From Eucalyptus grandis (taxonomy: Eukaryota; Streptophyta; Magnoliopsida; Myrtales; Myrtaceae): DNA of 64,000 bases. Positions 1-64,000 of the stretch are shown here, in pieces. The notes under the pieces are model-generated. The model had not been told where the DNA came from and did no database searches. It worked only from the letters and a program-made list of their open reading frames with translations. Numbering within the stretch: the first letter of the stretch is position 1; each line of letters opens with the position of its first letter. Both the position numbers and the translations under genes were made by a program. Location of the stretch: NCBI RefSeq assembly GCF_016545825.1, contig NC_052619.1:40577682-40641681 (forward strand), in the 5' to 3' direction.

Positions 1-199
1 CAACACAGGAGCTTGTGGTAGATGAAAATCAACTCTTGGATGCCCCCATTGAGTCTTGGGAAGGGGCAAGTACATGGGCTATGGTGGCTGGCTCTAATAA
101 GCCACCATTGGAAAGATGAAACTATTAAGCTGGAATTGTCAAGAGTCAAGCAATCCCTTGACAGTCTAGCATCTCAAAGCCCTAGTGGCTTAAGAGAGG

Positions 200-397
200 C
201 ATAACCTGGTTTTCCTCATGGAAACAAAAAATCAGAATCCTATTATTGAGAGAGTGAGGAAAATGACTCATTTTACAACTTCTTTTACTATTGAACCAGT
301 TGGCATAGCATGGGGATTAGCAATAATGTGGGATGAGGAGGTTAAAGTGGAAGTGGAAGGAAGTTCTGGGGAGCTTATTACTATAAAATGCAAGGAT
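200..397 (+). pseudogene. LINE endonuclease, N-terminal fragment
   Basis: The frame through 218-397 carries a METKN motif followed by a PVGIAWGLAIMW stretch. This matches the start of plant LINE endonuclease/exonuclease/phosphatase domains (usual form: METK, then DPxGxxGGLAxxW). The last codon, gat at 395-397, falls exactly at the Ogre target duplication. The same frame resumes at 19,394, directly after the duplicated aggat. The beginning of the endonuclease domain is absent or unrecognisable upstream. The stretch 1-199 holds short open frames that may be LINE ORF1 remains, but I see no diagnostic motif in them. Confidence 0.75.
393..397. repeat. Target-site duplication of the Ogre element, left copy (aggat)
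   Basis: The five bases aggat at 393-397 recur at 19,389-19,393, immediately outside the two LTR ends. Five bases is the normal duplication for Ty3/gypsy integrases. Confidence 0.9.
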
Positions 398-1010
398 TGT
401 CGCGACCTCTTTTTTTTCGGCGCCCGCACCGGGTACGAGCGCCTAAAGAGGCTAATGGCTCGGCTGAATTTATTAAGCCCGGACTCTCCCAAGTCCATCA
501 ATTCACGACTTAATGGTCTAAGTTTTTAACCCGCAAATCAATTTTTAAATTGGAGTCGCCACTAATCGATTTGGGGTGGGTTGATTAGAAACCCAAGTGA
601 AGTATCGAGAGAAATACTCACTCTGCGCAAACTGCAAATCCGAGAAATTAGGATTGGGGACTTGATTACACTAGTTAATCACTAATGCCCTTTCGGTACC
701 TAATCTTGTTTAAACACTAAGGTTTTTTGGATGTTCGAGGGATTTTCCATGCATTTTTGGGAGGAAAAACATTTTTTGAGTCATTTTCTAATTTTTTGGT
801 ATTTTTTTGAAAAATACAAGTCTTTTTGGCTTTTTCTGAATTTTTGGCTTTTTCATGAATTTTTGGCCTTTTTTGGATTTTGACATTTTTTGGAAAATAT
901 GAAATTTTTTTGATTTTTTGATTTTTGGAAAATAAAGCATTTTCTAAATATTTTTTAATATTTTTGGGAAATAAATTATTTTTATTATTTTTCATTTTTC
1001 GAAAATAAAA

Positions 1011-1041
<31 letters not shown>

Positions 1042-2331
1042 AATATTATTTTATATTAAAATAATATAAAATCGACTGGGTCGGATCCGCGGTTGGGTCC
1101 GACTCGGGCCGACCCACCCACGACGGGCCCGCGTTGCGGGCCCGACTCATTTTTTTTTTTTTTTTTTTATTTGAAACGGCGTCGTGGCCGGCCGTTTAGG
1201 GACACCCGGCCCGGCCCGACGACCCCGCTCCACGACTCCGCTCCGACTCACAACTCGGTTCCTTCGGAACCCTACCCGACTCGCAACCCGGCTCCCCGCC
1301 CTGCGGGATTTACGGAATCCTATTCGGTTCCCGATCCGGGTTCGACCCGACGACCCGGATCGCGACTGAAAATCGGGAACCCTAGGGTTTCCCGAATGGG
1401 GGCCCCAAGAGGTGCAGCGGCGACGATGGCGAAGACGGCGGCGACGGCGATGTTGATCGGACTTACGGAGAGGGAGATGGCAAGGGCGACGGCGACGGTG
1501 ACGGCACGATACCTGCTCGGCAATGGCGCGGCAAAGGCGACGGCAACAAGGGCAACGACAGATCGATGGCAACGACCACGGCGGACAACGATGGCGACGG
1601 TGGATCTTGGACGGTCGATCCGTCGCCGAGTTTCCCTCTCTCTCCCTCGGGCTCGCTCGGCGAACTCCCCTAAGTCTCTCGGGGACCCCTCCGAGCTCAC
1701 CACGCCACGGCCGACCCTACGCTCGAACTCCCGGGTCTCTCAAGGACCCCGAGCTCGGGGTGTTTCTTCCTCCTTTCTCTCTGTGTGTTTCTCCGGCAGA
1801 ATTTCCCCCTCTCCGGCCGCGAGCCTTCGGATCTGGGCTTGCTCAACCTCGGCTCCCCTTCTGAAGTCTCTCAGCAGGAAGCTCGAAGCTTTGCAGCCTT
1901 CGATCGTTCTCGGCGTGCCCATTGCCGTCGTTGGGGGAGCCCTATTTATAGGCAAGGGGGTGGTCGGTCGACGGAGCTTCGACCGCCGGTTCCCGCGCGC
2001 TGAACGACCTCTGCCGGCCAAACCGGCGTCCCATCCGCCATCATCTCCTCCTCCAATCACGTCCTGTCGACGCCAACTGCTTCTCTGCTTCACGTGCGCT
2101 GCCGTCCGTCCATCTCCCTCCGGCGTCGCGCCTGCCCGTGCGTGCGTTGCAGTGGCGCAAGGAGGAAGAAGACTCGGTCGGGCTGGGCCGAGGGGAGATG
2201 GGTCAAGGCCCATGCGGAGGCTGTTTTTCTGTTTTCTGTTTTTTCGTTATTTATTATCCGAAAAAGATAAAATAAAATAAAGTAAAGTTAAATAAAGCTA
2301 AATAAAACCTAACTAATTTTAGGCGTCAACA
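398..2331 (-). repeat. 3' LTR of the Ogre element
   Basis: Read on the - strand it starts TGTTGACGCC and ends GGTCGCGACA, the standard TG...CA ends. It matches 17,385-19,388 along its whole length with scattered substitutions and indels. About 720-1,080 is T-rich with a TTTA run. About 1,090-2,220 is strongly GC-rich and produces long chance reading frames on both strands. A TATA box lies at 1,942-1,951 on the - strand. Confidence 0.92.
1942..1951 (-). promoter_or_regulatory. TATA box in the Ogre 3' LTR
   Basis: The - strand reads CTATAAATAG inside a GC-rich setting, about 380 bases from the sense start of the LTR. The equivalent site is kept in the other LTR at 18,990-18,999. In this copy, transcription would run out through 398 into the LINE sequence. 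Confidence 0.7.
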
Positions 2332-2345
2332 GCTGCCCCTCTTTG
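2332..2345 (-). other. Polypurine tract of the Ogre element
   Basis: The - strand reads CAAAGAGGGGCAGC directly before the LTR start TGTTGACGCC. This is the expected position for the plus-strand primer in reverse transcription. The second Ogre-like element has nearly the same tract at 57,208-57,220. Confidence 0.8.
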
Positions 2346-2589
2346 AAGGTGAGCTCGCAGAGGTTGCATTCAAAGACAAACTGATGCCTAAATTTTATCC
2401 ATACATGCATAACATATTATATTTTACTTAGGACCTATTATCCTATGCAAAAGAGCACTATAACATTACAAATACTAAGACAGATAAGAAGATACCGTAG
2501 TTACTTACCGGGAGTGAGTGAGATAGGGTGTGAACCCCGAGTTTGGCAAGTATCGGGCGTCATCTTACCCGGTGATATGAAGATGTTGC

Positions 2590-3080
2590 TTTTCCGGGGC
2601 TCGAACCATTCTTCGGTCGCTGTTAAAACAATCAATGATTTGTCTAGGACCCGAACCTTTCTTCGGTCGCCTTGACGGGAAATTGCTTCTCCAGGACCCG
2701 AACCATTCTTCGGTCGCCTATTGGAGTAATCAGTGGTTTGTCTCGGACCCGAACCATTCTTCGGTCGTTGTGACGGGAAATTGCTTCTCCAGAACCCGAA
2801 CCATTCTTCGGTCGCCTGTTAAAACAATCAATGGTTTGTCTAGGACCCGAACCTTTCTTCGGTTGCCTTGACGGGAGATTGCTCCTCCAAGACCTGAATC
2901 ATTCTTCGGTCGCCTATTGGAGTAATCAGTGGTTTGTCTCGGACCCGAACCATTCTTCGGTCGCCGTGACGGGAAATTGCTTCTCCAGACCCGAACCATT
3001 CTTCTGGTCCGCCCGTTAAAACAATCAATGGTTTGTCTAGGACCCGAACCTTTCTTCGGTCGCCTTGACGGGAGATGCAC
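2590..3080. repeat. Tandem array A in the Ogre 3' UTR, ~49-base unit, ~195-base higher-order unit
   Basis: Ten copies of a unit with the core CCGAAccattcTTCGG start near 2600, 2652, 2698, 2748, 2797, 2849, 2893, 2944, 2990 and 3042. A variant with cctttc in the loop returns every ~195 bases (2651, 2848, 3041), showing a four-unit higher-order repeat. The core is an inverted repeat with a 5-base stem and 6-base loop. No credible protein is encoded. Confidence 0.9.
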
Positions 3081-3097
3081 TGACCTTTCTCTGGGCA

Positions 3098-3410
3098 TCT
3101 GCTTGTTGGGAGATAGTACTTGGATGATCACAAGTACAAACTCTTGGAGGATACCTGGATGATCACAAGCATCGGAGGGGTACCTGGACGATCACAAGTA
3201 CAAACTCTTGGGGGATACCTGGATGATCACAAGTATCGAAGGGGTACCTGGACGATCACAGGTACAAACTCTTTGGAGATACCTGGATGATCACAAGTAT
3301 CGAAGGGGTACCTAGACGATCACAGGTACAAACTCTTTGGAGATACCTGGATGATCACAAGTATCGAAGGGGTACCTGGACAATCACAGGTATAAACTCT
3401 TAAGGAAGAA
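3098..3410. repeat. Tandem array B in the Ogre 3' UTR, ~65-base dimer
   Basis: Alternating units of about 29 and 36 bases carry gatgatcacaagta and gacgatcacaggta. Clear copies start near 3150, 3179, 3216, 3245, 3282, 3310, 3347 and 3374. At 3244-3265 GTACCTG and CAGGTAC form a perfect 7-base stem around the loop gacgatca. The alternate unit pairs ACTTG with CAAGT around gatgatca. Confidence 0.88.
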
Positions 3411-4625
3411 TCAAGGCATACCTGAGATATTCGTGTGGAAATATCGAGGATGGGTCTTGCATATACGTGAAGGTCTCTCACCTCCTGGTAAAGGGGAATA
3501 TCGAGGACGTACTTGGGATATTCGTGAAGGTCTCTCACCTCCTGGTAAAGGGAATATCGAGGACGTACCTGGGATATTCGTGAAGGTCTCTCACCTCCTG
3601 GTAATTGAGAATATCGAGGGCGTACTTGGGATATTCGTGAAGGTCTCTCACCTCCTAGTAATTGGGAATATCGAGGGCGTACCTTGGATATTCATGAAGG
3701 TCTTTCACCTCCTGGTAATTGGGAATATTGAGAACGTGCCTCGCATATTCATGAAGGTCTCTCACCTCCTGGTAGTTGGGAATATCGAGGGCGTGCCTGG
3801 GATATTCGTGAAGGTCTCTCACCTCTTGGTAAAGGGGAATATCGAGGGCGTACCTGAGATATTCGTGAAGGTCTCTCACCTCCTGGTAATTGGGAATATT
3901 GAGGACGTGCCTTGCATATTCATGAAGGTCTCTCACCTCCTGGTAGTTGGGAATATCGAGGGCGTGCCTGGGATATTCATGAAGGTCTCTCACCTCTGGT
4001 AAAGGGAATATCGAGGGCGTACACCGAGATATTCGTGAAGGTCTCTCACCTCCCGGTAATTGGGAATATCGAGGGCGTGCCCCGCATATTCGTGAAGGTC
4101 TCTCACCTCTGGTAATTGGGAATATCGAGGACGTACCTAGGATATTCATGAAGGTCTCTCACCTTCTGGTAATTGGGAATATTGAGGACGTGCCTCGCAT
4201 ATTCATGAAGGTCTCTCACCTCCTGGTAGTTGGGAATATCGAGGGCGTGCCTGGGATATTCGTGAAGGTCTCTCACCTCTTGGTAATTGGGAATATCGAG
4301 GGCGTGCCCCGCATATTCGTGAAGGTCTCTCACCTCCTGGTAATTGGGAATATCGAGGGCGTGCCCCGCATATTCGTGAAGGTCTCTCACCTCCTGGTAA
4401 TTGGGAATATTGAGGACGTGCCTCGCATATTCATGAAGGTCTCTCACCTCCTGGTAGTTGGGAATATCGAGGGCGTGTCCCGCATATTCGTGAAGGTCTC
4501 TCACCTCCGGTAAAGGGAATATCGAGGGCGTACTGAGATATTCGTGAAGGTCTCACCTCACGGTAATGGGAATATCGAGGGCGTGCCCCGCATATTCGTG
4601 AAGGTCTCTCACCTCCTGGTAATAT
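3411..4625. repeat. Tandem array C in the Ogre 3' UTR, 57-base unit, ~21 copies
   Basis: The phrase gaaggtctctcacctc recurs about 21 times at steps of 55-59, mostly 57, from 3466 to 4612. Each unit pairs GAATAT(C) with (G)ATATTC around a 14-base loop, for example 3951-3957 with 3972-3978. Because 57 is divisible by three, several frames on both strands stay open and give 19-residue pseudo-repeats; these are not taken as proteins. Variants with cgcatattcatgaagg and a following ttggg recur every few units, suggesting segmental amplification. Confidence 0.93.
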
Positions 4626-5435
4626 AAACTTGAATGTAGCACGAGGCTTACCTGGGCTGTAGGCACTTAAAGGGGTGGAACACTGGATAGCCACGGAGTG
4701 TACAAAGTACTTTGGAATACTTGGATGACCACAAGTATTTAATGATACAACCTGGGACCACTCAGTTGGTCCAAGTGTAAGAAAGCATACCTGGGTAGGT
4801 GCAGGCACACAAAGTAGTGGAATGCTTGAACATAAGCTATTATTTAGGGACAACTCAGGCAAGTTGAGTGTCATGAAAAGGAAGTACCTGGACAATAGTG
4901 GGTACTTGACGATATAGGGATACCTAGACAGCAGTAGGTATTCCAAGAGATACTTGGTCAGTCACAAGTATCAATACTCTGGGGACAACTTGAACATGTC
5001 GAGTGTCAGGAAAAGGGAGTATCCGAACGGTGACCGGTACTCAAAGACAACAGGGATACCTAGACAGCAGTAGGTATTTAAAAATAAAGGAATACTTGGT
5101 CAGTCACAAGTATCAATACTCTGAGGACAACTCGAATAGGTCGAGTGTCAGGAAAAAGGAGTATCCGGACGGTGGCCGGTACTCAAGGACAACAGGGATA
5201 CCTAGACAGTAGTAGGAATTCAACAATAAAGGAATACTCGGTCGGTCACAAGTATCAATACTCGAGGACAACTCGAATAGGTCGAGTGTCGGGAAAGGAG
5301 TATCCGGATGGTGGCCGGTACTCAAAGACAATGGGATGCTAAGACAGTTGCAAGCATCGAAACTTAAGAGACAATTCGAATAGGTCGAGTGTCAAGAGGA
5401 GAGTACCTGAACAGCGATAGGTACCTTAAGACAAA
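4626..5435. repeat. Tandem array D and flanking hairpin units in the Ogre 3' UTR
   Basis: About three copies of a ~120-130-base unit start near 4,917, 5,052 and 5,193, each made of several inverted repeats. ATACCTA pairs with TAGGTAT (5056-5077, loop gacagcag). ATACTTG pairs with CAAGTAT (5092-5113, loop gtcagtca). ACTCGA pairs with TCGAGT (5130-5146, loop atagg). AGTA plus CCGG pairs with CCGG plus TACT (5160-5183). The lead-in 4,640-4,916 is less regular but uses the same design, for example GGACCA with TGGTCC near 4750-4770. Confidence 0.85.
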
Positions 5436-7831
5436 TGAGGATAGAGATATGCTTACCCTGGCAATATCTCGATCTCTAAGAGTATGTCGCTATTTGCACG
5501 GTATGCACACATGATTGTATATGCTGTAAATTCATGAGTTCAAATGAGATTTATGCATGATAATTTTGTCGATTCGCATCTTTTGATTTCCACTGGGAAG
5601 ATTTTGAAAGACAACCTTCATTTAGAATGTAGATGTCTTGAGCATGCCAGATGAGGGACTTTCAGTTTGAAAGGACTTTCCGCTCACTCTCATGGAAAAG
5701 GTTATCCTGACCATTGATGCAGGATTCATAAGGACCACACTTCTCACTGTCATCATGTCAACAGGGGTCTGAGTATTCTCGCAAACAGTACGACTTTACC
5801 AATGTGAGGGGTCTTTATTGAAACTGTGACGAAATCTTGGTCAGTGGCTCATCAAATGGGACCGTCGAGGTCAAGGCTTATGAATGAAGTGCCGCACGAT
5901 CATATCCAGGTTTGCAAGTCAAGGGTCCTGCGAAAAGAGATAGAATAGTCTTGCTCGCACTTCTTCGAGCGATGCTTATAGACATATGAAATCCTACGTT
6001 AATTGAAGTGCCCCTAATCTGAAGAGGCTTTTATAATGGGATGTAATGTAGGCTTGATTCACATGTAAGAGGGTGAGAGTTGGTGACTTTCTCGGCATTT
6101 GTCACTAGTCTTTCTTGTCATATGGAGGTTCTGTGGACCACAACAACAACTTTTTTTTTTTTTGGCTGTATTTTTGACTGGGGGCATTGGCCTTGCTTTT
6201 ACCAGGCACGCTGCTTTTTTCATGCCCTTATTTTTTATTCCAGTTCTTCAAATATGGGCATTGACCTTGCTTTTACCAGGTACACTGCTTTTTTATGCCC
6301 CTGCTTTTCTTGTTGCTTGAGAGCTGATCTTGGCAAGCTTAATTGAAGCACCGTTATTAGACTCTTGAGTCTTCATCTTCAACTGGCGCTCAGGCTATAA
6401 TAACTTCGCTTTGTCTTGATGTGAGGGTAAAATTACAAACTCACTTGGGTTGTATAATGAATACAAGTGCATAGAGAAAGAATTGCTCTTCGTCATTCTA
6501 GGGCACTTAAATTAACATGAGTGTTCATATGCAATAAGGACACCAAGATTGATGCAAGTGTGAGCAAGAAAATTTCTATCTCTCTTCTCACCTTGTGATG
6601 CCGCTTTGTCTCCGATCCGCCCCAAAGTGTGGGGTGGTTCTTGATGGGGGTATGAGAGAAGCTTCACCAATGTATGGGGCTCAATGGGGTGAGCGATGGA
6701 ATGCCTCTCACTGTTTTGGTTATCGTACCATTCGCGAGAGAACTCTTTATCCTACGCCATGGAATCTTCGCACTCATCTCACAAGTGTATAGATAGGGGA
6801 CTGTGTATAGGATATGGCTTGCCTTTCATCGTTTTGACGCGCCTCATTCAGCATGCTCAATTAATCTTGTATTCTTCACTTAGCTGTCTATTCTAATAAT
6901 TCTCAATGGAATCAGTGATTTAGACAGACAAAATCCTCATGCAAAATCTATGCAGCATTTTAAACATGAGAGAGTTTGTACTCTCAAAACAGATGAATGG
7001 TTTTTGCTCAAAAAGACCTTGTTGACAACTTTAAGGATTAGCGAGAATGGTGTTGTTTAAGCTTTGAACATCGAAAGGGTTATTCTCAAAGGGGTGTCGA
7101 TGGTTGTCCCTATCGATTAGGGATATGACACGTAAATGATCAACCGGGGTTGGGAATCTGATCGGGCATCTTTGTTTCTTTTTCCTTGCTTGGATCACTT
7201 GGTTTGCCCTGTTTAACCATTTGATCTGGCTCTTGAATTCCAATGCCTCCTGTCAATATGAGTTCGGAGAGTGAGTGTTAGAAATGATGCCAAATTACCT
7301 TTCCCCGAGTTTATTTGTCTGGTTTTTGGGAAAGTTGCTTGGCCTCTTTTACATTTCAATGCTTTCCTTCATGAAATTTTCCATTCTGTCTTTGATTAGC
7401 GGCATTGGGCACAATCATGTATCTCAAACTTCTATGGAATTTGAGATAGATAATTACTTCTTGCGAGGGCATGCATCGGGAACAAGAAGTGAGGCTTTCA
7501 GATTCTAAGATTGTTAACTGGGACGAAGGTTCCTTCTAACTGACCGGCTCTGAATGATGCGTCCTTTACACCGAGTCAGGCGAAATTGACATGGATTATT
7601 CTTACACGTCTGCCTGGGTAATGTCGATTTGCTCAAGTTATGCCATCGAGTTTGCTACTTGATTTTCGACATTTCCCTAAATGCTGGTGATTACTATTCA
7701 TTTTCTTTCATTAAGTCAACCGAACACACATTCTTTATGATGGTGTAGATACATCACTCATATATGAAAGGTGCATAGGCATTTTCAATCTGATATAGAA
7801 GTGTTTGGCAATGCCAGACAAGGAACATCTT
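5436..7831 (-). other. Ogre 3' untranslated region with modules shared by the second element
   Basis: No pol homology and no convincing gene is present between the arrays and the integrase stop. Several stretches recur in the second Ogre-like element. The phrase ggccttgcttttaccagg occurs at ~6190 here (a variant, ttgaccttgcttttaccagg, at ~6259) and at ~60,070 there. The phrase gggtggttcttga occurs at ~6633 and ~60,466. The phrase gagagttggtga occurs at ~6074 and ~59,830. A 70-codon - strand frame at 7,031-7,243 has no recognisable domain and is not called. Confidence 0.6.
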
Positions 7832-8870
7832 TTAAGGATAGTACTTTTTTACAGCATCCGAGTTAACTGGCTTAGAGAATTCTCGCCCATCCATCTCAGT
7901 TAGGATCAAGGCTCCTCCGGGGAGTATCTTTTTTATTACATAAGGACCCTTGTAATTTGGGGCGAACTTGCCTACAGGCTCTGGAAAGATTGGCAGCGTC
8001 TTTCTCAAGACTAGCTCGTCTATCTCGAAGTTCTTGGGTCGCACCTTTTGATTAAATGATCGAGCTACCTTCGCCGATAACACCGACCGTGGCGAGGGCT
8101 TTCGATCGCTTTTCATCGATCATGTTCAGGCTGCTCAAGCCTTTGTTGTGTCCATTCTTCCTTAGATAATCCAGCCAGTGATAAAATTCGTAGGGAAGGG
8201 ATTTCTACTTCCACGGGTAAACCGCCTCCATACCATAAACCGGGGAAAAGGGGTTGCCCCGAAGAGAAGTTCGAATCGAAGTTCGATATCTTTGTCGCCG
8301 CGAAGGATAGCCTCTCGTGCCGGTCCGCGGTAATTTTCAGCCGTCTTGGCTAGGATTCTCTTGATGTTCTTGTTGGCGGCCTCAACAGCCCCATTCATTT
8401 GCGAACGATAAGGGGATGAGTTCAAATGCTGGATCTTGAACTCGTAAAATAATTGATCAATCGGCTTGTTGTTCGATTTGTCCCATTGTCGGTGATGATC
8501 GAATACGGCACGCCATATCGGGCGATTATGTCACGTTTGATAAACTTTATGACATTTCGTGCAGTTACGCTTGCATATGATGTGGCCTCAATCCATTTTG
8601 AAAAGTAATCAATTGCAACCAAGATGAACCGATGCCCGTTTGACGCCTTTGGGTTAATTGGGCCAATTACATCGATGCCCCACATTGAAAACGGCCATGG
8701 CTCGGATAACTGATGCAGTTCAGTTGGAGGGACATTTATCTTATCCCCATGAATTTGACAACGATGACAACTCCGTACATGCTGAGCACAATCATTCTCT
8801 AAAGGGAGCCAATAATAACCAGAGTCTCATTATCTTCTTGGCCAACATACGTCCATTCATGTGAGGGCCA
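7832..8870 (-). pseudogene. Ogre integrase, frameshifted
   Basis: Integrase would insert the cDNA into chromosomal DNA. Sense order: a zinc-binding HHCC region (about 8,700-8,790, ending CAQHVRSCHRCQIHGD in a shifted frame); the core with MWGIDVIGP, TDNGTN and the glutamate in MNGAVEAANKN (8,162-8,685), giving the D, D and E catalytic residues; then a C-terminal domain (7,832-8,116) with GPYVIKKILPGGALIL, the usual Tat/Ogre integrase tail. The core is split at 8,422-8,425 and the zinc region is out of frame, so no full protein can be made. There is no chromodomain, as expected for Tat. Confidence 0.88.
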
Positions 8871-8928
8871 CATACTCCCTCATGTATTTCTTGCATTATT
8901 CGTGTGGCTTCGCCTACATCCACACACC

Positions 8929-9657
8929 TTAGCGGACTGAGTCATACGATCTTTTGTACAGATTTTCACCGCTGACGAAAAACTTTGAAGCCATTTTCAT
9001 TAGATATTTTCGATCAGAGGGAGTTCTTTGTTCATGGAACTCTTGCTTCTGGACGTATTTCATGATATCGTGATACCAGGGTTTCCCATCGGGTTCTTCA
9101 GTAATAGCCATGCAGTAGGCTTGTCTTGCCAGGACTTCAATTTTTAAAGGCTCTACTTCTAACCCTTTCGTTGCTTGCAACATAGATGATAGCGTTGCTA
9201 GTGCATCAGCGAACTGATTATGAATTCTAGGTAGGTATTCAAACGAGATGTCTTGGAATTTTCCCGCCAATTTTTCTAAGTAACCATGATAAGGCACAAG
9301 CTTGGCGTCTTTTGTCTTCCATTCGCCCAACGTCTGGAGGATTATTAAGGTAGAATCGCCGAACACCTTTAGCTTTGTCACTCCCATTTCAATAGCCGCT
9401 TGCAAGCCGAGGATGCATGCTTCATACTCGGCTATATTGTTGGTGCATGGAAATATCAATTTTGCAGCCACCGGATAATGTTGTCCATTTGGGGATATCA
9501 AGACTGCCCCAGTGCCGGAGCCTGACAAATTTACGGCTCCGTCGAAGAACATAGTCCATGTGTCTTCTACCGCTGATATTCGATCGTCCGGGGGATTATC
9601 CTTGCGTACTCCTTTAGGATAGTCTGCTAACATATCAGCAATCACCCGTCCTTTAAC
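8929..9657 (-). pseudogene. Second, archaeal-type RNase H domain (aRH) of the Ogre element
   Basis: The frame 8,929-9,645 holds WTMFFDGAVN, NNIAEYEACILGLQ, FGDSTLIILQ and NQFADALATL, the ordered acidic motifs of a complete RNase H fold (D, E, D, D). It lies after the normal Ty3 RNase H. A second RNase H of this type is established for the Tat clade and is thought to have been acquired separately. It is joined to the upstream part by a frame containing a single TAA at 9,658-9,660, so the domain itself is nearly intact. Its role would be degradation of RNA in RNA:DNA hybrids. Confidence 0.85.
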
Positions 9658-9671
9658 TTATTTTTGCGACA

Positions 9672-11239
9672 TCACTTGAATGTCGAATTCCGAGATCGAT
9701 TTGCCATTTGGCCAATTTTCCTACCAATGTCTTGGGCGACCGAGCAAATACTTGATCGGATCACTTTCGCCACGAGGAAAGTTTGGTAATGCAAGGTATA
9801 CTGTCGGAGCCTATGCAACACCCATACTAATGCGGCGCATGTTTTTTCTGATTTGGAGTAGTTTTGTTCTGATGTGGTGAACTTTTTGCTCAAATAGTAG
9901 ATGGCTCGCTCCTTCTGGTCATGGGGATCCTTTTGTGCCAGCATTGCACCTAAGGATTCACTGTTGAGGGTAAGGTAGAGAATTAAAGGGTGCCCCGGGA
10001 CTGGAGGTACTAGAATCGAGGGTTTCATCAAGTACTGCTTTAGGTCTTCAAATGCGAGTCGGCAATCATCATCCCATTTAATTTGTGCATCCTTCCTGAG
10101 AAGTTTAAAGAATGGTTTTGTAGTTTCAGAAAGCTGGGAAATGAATCGGGCAATGTAATTTAATCTTCCCAGAAGGCTCCGGACTTTTTTTACAGTTGAA
10201 GGAGGAGGCATCTCAAATATCGCCTTGGTTTTCGATGGATCTACTTCTATTCCTTCACAGCTTACAATGAATCCAAGTAATTTGCCAGAAGTTGCCCCCA
10301 AACACACATTTTGCTGGATTCAAGCGCAACTTAAACTGGCGAAGTCGCTCAAATAGTTTCTCCGTGGTCTTCGCATGGTTCTCTCCATATCTGGTTTTAG
10401 CGATCATGTCATCGACGTATACTTCAATTTCTTTGTGCATCATGTCATGGAAAAGGGTGACCATGGCTCGTGGTAAGTTGCTCCAAAGATTTTTTAGGCC
10501 AAAAGGCATGACCTTATAATGGAAAGTTCCCCATGGAGTAATGAACGCCGTTTTTTCCTTGTCTTCCTCCTTCATCTTTATTTGGTTGTATCCCGAGAAT
10601 CCATCCATAAAAGAGAATAGTTTGAATCCTGCAGTACTGTCCACTAGAACGTCTATGTGGGGTAATGGGAAATCATCTTTCGGGCTTGCCTTGTTCAAGT
10701 CACGATAGTCGACACAAATACGTATTCGACCATCCTTCTTCTTCACTGGCACAATGTTTGCTACCCAGCTGGGGTATCGCGAGACTTCGAGGAAACCCAC
10801 TTCGAGGAGTTTCATTACCTCTTCTTCAATCTTTTTTGACAGTTCTGGCTTGGTTCTTCTTAGCCGCTGCTTCTTGGGGGCTATGTCAGGGTTGGTTGGC
10901 AAACTATGCTCCACGATCATTGGATCAAGGCCTGGCATATCCGCGTATGACCATGTGAATATGTCATGATACCTCTTTAGGAGGGCAATCAAGCTTGCAG
11001 CTTCTTCTTTAGGAAGGTTCACGCCAATCTTTATCTCCCTTGGACCTTCTGTGCTGCCCAAATTGACGATGACGGTGTCTTCAGTGGTGGAAGGCCTTGT
11101 TTCTTCATGACGCTCCCAATCTCGTTGAACTTCATCGGAATTATCAAAGTCATCATCTGAGCTATCAGAATTGCTATTATGGCTATCCACGATGTTGGTT
11201 TGGACCGCCCCCATACCCTTGCCTACCGCTAGATCATTC
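9672..11239 (-). pseudogene. Ogre reverse transcriptase and first RNase H, frameshifted
   Basis: 11,214-10,300 carries the reverse transcriptase fingers and palm: KKKDGRIRICVDYRDLN, FMDGFSGYNQI, MPFGLKN and the catalytic VYVDDM. The frame shifts by one base in a C run at 10,295-10,299 and continues in 10,294-9,672 with GFIVSCEGIEVDPSKTKAI, the connection and the Ty3 RNase H (PLILYLTLNSESLGAMLAQ, YSKSEKTCAALVW). A further shift near 9,780 garbles the RNase H end. The frame is open upstream of the first ATG to an AG at 11,240-11,241, then meets a TGA, which fits a splice acceptor there. It would copy element RNA into cDNA in virus-like particles. Confidence 0.9.
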
Positions 11240-11600
11240 CTGTGTCATAGAGTAGATAGGCTAAGAGGACAAATAAGGTTAGTAGAATGCATGCTCTCTT
11301 TTTTTTTTGGAAATGTGATAAATTGTTCTTGAAGATTTAGGATAAGGAAACATGAGGAGACCCGGGCCTCAGATTTTTTCTTTCATTTGACGGCCGGCAG
11401 CTATCATCAACGGGCCGGTTTAGTATGTCTCCTCATGCCCTCAAAATGTTTTCAACTTTATTTATTAATAGACGGATTTACAGAGTGATTTCAAAAAATG
11501 GTTCCCCGGGTGGAACTGATGTTGAAAACAAAACAAGCTAGGCTCTTTTAAAAAAAAGTACAGGCTCCCACGTAGGGGAGTATGCGAAGGAAATAAAAAG
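11240..11600 (-). other. Probable intron/spacer between Ogre protease and reverse transcriptase
   Basis: The - strand from about 11,600 to 11,240 is full of stops and T-rich. It ends CTACTCTATGACACAG directly before an in-phase open frame into the reverse transcriptase. Ogre elements are known to carry an intron at this place. The acceptor side is convincing. The donor is not resolved: the upstream frame ends in GAINEGPPREMGANPLE then TAG near 11,606, and a GT lies near 11,560. It could instead be a stop-containing spacer. Confidence 0.5.
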
Positions 11601-12670
11601 GATTCTACTCGAGCGGGTTTGCGCCCATTTCCCTCGGCGGTCCTTCATTGATAGCGCCCACGAAAAAGTCTTCATACCAGCCCCAGCCACATCTCCCCGT
11701 GCTTGCGGCTTTGCATTCCGATCATCCATGCCTTCCCATCCATCAGGGACGATGTGGTGATGATGATCATAGAAACTTTGGGGGATTGAATAATTGACAT
11801 AGTAGTCAAATTTACCACTTGGCTGACCCAAAGTGTCCATGATCATCTCTCCTCTACGTGCTTCCTTAGCATGCTCGGGAACATGGTACGAGTGTCGGGT
11901 ACCACGAGGAGGTGATCTTTGCCAACACACAATGCCACGGAGAGCGGAACGTGAATACCCCAAAGATCTAAAAGATCCCGAACCTTGTCTTTCAGATGGC
12001 ATGCCATCTAACGAGTGTCCTAATTCCCCGAATGATAATCACATTGTTTGGATGGATCATAATCAAGGAAGTACTCGGGGTAGGATGACTCGGTTCCACG
12101 GTGATTAGCCCTTGCTCTAGGAGGATGGGAAAACGATGGCCATCGATTTAGGAAGAGGCGAATACGCCTCATGCTTTTGAGGACCGAGATAGCCGGACCC
12201 CCTTGCCGATCGCATCGGTAGGGTCTTCTACCGAATCCTCACTATGACGAGAGCGGAATGTGCGGGTAGCTTGAGCGAAGTTTTCCGTCAAGTGGTGTAC
12301 TTGTCTCGCGTAGTTCATCAACTTGGCGTTGAAGCCGGATGAATGAGAAGTTATCGCCTGTTCTTCTAATCTCCTCCTCAATAGCACATATGGAAATGTC
12401 TCCAAACATGGTGGTCATGTCATCCGGCTCCTCTTTCTTTGAGGGCCAAGTTGTGCCCTCCTGGATTACGGGCAAGTTTGAGCTCCCGAGGTTGAACCAA
12501 TTTGGAGTATTGATCACTCCCTCCTCTTCACGCATCATCCGGGCTGGGCCCGGGAAAGTTTCCTCGAGACGGGGTATAAAGGCCGACTTTTTCTTTGCTT
12601 TTCTATCCGGGAGGTATCCTAAACCGACCGTGTAGGGTCTCCTCAAGGCTTCAATAGGTTGACGGATGCC
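11600..12670 (-). pseudogene. Ogre pol linker downstream of the protease, broken
   Basis: Sense frames 12,646-12,242, 12,405-12,169 and 12,002-11,600 contain polar, charged sequence. They include PYTVGLGYLPDRKAKKK at the start (continuing the G-patch region) and a histidine-rich YDHHHHIVPDGWEGMDD stretch. Such a linker normally separates protease and reverse transcriptase in Ogre polyproteins. At least two frame changes are visible. No catalytic motif is present. Confidence 0.6.
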
Positions 12671-13512
12671 CTAGCCTTCCTTACCAAGCCCTTGTCCTGG
12701 AATGAAACCGTGTCCAACCATGATTTTTCCTACCATGATCGCAACACTTGATACTTCGGGACGAGGGCAAGGTCCCTCGAGTTTCGTGTACGTAGACACG
12801 AGCTCGAATGATTGATAGCTGGCTTCATTCTTGTCACCTGGCTCAACATAAGGAATGACTGTCTCATGGTAGATACGGTGGTCTTCTTCTCCTCGGACCG
12901 TTATTAGTTTTCCCCCAACCACGAACTTCACACTTTGGTGGAGGCTTGAAGGTACCGCTCCCGCGACGTGGATCCACGGGCACCTTAAGAGGAAATTGAA
13001 CGCAGTGGAAATATCCATCACCTGGAACAAAATTTTAAATTCGGTTGGGCCAATTTGAACGTCGAGCTCGATCTCTCCCACCGTTTCCTTCTTTGTTCCA
13101 TCGAATGCTCGAACAGAAGTCTTGGGTACCTGGATCCGTGATCTATCTATTTGAAGGCGACAGAGTGTCGCTAGTGGACATATGTTAAGAGCAGATCCGT
13201 TGTCAATCAGCACTCGGGCGACGTGAGATGCATTGCATTTGACTAATATGTAGAGGCCTTTGGTGTGTCCTCTACCCTCCTCAGGGATTTCTTCATCAGA
13301 GAATGCCATTTGATCTTTCGTAAGAATGGTGCCGACAAATTCCTCGAGTTTGTCATGCTCAATCGTTTCAGGACATGTACCTCACTTAATACCTTCATGA
13401 GGGATTTTTGATGTTTGACAGATGTCTGAAGCAACTCCAGCAGAGAGATTTGTGCTAGTGATTTTCGTAATTGTTCCACCACATTGTATTCGCTGGCCTT
13501 AACTACGGCCAA
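12671..13512 (-). pseudogene. Ogre aspartic protease with G-patch-like motif
   Basis: The frame 13,512-13,243 (YNVVEQLRKSLAQISLLELL) leads by a frame change into 13,309-12,671. That frame has the retropepsin-like active site VLIDNGSALNICPL, with DNG where DTG/DSG is usual, as often seen in Tat elements. After it come FNFLLRCPWIHVAGAVPSSL and a G-patch-like GHGFIPGQGLGKEG. The G-patch is cut by a TAG at 12,671-12,673 where a glutamine codon is expected (CAG to TAG). The sequence then continues in frame as GIRQPIEALRRPYTVGLGY. The protease would cleave the Gag-Pol precursor; the G-patch role in these elements is unknown. Confidence 0.8.
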
Positions 13513-13548
13513 AAACTCCCCGGCTTCTTCGTCGCTGATGCTTAGCGA

Positions 13549-15322
13549 CTACGCATTCGCTTGAGCATAGGTTCGCCTGGATCTCGTGACTAAACCCACA
13601 TCAAGGTCATAGGACCATGGTACCGCATTATTACATTCATATTTGTAAGGCTGGGGGATTTCAATGACTATAGCTGCTTCCTCTATCGATGCTTTGACTA
13701 TGGCTCCTCTTCCTTCAGATACATCCTCGGTGGGGTGGAGTTCTTCTTCTTTTTTGGCATTCGCGCGGCACATTCCTCATCCCGTTGATGAGGACTTGTG
13801 ATATAGTGGAAACTATGCTAGTGCGATCAACTTGCACGATTATTCCGGCCTCTACCATCCTTGATACCCTTTCTTCCATTGTCGCCAAAGGTGGTTTTTG
13901 GTCATTTGAATAATACCCGGCTTCTACTAGCCCTCGGTAGATGTCAACAGCATGTGCATTGACATTTTTGATTTGACTGGCTTCAGAACCAAATATCGCA
14001 TTTACTTTGTCAGCATGATCAGGGAGCGGATTGCTTTGGACATTTGGTTTCGTCATCTGGAATGAGAAGGCTTTAGTATCTAGCAGGTTCTGGATTCGGT
14101 GTTTAAGGATGAAGCAATCATCAGTTGAATGACCTACTTCTCCCATGTGATAATCGCATTTTTTGGACGGGTCATAGCTGGAGAAGCTTTCAGCATTGGG
14201 TCGTTTTGGCTCAATTGAGAGGAGATTCTTGCTCCGGAGGATTGCCAAAACTCGGGAAGGAGATCCGTGCAGCGGAGTGAATTGTCTTCGACCGTTGTTG
14301 CGTTGAGGCCGACGGCTATTGGTCTGTTGTTGGCTTGCGCTTGTCTGAACGGTGGGGAGGTGACCGGCACTCGCAGTGTAGGTGGTATTGACATCGATCG
14401 GGGGCTCTTTATCCTTTTTCATGCTGAACCTTCGCCGACAGCACAGCTCGGTGAACCAACCATCCCTTAATCCTATCTCTATCTCGCTCTCCCACCGGAA
14501 TGAGTTGATTGAATGATTCAGCGATCGTAGTCACCATCCGGTTGCGGTATTCATAGGGGAGGGTTTTGATGAACATTTTTCTCAATTCAAAGTCGGTGGC
14601 TCGGGGCTAATCTCGGGGCGGCGAGATTCCTCCACCTAATAGCATATTCTTTGAAAGATTCTTGTTTTTTCTTTTCCGTGCGATCGAGGTCCTCACGAGA
14701 AGGGGTAATATCCATTATGAACTTGTACCGTTTGAGGAATGCTTCACTTGCTTCACTCCATGTTTCAATGAGGTTTATGTTTTTCTTGATGTACCACCTC
14801 AAGGCGGGACCTACCAAGCTTGATTGGAACAATCGGATCATTAAAGGCACATTACTAACGCATCGGGTCATTCGAACCAAGTACATTTGCAAGTGAGCCC
14901 TTGGGCGTCGTCGTGCCATCGTACTTCTCAAATTCAGGCATCTTAAACTTTTCGGGCATTTTGACTTTGGAGTAGATAGAGAGGTCCGTCGGAGTAGGAT
15001 CTTGCAGGCTTGCGGTTTTTAGCCTTTCTTCTAGCTTCTCAGTACTCTTATCATGCTCGCTTTAGATGAAATGCTGGGTTTTACTTTCTCAACTATGATT
15101 TGGTGCGCGTCATCCTCCAATTCGGGCATGCTATCGTCGGTTTCTTTTCCCCGCTCTCCTCGGGTGGATGATTGCGGTAATACTACTTCAATTGAGGCCG
15201 GGTAGGGGCCAATTTGCCCGGATGGAATCTATTTGCTTTGAGAGTTGTTGAAGCACATTGAAGACCCGCTTCATTTCTTTTTCCATAATCTCGACACGGC
15301 TTGGTACATTTTCTTCAGCCAT
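13549..15322 (-). pseudogene. Ogre Gag, broken into several frames
   Basis: The start is placed at the ATG at 15,320-15,322, opening MAEENVPSRVEIMEKEMKR with a coiled-coil-like LQQLSKQIDSIRA. The capsid-like gag domain lies at 14,931-14,587 (LFQSSLVGPALRWYIKKN, then SREDLDRTEKKKQESFKEYA). The 14,422-13,715 frame adds a low-complexity Q/N/R segment and a zinc-knuckle-like CDYHMGEVGHSTDDC. 13,773-13,549 continues towards the protease. Gag would form the particle and bind genomic RNA. Frame changes near 14,580, 14,450 and 13,760 disable it. Confidence 0.82.
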
Positions 15323-15555
15323 CCAAGCTTTGGATTTGGTGATTATGGCTATGTTGTGATTACCTGTCAACACAGGAAATGGAGAAAACGTAAATAAAGG
15401 AAACACATGGAACACTCGGCTCATGGCAAGGGTCGAGTCATTCTTATTTATTAACAAGAGATTTATACAATGCCAAAAGGATTTTTGACACAAGTCAGGA
15501 TGACCCTAGACATTCACATTAAAATATTCACATCAAAAAGCCACGACACCCATTT

Positions 15556-16851
15556 TTATATGTGATGGGAAGTCTCGATCTTGCGACGCCGTTTGCTCTT
15601 TTGAGATAACTTTGATATGCGCCTCTTGCTGGTCTTCAAACTTTCTTCAAGAGACTTGATCCTTTCTTGCTTGGTAAGTTGGCTACTTACATCGTGATTA
15701 CCGGCCGCAACTCCTCGGAATCCCATGGTTGAGGATGTAAAAGGTGGATGCATGATGGGCTTTTTCCTGTCCCTTCAATCTTCTGGGTACAATAATCTTC
15801 TTTGGGTGACATCTATCCCATGCATTCTGAATTATGTTGATTTCCTCTAAGTAGTCATGACCGGTGGGGTTGAAAGAAACTCGAAATAGTCCTGTCTTGA
15901 GTGGTGGCGGGATTTCTTGAAGGATTCTGTACTGGCGAGCCACCCTATATGGATAGTATGAGGTAGCTCCAGAGAGACCCAGCAGTGGGATGGGATCATA
16001 ATAATCAAGCGCAAAACGTGCCTCGCCCGCAAGGAACCACTTAGTTCGCCATATGAATGTCTCTGGGAGCGGGTTTTTTAATAAGTCAATCCATTGAGAA
16101 TATTCTTCATCGGGAGAATACTTCTCAAAGCTTTGGAACTTTTGTAGTGGGTGCTTGGACTCATTAATTTCAAATATTTGCATGAGGTGCCCAAATCCTT
16201 TGATATGGGAAAAGAACCACATTTGTAAAATTTCAGGGGCAGCTTTCATGATCTTTTCTTTTTGATCTTTGAAACGGTTAAGGGATAAAAATGTTTCGGC
16301 CAAAACCATGTTTACGTATCCCGCTCCGAAAATAATTTGATTTATTACCTCACGATTGAAGGATTTATGGCATTCTTTCTATAGGGGAAGACAATAAATC
16401 CAAAGAACGCCAAAAGGAAGATCTTGGTTTTTTGGGACATCGACTGTTTTTCAAAGCATTCGGTTAAGGATGATAGTGGGAAAGCATTGTTGTTGTTTTT
16501 AACAATTTCTCTTACTGAATGATCTTTTAAAAAACGTGACAGACTGACTACGGGGTCGATGCTGATTAGTGGCTTAGCAAGCTCCGCTCCCAGGGGCATT
16601 CCTATGGCGAAACTGTATTCCTCCAAAGTGGGGGTCAGTTCAAATTTGCTAAACACGAAGGTGGATGTTTCCGGACACCAAAAATGTGGCAGGGCTTGCA
16701 TGACCCCAGAGTGAATATTGATTTGGAGCAATGGGAGGAGATGACCAATCGTCATGTTGACACGTTCTTGGCCGAGCTGATCTAATTGATTCCACCATAT
16801 GAGGAGTTCTTTCTTTGGAGCAGGAATGAACTTGATATCAATTCTTCCCAT
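15556..16851 (-). pseudogene. Ogre ORF1 (extra reading frame upstream of gag)
   Basis: The start ATG is at 16,851 on the - strand (MGRIDIKFIPAPKKELLIWW). The 16,851-16,345 frame has ALPHFWCPETSTFVFSKFEL and PTLEEYSFAIGMPL, typical of the ORF1/plant-mobile-domain-like (DUF7745-like) proteins in Ogre. A one-base loss near 16,348 shifts into 16,309-15,698 (FSHIKGFGHLMQIF, then DYYDPIPLLGLSGA). Another shift near 15,740 leads to a basic coiled-coil tail (SLEESLKTSKRRISKLSQ) ending at 15,556. Its function is not known. Its presence separates Ogre from most other Ty3 lineages. Confidence 0.78.
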
Positions 16852-17384
16852 CGCATTTAAAAAGGGGGCTAAACAACTTGACCCTATGCTGCCATGAGCT
16901 AGAAGAGACTAAGTAAAAGTAAATAAATTACTTTGCTTTTAAATAAAATGGCAAGCACAGAGACATACAGATGGAATGTGCGGCTCGATTTCTAACTCAG
17001 AAGGCTTGGTGAGGTTAAAAGGATATCCGCCCGTCGCAGTCTCGCGTTAGCAGCATACCCTCCTAACCTCGGCTAAGAAATTCGGGGAAAAGAAAGGCAA
17101 CCTCTACATCGTAGTCTCACGTTCGAGGTCGTATCTTTCTTAACACCATCCTAGAAATCCTATGGCGGCGCAGGTCCAGCGGCCGGGTTGTGTGTGTCAT
17201 GTGTAGTGTTTAAAACAGTAAAGCATGCACAACAGTTTATAATCACAAAACATTTTATTTTAACAGAATAAAAACTTTAAGCTATTACCCCGCACAAAAA
17301 AAAAAAACCTAAAGTCAGCAAAGCATTTAAACAAAGATGAAATGGCCTAAGTCCTCAAAAATGGTCCCGAGTGGAGTCGCCAGG
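16852..17384 (-). other. Ogre 5' untranslated leader
   Basis: This sequence lies between the primer-binding site and the ORF1 start. It contains no long frame. It has an A-run at 17,297-17,307 and two loosely similar segments with gtctcgcgtt and gtctcacgtt near 17,040 and 17,117. Nothing else is recognised. Confidence 0.5.
17364..17382 (-). other. Primer-binding site of the Ogre element (tRNA-Arg-like)
   Basis: The - strand reads TGGCGACTCCACTCGGGAC, two bases inside the 5' LTR end. The form TGGCGACTCTGCTGGGGA, complementary to a tRNA-Arg 3' end, is the usual Ogre primer site from family knowledge. The match here is good but not perfect, in line with decay. Confidence 0.65.
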
Positions 17385-19388
17385 CGTCGCGAGCTCTTTT
17401 TTTTTCTACGCCCGCACCGGGTACGAGCGCCTAAAGAGGCTAATGGCTCGGCTGAATTTATTAAGCCCGGACTCTCCCAAGTCCACCAATTCACGACTTA
17501 ATGGTCTAAGTTTTTAACCTGTAAATCAATTTTTAAATTGGAGTCGCCACTAATCGATTTGGGGTGGGTTGATTAGATACCCAAGTGAAGTATCGGAGAA
17601 ATACTCACTCTGCGCAACTGAGAAATTAGGATCGGGGACTTGATTACACTAGTTAATCACTAATGCCCTTTCGGTACCTAATCTTGCTTAAACACTAAGG
17701 TTTTTGGATGTTCGAGGGATTTTCCATGCATTTTTGGGAGGAAAACATTTTTGAGTCATTTTCTAATTTTTTTGGACAAAAAATGGATTTTTTGGGGTTT
17801 TTTGGTATTTTTTTGAAAAAATACAAGTCTTTTTGGCTTTTTCTGAATTTTTTGGCTTTTTCATGAATTTTTGGCCTTTTTTTGGATTTTTGACATTTTT
17901 TGGAAAATATGAAATTTTTTTGATTTTTTGATTTTTGGAAAATAAAGCATTTTCTAAATATTTTTTAATATTTTTGGGAAATAAATTTATTTTTTATTAT
18001 TTTTCATTTTTCTAAAATAAAATATTTATTATTTATTTATTTATTTAAAATATTATTTTATATTAAAATAATATAAAAACTGACTCCGGGTCGGATCCGC
18101 GGGTTGGGTCCGACCCGGCCAAGCAACCCACTCGCGGACGGGCCGCGTGCGGGCCCGACTCAGATTTTTTATTTTATTTTATTTTATTTTATTTTTTATT
18201 TGAAACGGCGGCGTCGTGGCGGGTGTTCGGACACCCGGCCCGGCCCGATGACCCGGCTCCACGACTCCGCTCCGACTCACAACCCGGTTCCTTCGGAACC
18301 CTACCCGACCCGGCCCGACTTCGCGCAACCCGCTCCCCGCCCTCCGGGATTTATGGAATCCCTATCCGGTTCCCGATCCGGGTCCGACCCGACAACCCGG
18401 ATCGCGACCCGGAAAATCGGGAACCCTAGGGTTTCCGAATGGGGGCGCCCGAAGAGGTGCGCGCGACGATGGCGAAGACGACGGCGACGGCGATGTTGAC
18501 CGGACTTACGGAGAGGGAGATGGCAAGGGTGATGACGACGGTGACGGCACGATACCTGCTCGGCAATGGCGCGGCAAAGGTGACGGCAACAAGGGCAACG
18601 GGCAGACCGATGGCAACGACCGCGGTGGACAACGACGGCGACGGTGGATCTTGGACGGTCGATCTGGCCGGATCCGTCGCCGAGCTTTCCCTCTCTCTCC
18701 CTCGGGCTCGCTCGGCGAACTCCCCAAAGTCTCTCGGGGACCCCTCCGAGCTCACCACGCCACGGCCGACCCTACGCTCGAACTCCCGAAGTCTCTCGGG
18801 GACCCCGAGCTCGGGGTGTTTCTTCCTCCTTTCTCTTTGTGTGTTTCTCCGGAACTTCCCCTCCGGCCGCGAGCCTTCGGATCTGGGCTTGCTCAACCTC
18901 GGCTCCCCTTCGAAGTCTCTCGGCAGAAGCTCGAAGCTTTGCAGCCTTCGATCGTTCTCGGCGTTCTCATTGCCGTCGTCGGGGGAGCCCTATTTATAGG
19001 CGAGGGGGCGGTCGGTCGACGGAGCTTCGACCGCCTGTTCCTGCGCGCCGAACGACCTCCGCCGGCCAAACCGGCGTCCCATCCGCCATCATCTCCTCCT
19101 CCAGTCACGTCCCGTTGACGCCAATTGCTTCTCGCTTCACGTGCGCCGCCGTCCGTCCATCTCCCTCCGTCGCGCGCTGCTTTGCCCGCGCGTGCGTTGC
19201 AGTGGCGCAAGGAGGAAGAAGACTCGGACGGGCTGGGCCGAGGCAGAGATGGGCTGAAGGCCCATGCGGAGGCTGTTTTTTCTGTTTTTCTGTTTTTTTT
19301 CGTTATTTATTATCCGAAAAAAGATAAAATAAAATAAAGTAAAGTTAAATAAAGCTAAATAAAACCTAACTAATTTTAGGCGTCAACA
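17385..19388 (-). repeat. 5' LTR of the Ogre element
   Basis: This is the partner of 398-2,331. It starts TGTTGACGCC on the - strand and ends GCTCGCGACG, so the terminal CA has changed to CG. The same T-rich block (17,700-18,060) and GC-rich block (18,070-19,280) are present. It has extra bases, for example a longer TTTTA run at 18,167-18,199. Confidence 0.92.
18990..18999 (-). promoter_or_regulatory. TATA box of the Ogre 5' LTR promoter
   Basis: CTATAAATAG on the - strand, about 390 bases from the LTR start, is identical to the site in the other LTR at 1,942-1,951. It would drive the genomic RNA of the element leftwards. Confidence 0.75.
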
Positions 19389-19393
19389 AGGAT
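19389..19393. repeat. Target-site duplication of the Ogre element, right copy (aggat)
   Basis: Repeats 393-397 exactly. The LINE reading frame continues in phase at 19,394. Confidence 0.9.
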
Positions 19394-20470
19394 CTTAACA
19401 GCGGCGATCTTATGAGGATATCTTTTCTACATGCATCCACAAATTTCCATGAGAGATTAAGATTATGGCGCACTGTTAAAGAAAGCAACTACTCCAATCC
19501 ACTCCCATGGTTATGTATTAAAGATTTCAATGAAATACTTTATCATTGGGAAAATGTTGGGTGTAGAGAAGTGGATAGATACAGAATTGCAGCTTTCAGG
19601 AGCTTTGTGGATGATTGTTCTCTACTGGATATTGAAAGTAAGAGCTGTGCATATACCTGGTCTAACAACAGAGAAGGCAACACATTAGTTAAAAAGAGAT
19701 TAGATAGAGCACTTTGCAATTTGGAGTGGAGAGTAATGTACCCCAATGCGTTGGCCTTTGCTGTACCGGCAATAGGTTCGGACCATAGCCCGATAGTCCT
19801 AAACCTTCACCAAAAGGAGAAGAAAAGTCAAGGAAAATTTAGATTTGAACCAGTGAGGTTAGAAGATCCGGAGTGTGAGGAGGTGATTAAACGTGCTTGG
19901 CATGCTAATGCTTCCTTTGCAATCAGTCTTACACACAAACTAAGGTTGGTGGTTGCTGAATTACAAAAATAGAGTAGGAGGAAGTTTAAAAATGCTCAAA
20001 AACAAATCAACCCCCTCAAATTTCGGCTTATGGAGTTAACAAATACAACAACTGGGGAGCGAAACAGAGAGGAAATCAGCACCATTATCCAGAAAATTGA
20101 AGATTTGTAGAGGCAAGAAGAGATGTACTGGTGCATGAAGTCTAGAATAGAATAGTTAAAATAGGGGGATCAAAACACCAAATGTTTCCATGCAACTACA
20201 GTTCAAAGAAGACAAAGGAATAAAATCTCTATGCTTAAGCTAGATGATCAAACCTAGTGCGGGGATCCGAAGACTCTAAGTAATCATATCAGTAGCTATT
20301 ATCACTCTTTATTCACCTCAGTTGGAGACAGAAATTACCAACTTGTATTAGAGCAATGCTAAGTGGTCATCAATGAGGGGATGAATGGAGATCTCGATTA
20401 AACCAGTCACAAGAGGAGAAGTAAAGGCTGCTGTGTTTTAGCTAGGGGCTACAAAAGCACTAGGTCCGAA
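19394..20470 (+). pseudogene. LINE endonuclease (C-terminal part) and linker, with in-frame TAG stops
   Basis: The frame opens at 19,394 in phase with 218-397 and carries PLPWLCIKDFNEIL, SCAYTWSNNREG, VKKRLDRALCN and AIGSDHSPIVLNL. These are the usual endonuclease blocks, including the catalytic SDH. Downstream come the linker phrases YWCMKSRIE and GDQNTKCFHATTVQRRQRN. This linker is normally continuous with the reverse transcriptase but here has in-frame TAG at 19,970, 20,108, 20,153, 20,162 and 20,255 and TAA at 20,360 and 20,399. At least four of the TAGs stand where family members have tryptophan. Otherwise the reading frame is kept with few indels, so decay is mainly by base substitution. 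Confidence 0.85.
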
Positions 20471-21656
20471 TGGGCTAAATGGCTTATTCTACCAGAATCA
20501 TTGGCCAATCATCAATGACGACATTTTCAGCATGGTACAATCTTTCTTCAATCAAGGTACGTTCGAACCAGAGCTTAATAGAACACATATCACTCTTATT
20601 CCTAAAGTAACAAACCCAGAGAATATCACCCAATTTAGACCTATAAGCCTTTGCAATTTTAGTTACAAAATTATAACAAAGTGCTGGCAAAATGGGCTGA
20701 AACCATGGCTGCCAATGATAGTTTCTGAAGAGCAAACAACCTTTATAAGTGGCAGACAGATACAAGACAACGTATTTATTGTTCAAGAGGTGATTCATCA
20801 ATTACGAGTGAGAAGGACGAAGCGAAAATTCCAAACCATTCTAAAACTAGACATGCAAAAAGCATATGATAGAGTTGAATGTGATTTTCTATGTGATTAT
20901 ATGCTGAGGTTGAGATTTCATGAGAAATGGGTTATGTGGATAAAGTTTTGCATCTCATCGGTATCTTTTAGTTTATTACTTAATGGTGAACCTTCAACTG
21001 CCTTTACACCTACTAGAGGAATCCGGCAATGGGATCCCCTCTCCCTTTATCTTTTCATCATCACGGCCAATATCCTCTCAACCTTAATGAACAAAGTTGT
21101 ACAAGATGGAAGTATAAAGGGTATTCGTCTCAATTCTACATGCACAACCCTCTCTCACCTCCTTTTTGCTGATGATGCCATTTTCTTCTTAGATGGCATG
21201 ATACGAGAAGCCCATAATGTATTTAATGTGCTGAACCAATCCTGTTATGTGTCCGGACATGCTATAAACCTCAATAAATCAAGCATTTTCTTTGGGAGAG
21301 ATTACCCTCACACTCTTAAACATAACCTAGCAGCTAAATTGAGAGTGCCTATCTCTGAAACTCTAGGAAAATACCTCGGAATCCCATCTGATCGGGGAAG
21401 AACAAAAAAACAAATGTTTGCTTGGATCCTTGCTAAAGTAGAAAGAAAACTTGAAGGTTGGAAAGAGAGATTGATCTCAAAAGCAGGAAAAGAAATTCTC
21501 ATTAAGACGGTTATTCAAGCCCTTCCCCAATATGCGTGTCTATTTTTAAAATCCCAACCTCTATTTGTCGCACTATTGAGAAGAGAGTGGCCTCCTTTTA
21601 GTAGAAACAGAATGTCGATAGAAAAGGAGTTCATTGGAAGAAATGAGAAGTTTTAA
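20430..21656 (+). pseudogene. LINE reverse transcriptase domain
   Basis: The open frame 20,532-21,656 holds the non-LTR reverse transcriptase core: RPISLCNFSYKIITK, FISGRQIQDN, LDMQKAYDRVECDFL, GIRQWDPLSLYLFIITA and the catalytic HLLFADDAIFF, followed by the thumb region with KYLGIP and KAGKEILIKTVIQALPQYA. The core catalytic residues are intact although the protein is cut off upstream and downstream. It would copy LINE RNA at the nicked target. Sequence past 21,600 is shifted. Confidence 0.92.
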
Positions 21657-22617
21657 AAACTAGGAAGGATTATGGAGGCCTGGGCTTTAAAGATTTGGTG
21701 GATTTCAACAAAGCCATGCTGGGAAAGCAAGCTTGGCGGCTTGTCAAACAACCAAATTCAAGTATTGAAAAGTTTGTATTATCCTCGAGGTGACTTTTGG
21801 GCAGCAAACAAAGGCACCCGTCCTTCATGGGGATGGCAAAGTTTATTGATGGGGAGAGATACAATTGAACTGCAACTAGATGGAAGGTCGGTGATGGACA
21901 GACAATTCGAATCAGAGAAGATGTATGGCTGCCGTCTGGAAGAATTATAGGTCTAGCAAATAAAGAAGATCTAAGAGTGGTGGCTGAATTAATTGACAAA
22001 GATACCAAGGCATGAGATATGCATAGAGTTAAAGAACTATTTCCAGACAATATAGTAAAAGAGATCCTTGCCCACCCTCTTAGTCTGCACCCCAACCCAG
22101 ACAAACTTGTATAGACAGCAAACAAGTCGGGCATATATACTGTAAAGAGTGGCTAGAAGTGCATACATAACCCAAATGATCCCGCCACAAGACAAAACCC
22201 ATCTCCCTATTATCAAATTCCCAAGTCACTTTGGCATGAGATATGGAGACTCCCGACTTCCCCCAAAATCAAATTCTTACTTTGGAATATATGTAGCAAC
22301 TCTCTCCCAACAAAGGAAAATCTGTATAGAAGACAAATGATACCTGATTCGACTTGCCAGATCTGTGGCCAAGCTCCAGAAACAACAGAGCACATCTTCA
22401 TCCTCTACGATTGGACAAAAATGCTAGGTCAACCCCCGATTTTCAAGCCAACACAAATCCAGCATGTATCACTCACATCGATAAATGGATTTTAGAAAAC
22501 CTCACCTCAAGGCCAGGATCAGAACCGAAGACCCACTTCGCTGCCCTACTGTGGCAAATATGGAAGACCTGCAACTCAGTGATTTTCCAAGGGAAAAAGC
22601 TCGATCCAATTTGTACT
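21657..22617 (+). pseudogene. LINE C-terminal zinc-binding region (zf-RVT), degenerate
   Basis: Short frames in changing phase resemble the region after plant LINE reverse transcriptase: KDYGGLGFKDLVDFNKAMLGKQA-like sequence near 21,668-21,740, then ICGQAPETTEHIF near 22,360-22,400 (the C, C and H of the zf-RVT motif), and AALLWQIWKTCNSVIF at 22,540-22,590. The reading is cut at 22,617 by the SIRE insertion and resumes at 32,257. Confidence 0.75.
22613..22617. repeat. Target-site duplication of the SIRE element, left copy (gtact)
   Basis: gtact precedes the LTR start and recurs at 32,252-32,256 after the other LTR. Five bases is normal for copia integrase. Confidence 0.9.
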
Positions 22618-23550
22618 TGAGATAGCTAGTATAAGCACCTAGAGGGGGGTGAATAGGTGTAAAAATAGTTTCTCGTGATAAGTGAGCAATACTAAACAGA
22701 CAATAGAAAGGAAGTTCTCATTTTGTTAACAAAACGAATTATGATCAAAGTAAAGCAGAGAGTAGGGAAGAGAAAATAAACACATAAATTATAGTGGTTC
22801 GGCTTATTCCAAGCCTACGTCCACTCTTCCGCACTGACAGCCCACCGGCTGGATTTCACTATGAACAAAAGAGTTATTACAGCAAAGCTCTTCCTTGATT
22901 CCACAGTGTAGATACTCTACCACACTTCCTCAAGGTTTCTCAAGAATATAGACTCTCTTTTGCGTACAAGATTTCGCTCAATAAATGAATTGACTAAGAA
23001 CAAAGAGCTTCAGATTTTGGAATTCTTCTATTGCGCACACACTCGAACAACTGGAACGTCTTCCTTATATACTCCTTTATGCCATCATACCCGTTGGCAC
23101 TTACCAAAGAAGTTCTTCCAATCTTCCCGTTGGATAGAATCAATTAGGAAGATCATTCGAGCTATTTAAGGAACATGACGATAGCCCATCAATCATGCTC
23201 GCCCATACAATCAGAATCTCGGTTTCCATAAGTAGAACCTTCCAAGTATACTTCGCCAATCATTGGATCCTCAATCTCTGAATCAATCTTGATCCGAATA
23301 AAGGATTCTGTTATGTCATATCCAGCCAAGAGATCTTCGTTAGTCGACAAGGTCAAATCCTTAACGAAACATCCAGTCCTGGATAGGCCTTCTTCGACGG
23401 ACTAGAAACTGTCAATGAGAATAGACTTTGAGTCTTGAGTCGGGCAACCGGAGGTCTTCGACTTTAAATAGAAGAGTCTCGCAAATCTTCGACTAGACTG
23501 ATGGAAACGTTTTGTCAGCTTCAAAACACTCCACGAAGATTTCTCCAACA
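22618..23550 (-). repeat. 3' LTR of the SIRE element
   Basis: The + strand starts tgagatagctag and ends tttctccaaca. It matches 31,317-32,251 closely with scattered single-base changes. A - strand TATATAAG lies at 23,064-23,071. Confidence 0.92.
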
Positions 23551-23566
23551 ATCTCCCCTTTTTTAT
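23551..23566 (-). other. Polypurine tract of the SIRE element
   Basis: The - strand reads ATAAAAAAGGGGAGAT directly before the LTR start TGTTGGAG. A similar purine run, ACAAAAGGGGGGAGAGA, lies upstream at about 23,859-23,877; such doubled tracts are common in SIRE elements. Confidence 0.8.
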
Positions 23567-23924
23567 GGTGACAAAACTTTCCTCTGATTTGGATAACTTT
23601 GACACTGCCAAACATTACTCAAGCAAATATGGATATCTCATAAAGATAAATGGCTTAAAGATAACACTAAAATCTGCAACCACAGAAAATAGGTTAGTCT
23701 TGTAGATGAGTAAAGCCATAAGATATCAATAGTACTTAAGATAAACAGTCAATGCCAAATCCAGTCCACAGCTAGACACAAAAGTCAAGTCAAAACAAAC
23801 ATCAAAACAAATCAAGAGTTCTAGATCAAAAAGTTCAAAGTTCAAATCTGCATCACATCTCTCCCCCCTTTTGTCATCATTAAAAAGGTAGAAATGGAAA
23901 GAGAATGGAATCAAGATTGCTTGG

Positions 23925-26046
23925 GAACACGAATAAGCTGGAAATCTCCTATTGACTGGACAATGCCTTCCAGCTTTTTCAACTCTTCCTTCAGTTGAGC
24001 CACATCTTCACCCTTAGCATTTGCTTGAATCTAAAGAGCAAGGGTTTGGATTTGATCATTCAAAGAAACTGAAGAAGCTTGGCCTGCAGTCTGCAAATTC
24101 TGTACTTCGTATCCCAGAGCATATATCTGACCCCGCATCTCTAAGAGAACATTAAGAATTCTGCGAAAATTGTTGAATTATCGAGTTTGCGTCAAGCTTA
24201 CGCACGATCGGATGGAGTAAAGGCGGACGATGGCAAATCAGCATAGTTACGCAGATGGGCGATGAAACATCATGTCCCTCCTCAGAAATTGAGAGGCATA
24301 GATGTCCTTTAGATCTCGCTGGAGAGCGGCTTACTCCTTCACTGGTGGCAGGATATGAGGACAATCCTCTTTTCTCACGATCTCCCCCTGTTTCCATGCC
24401 TTTAGGTGGAGAAGAGTGTTCCTCATGCTCTGCTTCCTCTTGATCCTCTCTCCTCCTCTTCTTCTTCTTCTTCTTCTTCAATTCTTTCCTCCTCTGCATC
24501 TCTTTCTTCTGCTTCTCTCCTCTGATTCTTTCTCCTCTGCTTCCAAATTTTCTCTTTCTCCAGTCCTCTGTTCTGTCTCATATGTGTCTTTCTCTTGTCG
24601 TTCCGTTGATTCTGGAACATAACGACTTAGGTTCTTCAATGCCATTGCAGAAATGGTGACGTCATCCTCAGCTTCTTCATCCTCAACGATGAGAGCTCTT
24701 CTTTTCTTGGATGGAGCAATCATGGGCTCCTTCACTTTTCTTTTTGCTGCCGAAGAGATTTGATGAGTCTTAGCAGGAGTTTTCTCCTTGAATTTCTCCA
24801 ACGCCTTGTTGAGTTCTTTCAGACGCATTTTAGACACCATTTTCAGTCCCACTATCATTTGATCACAAGTTCTAACACAGAGAATCCGGGGAGGCTGAAC
24901 ATTCAAATGTTTGAATAACTTGGTCACAAGAGCTGGATAAGGAAGTTGACTCTTGTCCTTCACCATTGCTCTGTACATGTGGAACATAATAGTGTGAGGA
25001 AGAGAGAACTTTTTCCCAAAGATTGATGGCATACATCAGCTTTGCCTCCGAGTTTGAAACATCGTCTTTGAAGTAGATTTTGGTCCGAGGCGTTAATCAC
25101 AATCTTGTGAAACAGAATGTTGAACGCACTCATCCTCAAGTTGGAAATCTTTCCCTCTGTTCTTCTATTCTTAACAAGTTCCAATGTAGCACGAGCAATA
25201 GATACATTGATAGGTTGATATCTCCCCCTTTCAACCCCAATCACATCAGCCAACATATCTACATCCACCACATAGTCCTGATCTCGAACACTAAAAGAGA
25301 ATCTATTCGCATCCAAGAAACTGAGATCCAAATAGAAATATGCGGTGAGTTCAGCATAGGCTTATGTAGATTCAGAACAAAACTGTTCAAGTTGAAGAAG
25401 ACTGAATTTTTCCCTCAAATTAACGTTCACAGAGTCAAGGAAATCAAAATCCACACTTCTAGGGTTTATCACCCCATGCTTCAACAACTTAGAGTATAGA
25501 TACTTGTGTTCCTCTGATCGAAACAAGTCTATCCCTTTGCTCCGAATTTTTGCCGCAACACTCATTCTCGGTTGAAACTGACTGTACAACTTGTCATCAT
25601 CATTCCCATTTGGTTGATTCAGCCCTCCAAACGTGGATCGCTTAGGATATTTGCCATTGCCTCTTCCACCGACCCAGTAGGGGCAATTCCCAACCGTTCC
25701 ATTGTGTGTAAAAAGAAGGTTTCATTTTTATACCCTTTGTCTTTCAGAAATTCGTCAATGTAGTTCAAAGGAGTTCCATCCCTTTTCAAAGCACGATAAA
25801 GCTTGTAGGTAAAAAGAGGGCTTAGAAGTTCTTACGGGTTCCCGTGCATCTTCGATTATTTCTTCCTCTTCTCGATGAGCAACATCTTGTGGTCTAGATG
25901 GAGGAGATGGACGCCGCCGAGAATGTTGTGGGCTCTCCGCTACGACTAGGAGACTCTTCTTCCTCGATGAGATCAAAGTGCGTAGGCCCCTCACGCATTT
26001 GCTGCGGTCCCTTGTTCGCGATCCTCGAAGACTTCCTTTGAGACAT
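23925..26046 (-). pseudogene. Envelope-like reading frame of the SIRE element, broken
   Basis: It opens at the ATG at 26,044-26,046 (MSQRKSSRIANKGPQQMREG), which matches the start of many SIRE post-pol proteins. The middle part, in frames 25,589-25,362, 25,331-24,960 and 25,032-24,478, has SFLDANRFSFSVRDQDYVVD, LFHKIVINASDQNLL and LPYPALVTKLFKHLNV. It then becomes Lys/Glu-rich, with a coiled-coil-like tail near 24,130-23,930 (EMRGQIYALGYEVQNLQ, LKEELKKLEGIVQSI). SIRE elements carry such an ORF and it has been called envelope-like, but the function is unproven. I see no clear membrane segment or signal peptide here. Several frame changes and stops break it. Confidence 0.65.
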
Positions 26047-26746
26047 CTTTCACAGTCTTTGAAAGATTCCAAACTTGTTTTTCCTAAGAAAGATGACAAC
26101 TTTTCGAAGATTAAACAAGAGAAGAAGACAGAAGTGGAAGATCAATGTTTTTTAGGGTTTTTGAAGTAAAACGAAGAGAACCCGACAAGATATAGGAGTC
26201 GAAGAGAGGCATACAAAACGTCGTAAAGGAAAGTAAAAAGATGCATTTAAAAAAAAAACTGCCTTTTTCAAAAATTAGATAACCATTTTAAAATTAACTC
26301 CATTTTCAAAAAAGAAAGATTGCAATAATAATGGAAATTGAAAATAGCAAAAATCAATTATGGATAGATGATCGTACATTTTCGAGATTTAATCTGAGAG
26401 AGAATAAAATAACTTACAGTCAAAAATCTTGATTGTCTGAGTCTGATAGTCTCTAGACTTTTACTTCTTCAAACCTTAAGATGTTGAGTCTGGAACAAAT
26501 AACTTCAAATTGATTTTTCTCCAAAGGCTTTGTAAATATATTCGCCAGTTGATTCTTTGAGTCAACAAACTGAATCGAAATTTCTCCATTTTGAACATGA
26601 TCTCTAATGAAGTGATGTCGAATCTCTATATGTTTTGCTCTTGAGTGAAGAATTGGATTCTTGGTGAGATTGATTGCGCTGGTGTTGTCACACTTAATCT
26701 CCGTGCATGAATCTTCAATTCCAAAGTCTCTTAACTGTTGTTTTAT

Positions 26747-27150
26747 CTACAGAATTTGTGAACAACAACTTCCAAGAGCTACATACTCTGCTTCTACTGT
26801 AGAAAGAGCTACTGTATTTTGCTTCCTTGAAAACCAAGACACTGCCCTCCTTCCAAGTAGTTGACAGGTACCCGAGGTGCTCTTTCTATCAACTCTGCAT
26901 TCAGCTAGGTCTGCGTATCCAAGAAGAGTAAAGTCTCCCTTTTTAAGATACCAAAGACCAAAGTTTGAGGTAGATGCAATGTATTTGATAATACGTTTTG
27001 CAGCACTTAGATGGGATTCTTTAGGGTCTGCTTGAAATCGCACAAATGCAAACACTAAACAAAATGTCGTGTCTAGAAGCAATAAGATAAAGAAGTGAAC
27101 CAATGATACTCCCGTATAGCTTCTGGTCAACTTTCTTTCTTTCTTCATCT
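26747..27150 (-). pseudogene. SIRE RNase H domain
   Basis: The frame 27,148-26,747 contains ADPKESHLSAAKRIIKYIAS, GYADLAECRVDRKSTSG, VSWFSRKQNTVALSTVEAEY and ALGSCC. These are the standard copia RNase H motifs (the aspartate in YADLA, the glutamate in VEAEYVAL). It overlaps the end of the reverse transcriptase frame with a shift near 27,060. Past 26,747 homology continues weakly towards 26,460 (KTLRHWWKLIWKIQCDNTS-like ending) in another frame. It would remove RNA from the hybrid after copying. Confidence 0.85.
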
Positions 27151-27970
27151 TTGTCTATCTTCAAGGAACTTGACATTGGTATGTCAATCTTTTTGCAATT
27201 TTCCAGTCCAAACTTTTTGACAAGATCATTAGCATATTTTTCTTGATGAATAAAAGTTCCTTCCTTCAATTGTTTCACTTGAAGCCCGAGAAAGAAGGTT
27301 AGTTCACCCATCATGCTCATTTCAAATTCATCCTGCATAAACTTAGAGAATTTCTTGCACAGACTTTCATTAGAGGATCCAAAAATAATATCATCAACAT
27401 ATATTTGAACAAGTAGAAAACTTTTGCTTTCTCTTTTGATAAATAGTGTAGTGTCTATTTTATCTTTAACAAAGCTATTTTGAATTAAAAACTTACTCAG
27501 CCTGTCGTACCAAGCTCAGGGTGCTTGCTTTAAACCATATAAAGCCTTTTTTCGGTCCCGAATACGAGTCTTGTTTCCTTGGGTCTTCAAACCCAGGTGG
27601 TTGTTCCACATAGACTTCCTCATGGATAAATCCATTCAGGAAAGTACTTTTGATGTCCATTTGGAATAACCTGAAATTCTTATAACAAGCAAAAGCAAGT
27701 AACAATCTAATTGCTTCTAACCTCGCTACTGGTGTGTAAGTCTCATCATAGTCTATCCCTTCTTCTTGCGTATATCCCTTGGCCACGAGTCTTGCTTTGT
27801 TTCTTACGACCTTTCCTTTCTTGTCCATCTTGTTCCTGAAAACCTATTTAGCTCCAATAATAGATTTACCTTTCGATTTAGGAGTTAATTCCCATATATC
27901 ATTAATACTGAATTGCCTGAGTTCTTCTTGCATAGCTTTAATCCAGCTTTCATCAGATAAAGCTTCTTCT
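27021..27970 (-). pseudogene. SIRE reverse transcriptase, frameshifted
   Basis: The sense start is near 27,960 (DESWIKAMQEELRQFSI). A TAG at 27,844-27,846 replaces the tryptophan of the usual KWVFRNK. The frame 27,828-27,493 gives ARLVAKGYTQEEGIDYDETY, PVARLEAIRLLLAFAC and the first catalytic aspartate in QMDIKSTFLNG. A shift near 27,530 follows. The catalytic YVDDIIFGSSNE is readable near 27,405-27,370, and 27,338-27,021 carries EMSMMGELTFFLGLQV and SIIGSLLYLIASRHDI. The reaction is copying element RNA into cDNA. Confidence 0.88.
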
Positions 27971-28157
27971 ATGCTTTTGGGTTCTATTTCAGAAATAAGA
28001 GCCACAGCACTAGATTCTTCGCGCCTTTTGGATCTTGTGCGAATTCCTTCATTAATGTCGCCAATAATGAGATCTTTGGGATGACTGGACTTATGCTTCC
28101 AGTTGCTGGTTGATTTGTCAGGTTATTGATCTTTTTCTTCATTTGAATCTTCAACAA

Positions 28158-29191
28158 TCATTTGTTGCTGGTCTTTCGAAGTCTGAGCTGCTTTTTGAAA
28201 TTTAGACTTTGTAGAGTCTGGAGCAAGTTCAGATTCTTCAAGATGAGTCTGAATAGATTCATTTTGCATAGAATCTTGAATTTGACATTCATTGATTCCT
28301 CCACAGATTGAGTCTTCTTGTTGTAGACTCTGTAGGCTTTGCTTGTGGTTGAACATCCAAGGAAAATGCCTTCATCTGATTTTTCTTCAAACTTGCCAAC
28401 TCGATCATTTGCATTTTTCAATATAAAGCATTTACATCCAAACACATGAAAATATGAAATAATAGGTTTCTTTTCTTTGAATAACTCATAGGGGGTTTTC
28501 TCCAAAATAGGCCTTAGAAAAACTCTATTGATGATATAACATGCTTTGAAACTGCTTCAGCCCAAAAATGTGAAGATATATTACTTTCAATTAAAAGAGT
28601 TCTAGCCATTTCTTGAAGCAACCTATTCTTTCTTTCCACAACTCCGTTTTGCTCTGGAGTATATGGAGAAGAGAACACATGCTGAAAACCATATTCATCA
28701 CAGAATTTTGTAAAATCTTGATTTTCAAATTCACCTCCATGGTCTGTCCGTATACTTAAAATAACATACCATTTCTCATTTTGGACATTTTTAGCAAACT
28801 TTTCAAAGTAAGAAAATGTTTCAGACTTACTTGCTAGGAAATATACCCAAGTAAATCGTGAGTAGTCATCCACAATTATTAGGCAATATTTCTTACCTCC
28901 AATGCTCTGAGTTCTGGTTGGTCCAAAGAGATCCATGTGCAAAAGCTGCAATACACGATTAGTGGAAACTTGATTTATTGGTTTAAATGAGTTTCTTACC
29001 TGCTTTCCCAATACACATGGTGTACATAGATCAGTCTTTTGGTATGACAGATTGGGTAGACCACGAACAAGCTTCTTTGCTGAAATTTTGGCTATTTGCT
29101 TCATATTGATGTGCCCAAGTTTTCTGTGCCATAAGTTTGCTTCATCTTGAATTGAGATTAGACATTGCGATTCATCTGGTTTGACATCCAA
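28158..29191 (-). pseudogene. SIRE integrase (GAG-pre-integrase and catalytic core)
   Basis: The frame 29,191-28,514 starts in the GAG-pre-integrase zinc motif (LWHRKLGHINMKQ, CTPCVLGKQ) and runs through the core with LLHMDLFGPT, SIRTDHGGEFEN and PEQNGVVERKNRLLQ, so the D, D and E residues are present. After a shift, 28,505-28,158 continues with KTPYELFKEKKPIISYFHVF and FEEKSDEGIFLGCS, the usual copia integrase C-terminus. It would join element cDNA to chromosomal DNA. Confidence 0.9.
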
Positions 29192-29212
29192 GAGATAGAT
29201 ATTTCCACGTCT

Positions 29213-29515
29213 TCAACCCATGAATGACTGAGTGAAATCTTTACTAGTTCTTGAACATATTCCCTCTTGAAAGTTGATTTCAAAACCGGTATCGCACAAC
29301 TGATTGATACTAAGCAAATTGTAGTTGAGTCCTTCCACTAAGGAAACATTACTGATTGTGAGGTTTCCAATCTTTACAGCCTCCGAATCCCACAATTCTT
29401 CATTTGATGTTTCCTCTAAATGAAACTTTTCCACCATTTACTTGAACAAGCTTTATGAAGCAATTTGAATCTCCTGTCATATGTCTTGAGCATCTACTAT
29501 CCATATACCATTTTA
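29213..29515 (-). pseudogene. SIRE aspartic protease remnant
   Basis: Near 29,512-29,467 the sense strand reads WYMDSRCSRHMTGD. The family form is YLDSGCSRHMTGD, so the active-site DSG has become DSR, which would disable it. The frame 29,437-29,213 continues with GNLTISNVSLVEGLNYNLLS. The two parts are in different frames. Confidence 0.8.
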
Positions 29516-29554
29516 CCTTCTTCTTGATAATAACCTCGCATTTAAAAAAGAGAC

Positions 29555-31254
29555 TCAAACTTTCTTTGGTACCCATATTTTCTTGGGTCCATTGGTGTTA
29601 GTATGATATGCAGTCTTTGCCCATACTTTCTTAACAAGTTTCCAAACCATAGGACATTCTTTCTCAAAATGATCTAAACTATTGCACTTAGAACATCCGA
29701 GAGCATTGCGACCTACCGGTTTTACAAAACTTTTTGAAATGATTTTTGTAAGCATCTTCTTGTGGGTCTTAGCTTAATTCTTTCCTTCACTTTAGGAAAA
29801 TCAATTAAAGGAATGGTTTCCACAATCATTCCCAAACCAGATTTATTGAAATAAGGTCTTTATGCTGAAAGAATTTTCTCAAGTTTCTCAGATCCTATAG
29901 AAAATCTTTTGGAAATATTTGATATGTCATTTTTTAAAAATGCATTTTCTTTCGAAAGGTTGTCTTCACTTTCTTTAAGAGTAGAAACATTCATGTCTAG
30001 ACATTTAACCTTTTCTTTCAAAACATTTTCCTGTTGTTTTAGTGCAGAATTTTCTTTTTTAAGTTCGGAAATCCTTTTAAGAGAAGTCTTGAGACTAAAA
30101 CACAACTCCTCAATGTATTTAGAAACTTTAATAGGATTTTAAAGTTACTCACCTCAAATTCACCGTCCGAATCTGAGTTTGTCTTGGAGTTTGAATCAAT
30201 CCGATTGTGCCATTAGACATATATTGGCATAATCATTATCACTTTCTTCACATTCTGTATCACTCCAGGTTTCTGCTTTGAGAGCATTTCGATACTTTTC
30301 AGCTTTTCCTTCCTTCTTCCTCAGAAGGGGACAGTTGGGTCTGATGTGTCCTTTTTTCTTACATTCAAAGCAGACTACACCTTTATTGGATTCATCATCC
30401 TCAACGACTTAGTCTGTTGCTTTTTCTCGTTTCTTTGGATTGAATCTTCTTCCTTTTTTGTTCAGCTTTCTGAATCTTCTTATCATGAGAGCAAGCTCCT
30501 CATCATCCATATCGTATTCAGAATCTGTAACATCAGAATCATTATTGGAATTTAATGCAATGGATTTCTTACCTTTAGGATCTTCGTCTTCATTGATTCG
30601 CTCCACTTCATAAGATTGAAGAGTCCCAACCAACTCATCGACAGATAGTGGCATAATTCTTTGTGTCTCCCTTATTGAGGTCTTTATGTGATTCCAATCC
30701 TTGAAGAGTCCACGCAATAGCTTGTTTACTTTCATGGGATCGAAATTGGTGGACCTTGATTTTCAAGATCATTCACGATTTCGTAAAACGACTAAACATG
30801 TCGCTTATAGATTCTCCTGATTTCATTTTGAAGGCTTCGTATTGACTGAGGAGAATGTTGATTCTGGTTTCTTTCACTCGATTAGTTCCTTCATAGGTGA
30901 TATGTAATCTATCCCAAACTTCTTTAGCTGTAACACAAGAAGATATTCTGTTATATTCAAAAGAGGTGACAAAGCACAATATAAAGAATAAATTGCTTTT
31001 GCATCAAGAGCTTGTCTCTTAGTTATCTCTTCCTGAGTCATTTCACTAGATTCAATAGCTTCTTTTCCTCTCTCTAAAATAGGTGCAGCTTTAGGAATGA
31101 TTCATTTTTCTACCACATCCCATTCCAGAGGATCCTTTGATCTTAGGAACGCCTTCATCTTGTTTTTACATATGTTGTATTCCTTTCCATCAAAGTAAGG
31201 CGGTCTGGTATTACTTTGCCCTTCTACCAGCCCTGGAGCCAACATACTAGCCAT
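29555..31254 (-). pseudogene. SIRE Gag with two zinc knuckles, broken
   Basis: The start ATG is at 31,252-31,254 (MASMLAPGLVEGQSNTRPPY). A TGA at 31,102-31,104 stands where a glycine codon is expected. Then come SCVTAKEVWDRLHITYEGT at 30,979-30,773 and the 30,735-30,409 frame with an acidic then Lys/Arg-rich segment. A CCHC knuckle CFECKKKGHIRPNC lies near 30,375-30,330. A coiled coil at 30,105-29,860 (SLKRISELKKENSALKQQEN) and a second knuckle CSKCNSLDHFEKEC at 29,755-29,600 follow. Gag would package element RNA. At least three frame changes are visible. Confidence 0.85.
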
Positions 31255-31302
31255 AGATCTTTAACTCTGAAGTAAAACACTTCAAACAAAGTGAGTACAC
31301 AG

Positions 31303-31316
31303 GCTCTGATACCAAT
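31303..31316 (-). other. Primer-binding site of the SIRE element (tRNA-iMet)
   Basis: The - strand reads ATTGGTATCAGAGC next to the 5' LTR. TGGTATCAGAGC is the classic complement of the plant initiator tRNA-Met 3' end. Confidence 0.92.
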
Positions 31317-32251
31317 TGAGATAGCTAGTATAAGCACCTAGAGGGGGGTGAATAGGTGTAAAAATAGTTTCTCATGATAAGTGAGCAATACTAAACAGAC
31401 AATAGAAAGGAAGTTCTCCTTTTGTTAACAAAACGAATTATGATCAAAGTAAAGCAGAGAGTAGGGAAGAGAAAATGAACACATAAATTATAGTGGTTCG
31501 GCTTATTCCAAGCCTACGTCCACTCTTCCACACTGACAGCCCACCGGCTGGATTTCACTATGAACAAAAGAGTTATTACAGCAAAGCTCTTCCTTGATTC
31601 CACAGTGTAGATACTCTACCACATTTCCGCAAGGTTTCTCAAGAATATAGACCCTCTTTTGTGTACAAGATTTCGCTCAGTAAATGAATTGACTAAGAAC
31701 AAAGAGCTTCAGACTTTGGAATTCTTCTATCACGTACACACTCAAACGACTGGAACGTCTTCTTTATATACTCCTTTATGCCATCATACCCGTTGGCACT
31801 TACCAAAGGAATTCTTCCAATCTTCTCGTTGGACAGAATCAATTAGGAAGATCATTCGAGCTATTTAAAGAACATGACAATAGCCCATCAATCCTGCTCG
31901 CCCATACAATCAGGATCTCGGTTTTCATAAATAAAACCTTCCAAGTATACTTCGCCAATCATCGGATCCTCAATCTCTGAATCAATCTTGATCCGAATAA
32001 AGGATTCTGTTATGTCATATCCAGCCAAGAGATCTTCGTCAGTCGATAAGGTCAAATTCTTAACGAAACATCCAGTCCTAGATAGGCCTTCTTCGACGGA
32101 CTAGAAACTGTCAATGAGAATAGACTTTGAGTCTTGAGTCTGGCAGTTCGGAGGTCTTCAGACTTTAAATAGAAGAGTCTCGCAAATCTTCGACTAGACC
32201 GATGGAAACGTTTTGTTAGCTTCAAAACACTCCACGAAGATTTCTCAAACA
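31317..32251 (-). repeat. 5' LTR of the SIRE element
   Basis: The + strand starts tgagatagctag and ends tttctcaaaca, followed by gtact. It is the close partner of 22,618-23,550. Confidence 0.92.
31762..31770 (-). promoter_or_regulatory. TATA box of the SIRE 5' LTR
   Basis: The - strand reads TATATAAAG, about 480 bases from the LTR start. The matching place in the other LTR reads TATATAAG. Confidence 0.55.
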
Positions 32252-32256
32252 GTACT
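32252..32256. repeat. Target-site duplication of the SIRE element, right copy (gtact)
   Basis: Identical to 22,613-22,617 and directly followed by resumed LINE sequence. Confidence 0.9.
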
Positions 32257-32859
32257 CAAGTAGAAGCTCAAATCGCAGCAGATCTCTACATGAAATGGTC
32301 TGCCAAGGGAAAGAAAGGGATTAGCCGCCAGCAAACAAACCCTAGCAGCTCCAAAAATTAGGAACCACCGGATCCACAGATGCTGAAGGTGAACGTCGAC
32401 GCATCCTGGTGCAACTCGAGAATGGAGGGCTCGATAGCGGGAGTATGCTAAGATGCTGCTGGGCTCCTTATCACAGGTTTCGCTAAGGAAATCTCTGCTC
32501 TGATCGTCTAGGTTGCCGAAACCCTCGCTGTGAGAGAAGCCCTGCAGTGGGTAAAGGAAGATTGGAACACACGAAGTAGCCAAATTGATCTCTAAATGGA
32601 ACTCTCTACTACAACTGATCTGCAAGTGTTCATATCTTCAGATAGCCTTTCTTTGGTTGAGTGCTTATTGGGCCAAGAGGAGCCCCCTTGGTAGGCCCAA
32701 CCGATTGTTGCTGATTGCATAGGTCTTCCGGCCCAGATGTGTGGAGTTTCTGTCTGCTACGAGTCGAGGGAGCTAAACAAGGCCACGGATTGGGTCTCTA
32801 AAACCCACCGAGCCAATTCTCTTCCTAGTAATTGGGTTTATTGTCCTCCTCAACCCTTA
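32257..32859 (+). pseudogene. LINE RNase H domain and C-terminus
   Basis: Reading + with stops ignored gives KVNVDASWCNSRMEG near 32,388, then AGVC, DAAGLLITGFAKEISALIV, VAETLAVREALQWVKED, and finally ATDWVSKTHRANSLPSNW near 32,780-32,840. These are the RVT_3-type RNase H motifs (first aspartate in NVDASW, glutamate in AETLA) found at the C-terminus of many plant LINEs. Stops are TAG at 32,359 (tryptophan expected), TAA at 32,449 and TAG at 32,508 (glutamine expected). The element ends against the TTA duplication of the next insertion. Confidence 0.82.
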
Positions 32860-34018
32860 TGCTAAGTTTGTTTCGCGGAAAAGAACTTCCAGGAAAATAT
32901 TTTCCGAAATTTCCGGTGTTCGGGTGGGCGGAAAATACATGGTCAAAGAAAACATTTTCCGGTCAACGGAAAATCCCCTCTGACATTGGGAAAATGATTT
33001 CCTCTTTTTCAAAAGAGGAAATCATTTTCCGGCCCTCGCTATCTCTTGCGTTGCTTTTTCCTTCCTCAATTCTGCACTCTCTCACAAAAGCTTAGAGTTT
33101 TTGATCTCCTCCTCCTCCTTCGTCGCTGACGATGGGCGAAGCATCCCTCATTCTCTGCCCTCCTCGGCCGCTCCCCGCCCGCCTCGCTCCGCCGGGCGCC
33201 ATGCGCCGCCGCCCTCCGCTTCCCCGGCGGTTTGAAGCCGCTCGGGAGGATCCAGCTCAAGAGGGAGCACCGCGGCGGCGCCGGGAGGCTCGCGGGGAGC
33301 CCGCTGTCCAAGCCGCTCGTCATGCAGTGCGAGGCTTCCGGTGGACGGGTGATTGCCCCCGATTCCTTTCCTTGGGATTTTTTTTAGCGCTCCGCGTGCT
33401 TGCTCGTGTGTTCATTCGTGTTTTGGGGATTTGGTTATGCTTGTTTGGGGTGATGTGATGAGGTCGTGGATCTAGCGGCGGAGCTTGCGGCTCGCCCAGG
33501 ATCTAGCGGCGAGCTTGGGCTCCCGATCCGGGCGAGCTCGAGCTCGCCGCTAGATCCGGCGAGCTGGGTGAGATCGGCCAAGCCTCGAGCTCGCCGGATC
33601 TCGGCCATCGGGTCTTGGTCACCACGGGCAAGCAGCCATCGTCGGGCAGAAGGAGGTGGCGGCGGCGGAAGGAGGAGGAAGAAGGAGGAGGAAGGAGGCG
33701 ACGGCGGAGGAAGGAGGAAGAAGGAGGAGGAAGGAAAAGAAAAAGAAATAATAAATAATAAATAATTCGATTTTTTAAAATATAAATAATTAAAAAATCA
33801 TTTTTTAAAAATATAAATAAATAAAATAAATTTTTGGTCAATTAAAAATATTAAAATTCAATTTTTGATAATTTTTCCCAAACAATTAAATGAGCTAACG
33901 AACGTTGAAAAATATTTTCCGCTCAAATTTTAGATTTTGGCGAACACCGGAAAATAGAGTCATTTTCCAGGAAAATATTTTCCGGAAACATGGTATTTTC
34001 CGCGAAACGAACGGACCC
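32860..34018. mobile_element. Non-autonomous Harbinger-like element with GC-rich captured sequence
   Basis: It is 1,159 bases. The left end is tgctaagtttgtttcgcgg. The right end, reverse-complemented, is gggtccgttcgtttcgcgg. A tta triplet flanks both sides (32,857-32,859 and 34,019-34,021). Matching subterminal blocks such as gaaaatattttcc occur near both ends. A 3-base TTA/TWA duplication is typical of PIF/Harbinger. There is no transposase. The interior, 33,070-33,750, is GC-rich and unlike the ends, suggesting captured host sequence. Insertion is in the LINE 3' end. Confidence 0.72.
33132..33350 (+). other. Gene-like GC-rich fragment inside the Harbinger-like element
   Basis: An ATG at 33,132 opens a + frame running to 33,458 in Pro/Arg/Ala-rich sequence. 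A plausible splice donor, GACGG|GTGATT, lies at 33,346-33,351 and is followed by T-rich intron-like sequence (33,355-33,440). A shifted frame gives LKPLGRIQLKREHRGGAGR, which looks like a plastid-targeting N-terminus. I cannot name a source gene. Confidence 0.3.
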
Positions 34019-34021
34019 TTA

Positions 34022-34115
34022 ATCTCCTTACTATGTGTAGACTTTCCAAGTAATCGTGCCCTTTTTGCGGGCTACTAATGATATTCACCATCTTCCGACA
34101 AAAAAGAAGAAGAGG
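34022..34115 (+). other. LINE 3' untranslated end and A-rich tail
   Basis: After the tta duplication, sequence continues to catcttccgacaaaaaagaagaag, ending about 34,115. Plant LINEs typically end with a ccgacaaaaaa-like junction, so this is taken as the LINE terminus. The matching target duplication would lie outside the window. Confidence 0.55.
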
Positions 34116-37100
34116 AGAGCCACCAACTATAGATTTGTTCGACCATGGCTCGTGATATTGACTCCACAAGCGTCTGCAGTATCATTTGAGTTCATATTTA
34201 GTACTAAACACTAGATCCTGAAAGACAATAGGTATAATTTGACTCCTAATGAATATGCCCAACCTGATCAAGAGGACAACGATGAAGCTATATTGTCCGA
34301 ATCTTGGTAAAGGATACAATATCAAACAAACCAAATATATTAGACATTCTCTGTGTGTAATTTGTGAGCAATTATCATTGGGCACCACTTTGTAACTTTA
34401 TGTCAAGTCATTTGGAGATATACTTGAACTCAAATTTGGTTTAGCCATACGAGTACTTCCATTAACATTCCTCAATTAAGTTGTTATTATGTCTAATAAT
34501 TGGAAATAGAATTAGTTCAATCTCCTTTTTTTTTTTTCCTAATATTTGGAAAACGGGGCTCGGGTCAACCGTGCTTAAGATCCCGCTTCTGCCAGCAGTA
34601 ATTGAAGCCGATCACAAAGAAGACCCCAATGCCACGTGAATGTGAGATCATCCCATCCATCATCATTGTCAAATCTCTCTTTCTCAATCTCTCCATGTTC
34701 ACCTGATCTTTTATTGATTTAGTCCAAAGATTTTTGCCACGGATGCAATCTTGTAAATCGTGGGTCTCCGAACACGCCTTACAGAATTGCGTTTCCTCAC
34801 TGCTAAGAATATATATTGTTCCCTCTTTCCATGGAAAGACCTCAACAGTGTTGTCAAGAACGCCTCCCAAAAAAAAAAAAAAAATCTTCAGATTCCAGGA
34901 AAGCAAAGCACATCGTGTCCCTTTCGCTCTCCTCGGAATTTCATCAAACATGGAAGCCCCCTTCGTGCAATGGAACTTCCCAAATCTGGCAAGACAGAAG
35001 CTTTCTCCTTGAGGCAAAACGCAATATAAACGCAAGGAATCGAGATTCGATCGTGGGATGATTTGGTGTGAACAGCATCGACATTGTTTTGTCTGGAGGA
35101 GAGAGGTAGGTGGAGAAGTTTGACCCATCTTCAGTGAGACACCAGCACGGGGGGTTGTCGGGCATGTTACGCACGGTTGAGATGGCATCCGACAGGCTGA
35201 TACAACAGTTCGCCGAACCAGGGTAATATCGCGACGTGTCATCGGGGAGACTCGTCCATTTCTTGAGCAGCCGACATGAACTAATATGCTTTGCTCAGTA
35301 CTTTTCTTTCGATAGCCGTATTAGTAGTTGAGAAAACAATGAAGAATAACTATTTCCCTAGAGATCAAAACAAATATACCCTTGATTTGCAGGCTGGGAT
35401 GGCTTATTCCAATATTGGGTTATAGCATCTGTAGGACTTGATCTGAACAGATCTCCTCCTCTTGCATAGCTTGAACATGAAGCGTGAGAAGGCCCTAGAT
35501 ACATACGCCCCTTTTTCATCTTGTAATAATTTAAATACACCGACCCAAAAAATAATAATAATTTAAATACAAATTGGATTGATTGTAATTATTCCTTTAA
35601 CATGGTATAAAGAAACTCATTTCATTTTTCACTCCCCTTCTAATTAATCACAATTCTTCAATGTGGATTTTCAATGGCCCTTCTCCCCTCTTCTACTTAT
35701 TTAAAATTCAATAAAAAAAAACCTATGCACACAACCCCTCTAACGAATTATTGTAACTTATGCATATCACTCTTCATTCCATTGATATTATAATTCACTC
35801 TCTTGAAATGTTCGATTTAATTCATAATGTTTCGGCTCCCGTTAATGGGACCACCAGAACACAAGCACAGCACGGCACACTCAAACGAAGACCGACTCCA
35901 AGCATGGCAAAGACAAAAGAGGAACAACACCACGTGTATATGTCTAACTAGAGTTTGGGAAATAGAGGAAAACAAAATCGATTCAAAGAGCCCCAAAATG
36001 CTTGTAGGCTTCCTTTTTCTCCTCTCGTGGGTACTCATGCATTTGGTCTCTCTTTTGTGCTGCGACGGGAATATATGGGAACTTGGTGCGACGTATAATA
36101 TGGGCTTCGATTGAACACACTTTGCCACGTACTGTCCAGCTACTTGCCCTCTCCTCACTTTTCCTTTATCCAACCACCCCCCCCACAAAAAAAAAAAGCA
36201 CAGGAGCATTTATCCAAAGCAGAGAAATTCATGTGATTGGAATAAAACTAGAAATCAATACATGAATAAAGGCGCAAGTTCATGTTATGTTCATGTCGTG
36301 GTCGTGTCTTTGCTAGAGTAGATTTCACGAAGATTTGTTATATAAAGTTGGAACAACTATATTAAATCCGTTAGTTTCAAACAACGTGATATATTCGTAT
36401 TGGTCTTGGTAAATTTTTGAAGGTATCATATTCCTAATCGCACTTTTAATGTACTACAAATGAGCACTCACGTGCGATTCAAGCAAGTGACCAAATTGCT
36501 CCTTTCTAGAAAAAGCGTTTAAGGTGGCATTAAGATCTGTTGATTCTTGCCCCCGAGAAATTAATCTGCCAAATTCCATGCTTAGAGGACAGGCGGGCAA
36601 TATTTTTCCACATCTTTTTAATAAAATGATGATAAGAAGTCACAGCACAGTTTATTAGATTTTAAATTTTTTGAGATATATTTTTTGTATATTGTTGCCC
36701 TTCTTTTAGATAGCTTAAGGTTCCGGGGTAAAAACAATACACTCAATTTATATCTGTATCTTTATCATTATTTATGTTATTTTAGCCATAGTTTCTACAT
36801 TGCCAGTTTGATGAGGTTATACAACACCTCGGTCTGTTCTACATGGCCTTAACTCCCACAACAAAGTATTTTAAGGAATCATATAAAGTGGTGATCAATA
36901 ATGAATCACTTAACAGAACATTTCATAGAAAAGATACTTGTTCAACATCTCCTCTCAAAAAAAAAAAAAAAAAAAAGTGCAATAGCCTCGAACTTCAAAA
37001 AGTTAACGTATTACTCTCATGAAGTTTGGTTTTGTTGTTAGTTACCAGTTTTTCCGTCTACGATACCTCACAAGGGACTAACTCACTTTTTCGACCAAAA

Positions 37101-38480
37101 CCACCTCAACAAAATATTCTTAACTTAATCATGGATCCTCTTTTATCTTAACTTCATTAACCATTTAATAGGGGTTATTTGGGTGAAAAAACTGGGTAAG
37201 TCCGTTTCCAATAACACTTAACAACCACTAGACTTGTCAAATTGGGTCATAAATCTATTTCTTAACCATATTTGATGGTTGACTTATTATATGGGTTAGC
37301 TATGTTTAATAAATAAGTTATACATGGATTTAGAATGGCAAAATGCAAAAATATATGAATGTTAAATGGATTCATAGTTTATCCAAACACCAAACACAAC
37401 TCATCTTTGTCACAGTCACTTCAATCTGTATGAGAAAAAAAATGACTCTCAAGTTATTCTGAGTTTAGAGAAGTCTTGGTGGGTCTAAAAGATGGGCCCA
37501 ACTTCACCCCTTATTAAAAATATCAAGAAGGCTTCTTTCTTTCCCCATTATTGTTATTTTCATTTTTATTAATCTTGTAGATTTTGTTTGCTAACTACTA
37601 GAGTATATCTTTCCTTGGTTACATTTGGTATTTTTATTTTTTATGCAATATTCTAATCTTAGTTCCTATTATTGCATTCTATGGTCAACATAAATCATTT
37701 TGTTTAATATCTTACATTCAATTTAATTAAAATTTTAATTCCTCTACATTATTTGTTGCTGCAATTTTATAAATTGACTATCAAGTACTAACTTTCTCTC
37801 ATTTTTCATTGTGAATCAATACAAAAAGAGAAAATTTTATGCAATGTTGAAAGCCAATTCTTTAGCATTTTATCGTCGAAACAATGCTTTTATCCAAATA
37901 ACATATACGTATAAAGAGCTTAAAGTGGGTTAACTAGGTGGATACAGATTTTCACATATTGGATTCATGGAATATTTTAGTAAATGGTTTGGGTTGGTTA
38001 TGGGTTGTGTCAAGTATGAGTTACTAAATTTGTATTACACGAAAATGAGTCAATTTGAGTCGAATTATTTTTAACCCAACCCAAATTTAACTGCCTTAAT
38101 GACCATATAGATGGAAAATTAGTGGTTGTAGAAAAAATAAAAATATTTGGGGTTTGTGGTGCAATTGTGCCAAAGTTTGGGGGTTTATTTACAATTTTTC
38201 ATAATTTGAGGATAATTGCACACATATGCCAAAGTTCAAGGAGGTTTCAATATTTAAAACAAAACAAATCTTACAAGTTGAACAACTTTTTTTCCACAGA
38301 TAACGAACATGGTTTACATTCGAAGCACTTTTTGTAGTCTATCATCGGCTATTATCTTTACTTCCATGTAGTCAGAGCATGCCGAATCCGGTTCATGCAT
38401 TTGATAATTATGACTGATTGGCCTCTGTCGTCTTTTTTTGCAACTATTGAGAGAGAGAAAGAGAGAGGGGGCGGGCGAAA
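34116..38480. other. AT-rich intergenic DNA, no defensible gene
   Basis: There are many stops in all frames and homopolymer runs (34,523-34,537 T; 34,868-34,883 A; 36,958-36,977 A). 35,760-36,265 has short overlapping frames on both strands without a motif. 37,030-38,100 is low-complexity AT. 38,120-38,330 contains accaaagttt-type phrases that look like a decayed MITE. The frame at 34,565-35,242 is listed separately. Confidence 0.6.
34565..35242 (-). CDS. Unidentified open frame of 225 codons, probably a decayed gene fragment
   Basis: I do not recognise this frame. It runs through a 16-base A/T run (34,868-34,883) that encodes FFFFF. A neighbouring - strand frame (35,174-34,944) gives the more protein-like SNFSTYLSPPDKTMSMLFTP, so the real coding phase, if any, may have shifted. 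The end (DLQDCIRGKNLWTKSIKDQV) is polar. There is no signal peptide or known catalytic motif. It could be an old gene remnant or chance. Confidence 0.2.
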   Translation of the reverse strand: MTRRDITLVRRTVVSACRMPSQPCVTCPTTPRAGVSLKMGQTSPPTSLLQTKQCRCCSHQIIPRSNLDSLRLYCVLPQGESFCLARFGKFHCTKGASMFDEIPRRAKGTRCALLSWNLKIFFFFLGGVLDNTVEVFPWKEGTIYILSSEETQFCKACSETHDLQDCIRGKNLWTKSIKDQVNMERLRKRDLTMMMDGMISHSRGIGVFFVIGFNYCWQKRDLKHG

Positions 38481-38499
38481 ACTAGGCAATGAAAAATAC

Positions 38500-38665
38500 T
38501 GAAAGTCGGCTAGGAATTGGTGTGAAAACTGGGCAGTGGGAAAAACCTGAAAGTCGGCTACGAATTGGGTTGAAACGCTCGGTCAACCCAAAAAAGAAGA
38601 TCAGAAAGTCGGCAAGAAATTGGGGGGAAAGCTTGGCAATGCAGGGGATCCGAAAGTCGGCTAGG
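38500..38665 (+). promoter_or_regulatory. Four GTCGGC (DRE/CRT) cores in a spaced direct repeat upstream of the CCT gene
   Basis: The phrase gaaagtcggc occurs at 38,501-38,510 and recurs as aaagtcggc with cores at 38,505-38,510, 38,553-38,558, 38,608-38,613 and 38,656-38,661, at steps of 48, 55 and 48 bases. On the other strand each core is GCCGAC, the DRE/CRT core bound by DREB/CBF (AP2/ERF) factors. The surrounding taggaattgg is also repeated, so the array arose by local duplication. Position is about 220-380 bases upstream of the TATA box. Confidence 0.6.
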
Positions 38666-38733
38666 AATCGGTCAACCCAGCTTCTGTCCAAGAGCGCTGC
38701 GATGAGCCGGGGCCCACGTCGCCGGCCCGACGA

Positions 38734-38739
38734 CACGTG
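38734..38739. promoter_or_regulatory. G-box (CACGTG)
   Basis: gacaCACGTGt-type context (gacgacacgtgtccg) lies between the DRE cores and the TATA box, with further ACGT cores at about 38,716 and 38,768. G-boxes bind bZIP and bHLH factors in light and abscisic-acid responses. The functional role here is inferred. Confidence 0.5.
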
Positions 38740-38879
38740 TCCGACGGCCCTCCTCCACCTCGCCCGCCACGTCAACCGGAACCAAGGTGTGGCCCGCCTT
38801 CGCTTTCGGGGTTGACGCAACCGCAAGTGCCTGAGCTGACAGCTCCGTACGGACACGCCCCTGCCTGAAATGCCGTATG

Positions 38880-38887
38880 TATTTATA
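38880..38887 (+). promoter_or_regulatory. Probable TATA box of the CCT gene
   Basis: tatttata is followed within 30-80 bases by a CT-rich leader (38,952-38,971), typical for plant 5' UTRs. A second candidate, tttatatatc, lies at 39,041-39,050. If that one is used, the leader and the upstream ORF are not transcribed. Confidence 0.45.
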
Positions 38888-38951
38888 CGCAAACCAACAG
38901 ACTATTGACACCCCATGCCTTCCTCTTCCTTAGCTAGCTAAAATTAACTTA

Positions 38952-38971
38952 ACTCTCTCTCTCTCTCTCTC
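38952..38971 (+). repeat. CT microsatellite in the presumed 5' leader
   Basis: Nine or so CT units between the TATA box and the start codon. CT tracts are frequent in plant 5' leaders. Confidence 0.8.
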
Positions 38972-39025
38972 AAACACACACATACACATACAGAAACGTG
39001 CACGCTTTTGTTCTGATCGTCCTCG

Positions 39026-39061
39026 ATGGAGCTTTCTCCTTTATATATCGCGGTTCAGTGA
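39026..39061 (+). other. Upstream ORF of 11 codons in the CCT gene leader
   Basis: ATG at 39,026 reads MELSPLYIAVQ then TGA at 39,059-39,061, about 165 bases before the main start. It exists only if transcription starts upstream of it. I see no evidence of a conserved peptide. Confidence 0.35.
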
Positions 39062-39227
39062 GCATCCTCTAGAGCCCGTGAAAGGTGGTGATCATAGGGA
39101 GCGCGTGATCGTGACTTCTTCTTCTTCTTCTTCTTTCAGTGCCATTTTGAGAAAGGGTCTGCTCATCTAAATCTTGCAAAGTTTCTTCATTGGGTTGTTT
39201 AATTGTCTGCCAATATCCGAGAACAGA

Positions 39228-42155
39228 ATGCTGGAGGACGTGCTTCATCCGCCTCGGCAGCTTCCGGCTGTAAGATTCTCTTGTCCTCTGAAACCGTCTC
39301 CACACCTAGTTCTTTTCTGTACATACACACAATACATGCATGCATTGCATTAATCATGCAATTGTCTCTGCAAAGGAAAAAAAAGAAAAAAAAGAGCAGG
39401 ATTTTGGTTGCAAGGCTGAAGCTTTCTTCCATTGTTCCATTCTCTCTTTGGACAAAAGTTCTGGGTTCTTTTCGGTCTCTAGTGTGTTCTGCGATACGAT
39501 GATTTGCCTGAGCTCAAGATCAGCATGTGTCTGGTTTGCTCAAGGAAATGATCATCTGAACATTGTGTGCTTGTGATGAGGACACTACTAATGTCGCAGC
39601 CAGTAATGACACCTTAATCTCAATGCATCATTTTATCTTTACGTCCTCTTTAGGTAATTGAATTTGAAAGAACCGTTTGAGCTACAGGTTGGATTTCTGA
39701 CATCATCTTAAAATCTGATAAGGATACCATGCACTTTTACTTTGTATCAGTCCACTTTTTCAAGAGAAAACGTTGTAATTTAGCCAAAGTCTTCATTATC
39801 GTCTGATGACCATTGAGTTGATTACAGCAAACTAGATTGATCATTAACATGACAAAATATATCTATGATAATGTTTGTTTGGTCATATTACAGTCTCATA
39901 CTTTCATAAAATGTTTGTCCAAGTGAAAAGCTCAAAACTCTTGCTTTGATCATTTTGAGAAAGCTCTGAAACTCTTCCATGCTGCCTGTGCAATAGCTTT
40001 CTGGTTTGAAGATTATGAGCCTGACTTGTTGAAACTCATGTAGGGACCCCTTATGACATCGCTTCAGTGTTCTCATATCACCTAATGGCTTCTTTTTGAA
40101 TGCCTCTCCATGACTAGTGCTTGCCCAGATTAGGCATCCTATATTTTACCTCACATAAACATGCCATCGAAACCCATCTTCGCATCTACTATCTATCTGT
40201 TGCATATCACAAGATGCCAGCAAAATTGCACATAATCTTCCTGCTTTATTGTTTGTCAGAAAGATGACACTGTTCACCTTCACCAAACTCGTTTTGCAAA
40301 TCAACTTTAAGAATCCAAGCATCATCATATGCCTGTCCAGAATTGATGTCCTCTTCTACTAGTTAAACATCAAGAATGGTTAGAGAGACCGATTGTAGTG
40401 TATGGATCATAAACATGAGTAATTCGACTTTTAGTGGTGATTATAAACACTGTTCAACAAATTATTGTTGTTCAAACGTGGAATTTCATCTGTTGTTCTG
40501 CAGGATGATATGTCATGCCCGTTAAGTGCTCAACTGTTTGAACTTTGCGACCCTGAATTATGTACAGAAAGTATAAAGAACTCTGAGATCACATCGTGTT
40601 CAAACTGCCGCTATGAAGAGTACCCCAATTCCTCCAAATTTTCTTCACCTGAAGATTTGCAAAACTTTGGCGATCTCCTGCAGGAAGAACATGGAATCAA
40701 TACTAACACAACAGCCACAACTCCTGCCACGACTACGAGTAACACCATGACTGCTGGCACTATTAACCACAACGGAAATCAAACAACGTTCTTTGATCCA
40801 CAAGAAGATGTCGATAATGACATTTCTGCTTCGATTGATTTCTCTCCCTCCCCTCCATTTTCGGTTTCCCCATTCGTCTGTCCTCAACAAGACAACCTGT
40901 TGATGGATTTCCCTTCAGTGCAGCAAACAGAAAATCAACTTCCACTGACCAATAGCACTAACGGGCTACCAAATTTTACTCGTGAAACTATGTCACCGTT
41001 AATTGGCCCTCCATTGATTGCCTCAGTGTTCAAACAAGATTGCTTTTCGTCTGTGCCTCCATATATTCCTTTGGACCCTGCATCGCCTTTGTGCTCCTTC
41101 GTTGGCTCAATGAGGCCGTACATGCCAGAGAATATGACTGGCACATTATCTGCAGATAGGTCAGGAATCTTCTCGGGAAGTGTTCTAATAAAATCAGATT
41201 TGCAAGCTCAAGATCTGGATTACCAGGCTGACAATAACAGTGGAATCTTTTGCTCGGATCCAACCCAGGTGCTTATTCCTGAGGATACGCAGGTATTGAC
41301 AAGATTTTACAGCACATTATGCTTCATTTTGAATATGAAGTTTTAAAGTTCAATGCAGTTGGTACGCACATGGCATTAAATCTCATGTGCTCTTGTAGTA
41401 TTTGTGGTGACCAATTCTTATGGAATTGTGTCGATTTGATACCGTGTAAGGTATTTTGCACCGCAAGCCAAAAGCTGATGAACGCGAATTCGAGTTCTGC
41501 ACCTTTCGCAACAGATATTTCAAACTTAGAAGACCCAACTTACAAGGTAGGAAAACTCTCAGTTGAGCAGAGGAAGGAGAAGATCCATCGGTACATGAAG
41601 AAGAGGAACGAAAGGAACTTCAGCAAGAAGATTAAGGTCTTCGTTCTCTTCTTCTCTCGCATCATTCATGTTTTAGTTTACCTTTTGTAGGACAGTAACT
41701 TTAGCTGAAGAAACTTTCCTAATATCTGCAGTATGCGTGCCGCAAAAGTCTGGCAGACAGCCGTCCGCGAGTGAGAGGGAGATTCGCAAAGAACGAGGAA
41801 TTCGGGGAGAACTCTAGGCTCGCTTGTGGCCATCTTGGGGATGTTGAAAAGGACGAAGTGAGAATAACTTTTCTTACAAAAAATCTGCACTGGACATGCC
41901 ATATCTGTGGTTCGAAAGAAACTTCCAAAGATCAAGCGATGCCTTGCGAATAGTGATATCGAGAACAAATAATTAATCATCACAAACCCGATAAATATCC
42001 TTCCCTGATCGTAATCCATTTGTAACATAATAACACTTCCTTGGCTTTCGTTTCAGGTGGTTGTGAAAGAAGATGACATGATGGAATCATCTGATATCTT
42101 TGCTCATATCAGTGGAGTCAATTCCTTTAACTACTCAATCCAATCTTGGATTTGA
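39228..42155 (+). CDS. CCT-motif family transcription regulator, five coding exons
   Basis: Proposed coding exons are 39,228-39,269, 40,504-41,292, 41,451-41,636, 41,732-41,857 and 42,057-42,155. All junctions are phase 0 and they total 413 residues. The start is MLEDVLHPPRQLPA, joined to DDMSCPLSAQLFELCDPEL. The middle is Ser/Thr/Asn-rich and acidic, with a Thr-rich run coded near 40,700-40,770, as in activation regions. The CCT domain spans residues ~318-361 across exons 3 and 4: RKEKIHRYMKKRNERNFSKK, then YACRKSLADSRPRVRGRF. Such proteins act in the nucleus, with the CCT part binding NF-Y partners or DNA. No B-box or receiver domain is present, so it belongs to the CMF group (ASML2-like layout), not CONSTANS or PRR. 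The acceptors before exons 2 and 4 (TTCTGCAG, TATCTGCAG) are strong; the one before exon 3 (GTGTAAG) is weak and chosen for phase. Confidence 0.88.
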
Positions 42156-42730
42156 ATAGCCAGATCTTACAGACCCGAGCAATTCCATCACACAGTTTTG
42201 CAGGACTTGGTGAAGCCCGGATCTCTGTTTCTGCAGACCGGCTGACTAATAAGAGCTAGTGTATCAATACATGAGTCAGGACTAATTAGTATGACGATAG
42301 GAATTAATGTACTTTTGTATATAAGGTCTGTATGTTATAAAGTATATCGATTAGACTCTGTAGACCTGAGACTGGGAAGTAGATAATCACAATTTATACA
42401 AAGAAAATTGATGTAATTACTTAACACTATATTCTGGGTTTCATGTATAAAAAGAAAAGCAAAAAAGTTAATTTTGACAGTTCAGACAAGATCATGGAAT
42501 TGTTATATATGGTTAGATGTTTTCTGAGGCTGTGAACTCTTTTCTAAGAGACATTTGTTTTTTTATTGCGAATGTGGCATTCTAAATTCCCAGAAAATAC
42601 ATTTATGTAATTCGATTTTTTGTCCAATGCTGTGATAGGCATTCTAAATTCCCAGAAAATCAATATTGAAACCATATTGATCTTGCATAATGCTACTGTT
42701 CTGTGCCAAAAAATAGGGACTCTTTTTAGG
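42156..42730 (+). other. 3' flank of the CCT gene
   Basis: There is no canonical AATAAA within ~330 bases of the stop. aataag at 42,248 and several tataaa-like words are weaker candidates. A 23-base direct repeat sits at 42,576-42,598 and 42,638-42,660 (ggcattctaaattcccagaa and following bases). No further gene is seen. Confidence 0.5.
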
Positions 42731-45700
42731 CTGATAAGTTTCAATAAGTATCGGTAAATATGGAAAATTTGTTGGTAAAAAAAAAGCACGGTGACTTCTT
42801 TTTTATATTTTTGATTTACATGTTGGTAACTTACCAATACTTTCATAAAATGACAACTTCTTTTATGATGATTGTAAATTAGCAATTTTTATACTACTTA
42901 CCCATTTTTATTTGCATAATTTACCGATTTTTCTAGCTCTTCTATTACTAGCCAAAGTAAGAGTGAGTCATCACTTTTGTCCAATTAAATTACCAACTAG
43001 TTTTTGGTTATCAACTCTTATTAGAGTTACTTATGAATCTCTTATTGGTTTTCCTAATTTACCAACTTTCTATAAATTTAAATTGGTTTTTTTTTTTTTT
43101 TTTTTTTTTTTTTCATTTTGGTCACCCTTCTCACTATTTCTAGAGATTACCAACCTAAATTATTGTGACTCATAGACTTTTCTCCTATTAATTTATCATC
43201 TAATGTTGTATTGTCAAATCTCATTTAAGTTACATACTTACTGAGATATATTTGTTTCATTTAATTGTCCAATTTTTTTAGCATTACAAACTTTTATATG
43301 CGTTTCTCAATGAAGTGTTTAGAAATTACCAACCTTAGTTAAATTGCTTACCAAATTTTCTCTGATTAAGTTATCAACTAATTATGGATTACCAAGTTTC
43401 ATTTGAGTTACTTATTAAATTTAATTTTCTTTTGTACCAAATTTTCTTATCTTTAACTAATTTTCATTTATCTCTCTTAATTATGCATTAAATTTATCAA
43501 TCCTTTCAAGAAATTTCTAGCTTTAATTTAAGTAATTTATCAACTTTTTTCCAATTAATTTATCCACTATTTTCAGATTACCAACTCTTATTTGAGTTGG
43601 ATACCAATTTTCTTTTGAGTTATTTATTCAGGAAATACAGTTGGTAAGTCACCAAATAAACATGGGAAATTACATATAATAATTGGTAAATTCAAGGTGC
43701 TGGTAAGAAAGTTAAATAAAAGTTAATAAAGTACTAAGATAGCTTTTCTTTATCTAAGACAAAAGAAGTTGCTAATTTGAAAAAAATGAAAAAAAAATGT
43801 TAGTAATTAAGTGAAATAAGCGTCAGTAACGGAAAATTAATTGGTACCTAATTGTATAATGGGTTTGGTAAGTAACGGAAAAAAAGAAGCAACAACTCAA
43901 CAGAAAAATTAGTACGTTAAAAAACCAAATGATAAGCAACTCAAATGCGAGCTGACAATCCAAAACTAATTGATAACTTAATTGGGAAAAAGTTAAGGGT
44001 TAATACCCTGAAAAACCTCAAACCGGTACACATGTGACAAATTTACCCCAAACTATTTTTTTGACCACCAAAACCCTAAACTGGTATACCTTTAACAAAT
44101 TTATCTCGATTGACCATAAAAAATCATAAACTAGTACATTTATGACAAATTTACCATGAACTAATTTATTTGACTGCAAAAAACCCAAAACTGGTAAATT
44201 TGTGACAAATATACCATTTGTTAAATTGGATTAATACCACAAAAAGATCACAAAATTGTAAACTGTGACAAACAAAGCGTAAAATCCCAAATTAATATAC
44301 TAGTCAACTATCGCGTGTCATTTAACTTAATAACTTGAGAGTAAAATTTAATAAAAACTAACAGAGGGTAAATTTGTTACAAGTGTACCGATTTGGGGTA
44401 AATTTGTCAAATGTATACTAGTTAGGGGTTTTTGGTGGTAAAAAAAAAATAGTTTTGGGTAAATTTGTCATAGATCTACTAGTTTGAGGTTTTTCAGGAT
44501 ATTAACCCAAAAGTTAATAAGGCGTACGAAAAATTTGATAATTTCATACAATAGTAGGCAAATTCAAAGCTGGTAGAAAATTATAAATTTATCATTATCA
44601 GAGAAAAGATAAGTCAGTAATTTCAAAACAAAAAACCAACTGAAATTAGTAACCAATTCAAATTAAAGAAGGTAATACAAAACTAGTTGGTAACTTGATC
44701 GAAAAAAAAAAGTTGGTAATCACTCTAATAGAAATCAGTAATTTCTAAAAGAGTTAGTAAATTTAAGAAGTTGGAAACACATGCAGATAAACATAGCAAC
44801 TTAATGAAAAAGTTAAATAAAAAAAAAACTTGAGAAAACAACGAATAAAGTAAGTAATTCAAGTAAGATTTGGTAATTCAAAGCTATTTGGTAATTTAAT
44901 TGGAGAAAATTTACCCAAATCACACAAATAAAGCTAGGAAGATAGTTTCATAAAGTAGTTGGTAAAATTAAACTGTTGATAAGAAATGTAAATAAAATTG
45001 GTAAACGATGAGAGAAGCTTTGGTTGGTTAGAGATTAGAGAAGTTGGTGTAGAAAAAAAATAAAAATAAACATTTGTGAGTAACTCAATTAGGAGTTGGT
45101 AACGCAATATGGTAACTTAGTCCAAGAGAAGCCGGTAATCACTCTAATTGAGATCAATATTTTCTAAATATAGGTCATAAATTTAGAAAAAATGACAAGT
45201 AAGGGAAATTAAAGTGGTAACTTAATATTAAGTCAGTAATTTTAAATAGTAAACGATTGTTAACTTAATTGGAGAAAGATGATAAATCACTGAAAAAAAG
45301 TTCGGATTTTCATAATAGTTGATAAGTTTAAGGTGTTTGTAGAAAAAAAGGTAAAAAAAAAAAATTATAAATGATAAGAGAAGTTAGAAATTTGTAAAAA
45401 CCAAATAAACATTGATAACCAATTCATATGAGAGCTAGTTACTTGTTGGTAACTTAATTAGATAAATGTTGGTAAACACTCAAATTGAGAAGGGTAGTTT
45501 AAAAAAAAAAAAAGAGTTGCTAAATTTTTGTGTTTAGTAACTGATAGACAAGCTGATCAACTTAAAGGAAAATGAAAAAATAAGAAGTTAAAAGTAGCTC
45601 GAATGAGGCTTTGTACGCTACGAATATTCCGACCAAAAAAAAAAAAAGCCAAGACTAGTTGGTCACCTAATGTGAGAAAAATTGGCAAGTTACGCAAATG

Positions 45701-46010
45701 AAGTTTGTAAATTCATAGGTGTGTTGATAAAGTTAGGGCGTTAGATGAAAAAAGTTAATAAATTAAACAACCAAGTAAGCATTGGTAAGTAACTCAAATT
45801 ATAATTGATAGCCTAAAACTAGTTGGTAATTTAAGTGAAAATAGTCAGTAAGTCACTCAAATAGTTATAGGTAAATTTATATGGAAGTTCATAAATTTAG
45901 ACTTTAATAAGACAGATAAAAAAAAAACAATAAGAGATAAGAGAAGTTGACAATTTATCACATGTCAAAAAAGAGTTAGTTTCTTCATAAAAGTATTTGT
46001 GAATTGCCAA
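42730..46010. repeat. AT-rich inverted array built from ttggtaa-type units (foldback-like)
   Basis: From ~42,780 to ~43,640 the + strand repeats ttaccaac, gagttactta and ccaattaa. From ~43,640 to ~46,010 it repeats the reverse complements (gttggtaa, taagtaactc, ttaattgg), in degenerate units of about 250-300 bases. The two halves are therefore inverted, with a shorter left arm and a longer right arm made of several tandem units. There are no coding frames. It may be a foldback or Mutator-type element with long repetitive ends, or an inverted satellite. Ends are not sharply defined. Confidence 0.65.
43997..44508. mobile_element. Mutator-like foldback MITE with 9-base duplication
   Basis: It is 512 bases with ends gggttaatacc and ggatattaaccc. 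The long inverted arms include ctgaaaaacctcaaac and gacaaatttacccc. The nonamer aaaagttaa flanks both sides (43,988-43,996 and 44,509-44,517). A 9-base duplication is diagnostic of Mutator-type transposition. It is inserted in the AT-rich array. No transposase. Confidence 0.85.
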
Positions 46011-47168
46011 GAAGTTGCCGACAAATAATGTGATTGGTATTCTTTTTTATCAATAGTACCCATGTAGAAAAAAATTATTTTTTGAAACGGAAGAGTACGG
46101 TCGGCCTTTTTTTTACGGGAACATTTGGAAAATTCACATCGTTATGGATGGTTTTTGCTATTCAATTGCTGCTATGCCTGCATTCGAGACTAATCGCAAT
46201 AGCGTCTAAATCGTCGGTTCCAATGTTGAAAAGTAGTAGAAGATTCTTCAAAAAGCCTCTTCATTTTCTACCGTAGCATTTTCCTTTTTTGGTCTGTCAT
46301 TTTCTAATATAGCTTGAAAAGTCGAATTAGCGTTTAGTTCAAGTTGATTCTTCTGGAAAACACTGTCAAGACTTTTGCAAGCTTTTCGAATTCAATTCTT
46401 TTTCGCCTTACTTCTTTGCTTTGCAAATCGGAGGAGTTTTGGTGGTAACACGCACGGCAGCCTTCCATCACTATTGAGATGAATTTTGAACTTGCTACAA
46501 TTGACAGTGATGGTTTCAGTTTTTTGGTAGCTACGTTATAGTTATACCGTCGTTTAAAATCTTAGGACTTCATTGCCTTTTTGTAATAAATAATAGGGCT
46601 CAACTAAACTTTCTGGATAAGCTTTTCTCAATTATACTTTTATGATAAGTTCTTTTAATTTATTTTACTTTTAGAAAATTTTAGAACTCAATTATACATT
46701 TATATCAAGTTTTAGGACTTGTAATGCATTTATCCAAAAATCTTAACTTGAGATTATGGCACGTTGAACCAAATGATTAATATAATCTATGCATTTGAAA
46801 TGATTGGATACCAAGTTAGATGGCCTAGTGTATCCGTTTCCCCTTACAAAAGCTGAAGAAGGATCATGGTCTTACTATATTCACGGTAGCTACTATATTT
46901 TTCTCGAGAGACTGCTCGTTGGTGCAGTCCCAATGTGTTTTTCCTGCAGCATTTGGCTATTGGGCAAGATTGATGACAATGGGTCTTGACACGAAGGTTG
47001 GGTCAAATGTGTTGTCTAGGCCAGTCCATAATCTAAAATGTACACTATAATATATGGACTAAGTCGAACCCAAGCCGAAGTTGGGCGTTTCGGCAATTTA
47101 TCATAAAGTCTTTGCCAAATCCTTTGCAATTGCCCGTTGAGTCTCTTGGGCCTTGAGGCCAGAGGGAT
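46011..47168. other. Intergenic, nothing recognised
   Basis: A few short frames only (46,034-46,276 and 46,804-46,989, + strand) without domains. 46,600-46,730 repeats the phrase acttttaggactt loosely, perhaps MITE debris. Confidence 0.5.
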
Positions 47169-47171
47169 AGT

Positions 47172-47990
47172 GGGCTCGTTTGGTTCAAATTTGGGAAATG
47201 CCATTGGCGTAGAATGTAAATATCTTTGAGGTAAAGTGGTTTTTCGAAATGCAAGACTATTTGGTAAACATATATTTGAAATGCCCTTTAGTGCGACTAA
47301 ATTAAGTTTTTAGTTTTAGTATTTTTAAAATTGCAAAAAGAAACAATGACTATATAACATTTTACATTTTCATGTTGAGAGTAATGTAAAAGATATATAT
47401 ATTAATAAATTTATTTAAAAATTAATTAAAATAATTTGATTTTAGATTAGATGCAAAGCTCAACTTTTGGCCTAGGGTTCTTTTATGTTTGTTTTCAACT
47501 TTGAATAATAATTTTTTTAATTATTGTAGTATTAATCATCTTCATTAATTAATGATCATTCTAGTGTATTGATAAAAAGTTGGACTATTGATTGTCAAAA
47601 GATAAAAATGACAAAAAAAAAAAAAGGTGAACTTATTCGGTGGATGGTGAAGTGACCAATTGTGGATGCTAATTTTTTTGAGTAAGCGCCGCATATAAAA
47701 AGGGAGGTTCTCATTAAGAAAAATAAAACCAAGTTCCTTTCATACATATTTGACTAGAAAGAGTCATTCATGATAGTAAACATGGTCATATATGTCTGGA
47801 AAAAAGAAATTCATTAATAAGAGGACTAGCATTCCGCAAATGCTGAGTGCCCAAAGTAGGTCTCCTCCTGCTTTGGGCTTTCAGCATTTCAAATGTTAGC
47901 ATTTGGCCAAAGATACCTGCAAATGCTAAACTAGACACTAAATTTCTTTCTCACGAAAATCCATTGGGAATGCTAAACCAAATGGGGCCA
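47172..47990. mobile_element. Harbinger-like MITE, AT-rich interior
   Basis: It is 819 bases. The left end is gggctcgtttggttc and the reverse-complemented right end is ggccccatttggttt, with the triplet agt on both sides (47,169-47,171 and 47,991-47,993). Subterminal phrases (atgcaagactatttggtaaa; tttgggctttcagcatt) match the element at 49,296-50,358, so both belong to one family. Confidence 0.65.
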
Positions 47991-47993
47991 GTG

Positions 47994-48542
47994 TAGTTGC
48001 CATCACTTTCTTGCCTTTTTCTTTCTTTTTTCTTTTTTATGGAATTAACAAAATTTAGATTTTTGCAAGTATTTTCCTTCCAAAATAAATATATCAATTC
48101 AACGAATAATGCAAATGTTTCATTTTTAAAAAATAAAAACAATTTGTAAGCACATTAAATAGTGGAAGATTAAAAATCACAACTTTTTTTTAAAATAAAA
48201 ATATTACATATTTATTATGGTTCGCAGTTTGGGGACACATCGTAAGCATTTGCAAACTTTGTAAAAGATCAAGATACGATACTTAATCACATATTTGCAC
48301 TATGATATGATTGAAAAAAAAAAATCTGGAGCGTTTACAAAAAGGATACAATATTACAAATGAGAAAAGTTAATATCTAATATACCTTGCACTGCGTCAT
48401 ATTAGGACGACATAAAATGTTAGCACCTAAGATATATAAACATTCTCAATGTTTTATGTTGGGATGGAACCTGACATTGCAATTCTTTTTGCAAAATGTC
48501 ATAAAATAAAAATCCTTAAATATTGACGATACAAGATATAAA
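47994..48542. other. AT-rich intergenic, nothing recognised
   Basis: No open frame or repeat of note beyond A/T runs. Confidence 0.5.
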
Positions 48543-50713
48543 GGGAAATTTCATTTTTTTGTCCTTATAGCGTGGAGAGATTTTGATTTTGGTCTGAGTT
48601 ATAATTTTAATTCCCGTACCATTCTTCAACGACAATTTAGGTTATTTCATTAAATTCCCGTTCAAAGTATGCTGAAATTTGTTGAGTCAGCATCTAAAAC
48701 AAATTAGCAAGAGAGCCAATTTTTTTTTTTTTATCTCTATTCTCTCTCTTTGCATATCGTCTTCTTCAACCTTTAGCCATGGGTCCCCTCTCTGTTTTGT
48801 TGATTTTGTTTGCATTTTATTGTTCTTTTACTGCTTTTCTTTTCTTTTTCAATTTAGATTTGAAGCTCTCTTTTCCCGATCTAGTTCTCTATTTTAGATT
48901 TTGAACACTCCTGATTTAGTTCTAGATCTGGGTCCATCTTCTCCCGATCTAACTTGGAAGTTTAATAAATATGTTTGTGGGGATTCGATGCCTCTCTACT
49001 TGTTTGTGTGCAGGTTTCCTACCTCTAGTTTCATTGATAATCGTAAGAGTTTTGGTGTCTCATTGAATTACAAAGATTTGCTTCTCCACATGTTAGATCT
49101 ATATTTATTTAACCTATTCTATTGTCTCCATATGACGATGGTGTAGAGAAAGCCGAATCTAGGTATGCACCACCAACCGGCAATGTTACAATTATTGGAG
49201 AAGGAATATTTAGCATGTGCTTATTGACAAATACTCCATATCCAATAATCGATTGCAGATTTTGTTTAACAGATCCACTCTTGTGGAACGAGTTTGGGTG
49301 TGTTTGGAAAGACTTTTGGGGAAAGTCTTTGGGAAAATGCCTCGTCTTTGAGTTGAATGTGTTTTCCAAAATGCAAATTGTGTTTGGTAAATTGTAATTT
49401 AAAAGCCCTTTGTGAAGTACCTTTGAGCGAAATGGTGTTTGGGGGACAAAGGACTTTTGTGAAAAAAAAAAATATCAAAAGAAAAATAAAAAAAATAAAA
49501 AAATGAAAACCAGCAAGGGCAGGCGGCATCCGGCGGCCGGCGGCGACCCTCGGCGACCTCCGGCGACCCCTGATCTGGGCCGGCGAGGTCGCGCGACGCC
49601 GTCGCGACCTCCGGCGACCCCGGATCTGGGCCGGCGAGGTCGCACGACGCCGTCGCGACCTCGGATCTGGGCCGGCGAGGTCGCGCGACGCCGTCGCGAC
49701 CTCCTCGCGACCCGGATGCGGGTCGGCGACGCCGTCGCGACCTCGCGACCCCCGGATCTGGGCCGGGAGGTCGCGCGCGCGCGCGACGCCGCCTCGACCT
49801 CCGAGAACCCCGATTGGCCGTCGGGAGGCTACGCAACCCGCCCCGAGGTCGGGGGACCTCGGCGAGGGCCGCGCCGAGGTCAGGGGACCTCGGCGACGGT
49901 CGCGCCTGGGTCGCGCGACCTCGGCGACGGCCGTGCCTGGGTCGCGCGACCCGATCGGCCGTCGCCGAGGCTATGCAACCCTCGCCTGAGGTCACGCGAC
50001 CTCGGCGAGGGCCGCGCCTGGGTCGCGCGACCTCGCCGGATGTCGCGCGACCCGAGCAGCTGCCGCCGGAGCCACCCTCGACGGAGAAGATGAACAGTGC
50101 TCCTCACAAGGGCAAAAAACGGAAAAACAAAAGTTCATAAGGATAATTTTGGAAAAAAAAAAAAAATATGCACAGTGATCTCAGCTTACCGAGAAAGCCG
50201 AAATGCCCAAGGCAGGGTACCCGCCTTGGGCTTTCAGCCTTCAAAAGGCAAGTTTTGAGCTAAAGGGACTTGCAAATTTTTTTGCCAAACACCCATTTTT
50301 AGCCCAAAGGGCTTTGGAAGCCTAAAGTCACTTGGAAAAGTCGAATCCAAACGCAGCCTTTGTGCTTAATTTTGCTGGTACTACGTTGATCATTCTTGTT
50401 TTTTGGATTTGGTTTTGTTTTTCAATATTAATATTTTGTTTCGATTTGCTTTGTCATGAAGATCATGTACTTTTGTACTCTTTTAAGTAATAAATATAAT
50501 TTTCTTTTGATAAAAGAAAAAAGAAAAAAGAAGAGCAGCTAAAACAAATTATACAGAGCTTGAATACTTAGTTGCCACGTGTGGATAGATGGTGCTAATT
50601 CAACAATTAACTTTGGATGGAAGTGTGGGTAGAAGGTCTTACATTGTCGCCAAAGAATAGCACGGGGATTATAAAAGTAACCAGGCACATTATAAGGACA
50701 AAAATGAAATCCC
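48543..50713. mobile_element. Possible Pack-type (Mutator-like) element carrying a gene fragment
   Basis: The ends match in inverted orientation over about 150-200 bases with gaps: left gggaaatttcatttttttgtc, cttatagcgt, cccgtaccattcttcaacgaca; right, reverse-complemented, gggatttcatttttgtcc, cttataatgt, ccccgtgctattctttggcgaca. The interior, 48,730-49,292 and 50,362-50,520, looks transcribed: a CT-rich leader, a GTGTGCAG acceptor-like site at ~49,007-49,014, and an AATAAATAT polyadenylation-like word near 50,490. It is interrupted by the Harbinger-like element at 49,296-50,358. Flanking bases do not give a clean 9-base duplication, so the call is tentative. Confidence 0.42.
49296..50358. mobile_element. 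Harbinger-like element with CpG-rich tandem core
   Basis: It is 1,063 bases. The left end is gggtgtgtttgga and the reverse-complemented right end is ggctgcgtttgga, flanked by ttt on both sides (49,293-49,295 and 50,359-50,361). The subterminal parts match 47,172-47,990. The core, 49,520-50,070, is made of CpG-dense repeats: a ~55-base unit with gatctgggccggcgaggtcg, then a ~31-base unit with gtcgcgcgacctcggcga. It yields long chance frames on both strands. Confidence 0.65.
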
Positions 50714-50842
50714 AAAATTATAATGACGAAAAACATAACTTCTCTGTTGACACTTGAATTTTTCCGACAATTAAAGTTAGAAAATTCCATATTCGAGATT
50801 CTCAATCACAACTCTTGACAAAAAACTAAAATAGTGATACAA

Positions 50843-51155
50843 ACGGTCTATAAATTTTGGCTCAATGTGCAATGTGGTCCCTGAACGTTGGCTTAGTATG
50901 CAATATGGTCTATGAGTTTTTAATTTGTTCGATATAGTCTCTGAAATTTTGGTACATGTTTAATATAGTCATTGGACTATATGAAAATATTCAATATTGT
51001 CATTCCATTAATTCGAGATCATGGACTATATTGAACATTTTTATATAATCCAATGACTATATTGAACATGTATCAAAATTTTAAACACCACATTACACAT
51101 TGTGCTAAAGTTTAGGGACCATATTTCGCAGTAAACCAAAGTTCAAAAACTATTT
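50843..51155. mobile_element. Small palindromic (foldback) MITE
   Basis: The left half (acatgtttaatatagtcatt, ggactatatga) pairs with the right half (aatgactatattgaacatgt, atataatcc) around ~51,015. Outer arms tggtccctgaac and gtttagggacca also pair. The duplication is not resolved. The family is typical non-autonomous DNA transposon debris. Confidence 0.6.
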
Positions 51156-52698
51156 ATAAAAAGTTAGCAAGTGTTTAGTATCTCATTGCATGTAAAAATT
51201 AGGAGCATCGCATTTCATTAGTAATTTTGTATCATTTTTTTTAATAAACCAAGAGTTGACTTTTTATAGGTTGACTATTAGTCAAACTGGAAAAAAGAAA
51301 ATGTCAACTCTTGGTAAAAATTACAAAAACGTAAAAAATGAATGTAGGTGTCAATATATTAACATAGGCATGTAGATTAGGCCCTTAAATTTAGAATTTT
51401 TATAAAATTGGCCAAATATTGACCTTTTGGCCAAATAGAAGAATTTGACCTTTAACCAAAAAAATTAGAATTTTGCTAATTTCTAATTTATTTTAAAGAT
51501 TTGATTTAAGGACGATGAAATTTAGAGATTTCGGATCCGATTAAAGAAATTTCAGCTTCAAGAACCAATCGACCACTTAAAGATATATATTAGGGACCGT
51601 AGGATTTGAGTTAATATTAGAGATATTGGATCCGATTAAACATTTGATTTAAGGTAGCTTTTTAATAAAAACAGGTGTTTTGAATGATCAAAGGCGTCTC
51701 TTTTATTCCAAAGCGTTTTTACGTCCACAAATGGGGTGGCGCGGACAGATTTTTCAGAACCATTTTTGCTCACGGTTCGTCGACGCTCAAGGCCCTCTCC
51801 ACGTGGTTAGCCATTGTTGCCATCATTTCTCGTAATCTCGGAGCCTCACTTTCCCTCCTCATTAATCTCCGTTTTTTGGCCGTGAAGACTTGGAGTGATC
51901 TGTTCTCGCTAAAGGTTCCATTACCGGCGCTCATCGTCACCGCCGACACTCACCAGAACCTCGTTGCACAAGTTCGACCTCTAATTGCAACCGAATACAG
52001 CATCCGCAGGTACGAGCATCCTTAGTTTGTCCTGGTCAGTCAAGTCTACAAAGGCGGTTGAAGTTTTTTGTTGTTTTTGTGAAGTTCCTCTGATCTTGAC
52101 CCGCATCGAGTGTGTAGCAATAGGAGTCACTTAGTAATAATCTTTATTAGCCTCAGTATATGATTTTCCTTTTCCTTTTCGAATGTCACCATGAGTCTGT
52201 GACCGCATCTCCTCCTCCCTTTTTGTCTTTTGCTATGTGTTTCATGTAGGAACGTACATAACAAGGTCTGGCAATGGTCGAGACAAGGTCCCTATTGCAT
52301 TAGCCTTCCGTTGTTCATTCTCTTTGTGTTCGTGAAAAGTGATCACTGTTGATTAACGGTGATGATATTTGCCAATAAGGGCAATAGTAGACAATGTTCC
52401 GGTGGTGATGGATTGACGTAACTCACGGTGATGTCTCGGTTGTGCTCGGCTTGGAGGTTGAAAGTGGTATCCATTAATTAAAGCTTTGAATGTCCTGAAA
52501 TTAACCCAATTTTGAGAGTTCTTGGTCCGCAATGTGAAGAAGGTGATATAGGGACTTTGCTAGCATAACATTTTTTTGCTACTATTAGAATAACATCATA
52601 TTGTGAGCCACATATTTTTGAAGAAGTGTACCTCACAATAATTTCTAATTATTTGTTATTTATTTTTTGGCCCAAAACATGCTATTATTTTCACAGCA
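51156..52698. other. Intergenic; one 113-codon frame not supported as a gene
   Basis: A + frame at 51,684-52,025 (start MIKGVSFIPKRFYVHKWGG) has no known motif and no clear splice or promoter context. The rest is AT-rich with no feature. Confidence 0.45.
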
Positions 52699-52707
52699 GA
52701 ATAATGA

Positions 52708-53844
52708 GGGAAAAGTACCAAAATAATCCTAAACATTTTGCATTGGTACCAATTCAGTCATAAACTTTTTAATTGGACCAATTTAGTCCTAAACCTTTTT
52801 ATAATGGTATCAATTCAGTCCATCCAGCTAATTTAAGCCGGAAATTACTGACATGGCCGCCGGCGCCTTATGTGGTGCCACATGGACAAATTTTATAATT
52901 TTTATAATTTTTTTTTTCAGATTTTTAATTTTTTTTTTCTTTTCTCCTTAACCTCGCCGGCCGGCCGACCATCGCTGGCCACCGGCTAGTAGGGCGAGGG
53001 GCCCCGTGCCCTCATCGGCCACTAGCTAGGGCCGCTGCGCTCGCCGGCCACAAGCGAGGGCGTTGGCCCCCGCCTGAGATCCGGGCGAGGGCCGCCGCGC
53101 CTCGCTTGTGGCCAACGAGGGTACCCTTTCCTGTTGGCCGGCGAGGGCCTCTACGCCCTCATCGTTCACAAGCGAGGGCACAACGGCCCTTGCTCATGGC
53201 GGGCAAGGGCATGATGTGCCCTCGCCGGCACGAGCGAGGCCGCCGTGGCCCTCGCCCGGATTTGGGCGAGGGCGTCGTGCCCTCGCTCGCGTCGAGCGAG
53301 GGCGTTGTGCCCTCACCTGGATCCGAGTGAGGGCCGCCGTGCCCTCGCCCTCCACGAGCAAGAGTTGCTGTGCCCTCGCCTGTGGCCGATGAGGGCACAG
53401 AGGCCCCGTTGGCCAACGGGCGAGGGTTTCGGTCCTCGCCGGATCTAGGTGGGGGCGATGCCCTAGCTTGTGGTCGGCGAGGGCGCGACGGCCCTCGCTA
53501 GTGGCCGACGAGGGTGTGAGGCCCTCGCCCTACCAACCGACGGCCGGCGATGGTCGGCCGGCTGGTGACCTCGCCGGCCAAAGGATAAGGAGAAAAGAAA
53601 AAAAAAAGAGAAAAAAAGAAAAAAATTTAAAAATCTGAAAAAAAAATTACAAAAAATTATAAAATTTGTCCATGTGGCGCCACATAAGACAAAGGCGGCC
53701 ACGTCGGCAATTTCCAGCTTAAATTAGCCGGATGGACCGATTGGTACCAATGTAAAAGGTTAAGACTAAATTGGTCCAATTGAAAAGTTTATGACTAAAT
53801 TGGTACTAATGTAAAAAGTTTAGGATTATTTTGGTACTTTTCCC
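52708..53844. mobile_element. Mutator-like element with ~230-base inverted ends and GC-rich core
   Basis: It is 1,137 bases with ends gggaaaagtaccaaaataat and the matching inverted end. The arms stay similar for over 200 bases (down to ccacatggacaaattttata). The nonamer gaataatga flanks both sides (52,699-52,707 and 53,845-53,853). The core, ~52,950-53,580, is a set of ~50-base GC-rich units with gagggc and gccctcgcc in both orientations. There is no transposase. Confidence 0.88.
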
Positions 53845-53895
53845 GAATAATGATAGTTAGACAAGTATTTCTCAAAAATAAATAAGGAAGAAGGC

Positions 53896-53899
<4 letters not shown>

Positions 53900-53935
<36 letters not shown>
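53900..53935. repeat. GA microsatellite
   Basis: An uninterrupted (ag)n run of about 36 bases, 50 bases left of an LTR start. Confidence 0.9.
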
Positions 53936-53939
<4 letters not shown>

Positions 53940-53983
53940 GGAGAAATACACTAGGGGCCTATTTGATAATGTGTTTCTATTAT

Positions 53984-56900
53984 TGTCACGACCTCTTTTT
54001 TTCCGTCCGGGGGAAAAGGAAGAGTGTTTAGGGGTATTTGCCTAAAGAAGCGGACCAATGGCCCTAAATTAGGCGGGGCTCTCCCAAGCCCATACCTCGT
54101 GCGACGTTGGATTTCATATTTCGATTCTTAACAACCTAAATATTTCTAGGAGTCGTCACTAGCCTATTGGGGTCGGCTAGAAACCAATCGAGACACGGAG
54201 TGGTGTCCCAATTCCTACGCAACCAGAGATTTCTAGGAACGGGGACTTGTTTACGCCAATGTTTCTATTAGCGCCCTTGCGGTACCACTAACTTGGAAAG
54301 TTATTTATCTAAATAGCCACACATTCTTGATTACCAATTATAATCTTTATGAAACCACTAAGTATCCATGCAAATGTTTTTGTAGTTTTTTCTTTTTTAA
54401 AGTCTAGACTAATCCTAACATAATTTAAAAGAGAAATTTACACTCAAATTAATGAAAAGCAGCGCGTAAGTAAACATCCAAGAAATTGAAATGACTTGAA
54501 AATAAACGCAGAAAATATAAACCCGATACAAGTCGGGCAAATAATATTACATGGCCTTGTTATCATGCCCGGGACAGGACCCCGTGAGCGAAATGGGAAT
54601 TTAAATACGCATGATATTACTCTAAATGCATGAAATTACTCTAGATAATTTTAATCTATGCAAAATGGATTATTTACAAAAATTGTTATAAAATAACAAA
54701 AAAAGCATTAAATTAGAAAAATGACATTTTAAAATTAGGAAAATTCCATATATGTCATTTCTATCATAATTTGATGTTATCCAACATTTTTTATATTTTT
54801 TGAAATTTTCAGATTTTTCTTTTTTTTATTATTTTTTAAAAGAATATTAATAATGATTCCTTAAACCGATCTACGCTAACATGGAGTAACAAATCACATG
54901 AATATCATAACGATTAAGCTCAAATCAACCGCTTCGAGATTGGAGCTTGGTTTCAACATTTTATCGAATACTTGGTTTGCATCAAATCACCCCAAAACGG
55001 CTTCTTCGGGTCATGTTCGTGGTCTTCAATCTCGATCCATAAGCAATCTCATGTGAATGCAAAGTATCAAGGATATACTACTACATGCAAAGAACGTGTT
55101 TGACTAGAAATTATAGCCTAGAACATGCAAAAACCGAACTGAAAACGGCCTCCAACATGCGGGTTGGGGCTGTTTTGCAAAAACTGGTGATGAACCCAAG
55201 TCAAACAGCCATGCCAAATGCTCAGATTGAAGCTCCGACAACCATCACATGCCATATCTATATGATATATTACTCCATCTAGATGAAAATAGGTAACACT
55301 TACTTTCAAATGCAATAAACATCACCGAAAATGATCAACCGAACGCATCAAAATGAACTCTCCAAGAAGCATTCATGCATGGTCTATGCTGGCCAACCAT
55401 GTCTCAATGTGGTTTTTTGGCTCACGTTATAGATGGTTTCATGGTTCACAAGGAGATTTAAAGACTAAACCGGGTTATCCTATGCATCATTTGTACTCCC
55501 ATGTAACATTCATCAAAGTCATAACGAAAAACAAGCATGCAAAGGGGAGTAACAAGTCGAGCATGTAGGGGGCATTGAAGAGGTTTTAAACACTTAGAAA
55601 AATTTTAGCTTCAGAAATCAGCTCTTCAGACTAGTTTCCTTCTCGATTTTCGTGATCAAAACATGTTCAAACTTGAACAAAAATACATCTAGAATGCTTA
55701 CCTTGCTTCCTAGTTTCTTTTTCAAGCGACTCTTGGCCAAGGAAACCACGAAATTGTCTTCTGGAAGCACGTGAAAGTTGGTTCCTTCAAGCTGAAAGTG
55801 AGATCTGCAGAAGAAAAAGTGACAACGAGGGTTTTCGTTGACTTCCCAAAATTAGATTTCCAAACCTTCCTTGTTGGCCAAGTTCAAATCAACCAAAACT
55901 ATATGTATTATAGTTTGGCTTGTAAGTCATGGATTTCCTCACTTGTCTCTCAAGTTTCTCAAAAGCACTCGCTTTTCCTCACTCATGAACAATCAGGCTC
56001 AACACTTAGAAAAATTTCGGACTTTCTTGGCCCGCCAGGAGGGCACTGTTTTCGGGGGGCTTTAGGAGGCCTTCCCGATCTCCATTTGGGACATATGACC
56101 TATGGTTGGAAAGATCTTGGAGTGAAGTTTCAATCTCTAGTTGAAGGTTTTGGCTAATTTTTACCGTAGATGTGTGAAAATCTCACTTTTCTCTCTAAAG
56201 GTTCATCTGGAATTTCTGGGTTCTCTCCTTTCTGGAATTGCTTCTGAGGGTGTTTTTTTGGGTACGACTCCGAGCCCCCTCCTCTCTCCCTCGTCTCTTT
56301 CTTTTCATCCCCTGAAAGACCTTGCTTCAGTGATATTATCCCATGAATTGAGGGATTTTTGGTCAGCTTTTTGGCCCCCTACCAAGCCTGCCAACTGAGC
56401 TAGTCCACCCACTCTCCTGACTTGGCCAAATTTTTAATTCTGCAGCTGTTGAGTGTGCAGGTTTTGCTACGATTTTCCGGTGCTGTCAGGAGCTTATCCT
56501 TGGCCAATTTCCGTCCACTTGCACTGCTATATATGGTCTTCCATCACGTGCAAAGATCGGGCTGGTTAGGCAGCTGAGGAGGATATGGTGGGGCCACCAA
56601 ATTGCTTACTCAGCAACTCCAGATTAAGACCAACTCGTGGACTGAGTTTTGGCTGCTGATTTGAGTGCTTTAATCCACTAATTTGGCTGCTTTTTTTTAT
56701 CAATTAGAAAGCTCATGTATAGTAGTTTAAGATCTTGACCATTTTTCGCAATTGTGCCCACCCAATTTTGCAAAAAAGTCCCTCAAAGTTGGCCATTTTC
56801 TTATCCGAAAATACCCAATTCAATACAAATGTGGTCTTTTTGGCTCAATTTGATTGATTCTACTTGGCCCAAATTCAATTTCAACTTAATTGATGACCAA

Positions 56901-57207
56901 GATGATTATTTAAGGGCTCGGGCGCAAATTTTGCAAAATTTGCGAATTGGTCCTCGACTTTTGGAAATTGCATTTTGGCCCCAAATTGTCATTTGGATTC
57001 CAATCTGACCTCCTAGGCTTGGCTAGTCACATTTAGATCGTTGGCCCCAACTTGCTCTCTCTTTTTTTTCTTTCGATTTTTTTCTTTTTTTTTTTAAATT
57101 ATTTTTTTTTATAGGAAAAACATCTTTCATTTAAAACACGATATTAAACACCTAGATAATCTATATGTTGGAATGAAATATTTTTGGGCAAAAATTAGGT
57201 GTCAACA
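53984..57207 (-). repeat. 3' LTR of the second Ogre-like element (3,224 bases)
   Basis: On the - strand it starts TGTTGACACC and ends GTCGTGACA. The outer ~250 bases resemble the first Ogre LTR in layout (gtcgtcactagcctattggg versus gtcgccactaatcgatttgg). The middle has no convincing gene; 55,771-56,157 is an open + frame without a domain. A possible TATA, ATATATAG on the - strand, lies at 56,527-56,534 near a CACGTG. Confidence 0.82.
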
Positions 57208-57220
57208 GCTGCCCTCTTTG
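57208..57220 (-). other. Polypurine tract of the second Ogre-like element
   Basis: The - strand reads CAAAGAGGGCAGC beside the LTR start, one base shorter than the tract at 2,332-2,345. The following aagctcnnagaggtt...ttcaaagan also matches, so this short region is conserved between families. Confidence 0.8.
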
Positions 57221-57404
57221 GAAGGAAGCTCAAAGAGGTTTCTTTCAAAGATAAGGTGACGCCTAATTTTTTGTTTTTTTTTGTTTTTTTGTTTTTTTTT
57301 TTTGCAATTGTAAAATGAAAATGCAAGTAAGCTTAATGTAAAGAGCGTGATCTAGGGATGTACTTGTGAACAATTTGAAAAGTGTGGTTTAAGGATATAC
57401 CCAC

Positions 57405-57978
57405 GAACCTTGTGGTTTAAGGCAGTCCCACTAACCGTGTGGTTTAAGGCAATCCCACTAACCGTATGGTTTAAGGCGATCCCACTAATCTTGTGGTTTA
57501 AGGCGATCCACTAACCGTGTGGTTTAAGGCAGTCCCACTAACCTTGTGGTTTAAAGCAGTTCCACTAACCCCGTGGTTTAAAGCGAGATCCACTAACCGT
57601 GTGGTTTAAGGCAAATCCCACTAACCTTGTGGTTTAAGGCGGATCCACTAACCGTGTGGTTTAAGGCGCCCCACTAACCGTGTGGTTTAAGGCAGTCCCA
57701 CTAACCTTGTGGTTTAAAGCGATCCACTAGGCGCCTCACTAACCTTGTGGTTTAAGGCAGATCCACTAGGCAGTCTCACTAACCTTGTGGTTTAAGGCAG
57801 ATCCACTAACCGTGTGGTTTAAGGCAGTCCCACTAACCGTGTGGTTTAAGGCAGTCCCACTAACCTCGTGGTTTAAGGTAGACCCACTAACCATGTGGTT
57901 TAAGGCAATCCACTAACCTTGTGGTTTAAGGCAATCCCACTAACCGTGTGGTTTAAGGCAGTCCCACTAACCGTGTGG
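57405..57978. repeat. Tandem array E, ~27-base unit, about 20 copies
   Basis: The unit is ccactaaccgtgtggtttaa plus ggcagtc with small variation. CCAC pairs with GTGG around taaccgt (57,428-57,442), and AACC with GGTT around gtgt. Length variants (ggcgatc, ggcagatc) are mixed. Confidence 0.92.
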
Positions 57979-59045
57979 ATTGTATGATTTGAGGATGACT
58001 AAGAATCTCTTGAAAGTGCATGGTTTAAGACTGATCCATGAACCCTTTGAAATTGCATGGTTTAAAGGTAACCAAGAACTCTTGAAAGTGCATGGTTTAA
58101 GGCTATCCCATGAACCCTTTGAAATGGCATGGTTTAAGGATGACCAAGAACCTCTTGAAGATGCATGGTTTAAGGCTAACCCACAAACCCTTTGGAATTG
58201 CATGGTTTAAGGATAACCAAGAACCTCTCTGAAAGTGCATGGTTTAAGACTAACCTATGAACCCTTTGGAATTGCATGGTTTAAGGGTAACCAAGAACCT
58301 CTTGAAAGTGCATGATTTAAGGCTAATTCAAGAACCCTTTAAAATTGCATGGTTTAAAGGTAACCAAAAACTCTTGAAAGTGCATGGTTTAAGGATAACT
58401 CATAAACCCTTTGAAATTGCAAGGTTTAAGAATAACCAAGAACCTTTTGAAAATGCATGGTTTAAGGATAACTCATAAACCCTTTGAAATTGCAAGGTTT
58501 AAGGATAACCAAGAACCTTTTGAAAATGCATGGTTTAAAACTAATCCATGAACCTTTAGAATTGCAAGGTTTAAGGATAACCAATAAGCTTTTTGAAAAT
58601 TGCATGGTTTAAGGCTAACCCATGAACCGTGCGAAATTGCAAGGTTTAAAGATAACCAAGAATCCTTTGAAAATTGCATGATTTAAGGCTAATTCAAAAC
58701 CCTTTAAAATTGCATGGTTTAAGGATAATCAAGAACCTTTTGAAAATGCATGGTTTAAGGCTAACCCATGAACCATTTGAAATTGCAAGGTTTAAGGATA
58801 ACCAAGAACCTTTTGAAAATGCATGGTTTAAGGCTAACCCATGAACCCTTTGGAATTGCATGGTTTAAGGGTAACCAAGAACTCTTGAAAATGCATGGTT
58901 TAAGGTTAACCCATGAACTCTTTGGAATTGCAAGGTTTAAGGATAACCAAGAACCTTTGAAAATGCATGATTTAAGGCTAATCCAAGAACCCTTTAAAAT
59001 TGCATGGTTTAAGGAGACCAAGAACCTCTTGAAAATCGTGTGGTT
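57979..59045. repeat. Tandem array F, ~36-base unit in ~73-base dimers
   Basis: Alternating units contain tgcatggtttaaggctaacc, catgaaccctttg and gcaaggtttaaggataacc, aagaaccttttga. CATGGTTTA and TAACCCATG pair around a 4-base loop, for example 58,749-58,770, with one mismatch. Both strands stay open in places, giving pseudo-repeat frames not taken as proteins. Confidence 0.92.
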
Positions 59046-62000
59046 TTTCCTCAAGAAACCCGTCATTTGAGAATATTCAGAAGTGTATATTGCCCATCAA
59101 ATAGAATTCATTATAACAAGTATTCTAGTAGCGAAAGCATACTAGATGAGATCAATTTCAGCATATGTCATCAGAAACAATATCAAGAGTGTATCGGTAA
59201 TGAGAAGGCAATGATTGCATAAACAAATCAAACTAATTCCGACCACTTGACAAATTCGCAAAACTGTCATCACTCTCGGATGATATCATTAATCGTCAAA
59301 TTCTCTCAGGAGAAAAGTCCTTGTTAAAATGACCTTGACTCATGAGAAAGGTTTGTTAAGTACGCCGAGCAAGGACACCTAGTCGAAAGGGCTTCTCGCA
59401 TATTATCAAGAAAAGGGCTATTTGATCCCATCTATTCATGTGGGAAATAAACCGATCACTCAACCTCACTCTTCCAAAGTGTGCAAGGCTTTGAATCATT
59501 CGCAATAAGTACACATTGACCAATCAAAGAGGTCTTTTAGAAGGACCGTAGTGCAGGTTTTGGTCATGGTTTTAGCGATTGATAAGCATCGTTGGCTATG
59601 AAATGAATTAATCACTGATCGACATCTCCGCCAGGTTTACAAGTCAAGAAACCTTAAGATGAGATAAGACAACCTTACTCTCACTTCTTTGAGCGGCATC
59701 TTCTTTAGGAAGTCCTTATTTCCACTTTGAATCATCCCAATCTGAAGAGACTTTGGGAGTAGGTTGTAATGTTGGATTGGTGAAAGGCTCAAAAGGCTCA
59801 ACACTTTTTCGAAGAGGGATTTGAGAGTTGGTGATTATCATGGCATCATTACCATATCATCCATTTTTTTAAAGCACTCAATGTTTAGAATTCAAATTGT
59901 CTCGAAAGTCCTTTGACTAATCATCTTAACATAATGGCTTTTGCATTTGCAATGATTTTCTTTTCAACGTAGGCATTTTTTTTGCCATTTTTGCTTTCAC
60001 AGAGATATTCCTCTTGATGTAATTGTTTTTCTTCCACTCTCTCTCCCTTTTTTTTTTGTGGGCATTGGCCTTGCTTTTACCAGGCACACTGCTTTTTCAT
60101 GCTCCTTAATTTTCACTTGACTTTTGTTCTTTCAAGCTTTTTGAGCTCTTGGGACTTTCAAGATGCTTTTCATATCATATAAACACCAATTGCATTGATA
60201 AATCATGTGCCCTGCCCTAATGTTGGGAGATAATCACCACTGGGTTTTAGAAATGAATAGTTAGGCTCAATATGGTTTAAGCAAAGGGTATCGGTGTTTG
60301 GGTAGAGAAAAGAATGCTCTTCTTCACCTTGGGATGCTTCGAGCTTCCATAAGAATTCACTTGAAGTTGCCACAAAAAGGATTTATGCAAGTGAGAGTAA
60401 AGAAACTTTTCTCATCTTCCCTCTCCAAATAATGTCAACCCAAATCTCCGTAATTGCCCCATCATGGGGTGGTTCTTGACAGGGATATTTTGTAGAAAAT
60501 TTTTCACATTAAAAGGCTCAAATAGGCTAACTATTGTCACCTGTAGTGTGTATGATAGAGGAAAGAAATGCCTCTTATCATCTTGATCTATGTACCTCTT
60601 GCGAATGAATTCATTGACCTCAAACAACACAAGCTTTCTTTTTCACTCGAATTCCAGAGTGTTTAAAGGACATGTTTGGAAATGGGTTGCCTTTCCTCAT
60701 CCTAAGTGTTTCTCGCTTGGCATAAGCAACATCGCCTTTCATTTTTGTTGAGATCATCTCAGTGGATTAATCTCCATAGAGAACTTTGATTCGAAATGAG
60801 TGATCCATCGAGTGGATGGACAATTTAAAGGTAAAAAAGATTTTTGCAAACCTTGTGGAAAACTTGTTTCTTTAATTTCCATTTTTTGCGCTTGTTTCTA
60901 GAAAAGCACTAAATGTTCTTTTTTTTTTGCGATGGAAATTCCCATTTATTTTCCATTTGATTTTGAGGAGAAGGGCACTTACCTGTGTCTTAGTAGTTAG
61001 GCGACCCTACGAAGAGCAAAAGGGAATGTGTTAGTACATGAATCCTTAGGGATTGTAAAATTGGAAACGATACAACATTACCCTTGGTTAATTTCACCAT
61101 TTGGCGGCAAATAGCGGAATGAACGTACTGTTTTAAGGCTTGAAGAGAATCTTAGGTCTTTGGTCTCATTTGTTCAAGCATTTTCTTCTTTTTGCAAAAA
61201 TAAGAGATGCAAAATTTTTTTTTTTATTTTTATTTTTTTATATGGCAACCTCGTTGCCATTTCCGGGGATCGAACCCCGTACCTCTCGGACCGTTCATTC
61301 ATTCCCATACCACCAGGCCGAAGCGCTGGTAGTGTCTATGGGGCGCTTCTTTTTTTTATTTAATTGAACCGGCTCTAGAACGACACATATTTTAAGCCAA
61401 CTTAGGTGACTTTGTCATGTGTTAACTCCACATGCTTACTTTGTTGATATAGATTATGCTTAAATCAATTTCTCGAGTTTGTTCCTCGAATACCGACGCT
61501 TCCTGTCAAACAAGGGAACTACGTCAAATAATGAAGTTTTAGAGGGGCATTTTGGAAACGATACCGAATTACCCTTCTCATACAGCTGACTTTAAATGTC
61601 TTGTGTTCCCTCTTCATGTGCTTTTGCTCGTCAGGTGTTAACATTTCCTTGAAGATCTTGCTTTCAAATAGGCCATTTAGATGTTATCGAATTCACTCAT
61701 TCTGAGTGGGCGTCAAAGATGAAAGGAGAGGGTACTCCTTGTTTCGATATGTGAGGGCATTGCTCCTTAGATGTTTTACTCCATTTATTCCATCAAAATG
61801 GATGGTTGGGCCTTAGCATGCCTTCTTGGTATAAGGTGTTGCTTCAGCACTCAATGTGCACCTTTTCCTACAAGAAATGGGGGCATGTTACTTATATTCC
61901 ACAATTGAATTGGACTAATTTAGGGACGATACTCCCTTTTCGTGTTGAATCAATTGACTACGTTTCATCTTGCTCATGGGTGAGAATTGCTCTGCTTTAA

Positions 62001-64000
62001 GTGATTTGCCCCATTCATCAACTGCAAGGAAAAAGAGACGAATATGTTATTTTCATACTCGACGTGATTCATTTTAGGAACAATATACTCCCTTTTACGG
62101 CATATATGATGACTGCATTCCATCTCGTTTCCTTGGCTATGGAGAGGGATTTGCTTTCATGATTGGCAGTAATTCACTTGGCAAATGTCTATTTCATTTG
62201 AAATTTTCCCCTTTTAAAAGTTGGGTGACTCAGGCATTGCGTACCCCCGATCCATTTTTGGCCATCTGCCCCAATTAAAATTTCCTACATATATGGAAAC
62301 AATGTATTATTTCTATTCTTAGGTACATTAGGTTTAGGAACGAAGTACACCCTTTTTCAAAGTCGGGCAATTCAGCATCTCATTGTAGCTTTGTTGAAGA
62401 AGGCAAGACATTGTCCTTATGGTCAAATGCATGCCACACTAGGTTAGATAACTTGTCCATATGCAGCTCCATCATGTTGGATTGATGAATCTCTGTTTCA
62501 TTTGAGCACTTCATTCTTTACTCAATTTCCTGCATACCCCTTTTAGGCTAGGTGATTTTTCGCCGTTTTTGCTGCGTCAATGCATTTCCCACTTCACAAT
62601 CTGTAGGCATGGGTGGCTATGTCAGTTTATGAATGAGTTGTTTTGACTTTTGGAACGAACACACCCTTTTCTTTTAGAGATCGTGTGATTCTGACTAGGT
62701 TGTCCTCCCTGTGTAATCTTGTTGCTTGCCAGTAATTTGCCTCACTAAAATCTGCACAAAGTGCAAGGACAAAGCATTCCTAAAATAAATCGAATTTAAC
62801 TTGAAACGATTACCACCTTTTATTTGAAGGCAACACTTGATGACCGATCCTTGTTTGTGTACATCTACATCTTGAAGTTTTGTCTTGCAGACCACCAATA
62901 ATTATCTCCATATTGGATTGGATGCCAAGACACCATTGGAAGTGTAGGAATTGCAGTTGCTTCTTGTTTGCAACCAATGAAGTAGTTTGATGCCAAAGAA
63001 TGTCTATAGATTTCTTTTTCCACAAAGAATGTCAAATTAATATGAGGTCATCCAGGATGTGGAACTTCATTAGACCAGTAGATTTGTGATCTTCAAGGCT
63101 TTGATGATTCTTTTCACACTTAATCACAATGTTTGAGTTGATATGCTGCGAAATTATTCAAGTAGTTCATGGCTCAACCAAATATGCCCATAAATGAGCA
63201 TGAATTGGTGCATCTCATGACATGCTTTGTCAGGGAAAATCCCACGCTTTTGTCAATCTTGAACAAAATCATCATTTTGCCTGTTTAACAAAAAATGGAT
63301 GATTGAGTTAGTTGTTGCTCAAGAAATCTCTATTGGAACAATTACGACCTTACCCTCTCAAAGCATCATCCTGTGGATTAACCTGCAAAAGCGATTAAGT
63401 AAAAAGATAAAGTATTACGCAAGTTCTTCTTGAAACTCATTTTCACACATTTTGAAGCTAAGGCATAAAACTCAGCCCGTAGGGTCCGTTTGAAACACTT
63501 CAAGTGTTTTAAAGAATATAACTTTTATGAACTCTAATTTCATTATTAAAAAATGTGAGTTGTATGATTTACAAAAGCATTTGATTGGGTTCACAATTAA
63601 AACCCAAAACGCAAAACACGGTTCCTAATAGGAATAATGACAAGGATAAAGTACAAGAGGCTCTTTCGTAGAGGAGCATAATAAGCACAATTCTCGTCCT
63701 AGCTTTAAAGTCCACTTTTGGCATGGCCAAGCAAGAGGAGTTCAAGGAATGGTTGTCAAGCATGACCCGCGAAAGGAAGATAATGTCAGTATATGAATGA
63801 AAAATTGATCTTTCAATAAAGCCGCCTCTTACAATGAAATCAAGGCGACAATACCTTCTCCGTAGTATCCATTTATGAGAATTTGGTCATTTCATCAAGA
63901 TTTTATTAGTAAGAGGGGATTTCATTAAAAGATCGATCCGCGGCTATCAATTGAATGCCCACTCCATTCCAAAAGTTTCATACACAAATGGGGCATTGAT
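59046..64000 (-). other. 3' untranslated region of the second Ogre-like element
   Basis: No gene is recognised. It shares modules with 5,436-7,831, including cattggccttgcttttacca near 60,064 and gggtggttcttga near 60,466. In the sense direction the first module is followed by AAAAAAAAAA and GGGAGAGAGAG (60,043-60,058), a possible second purine tract. 61,380-64,000 repeats phrases such as gggacgatactccctttt, gaacaatatactccctttta and acgaagtacaccctttttc at ~150-300-base steps, suggesting an old, decayed repeat. Confidence 0.5.
61212..61347 (-). mobile_element. tRNA-derived SINE
   Basis: On the - strand a tRNA-like head has box A-like TCGGCCTGGTGG (61,310-61,321) and box B GGTTCGATCCC (61,266-61,276), about 35 bases apart. 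A short body with the hairpin TGGCAACgaGGTTGCCA follows, then an A-rich tail (61,214-61,240). Box A and box B are the internal RNA polymerase III promoter. There is no cloverleaf for a working tRNA. The 5' edge is approximate and no clean duplication is seen. Confidence 0.72.

Follow-up and report, generated by a model that had tools for sequence, protein, structure and literature searches.

Hairpins in the 3′ UTR tandem arrays of a Eucalyptus Ogre retrotransposon: comparison supports pairing kept through sequence change

The tandem arrays in the 3′ UTR of an Ogre/Tat retrotransposon of Eucalyptus grandis contain hairpins, and comparison among copies of the same family and with sister families supports the view that in two hairpin types, A and B/D, pairing was kept through letter changes while the lineage replicated. 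We give an even chance to the reading that this Eucalyptus Ogre lineage carries modular hairpin trains in its 3′ UTR and that their structure is under selection. A first-pass annotation had described four unrelated arrays, each monomer a short perfect hairpin obeying one rule, and had proposed either RNA selection or a hairpin-amplifying replication mechanism; its observation is confirmed in part, and its interpretation is supported in part.

The arrays had been placed in an Ogre 3′ UTR, and this placement is correct: they belong to a minus-strand Ogre at 398-19388 of the window (the whole stretch of 64,000 nucleotides that was analysed, whose coordinates are used throughout). The features are:

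393-397 and 19389-19393: TSD AGGAT, on either side of the Ogre
398..19388, minus strand: Ogre/Tat LTR retrotransposon with the arrays, identified by RT, RNase H, LTR pair and TSD
398..2331, minus strand: 3′ LTR of the Ogre
2332..2349, minus strand: purine-rich tract, ending AAAGAGGGGCAGC and adjoining the LTR start TGTTGACGCC
2586..3076, minus strand: array A, 10 potential two-helix hairpins in units of about 49 nt
3100..3410, minus strand: array B, nine 22-nt hairpins (7-8-7), with spacing alternating between 35 and 29 nt
3420..4625, minus strand: array C, one degenerate unit, then 20 units of 53-58 nt
4626..4915, minus strand: diverged stretch with no TRF call, whose six hairpins (one placed by eye) keep the phase of D
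4916..5435, minus strand: array D, with four hairpin monomers per 142-nt higher-order unit
5436..6302, minus strand: UTR segment, about 64-65% to sister families L048, L052 and L053 and partly common to E2
17386-19388, minus strand: 5′ LTR of the Ogre
57207..60113, minus strand: comparator E2, the 3′ end of a second Tat/Ogre-type element, identified by PPT/LTR and UTR similarity
57382-57978 and 57979-59036: the E2 arrays, in the same slot

From TSD to TSD the element measures 18,991 bp, and it has the large size, LTRs and TSD of an Ogre. Since its LTRs are only 88.6% identical, it is an old copy. The purine-rich tract at 2332..2349 we take, from its position, to be the polypurine tract. The arrays sit between pol and the 3′ LTR and differ from copy to copy, as is the case for Tat/Ogre 3′ UTR tandem arrays. 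Domain matches comprise RVT_1, RT_RNaseH_2 and RVT_3 (RT, RNase H and an additional RNase H-like domain), with RVT_3 coming after RNase H, together with a DUF7745/plant mobile domain match at 15698-16908; an integrase ORF was not identified in this element. The combination of RT, RNase H, a second RNase H-like domain and the DUF7745/plant mobile domain fits an Ogre, the last of these being present in 57% of Ogre elements (PMC6317226, available text).

TRF calls arrays at 2586-3073 (unit 98, or 2×49), 3116-3401 (64), 3436-4623 (57) and 4916-5331 (142), in agreement with the periods first given for A, B and C and at odds with the roughly 130 bases given for D. All six stems that had been named lie where they were placed and are perfectly complementary. 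The remark that loops often have exactly 8 bases holds for B and D, except for the third hairpin of D (5), and fails for A (6) and C (14). From the outside inwards, the array A hairpin consists of a sequence-variable outer helix, an internal loop, CCGAA/TTCGG, and a loop that is mostly GAATGG or GAAAGG. The hairpins of array C are of the GAATATC-14-GATATTC type, plus GGAGGT-5-ACCTTC on the transcript strand.

The four arrays are not all unrelated, as had been claimed. Array B is 87.5% identical to 4700-4738, inside the middle stretch (4626-4915), the alignment of D extends into the same stretch from 4847 (84.6%; both BLAST), and the hairpin cores of B and D align gap-free; a direct match between B and D was sought by BLAST and none was found. 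The matches to the middle stretch and the gap-free alignment rule out four independent arrays with one rule each. Most hairpins of B, of 4626-4915 and of D have a common 22-nt core (7-8-7), and the three look like a single family of 29-37-nt monomers built on it. Between 4716 and 5426 there are 21 consecutive hairpin positions spaced 34.3 ± 2.0 nt apart, 19 taken from the hairpin catalogue and two, both imperfect, added by eye. Stems in B/D are highly variable in sequence and pairing nevertheless persists, and one-nucleotide bulges recur in the third and fourth hairpins of D.

Perfect stems of at least 6 bp with loops of 3-16 were counted against dinucleotide shuffles of each region, giving 4 observed vs 0.56 shuffled in B, 22 vs 3.3 in C, 8 vs 0.98 in D and 3 vs 0.81 in the stretch 4626-4915, and no excess in array A (0 vs 1.5). 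To allow for the dependence among copies of one unit, the shuffling was repeated on single units; the longest stem was equalled in 38 of 1000 shuffles for B, 38 for C, 46 for D and, at chance level, 786 for A. The claim of a perfect hairpin in every unit therefore goes beyond chance in B, C and D but not in A, whose 5-bp perfect stem is at chance level on its own, and stem frequency is likewise matched by shuffles for A alone. Unit folding on the transcript (minus) strand gave z values of -1.96 (A), -3.48 (B), -2.16 (C) and -2.85 (D), and on the plus strand -0.16, -2.55, -0.54 and -3.92, respectively; array D folds better on the plus strand than on the transcript strand (-3.92 vs -2.85). Folding energy was dropped as the sole test, array A being supported by comparison instead.

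These numbers bear on an unlikely reading in which the hairpins are by-products of tandem duplication: inverted repeats present by chance in a few ancestral units would have been multiplied, and the paired types seen today would be a small set of old ones passed on with no upkeep. The hairpins themselves may promote duplication as part of such a process. Stems like those in single B, C and D units are reached by about 1 in 25 shuffles, and A is unremarkable, as this reading would have it.

The comparison of units is where the preferred reading, that structure is selected, finds its evidence. Within the window we aligned 23 B/D cores (22 distinct). Array B and the train of 21 positions comprise 30 hairpin positions in total, and the seven left out of the alignment have a different loop length or register. 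On the transcript strand 92.2% of cells were paired vs 85.7% when shuffled, slid partners paired in at most 45.5% of cells, and 19 cells were altered on both sides vs 8.1 shuffled. In this set neither the pairs changed on both sides (4 vs 2.9 shuffled; 111/500) nor the pair types (9 vs 8.2; 150/500) were significant, and RNAalifold predicted no pairs.

A wider sample came from a search with array A, in which at least 120 matches were listed and 40 of 899 candidates were scored. We fetched 39 further 3′ UTRs, making 40 copies with the window's own; loci L001-L008, which are the window itself or repeat-fetched copies, were left out of the analysis. Array sizes vary widely among the 39 fetched copies, all of which have B-like sequence, while C-like and D-like sequence is found in 38 each (absent from L025 and L017, respectively). 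A sequence-only core profile for B/D returned 627 ungapped matches with 355 distinct 26-mers, after exclusion of low-coverage matches and then of the 25 gapped ones among 652. The Watson-Crick share was 0.852 for variants in at least four loci (27 variants), 0.817 for those in 2-3 loci (53) and 0.757 for private ones (275), and the inner helix of A gave 0.920, 0.894 and 0.836 for variants in at least four, 2-3 and one locus. The worse pairing of private variants can be read as decay after insertion.

Among the 80 B/D variants present in at least two loci, 464 of 560 cells are Watson-Crick, vs 383 ± 8 in column shuffles. A tree-based null, which re-places the same number of changes on the inferred tree, averaged 317 ± 39 and reached the observed value in 0 of 500 runs; it is a lenient null that shifts column make-up, since its mean for B/D falls under that of the column shuffles. 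Slid pairings of the shared variants behave like the tree-based null. At six of the seven B/D pairs a second Watson-Crick type occurs in at least 6 of the 355 distinct variants.

The hairpins of array A could be followed further. With the second RNase H domain as query, at least 150 places were matched; among them, six sister-family places at 65-78% amino-acid identity were hand-picked for spread and fetched (L048-L053). Arrays precede the next LTR-start-like motif in all six, and A-type units are present in L052 and L053. Judged by this distribution, the A and B/D hairpin types are old, as both occur in nearly all 40 copies, and A is present in two sister families as well. In L052 and L053 two alleles, CCGAA/TTCGG and CCGTA/TACGG, stand side by side and are paired in 22 of the 23 A units, the inner pair being AT in 7, TA in 15 and GA in 1. 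Of the 57 shared 45-mers of the window's own family, 41 have A-T and 10 have C-G as the outer pair. The outer helix, variable in sequence, is still paired in 80.8% of cells.

Taken over three families, 32 of 33 A units (one, with an insertion in the core, was excluded, as were gapped or short matches for A and C) have 86.5% of cells paired, vs 77.6% shuffled and at most 50% for slid partners, and 36 cells changed on both sides vs 16 shuffled. The pairs changed on both sides (6 vs 5.0; 163/500) and the pair types (16 vs 14.5; 127/500) of these units were not significant against shuffles, and RNAalifold returned a weak, partly different structure. The tree-based null gave 244 ± 16 against 304 of 384 observed cells and reached this value in 0 of 500 runs; for the outer helix alone it did so in 3 of 500. 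The covariation between monomers asked about at the outset has support in one respect, with pairing in A and B/D above column shuffles, slid partners and the tree-based null, and not in another, with pairs changed on both sides and further pair types not above shuffles and coupled events few. Inheritance of duplicated chance repeats finds support in the shuffle measures robust to relatedness, which are not significant; it is contradicted by the tree-based null, which never attains the observed pairing of either B/D or A.

Coupled events, in which both partners switch from Watson-Crick to Watson-Crick on one branch, were counted on trees; the 26- and 45-letter sequences give weak trees, so these counts are only suggestive. 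On all-column trees, just 3 such events each are needed in B/D and in A, against 0 at slid partners, a small number that again suits the by-product reading. Trees from unpaired columns gave 10 for B/D (slid 0-1) and 8 for A (slid 0), and coupled events at true partners, hardly seen at slid ones, speak against it. Changes on the same branch showed no excess over random placement with all-column trees (B/D 4 vs 2.4, 186/1000; A 4 vs 3.8, 557/1000) and exceeded it with unpaired-column trees (4/1000 for B/D and 44/1000 for A).

The 25-nt core of A, loop included, is conserved between families. Compared with the best window unit it is identical at 226 of 250 (90.4%) and 253 of 275 (92.0%) letters, figures somewhat favoured by the fact that the units of L052 and L053 were located by a core profile, vs 164 of 248 (66.1%) and 179 of 321 (55.8%) for the linkers, where letters facing a gap were scored as differences, and about 64% for the flanking UTR. 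The coupled pair accounts for 32 of the 50 core differences. A core kept from family to family speaks against a by-product without upkeep and favours selection.

Array C and other Ogre arrays add less. In array C the outer six pairs are nearly unchanged and the seventh is frequently broken; its pairing shows a small excess (302 vs 293 of 336 in shuffles), and because the array is almost invariant it says little on covariation. In E2, stems of at least 5 bp are poor in the first array (1 vs 7.2 shuffled) and mildly enriched in the second (25 vs 14). Unit folding on the transcript strand gave z of -1.9 or lower in 6 of 13 Ogre arrays, four of which are A-D; the two among the nine further arrays are L048 (-3.75) and the first array of L050 (-1.91), the other seven ranging from -1.51 to +1.34 (a further L050 array called by TRF lies within the LTR and was excluded from this survey). 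Scored by stem weight, three of the seven fetched arrays lie under 5% of shuffles (L049, the first of L050, and L052). Hairpin excess in further Ogre arrays is consequently mixed, and one hairpin rule for all arrays is unsupported as a law. The first array of E2, L051 and the second array of L050 show no excess, as expected of duplication by-products. L048 has C-like sequence and three hairpin classes, two of which have the loop AGTCTGGATCT on different stems. Searches of IMG/VR with each exact hairpin pattern gave 0 matches, those with the RT protein and an RT alignment returned nothing informative, and a protein search with a chance ORF of the array, aimed at other species, found no match.

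Elsewhere in the window, two GC-rich arrays (49838 and 53216) outside both 3′ UTRs form stronger palindromes (z -3.5 to -5.1), and hairpin arrays as such are therefore not Ogre-specific.

A possible alternative, to which we give well under an even chance, is that a polymerase or reverse transcriptase switches template between the imperfect arms of an inverted repeat and so perfects the stem, producing paired changes in one step and with no function. Such a mechanism has been proposed for RNA hairpins (PMC8794818, available text) and is described in PMC8604942 (available text). The former would let coupled changes arise with no intermediate step, although it concerns RNA genes in DNA replication and the present case repeated retroelement units. 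Several observations agree with template switching: B/D stems vary widely yet stay paired, the A-T/T-A change in A is coupled without a wobble step, and mispairs are strand-neutral. On the transcript strand G·U and A·C counts are 12 vs 12 and 28 vs 25 in shared B/D variants and 4 vs 6 and 7 vs 10 in shared variants of the A inner helix; the outer helix of A in L052 and L053 gave 20 vs 8, from few and related units. Near-equal G·U and A·C counts lend no support to the transcript strand, and a wobble preference as proof of RNA selection is ruled out.

Template switching, however, keeps pairing and not sequence, whereas the loop and core of A are conserved beyond linkers and flanks. Among the 34 loops of shared B/D variants none is inverted (allowing at most 1 mismatch), and the recurrent bulges of the third and fourth D hairpins stand unrepaired. 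Nor are paired jumps in excess among B/D variants two substitutions apart (4 kept pairs vs 1-3 slid), a result that also counts against the preferred reading, though it is expected if the recent changes arose after insertion and free of constraint. RNA selection and a replication mechanism are thereby separated only in part, the core of A favouring the former while the mispairs are strand-neutral, and the two may act jointly.

It is also conceivable, at a very low probability, that the repeats are dyad-symmetric DNA sites for a dimeric protein and not folded strands. Symmetric half sites, the regular 29-37-nt spacing and the absence of a transcript-strand wobble bias would all suit such sites. 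The half sites vary, however (GTACCTG, ATACTTG, ATACCTA, GTATCCG), while the symmetry persists; a recognition site would show the reverse, with the half site conserved. Loop length, too, is not the same across types.

Selection on structure, the reading we prefer, would work as follows. Pairing maintained in some array types is supported by comparison of the sequences, and the hairpin modules are probably maintained by selection during replication; that selection acts, that it acts on RNA, and to what end, we infer. Purifying selection would target the fold that the nucleic acid of the replicating element adopts, most plausibly that of its RNA genome. Repeated hairpins could provide multiple binding sites for a putative protein of the element or the host, such as Gag during packaging or dimerisation. 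In retroviruses, the packaging and dimerisation signals and the export elements are small hairpins in non-coding regions of the genomic RNA that Gag or host factors recognise, and they usually occur in one or few copies near the 5′ end. The Ogre arrays differ in having tens of copies at the 3′ end; the likeness is one of form. Copy number would vary through the easy gain and loss of tandem units during reverse transcription, as proposed in general terms for Tat/Ogre arrays (PMC7004042, available text).

A bolder extension, which we put forward tentatively, is that the arrays are multivalent structural elements and not neutral by-products, with tens of hairpins per genome, several alternative hairpin types that families gain and lose, and number and fold selected; plant satellites derived from them would then begin as RNA-structure modules of retroelements.

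Macas reportedly described hypervariable tandem repeats in Tat/Ogre 3′ UTRs in 2009. Such arrays and their link to satellites are already known (PMC7004042, PMC11963269 and PMC6317226, available texts), and Ogre arrays seed many satellites in Lathyrus (Vondrak 2020, PMC7004042, available text). Like the arrays described there, those studied here are family-specific, lie between pol and the 3′ LTR, number several per element and vary between copies; unlike them, their monomers hold hairpins whose pairing appears to be kept and a core kept between families. Retand, of another Tat branch and with antisense TRP28 ORFs, likewise carries arrays of tandem repeats in the interval from pol to the 3′ LTR; their origin and function are described as unknown in a 2025 survey (Vicient 2025, PMC11963269, available text). 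The available text of PMC7004042 does not use the words "hairpin", "palindrom" or "dyad", that of PMC11963269 does not use "hairpin", "secondary structure", "inverted" or "stem", and that of PMC6317226 does not use "hairpin"; among titles and abstract openings of the open-licence literature there was no report of hairpins in Ogre/Tat arrays. Against this background, the coupled changes and the hairpin core that crosses families offer a handle on constraint inside the arrays, and why Ogre elements carry arrays becomes a testable question.

Among the tiles folded across the main Ogre, the minimum z (folding-energy score against shuffled sequence, lower being more stable) was -6.4, given by one local hairpin at 7582-7681, minus strand, which lies outside the tandem arrays. 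Outside the Ogre 3' UTRs, folding of the units of one GC-rich array, at 49838, showed them to be strongly palindromic, with z about -5. This array and the other features considered here are as follows.

Features in the window
19370-21656: ORFs adjoining the insertion point of the main Ogre, LINE-like in appearance, as judged by eye
49535-49951: GC-rich tandem arrays, including that at 49838
50944-51081: second, smaller inverted duplication
52708-53844: large inverted duplication (~75% across 1.2 kb) with GC-rich internal repeats, resembling a foldback element
57207-60113, minus strand, in the orientation of the main Ogre: 3'-terminal part of E2, another element of Tat/Ogre type, with two arrays

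An array of E2 has a 98% match ~11 kb downstream, at G000:C8:40646066.

Among the sister-family loci, L048 carries 180-nt units at 1749-2301 with three hairpins each, and the loop AGTCTGGATCT was found again on two different stems. In L052 and L053, arrays of the A type seemingly follow immediately after the UTR segment common to the families, and sequence comparison with the window arrays apparently gave no matches to B, C or D, so that array content looks modular between families.
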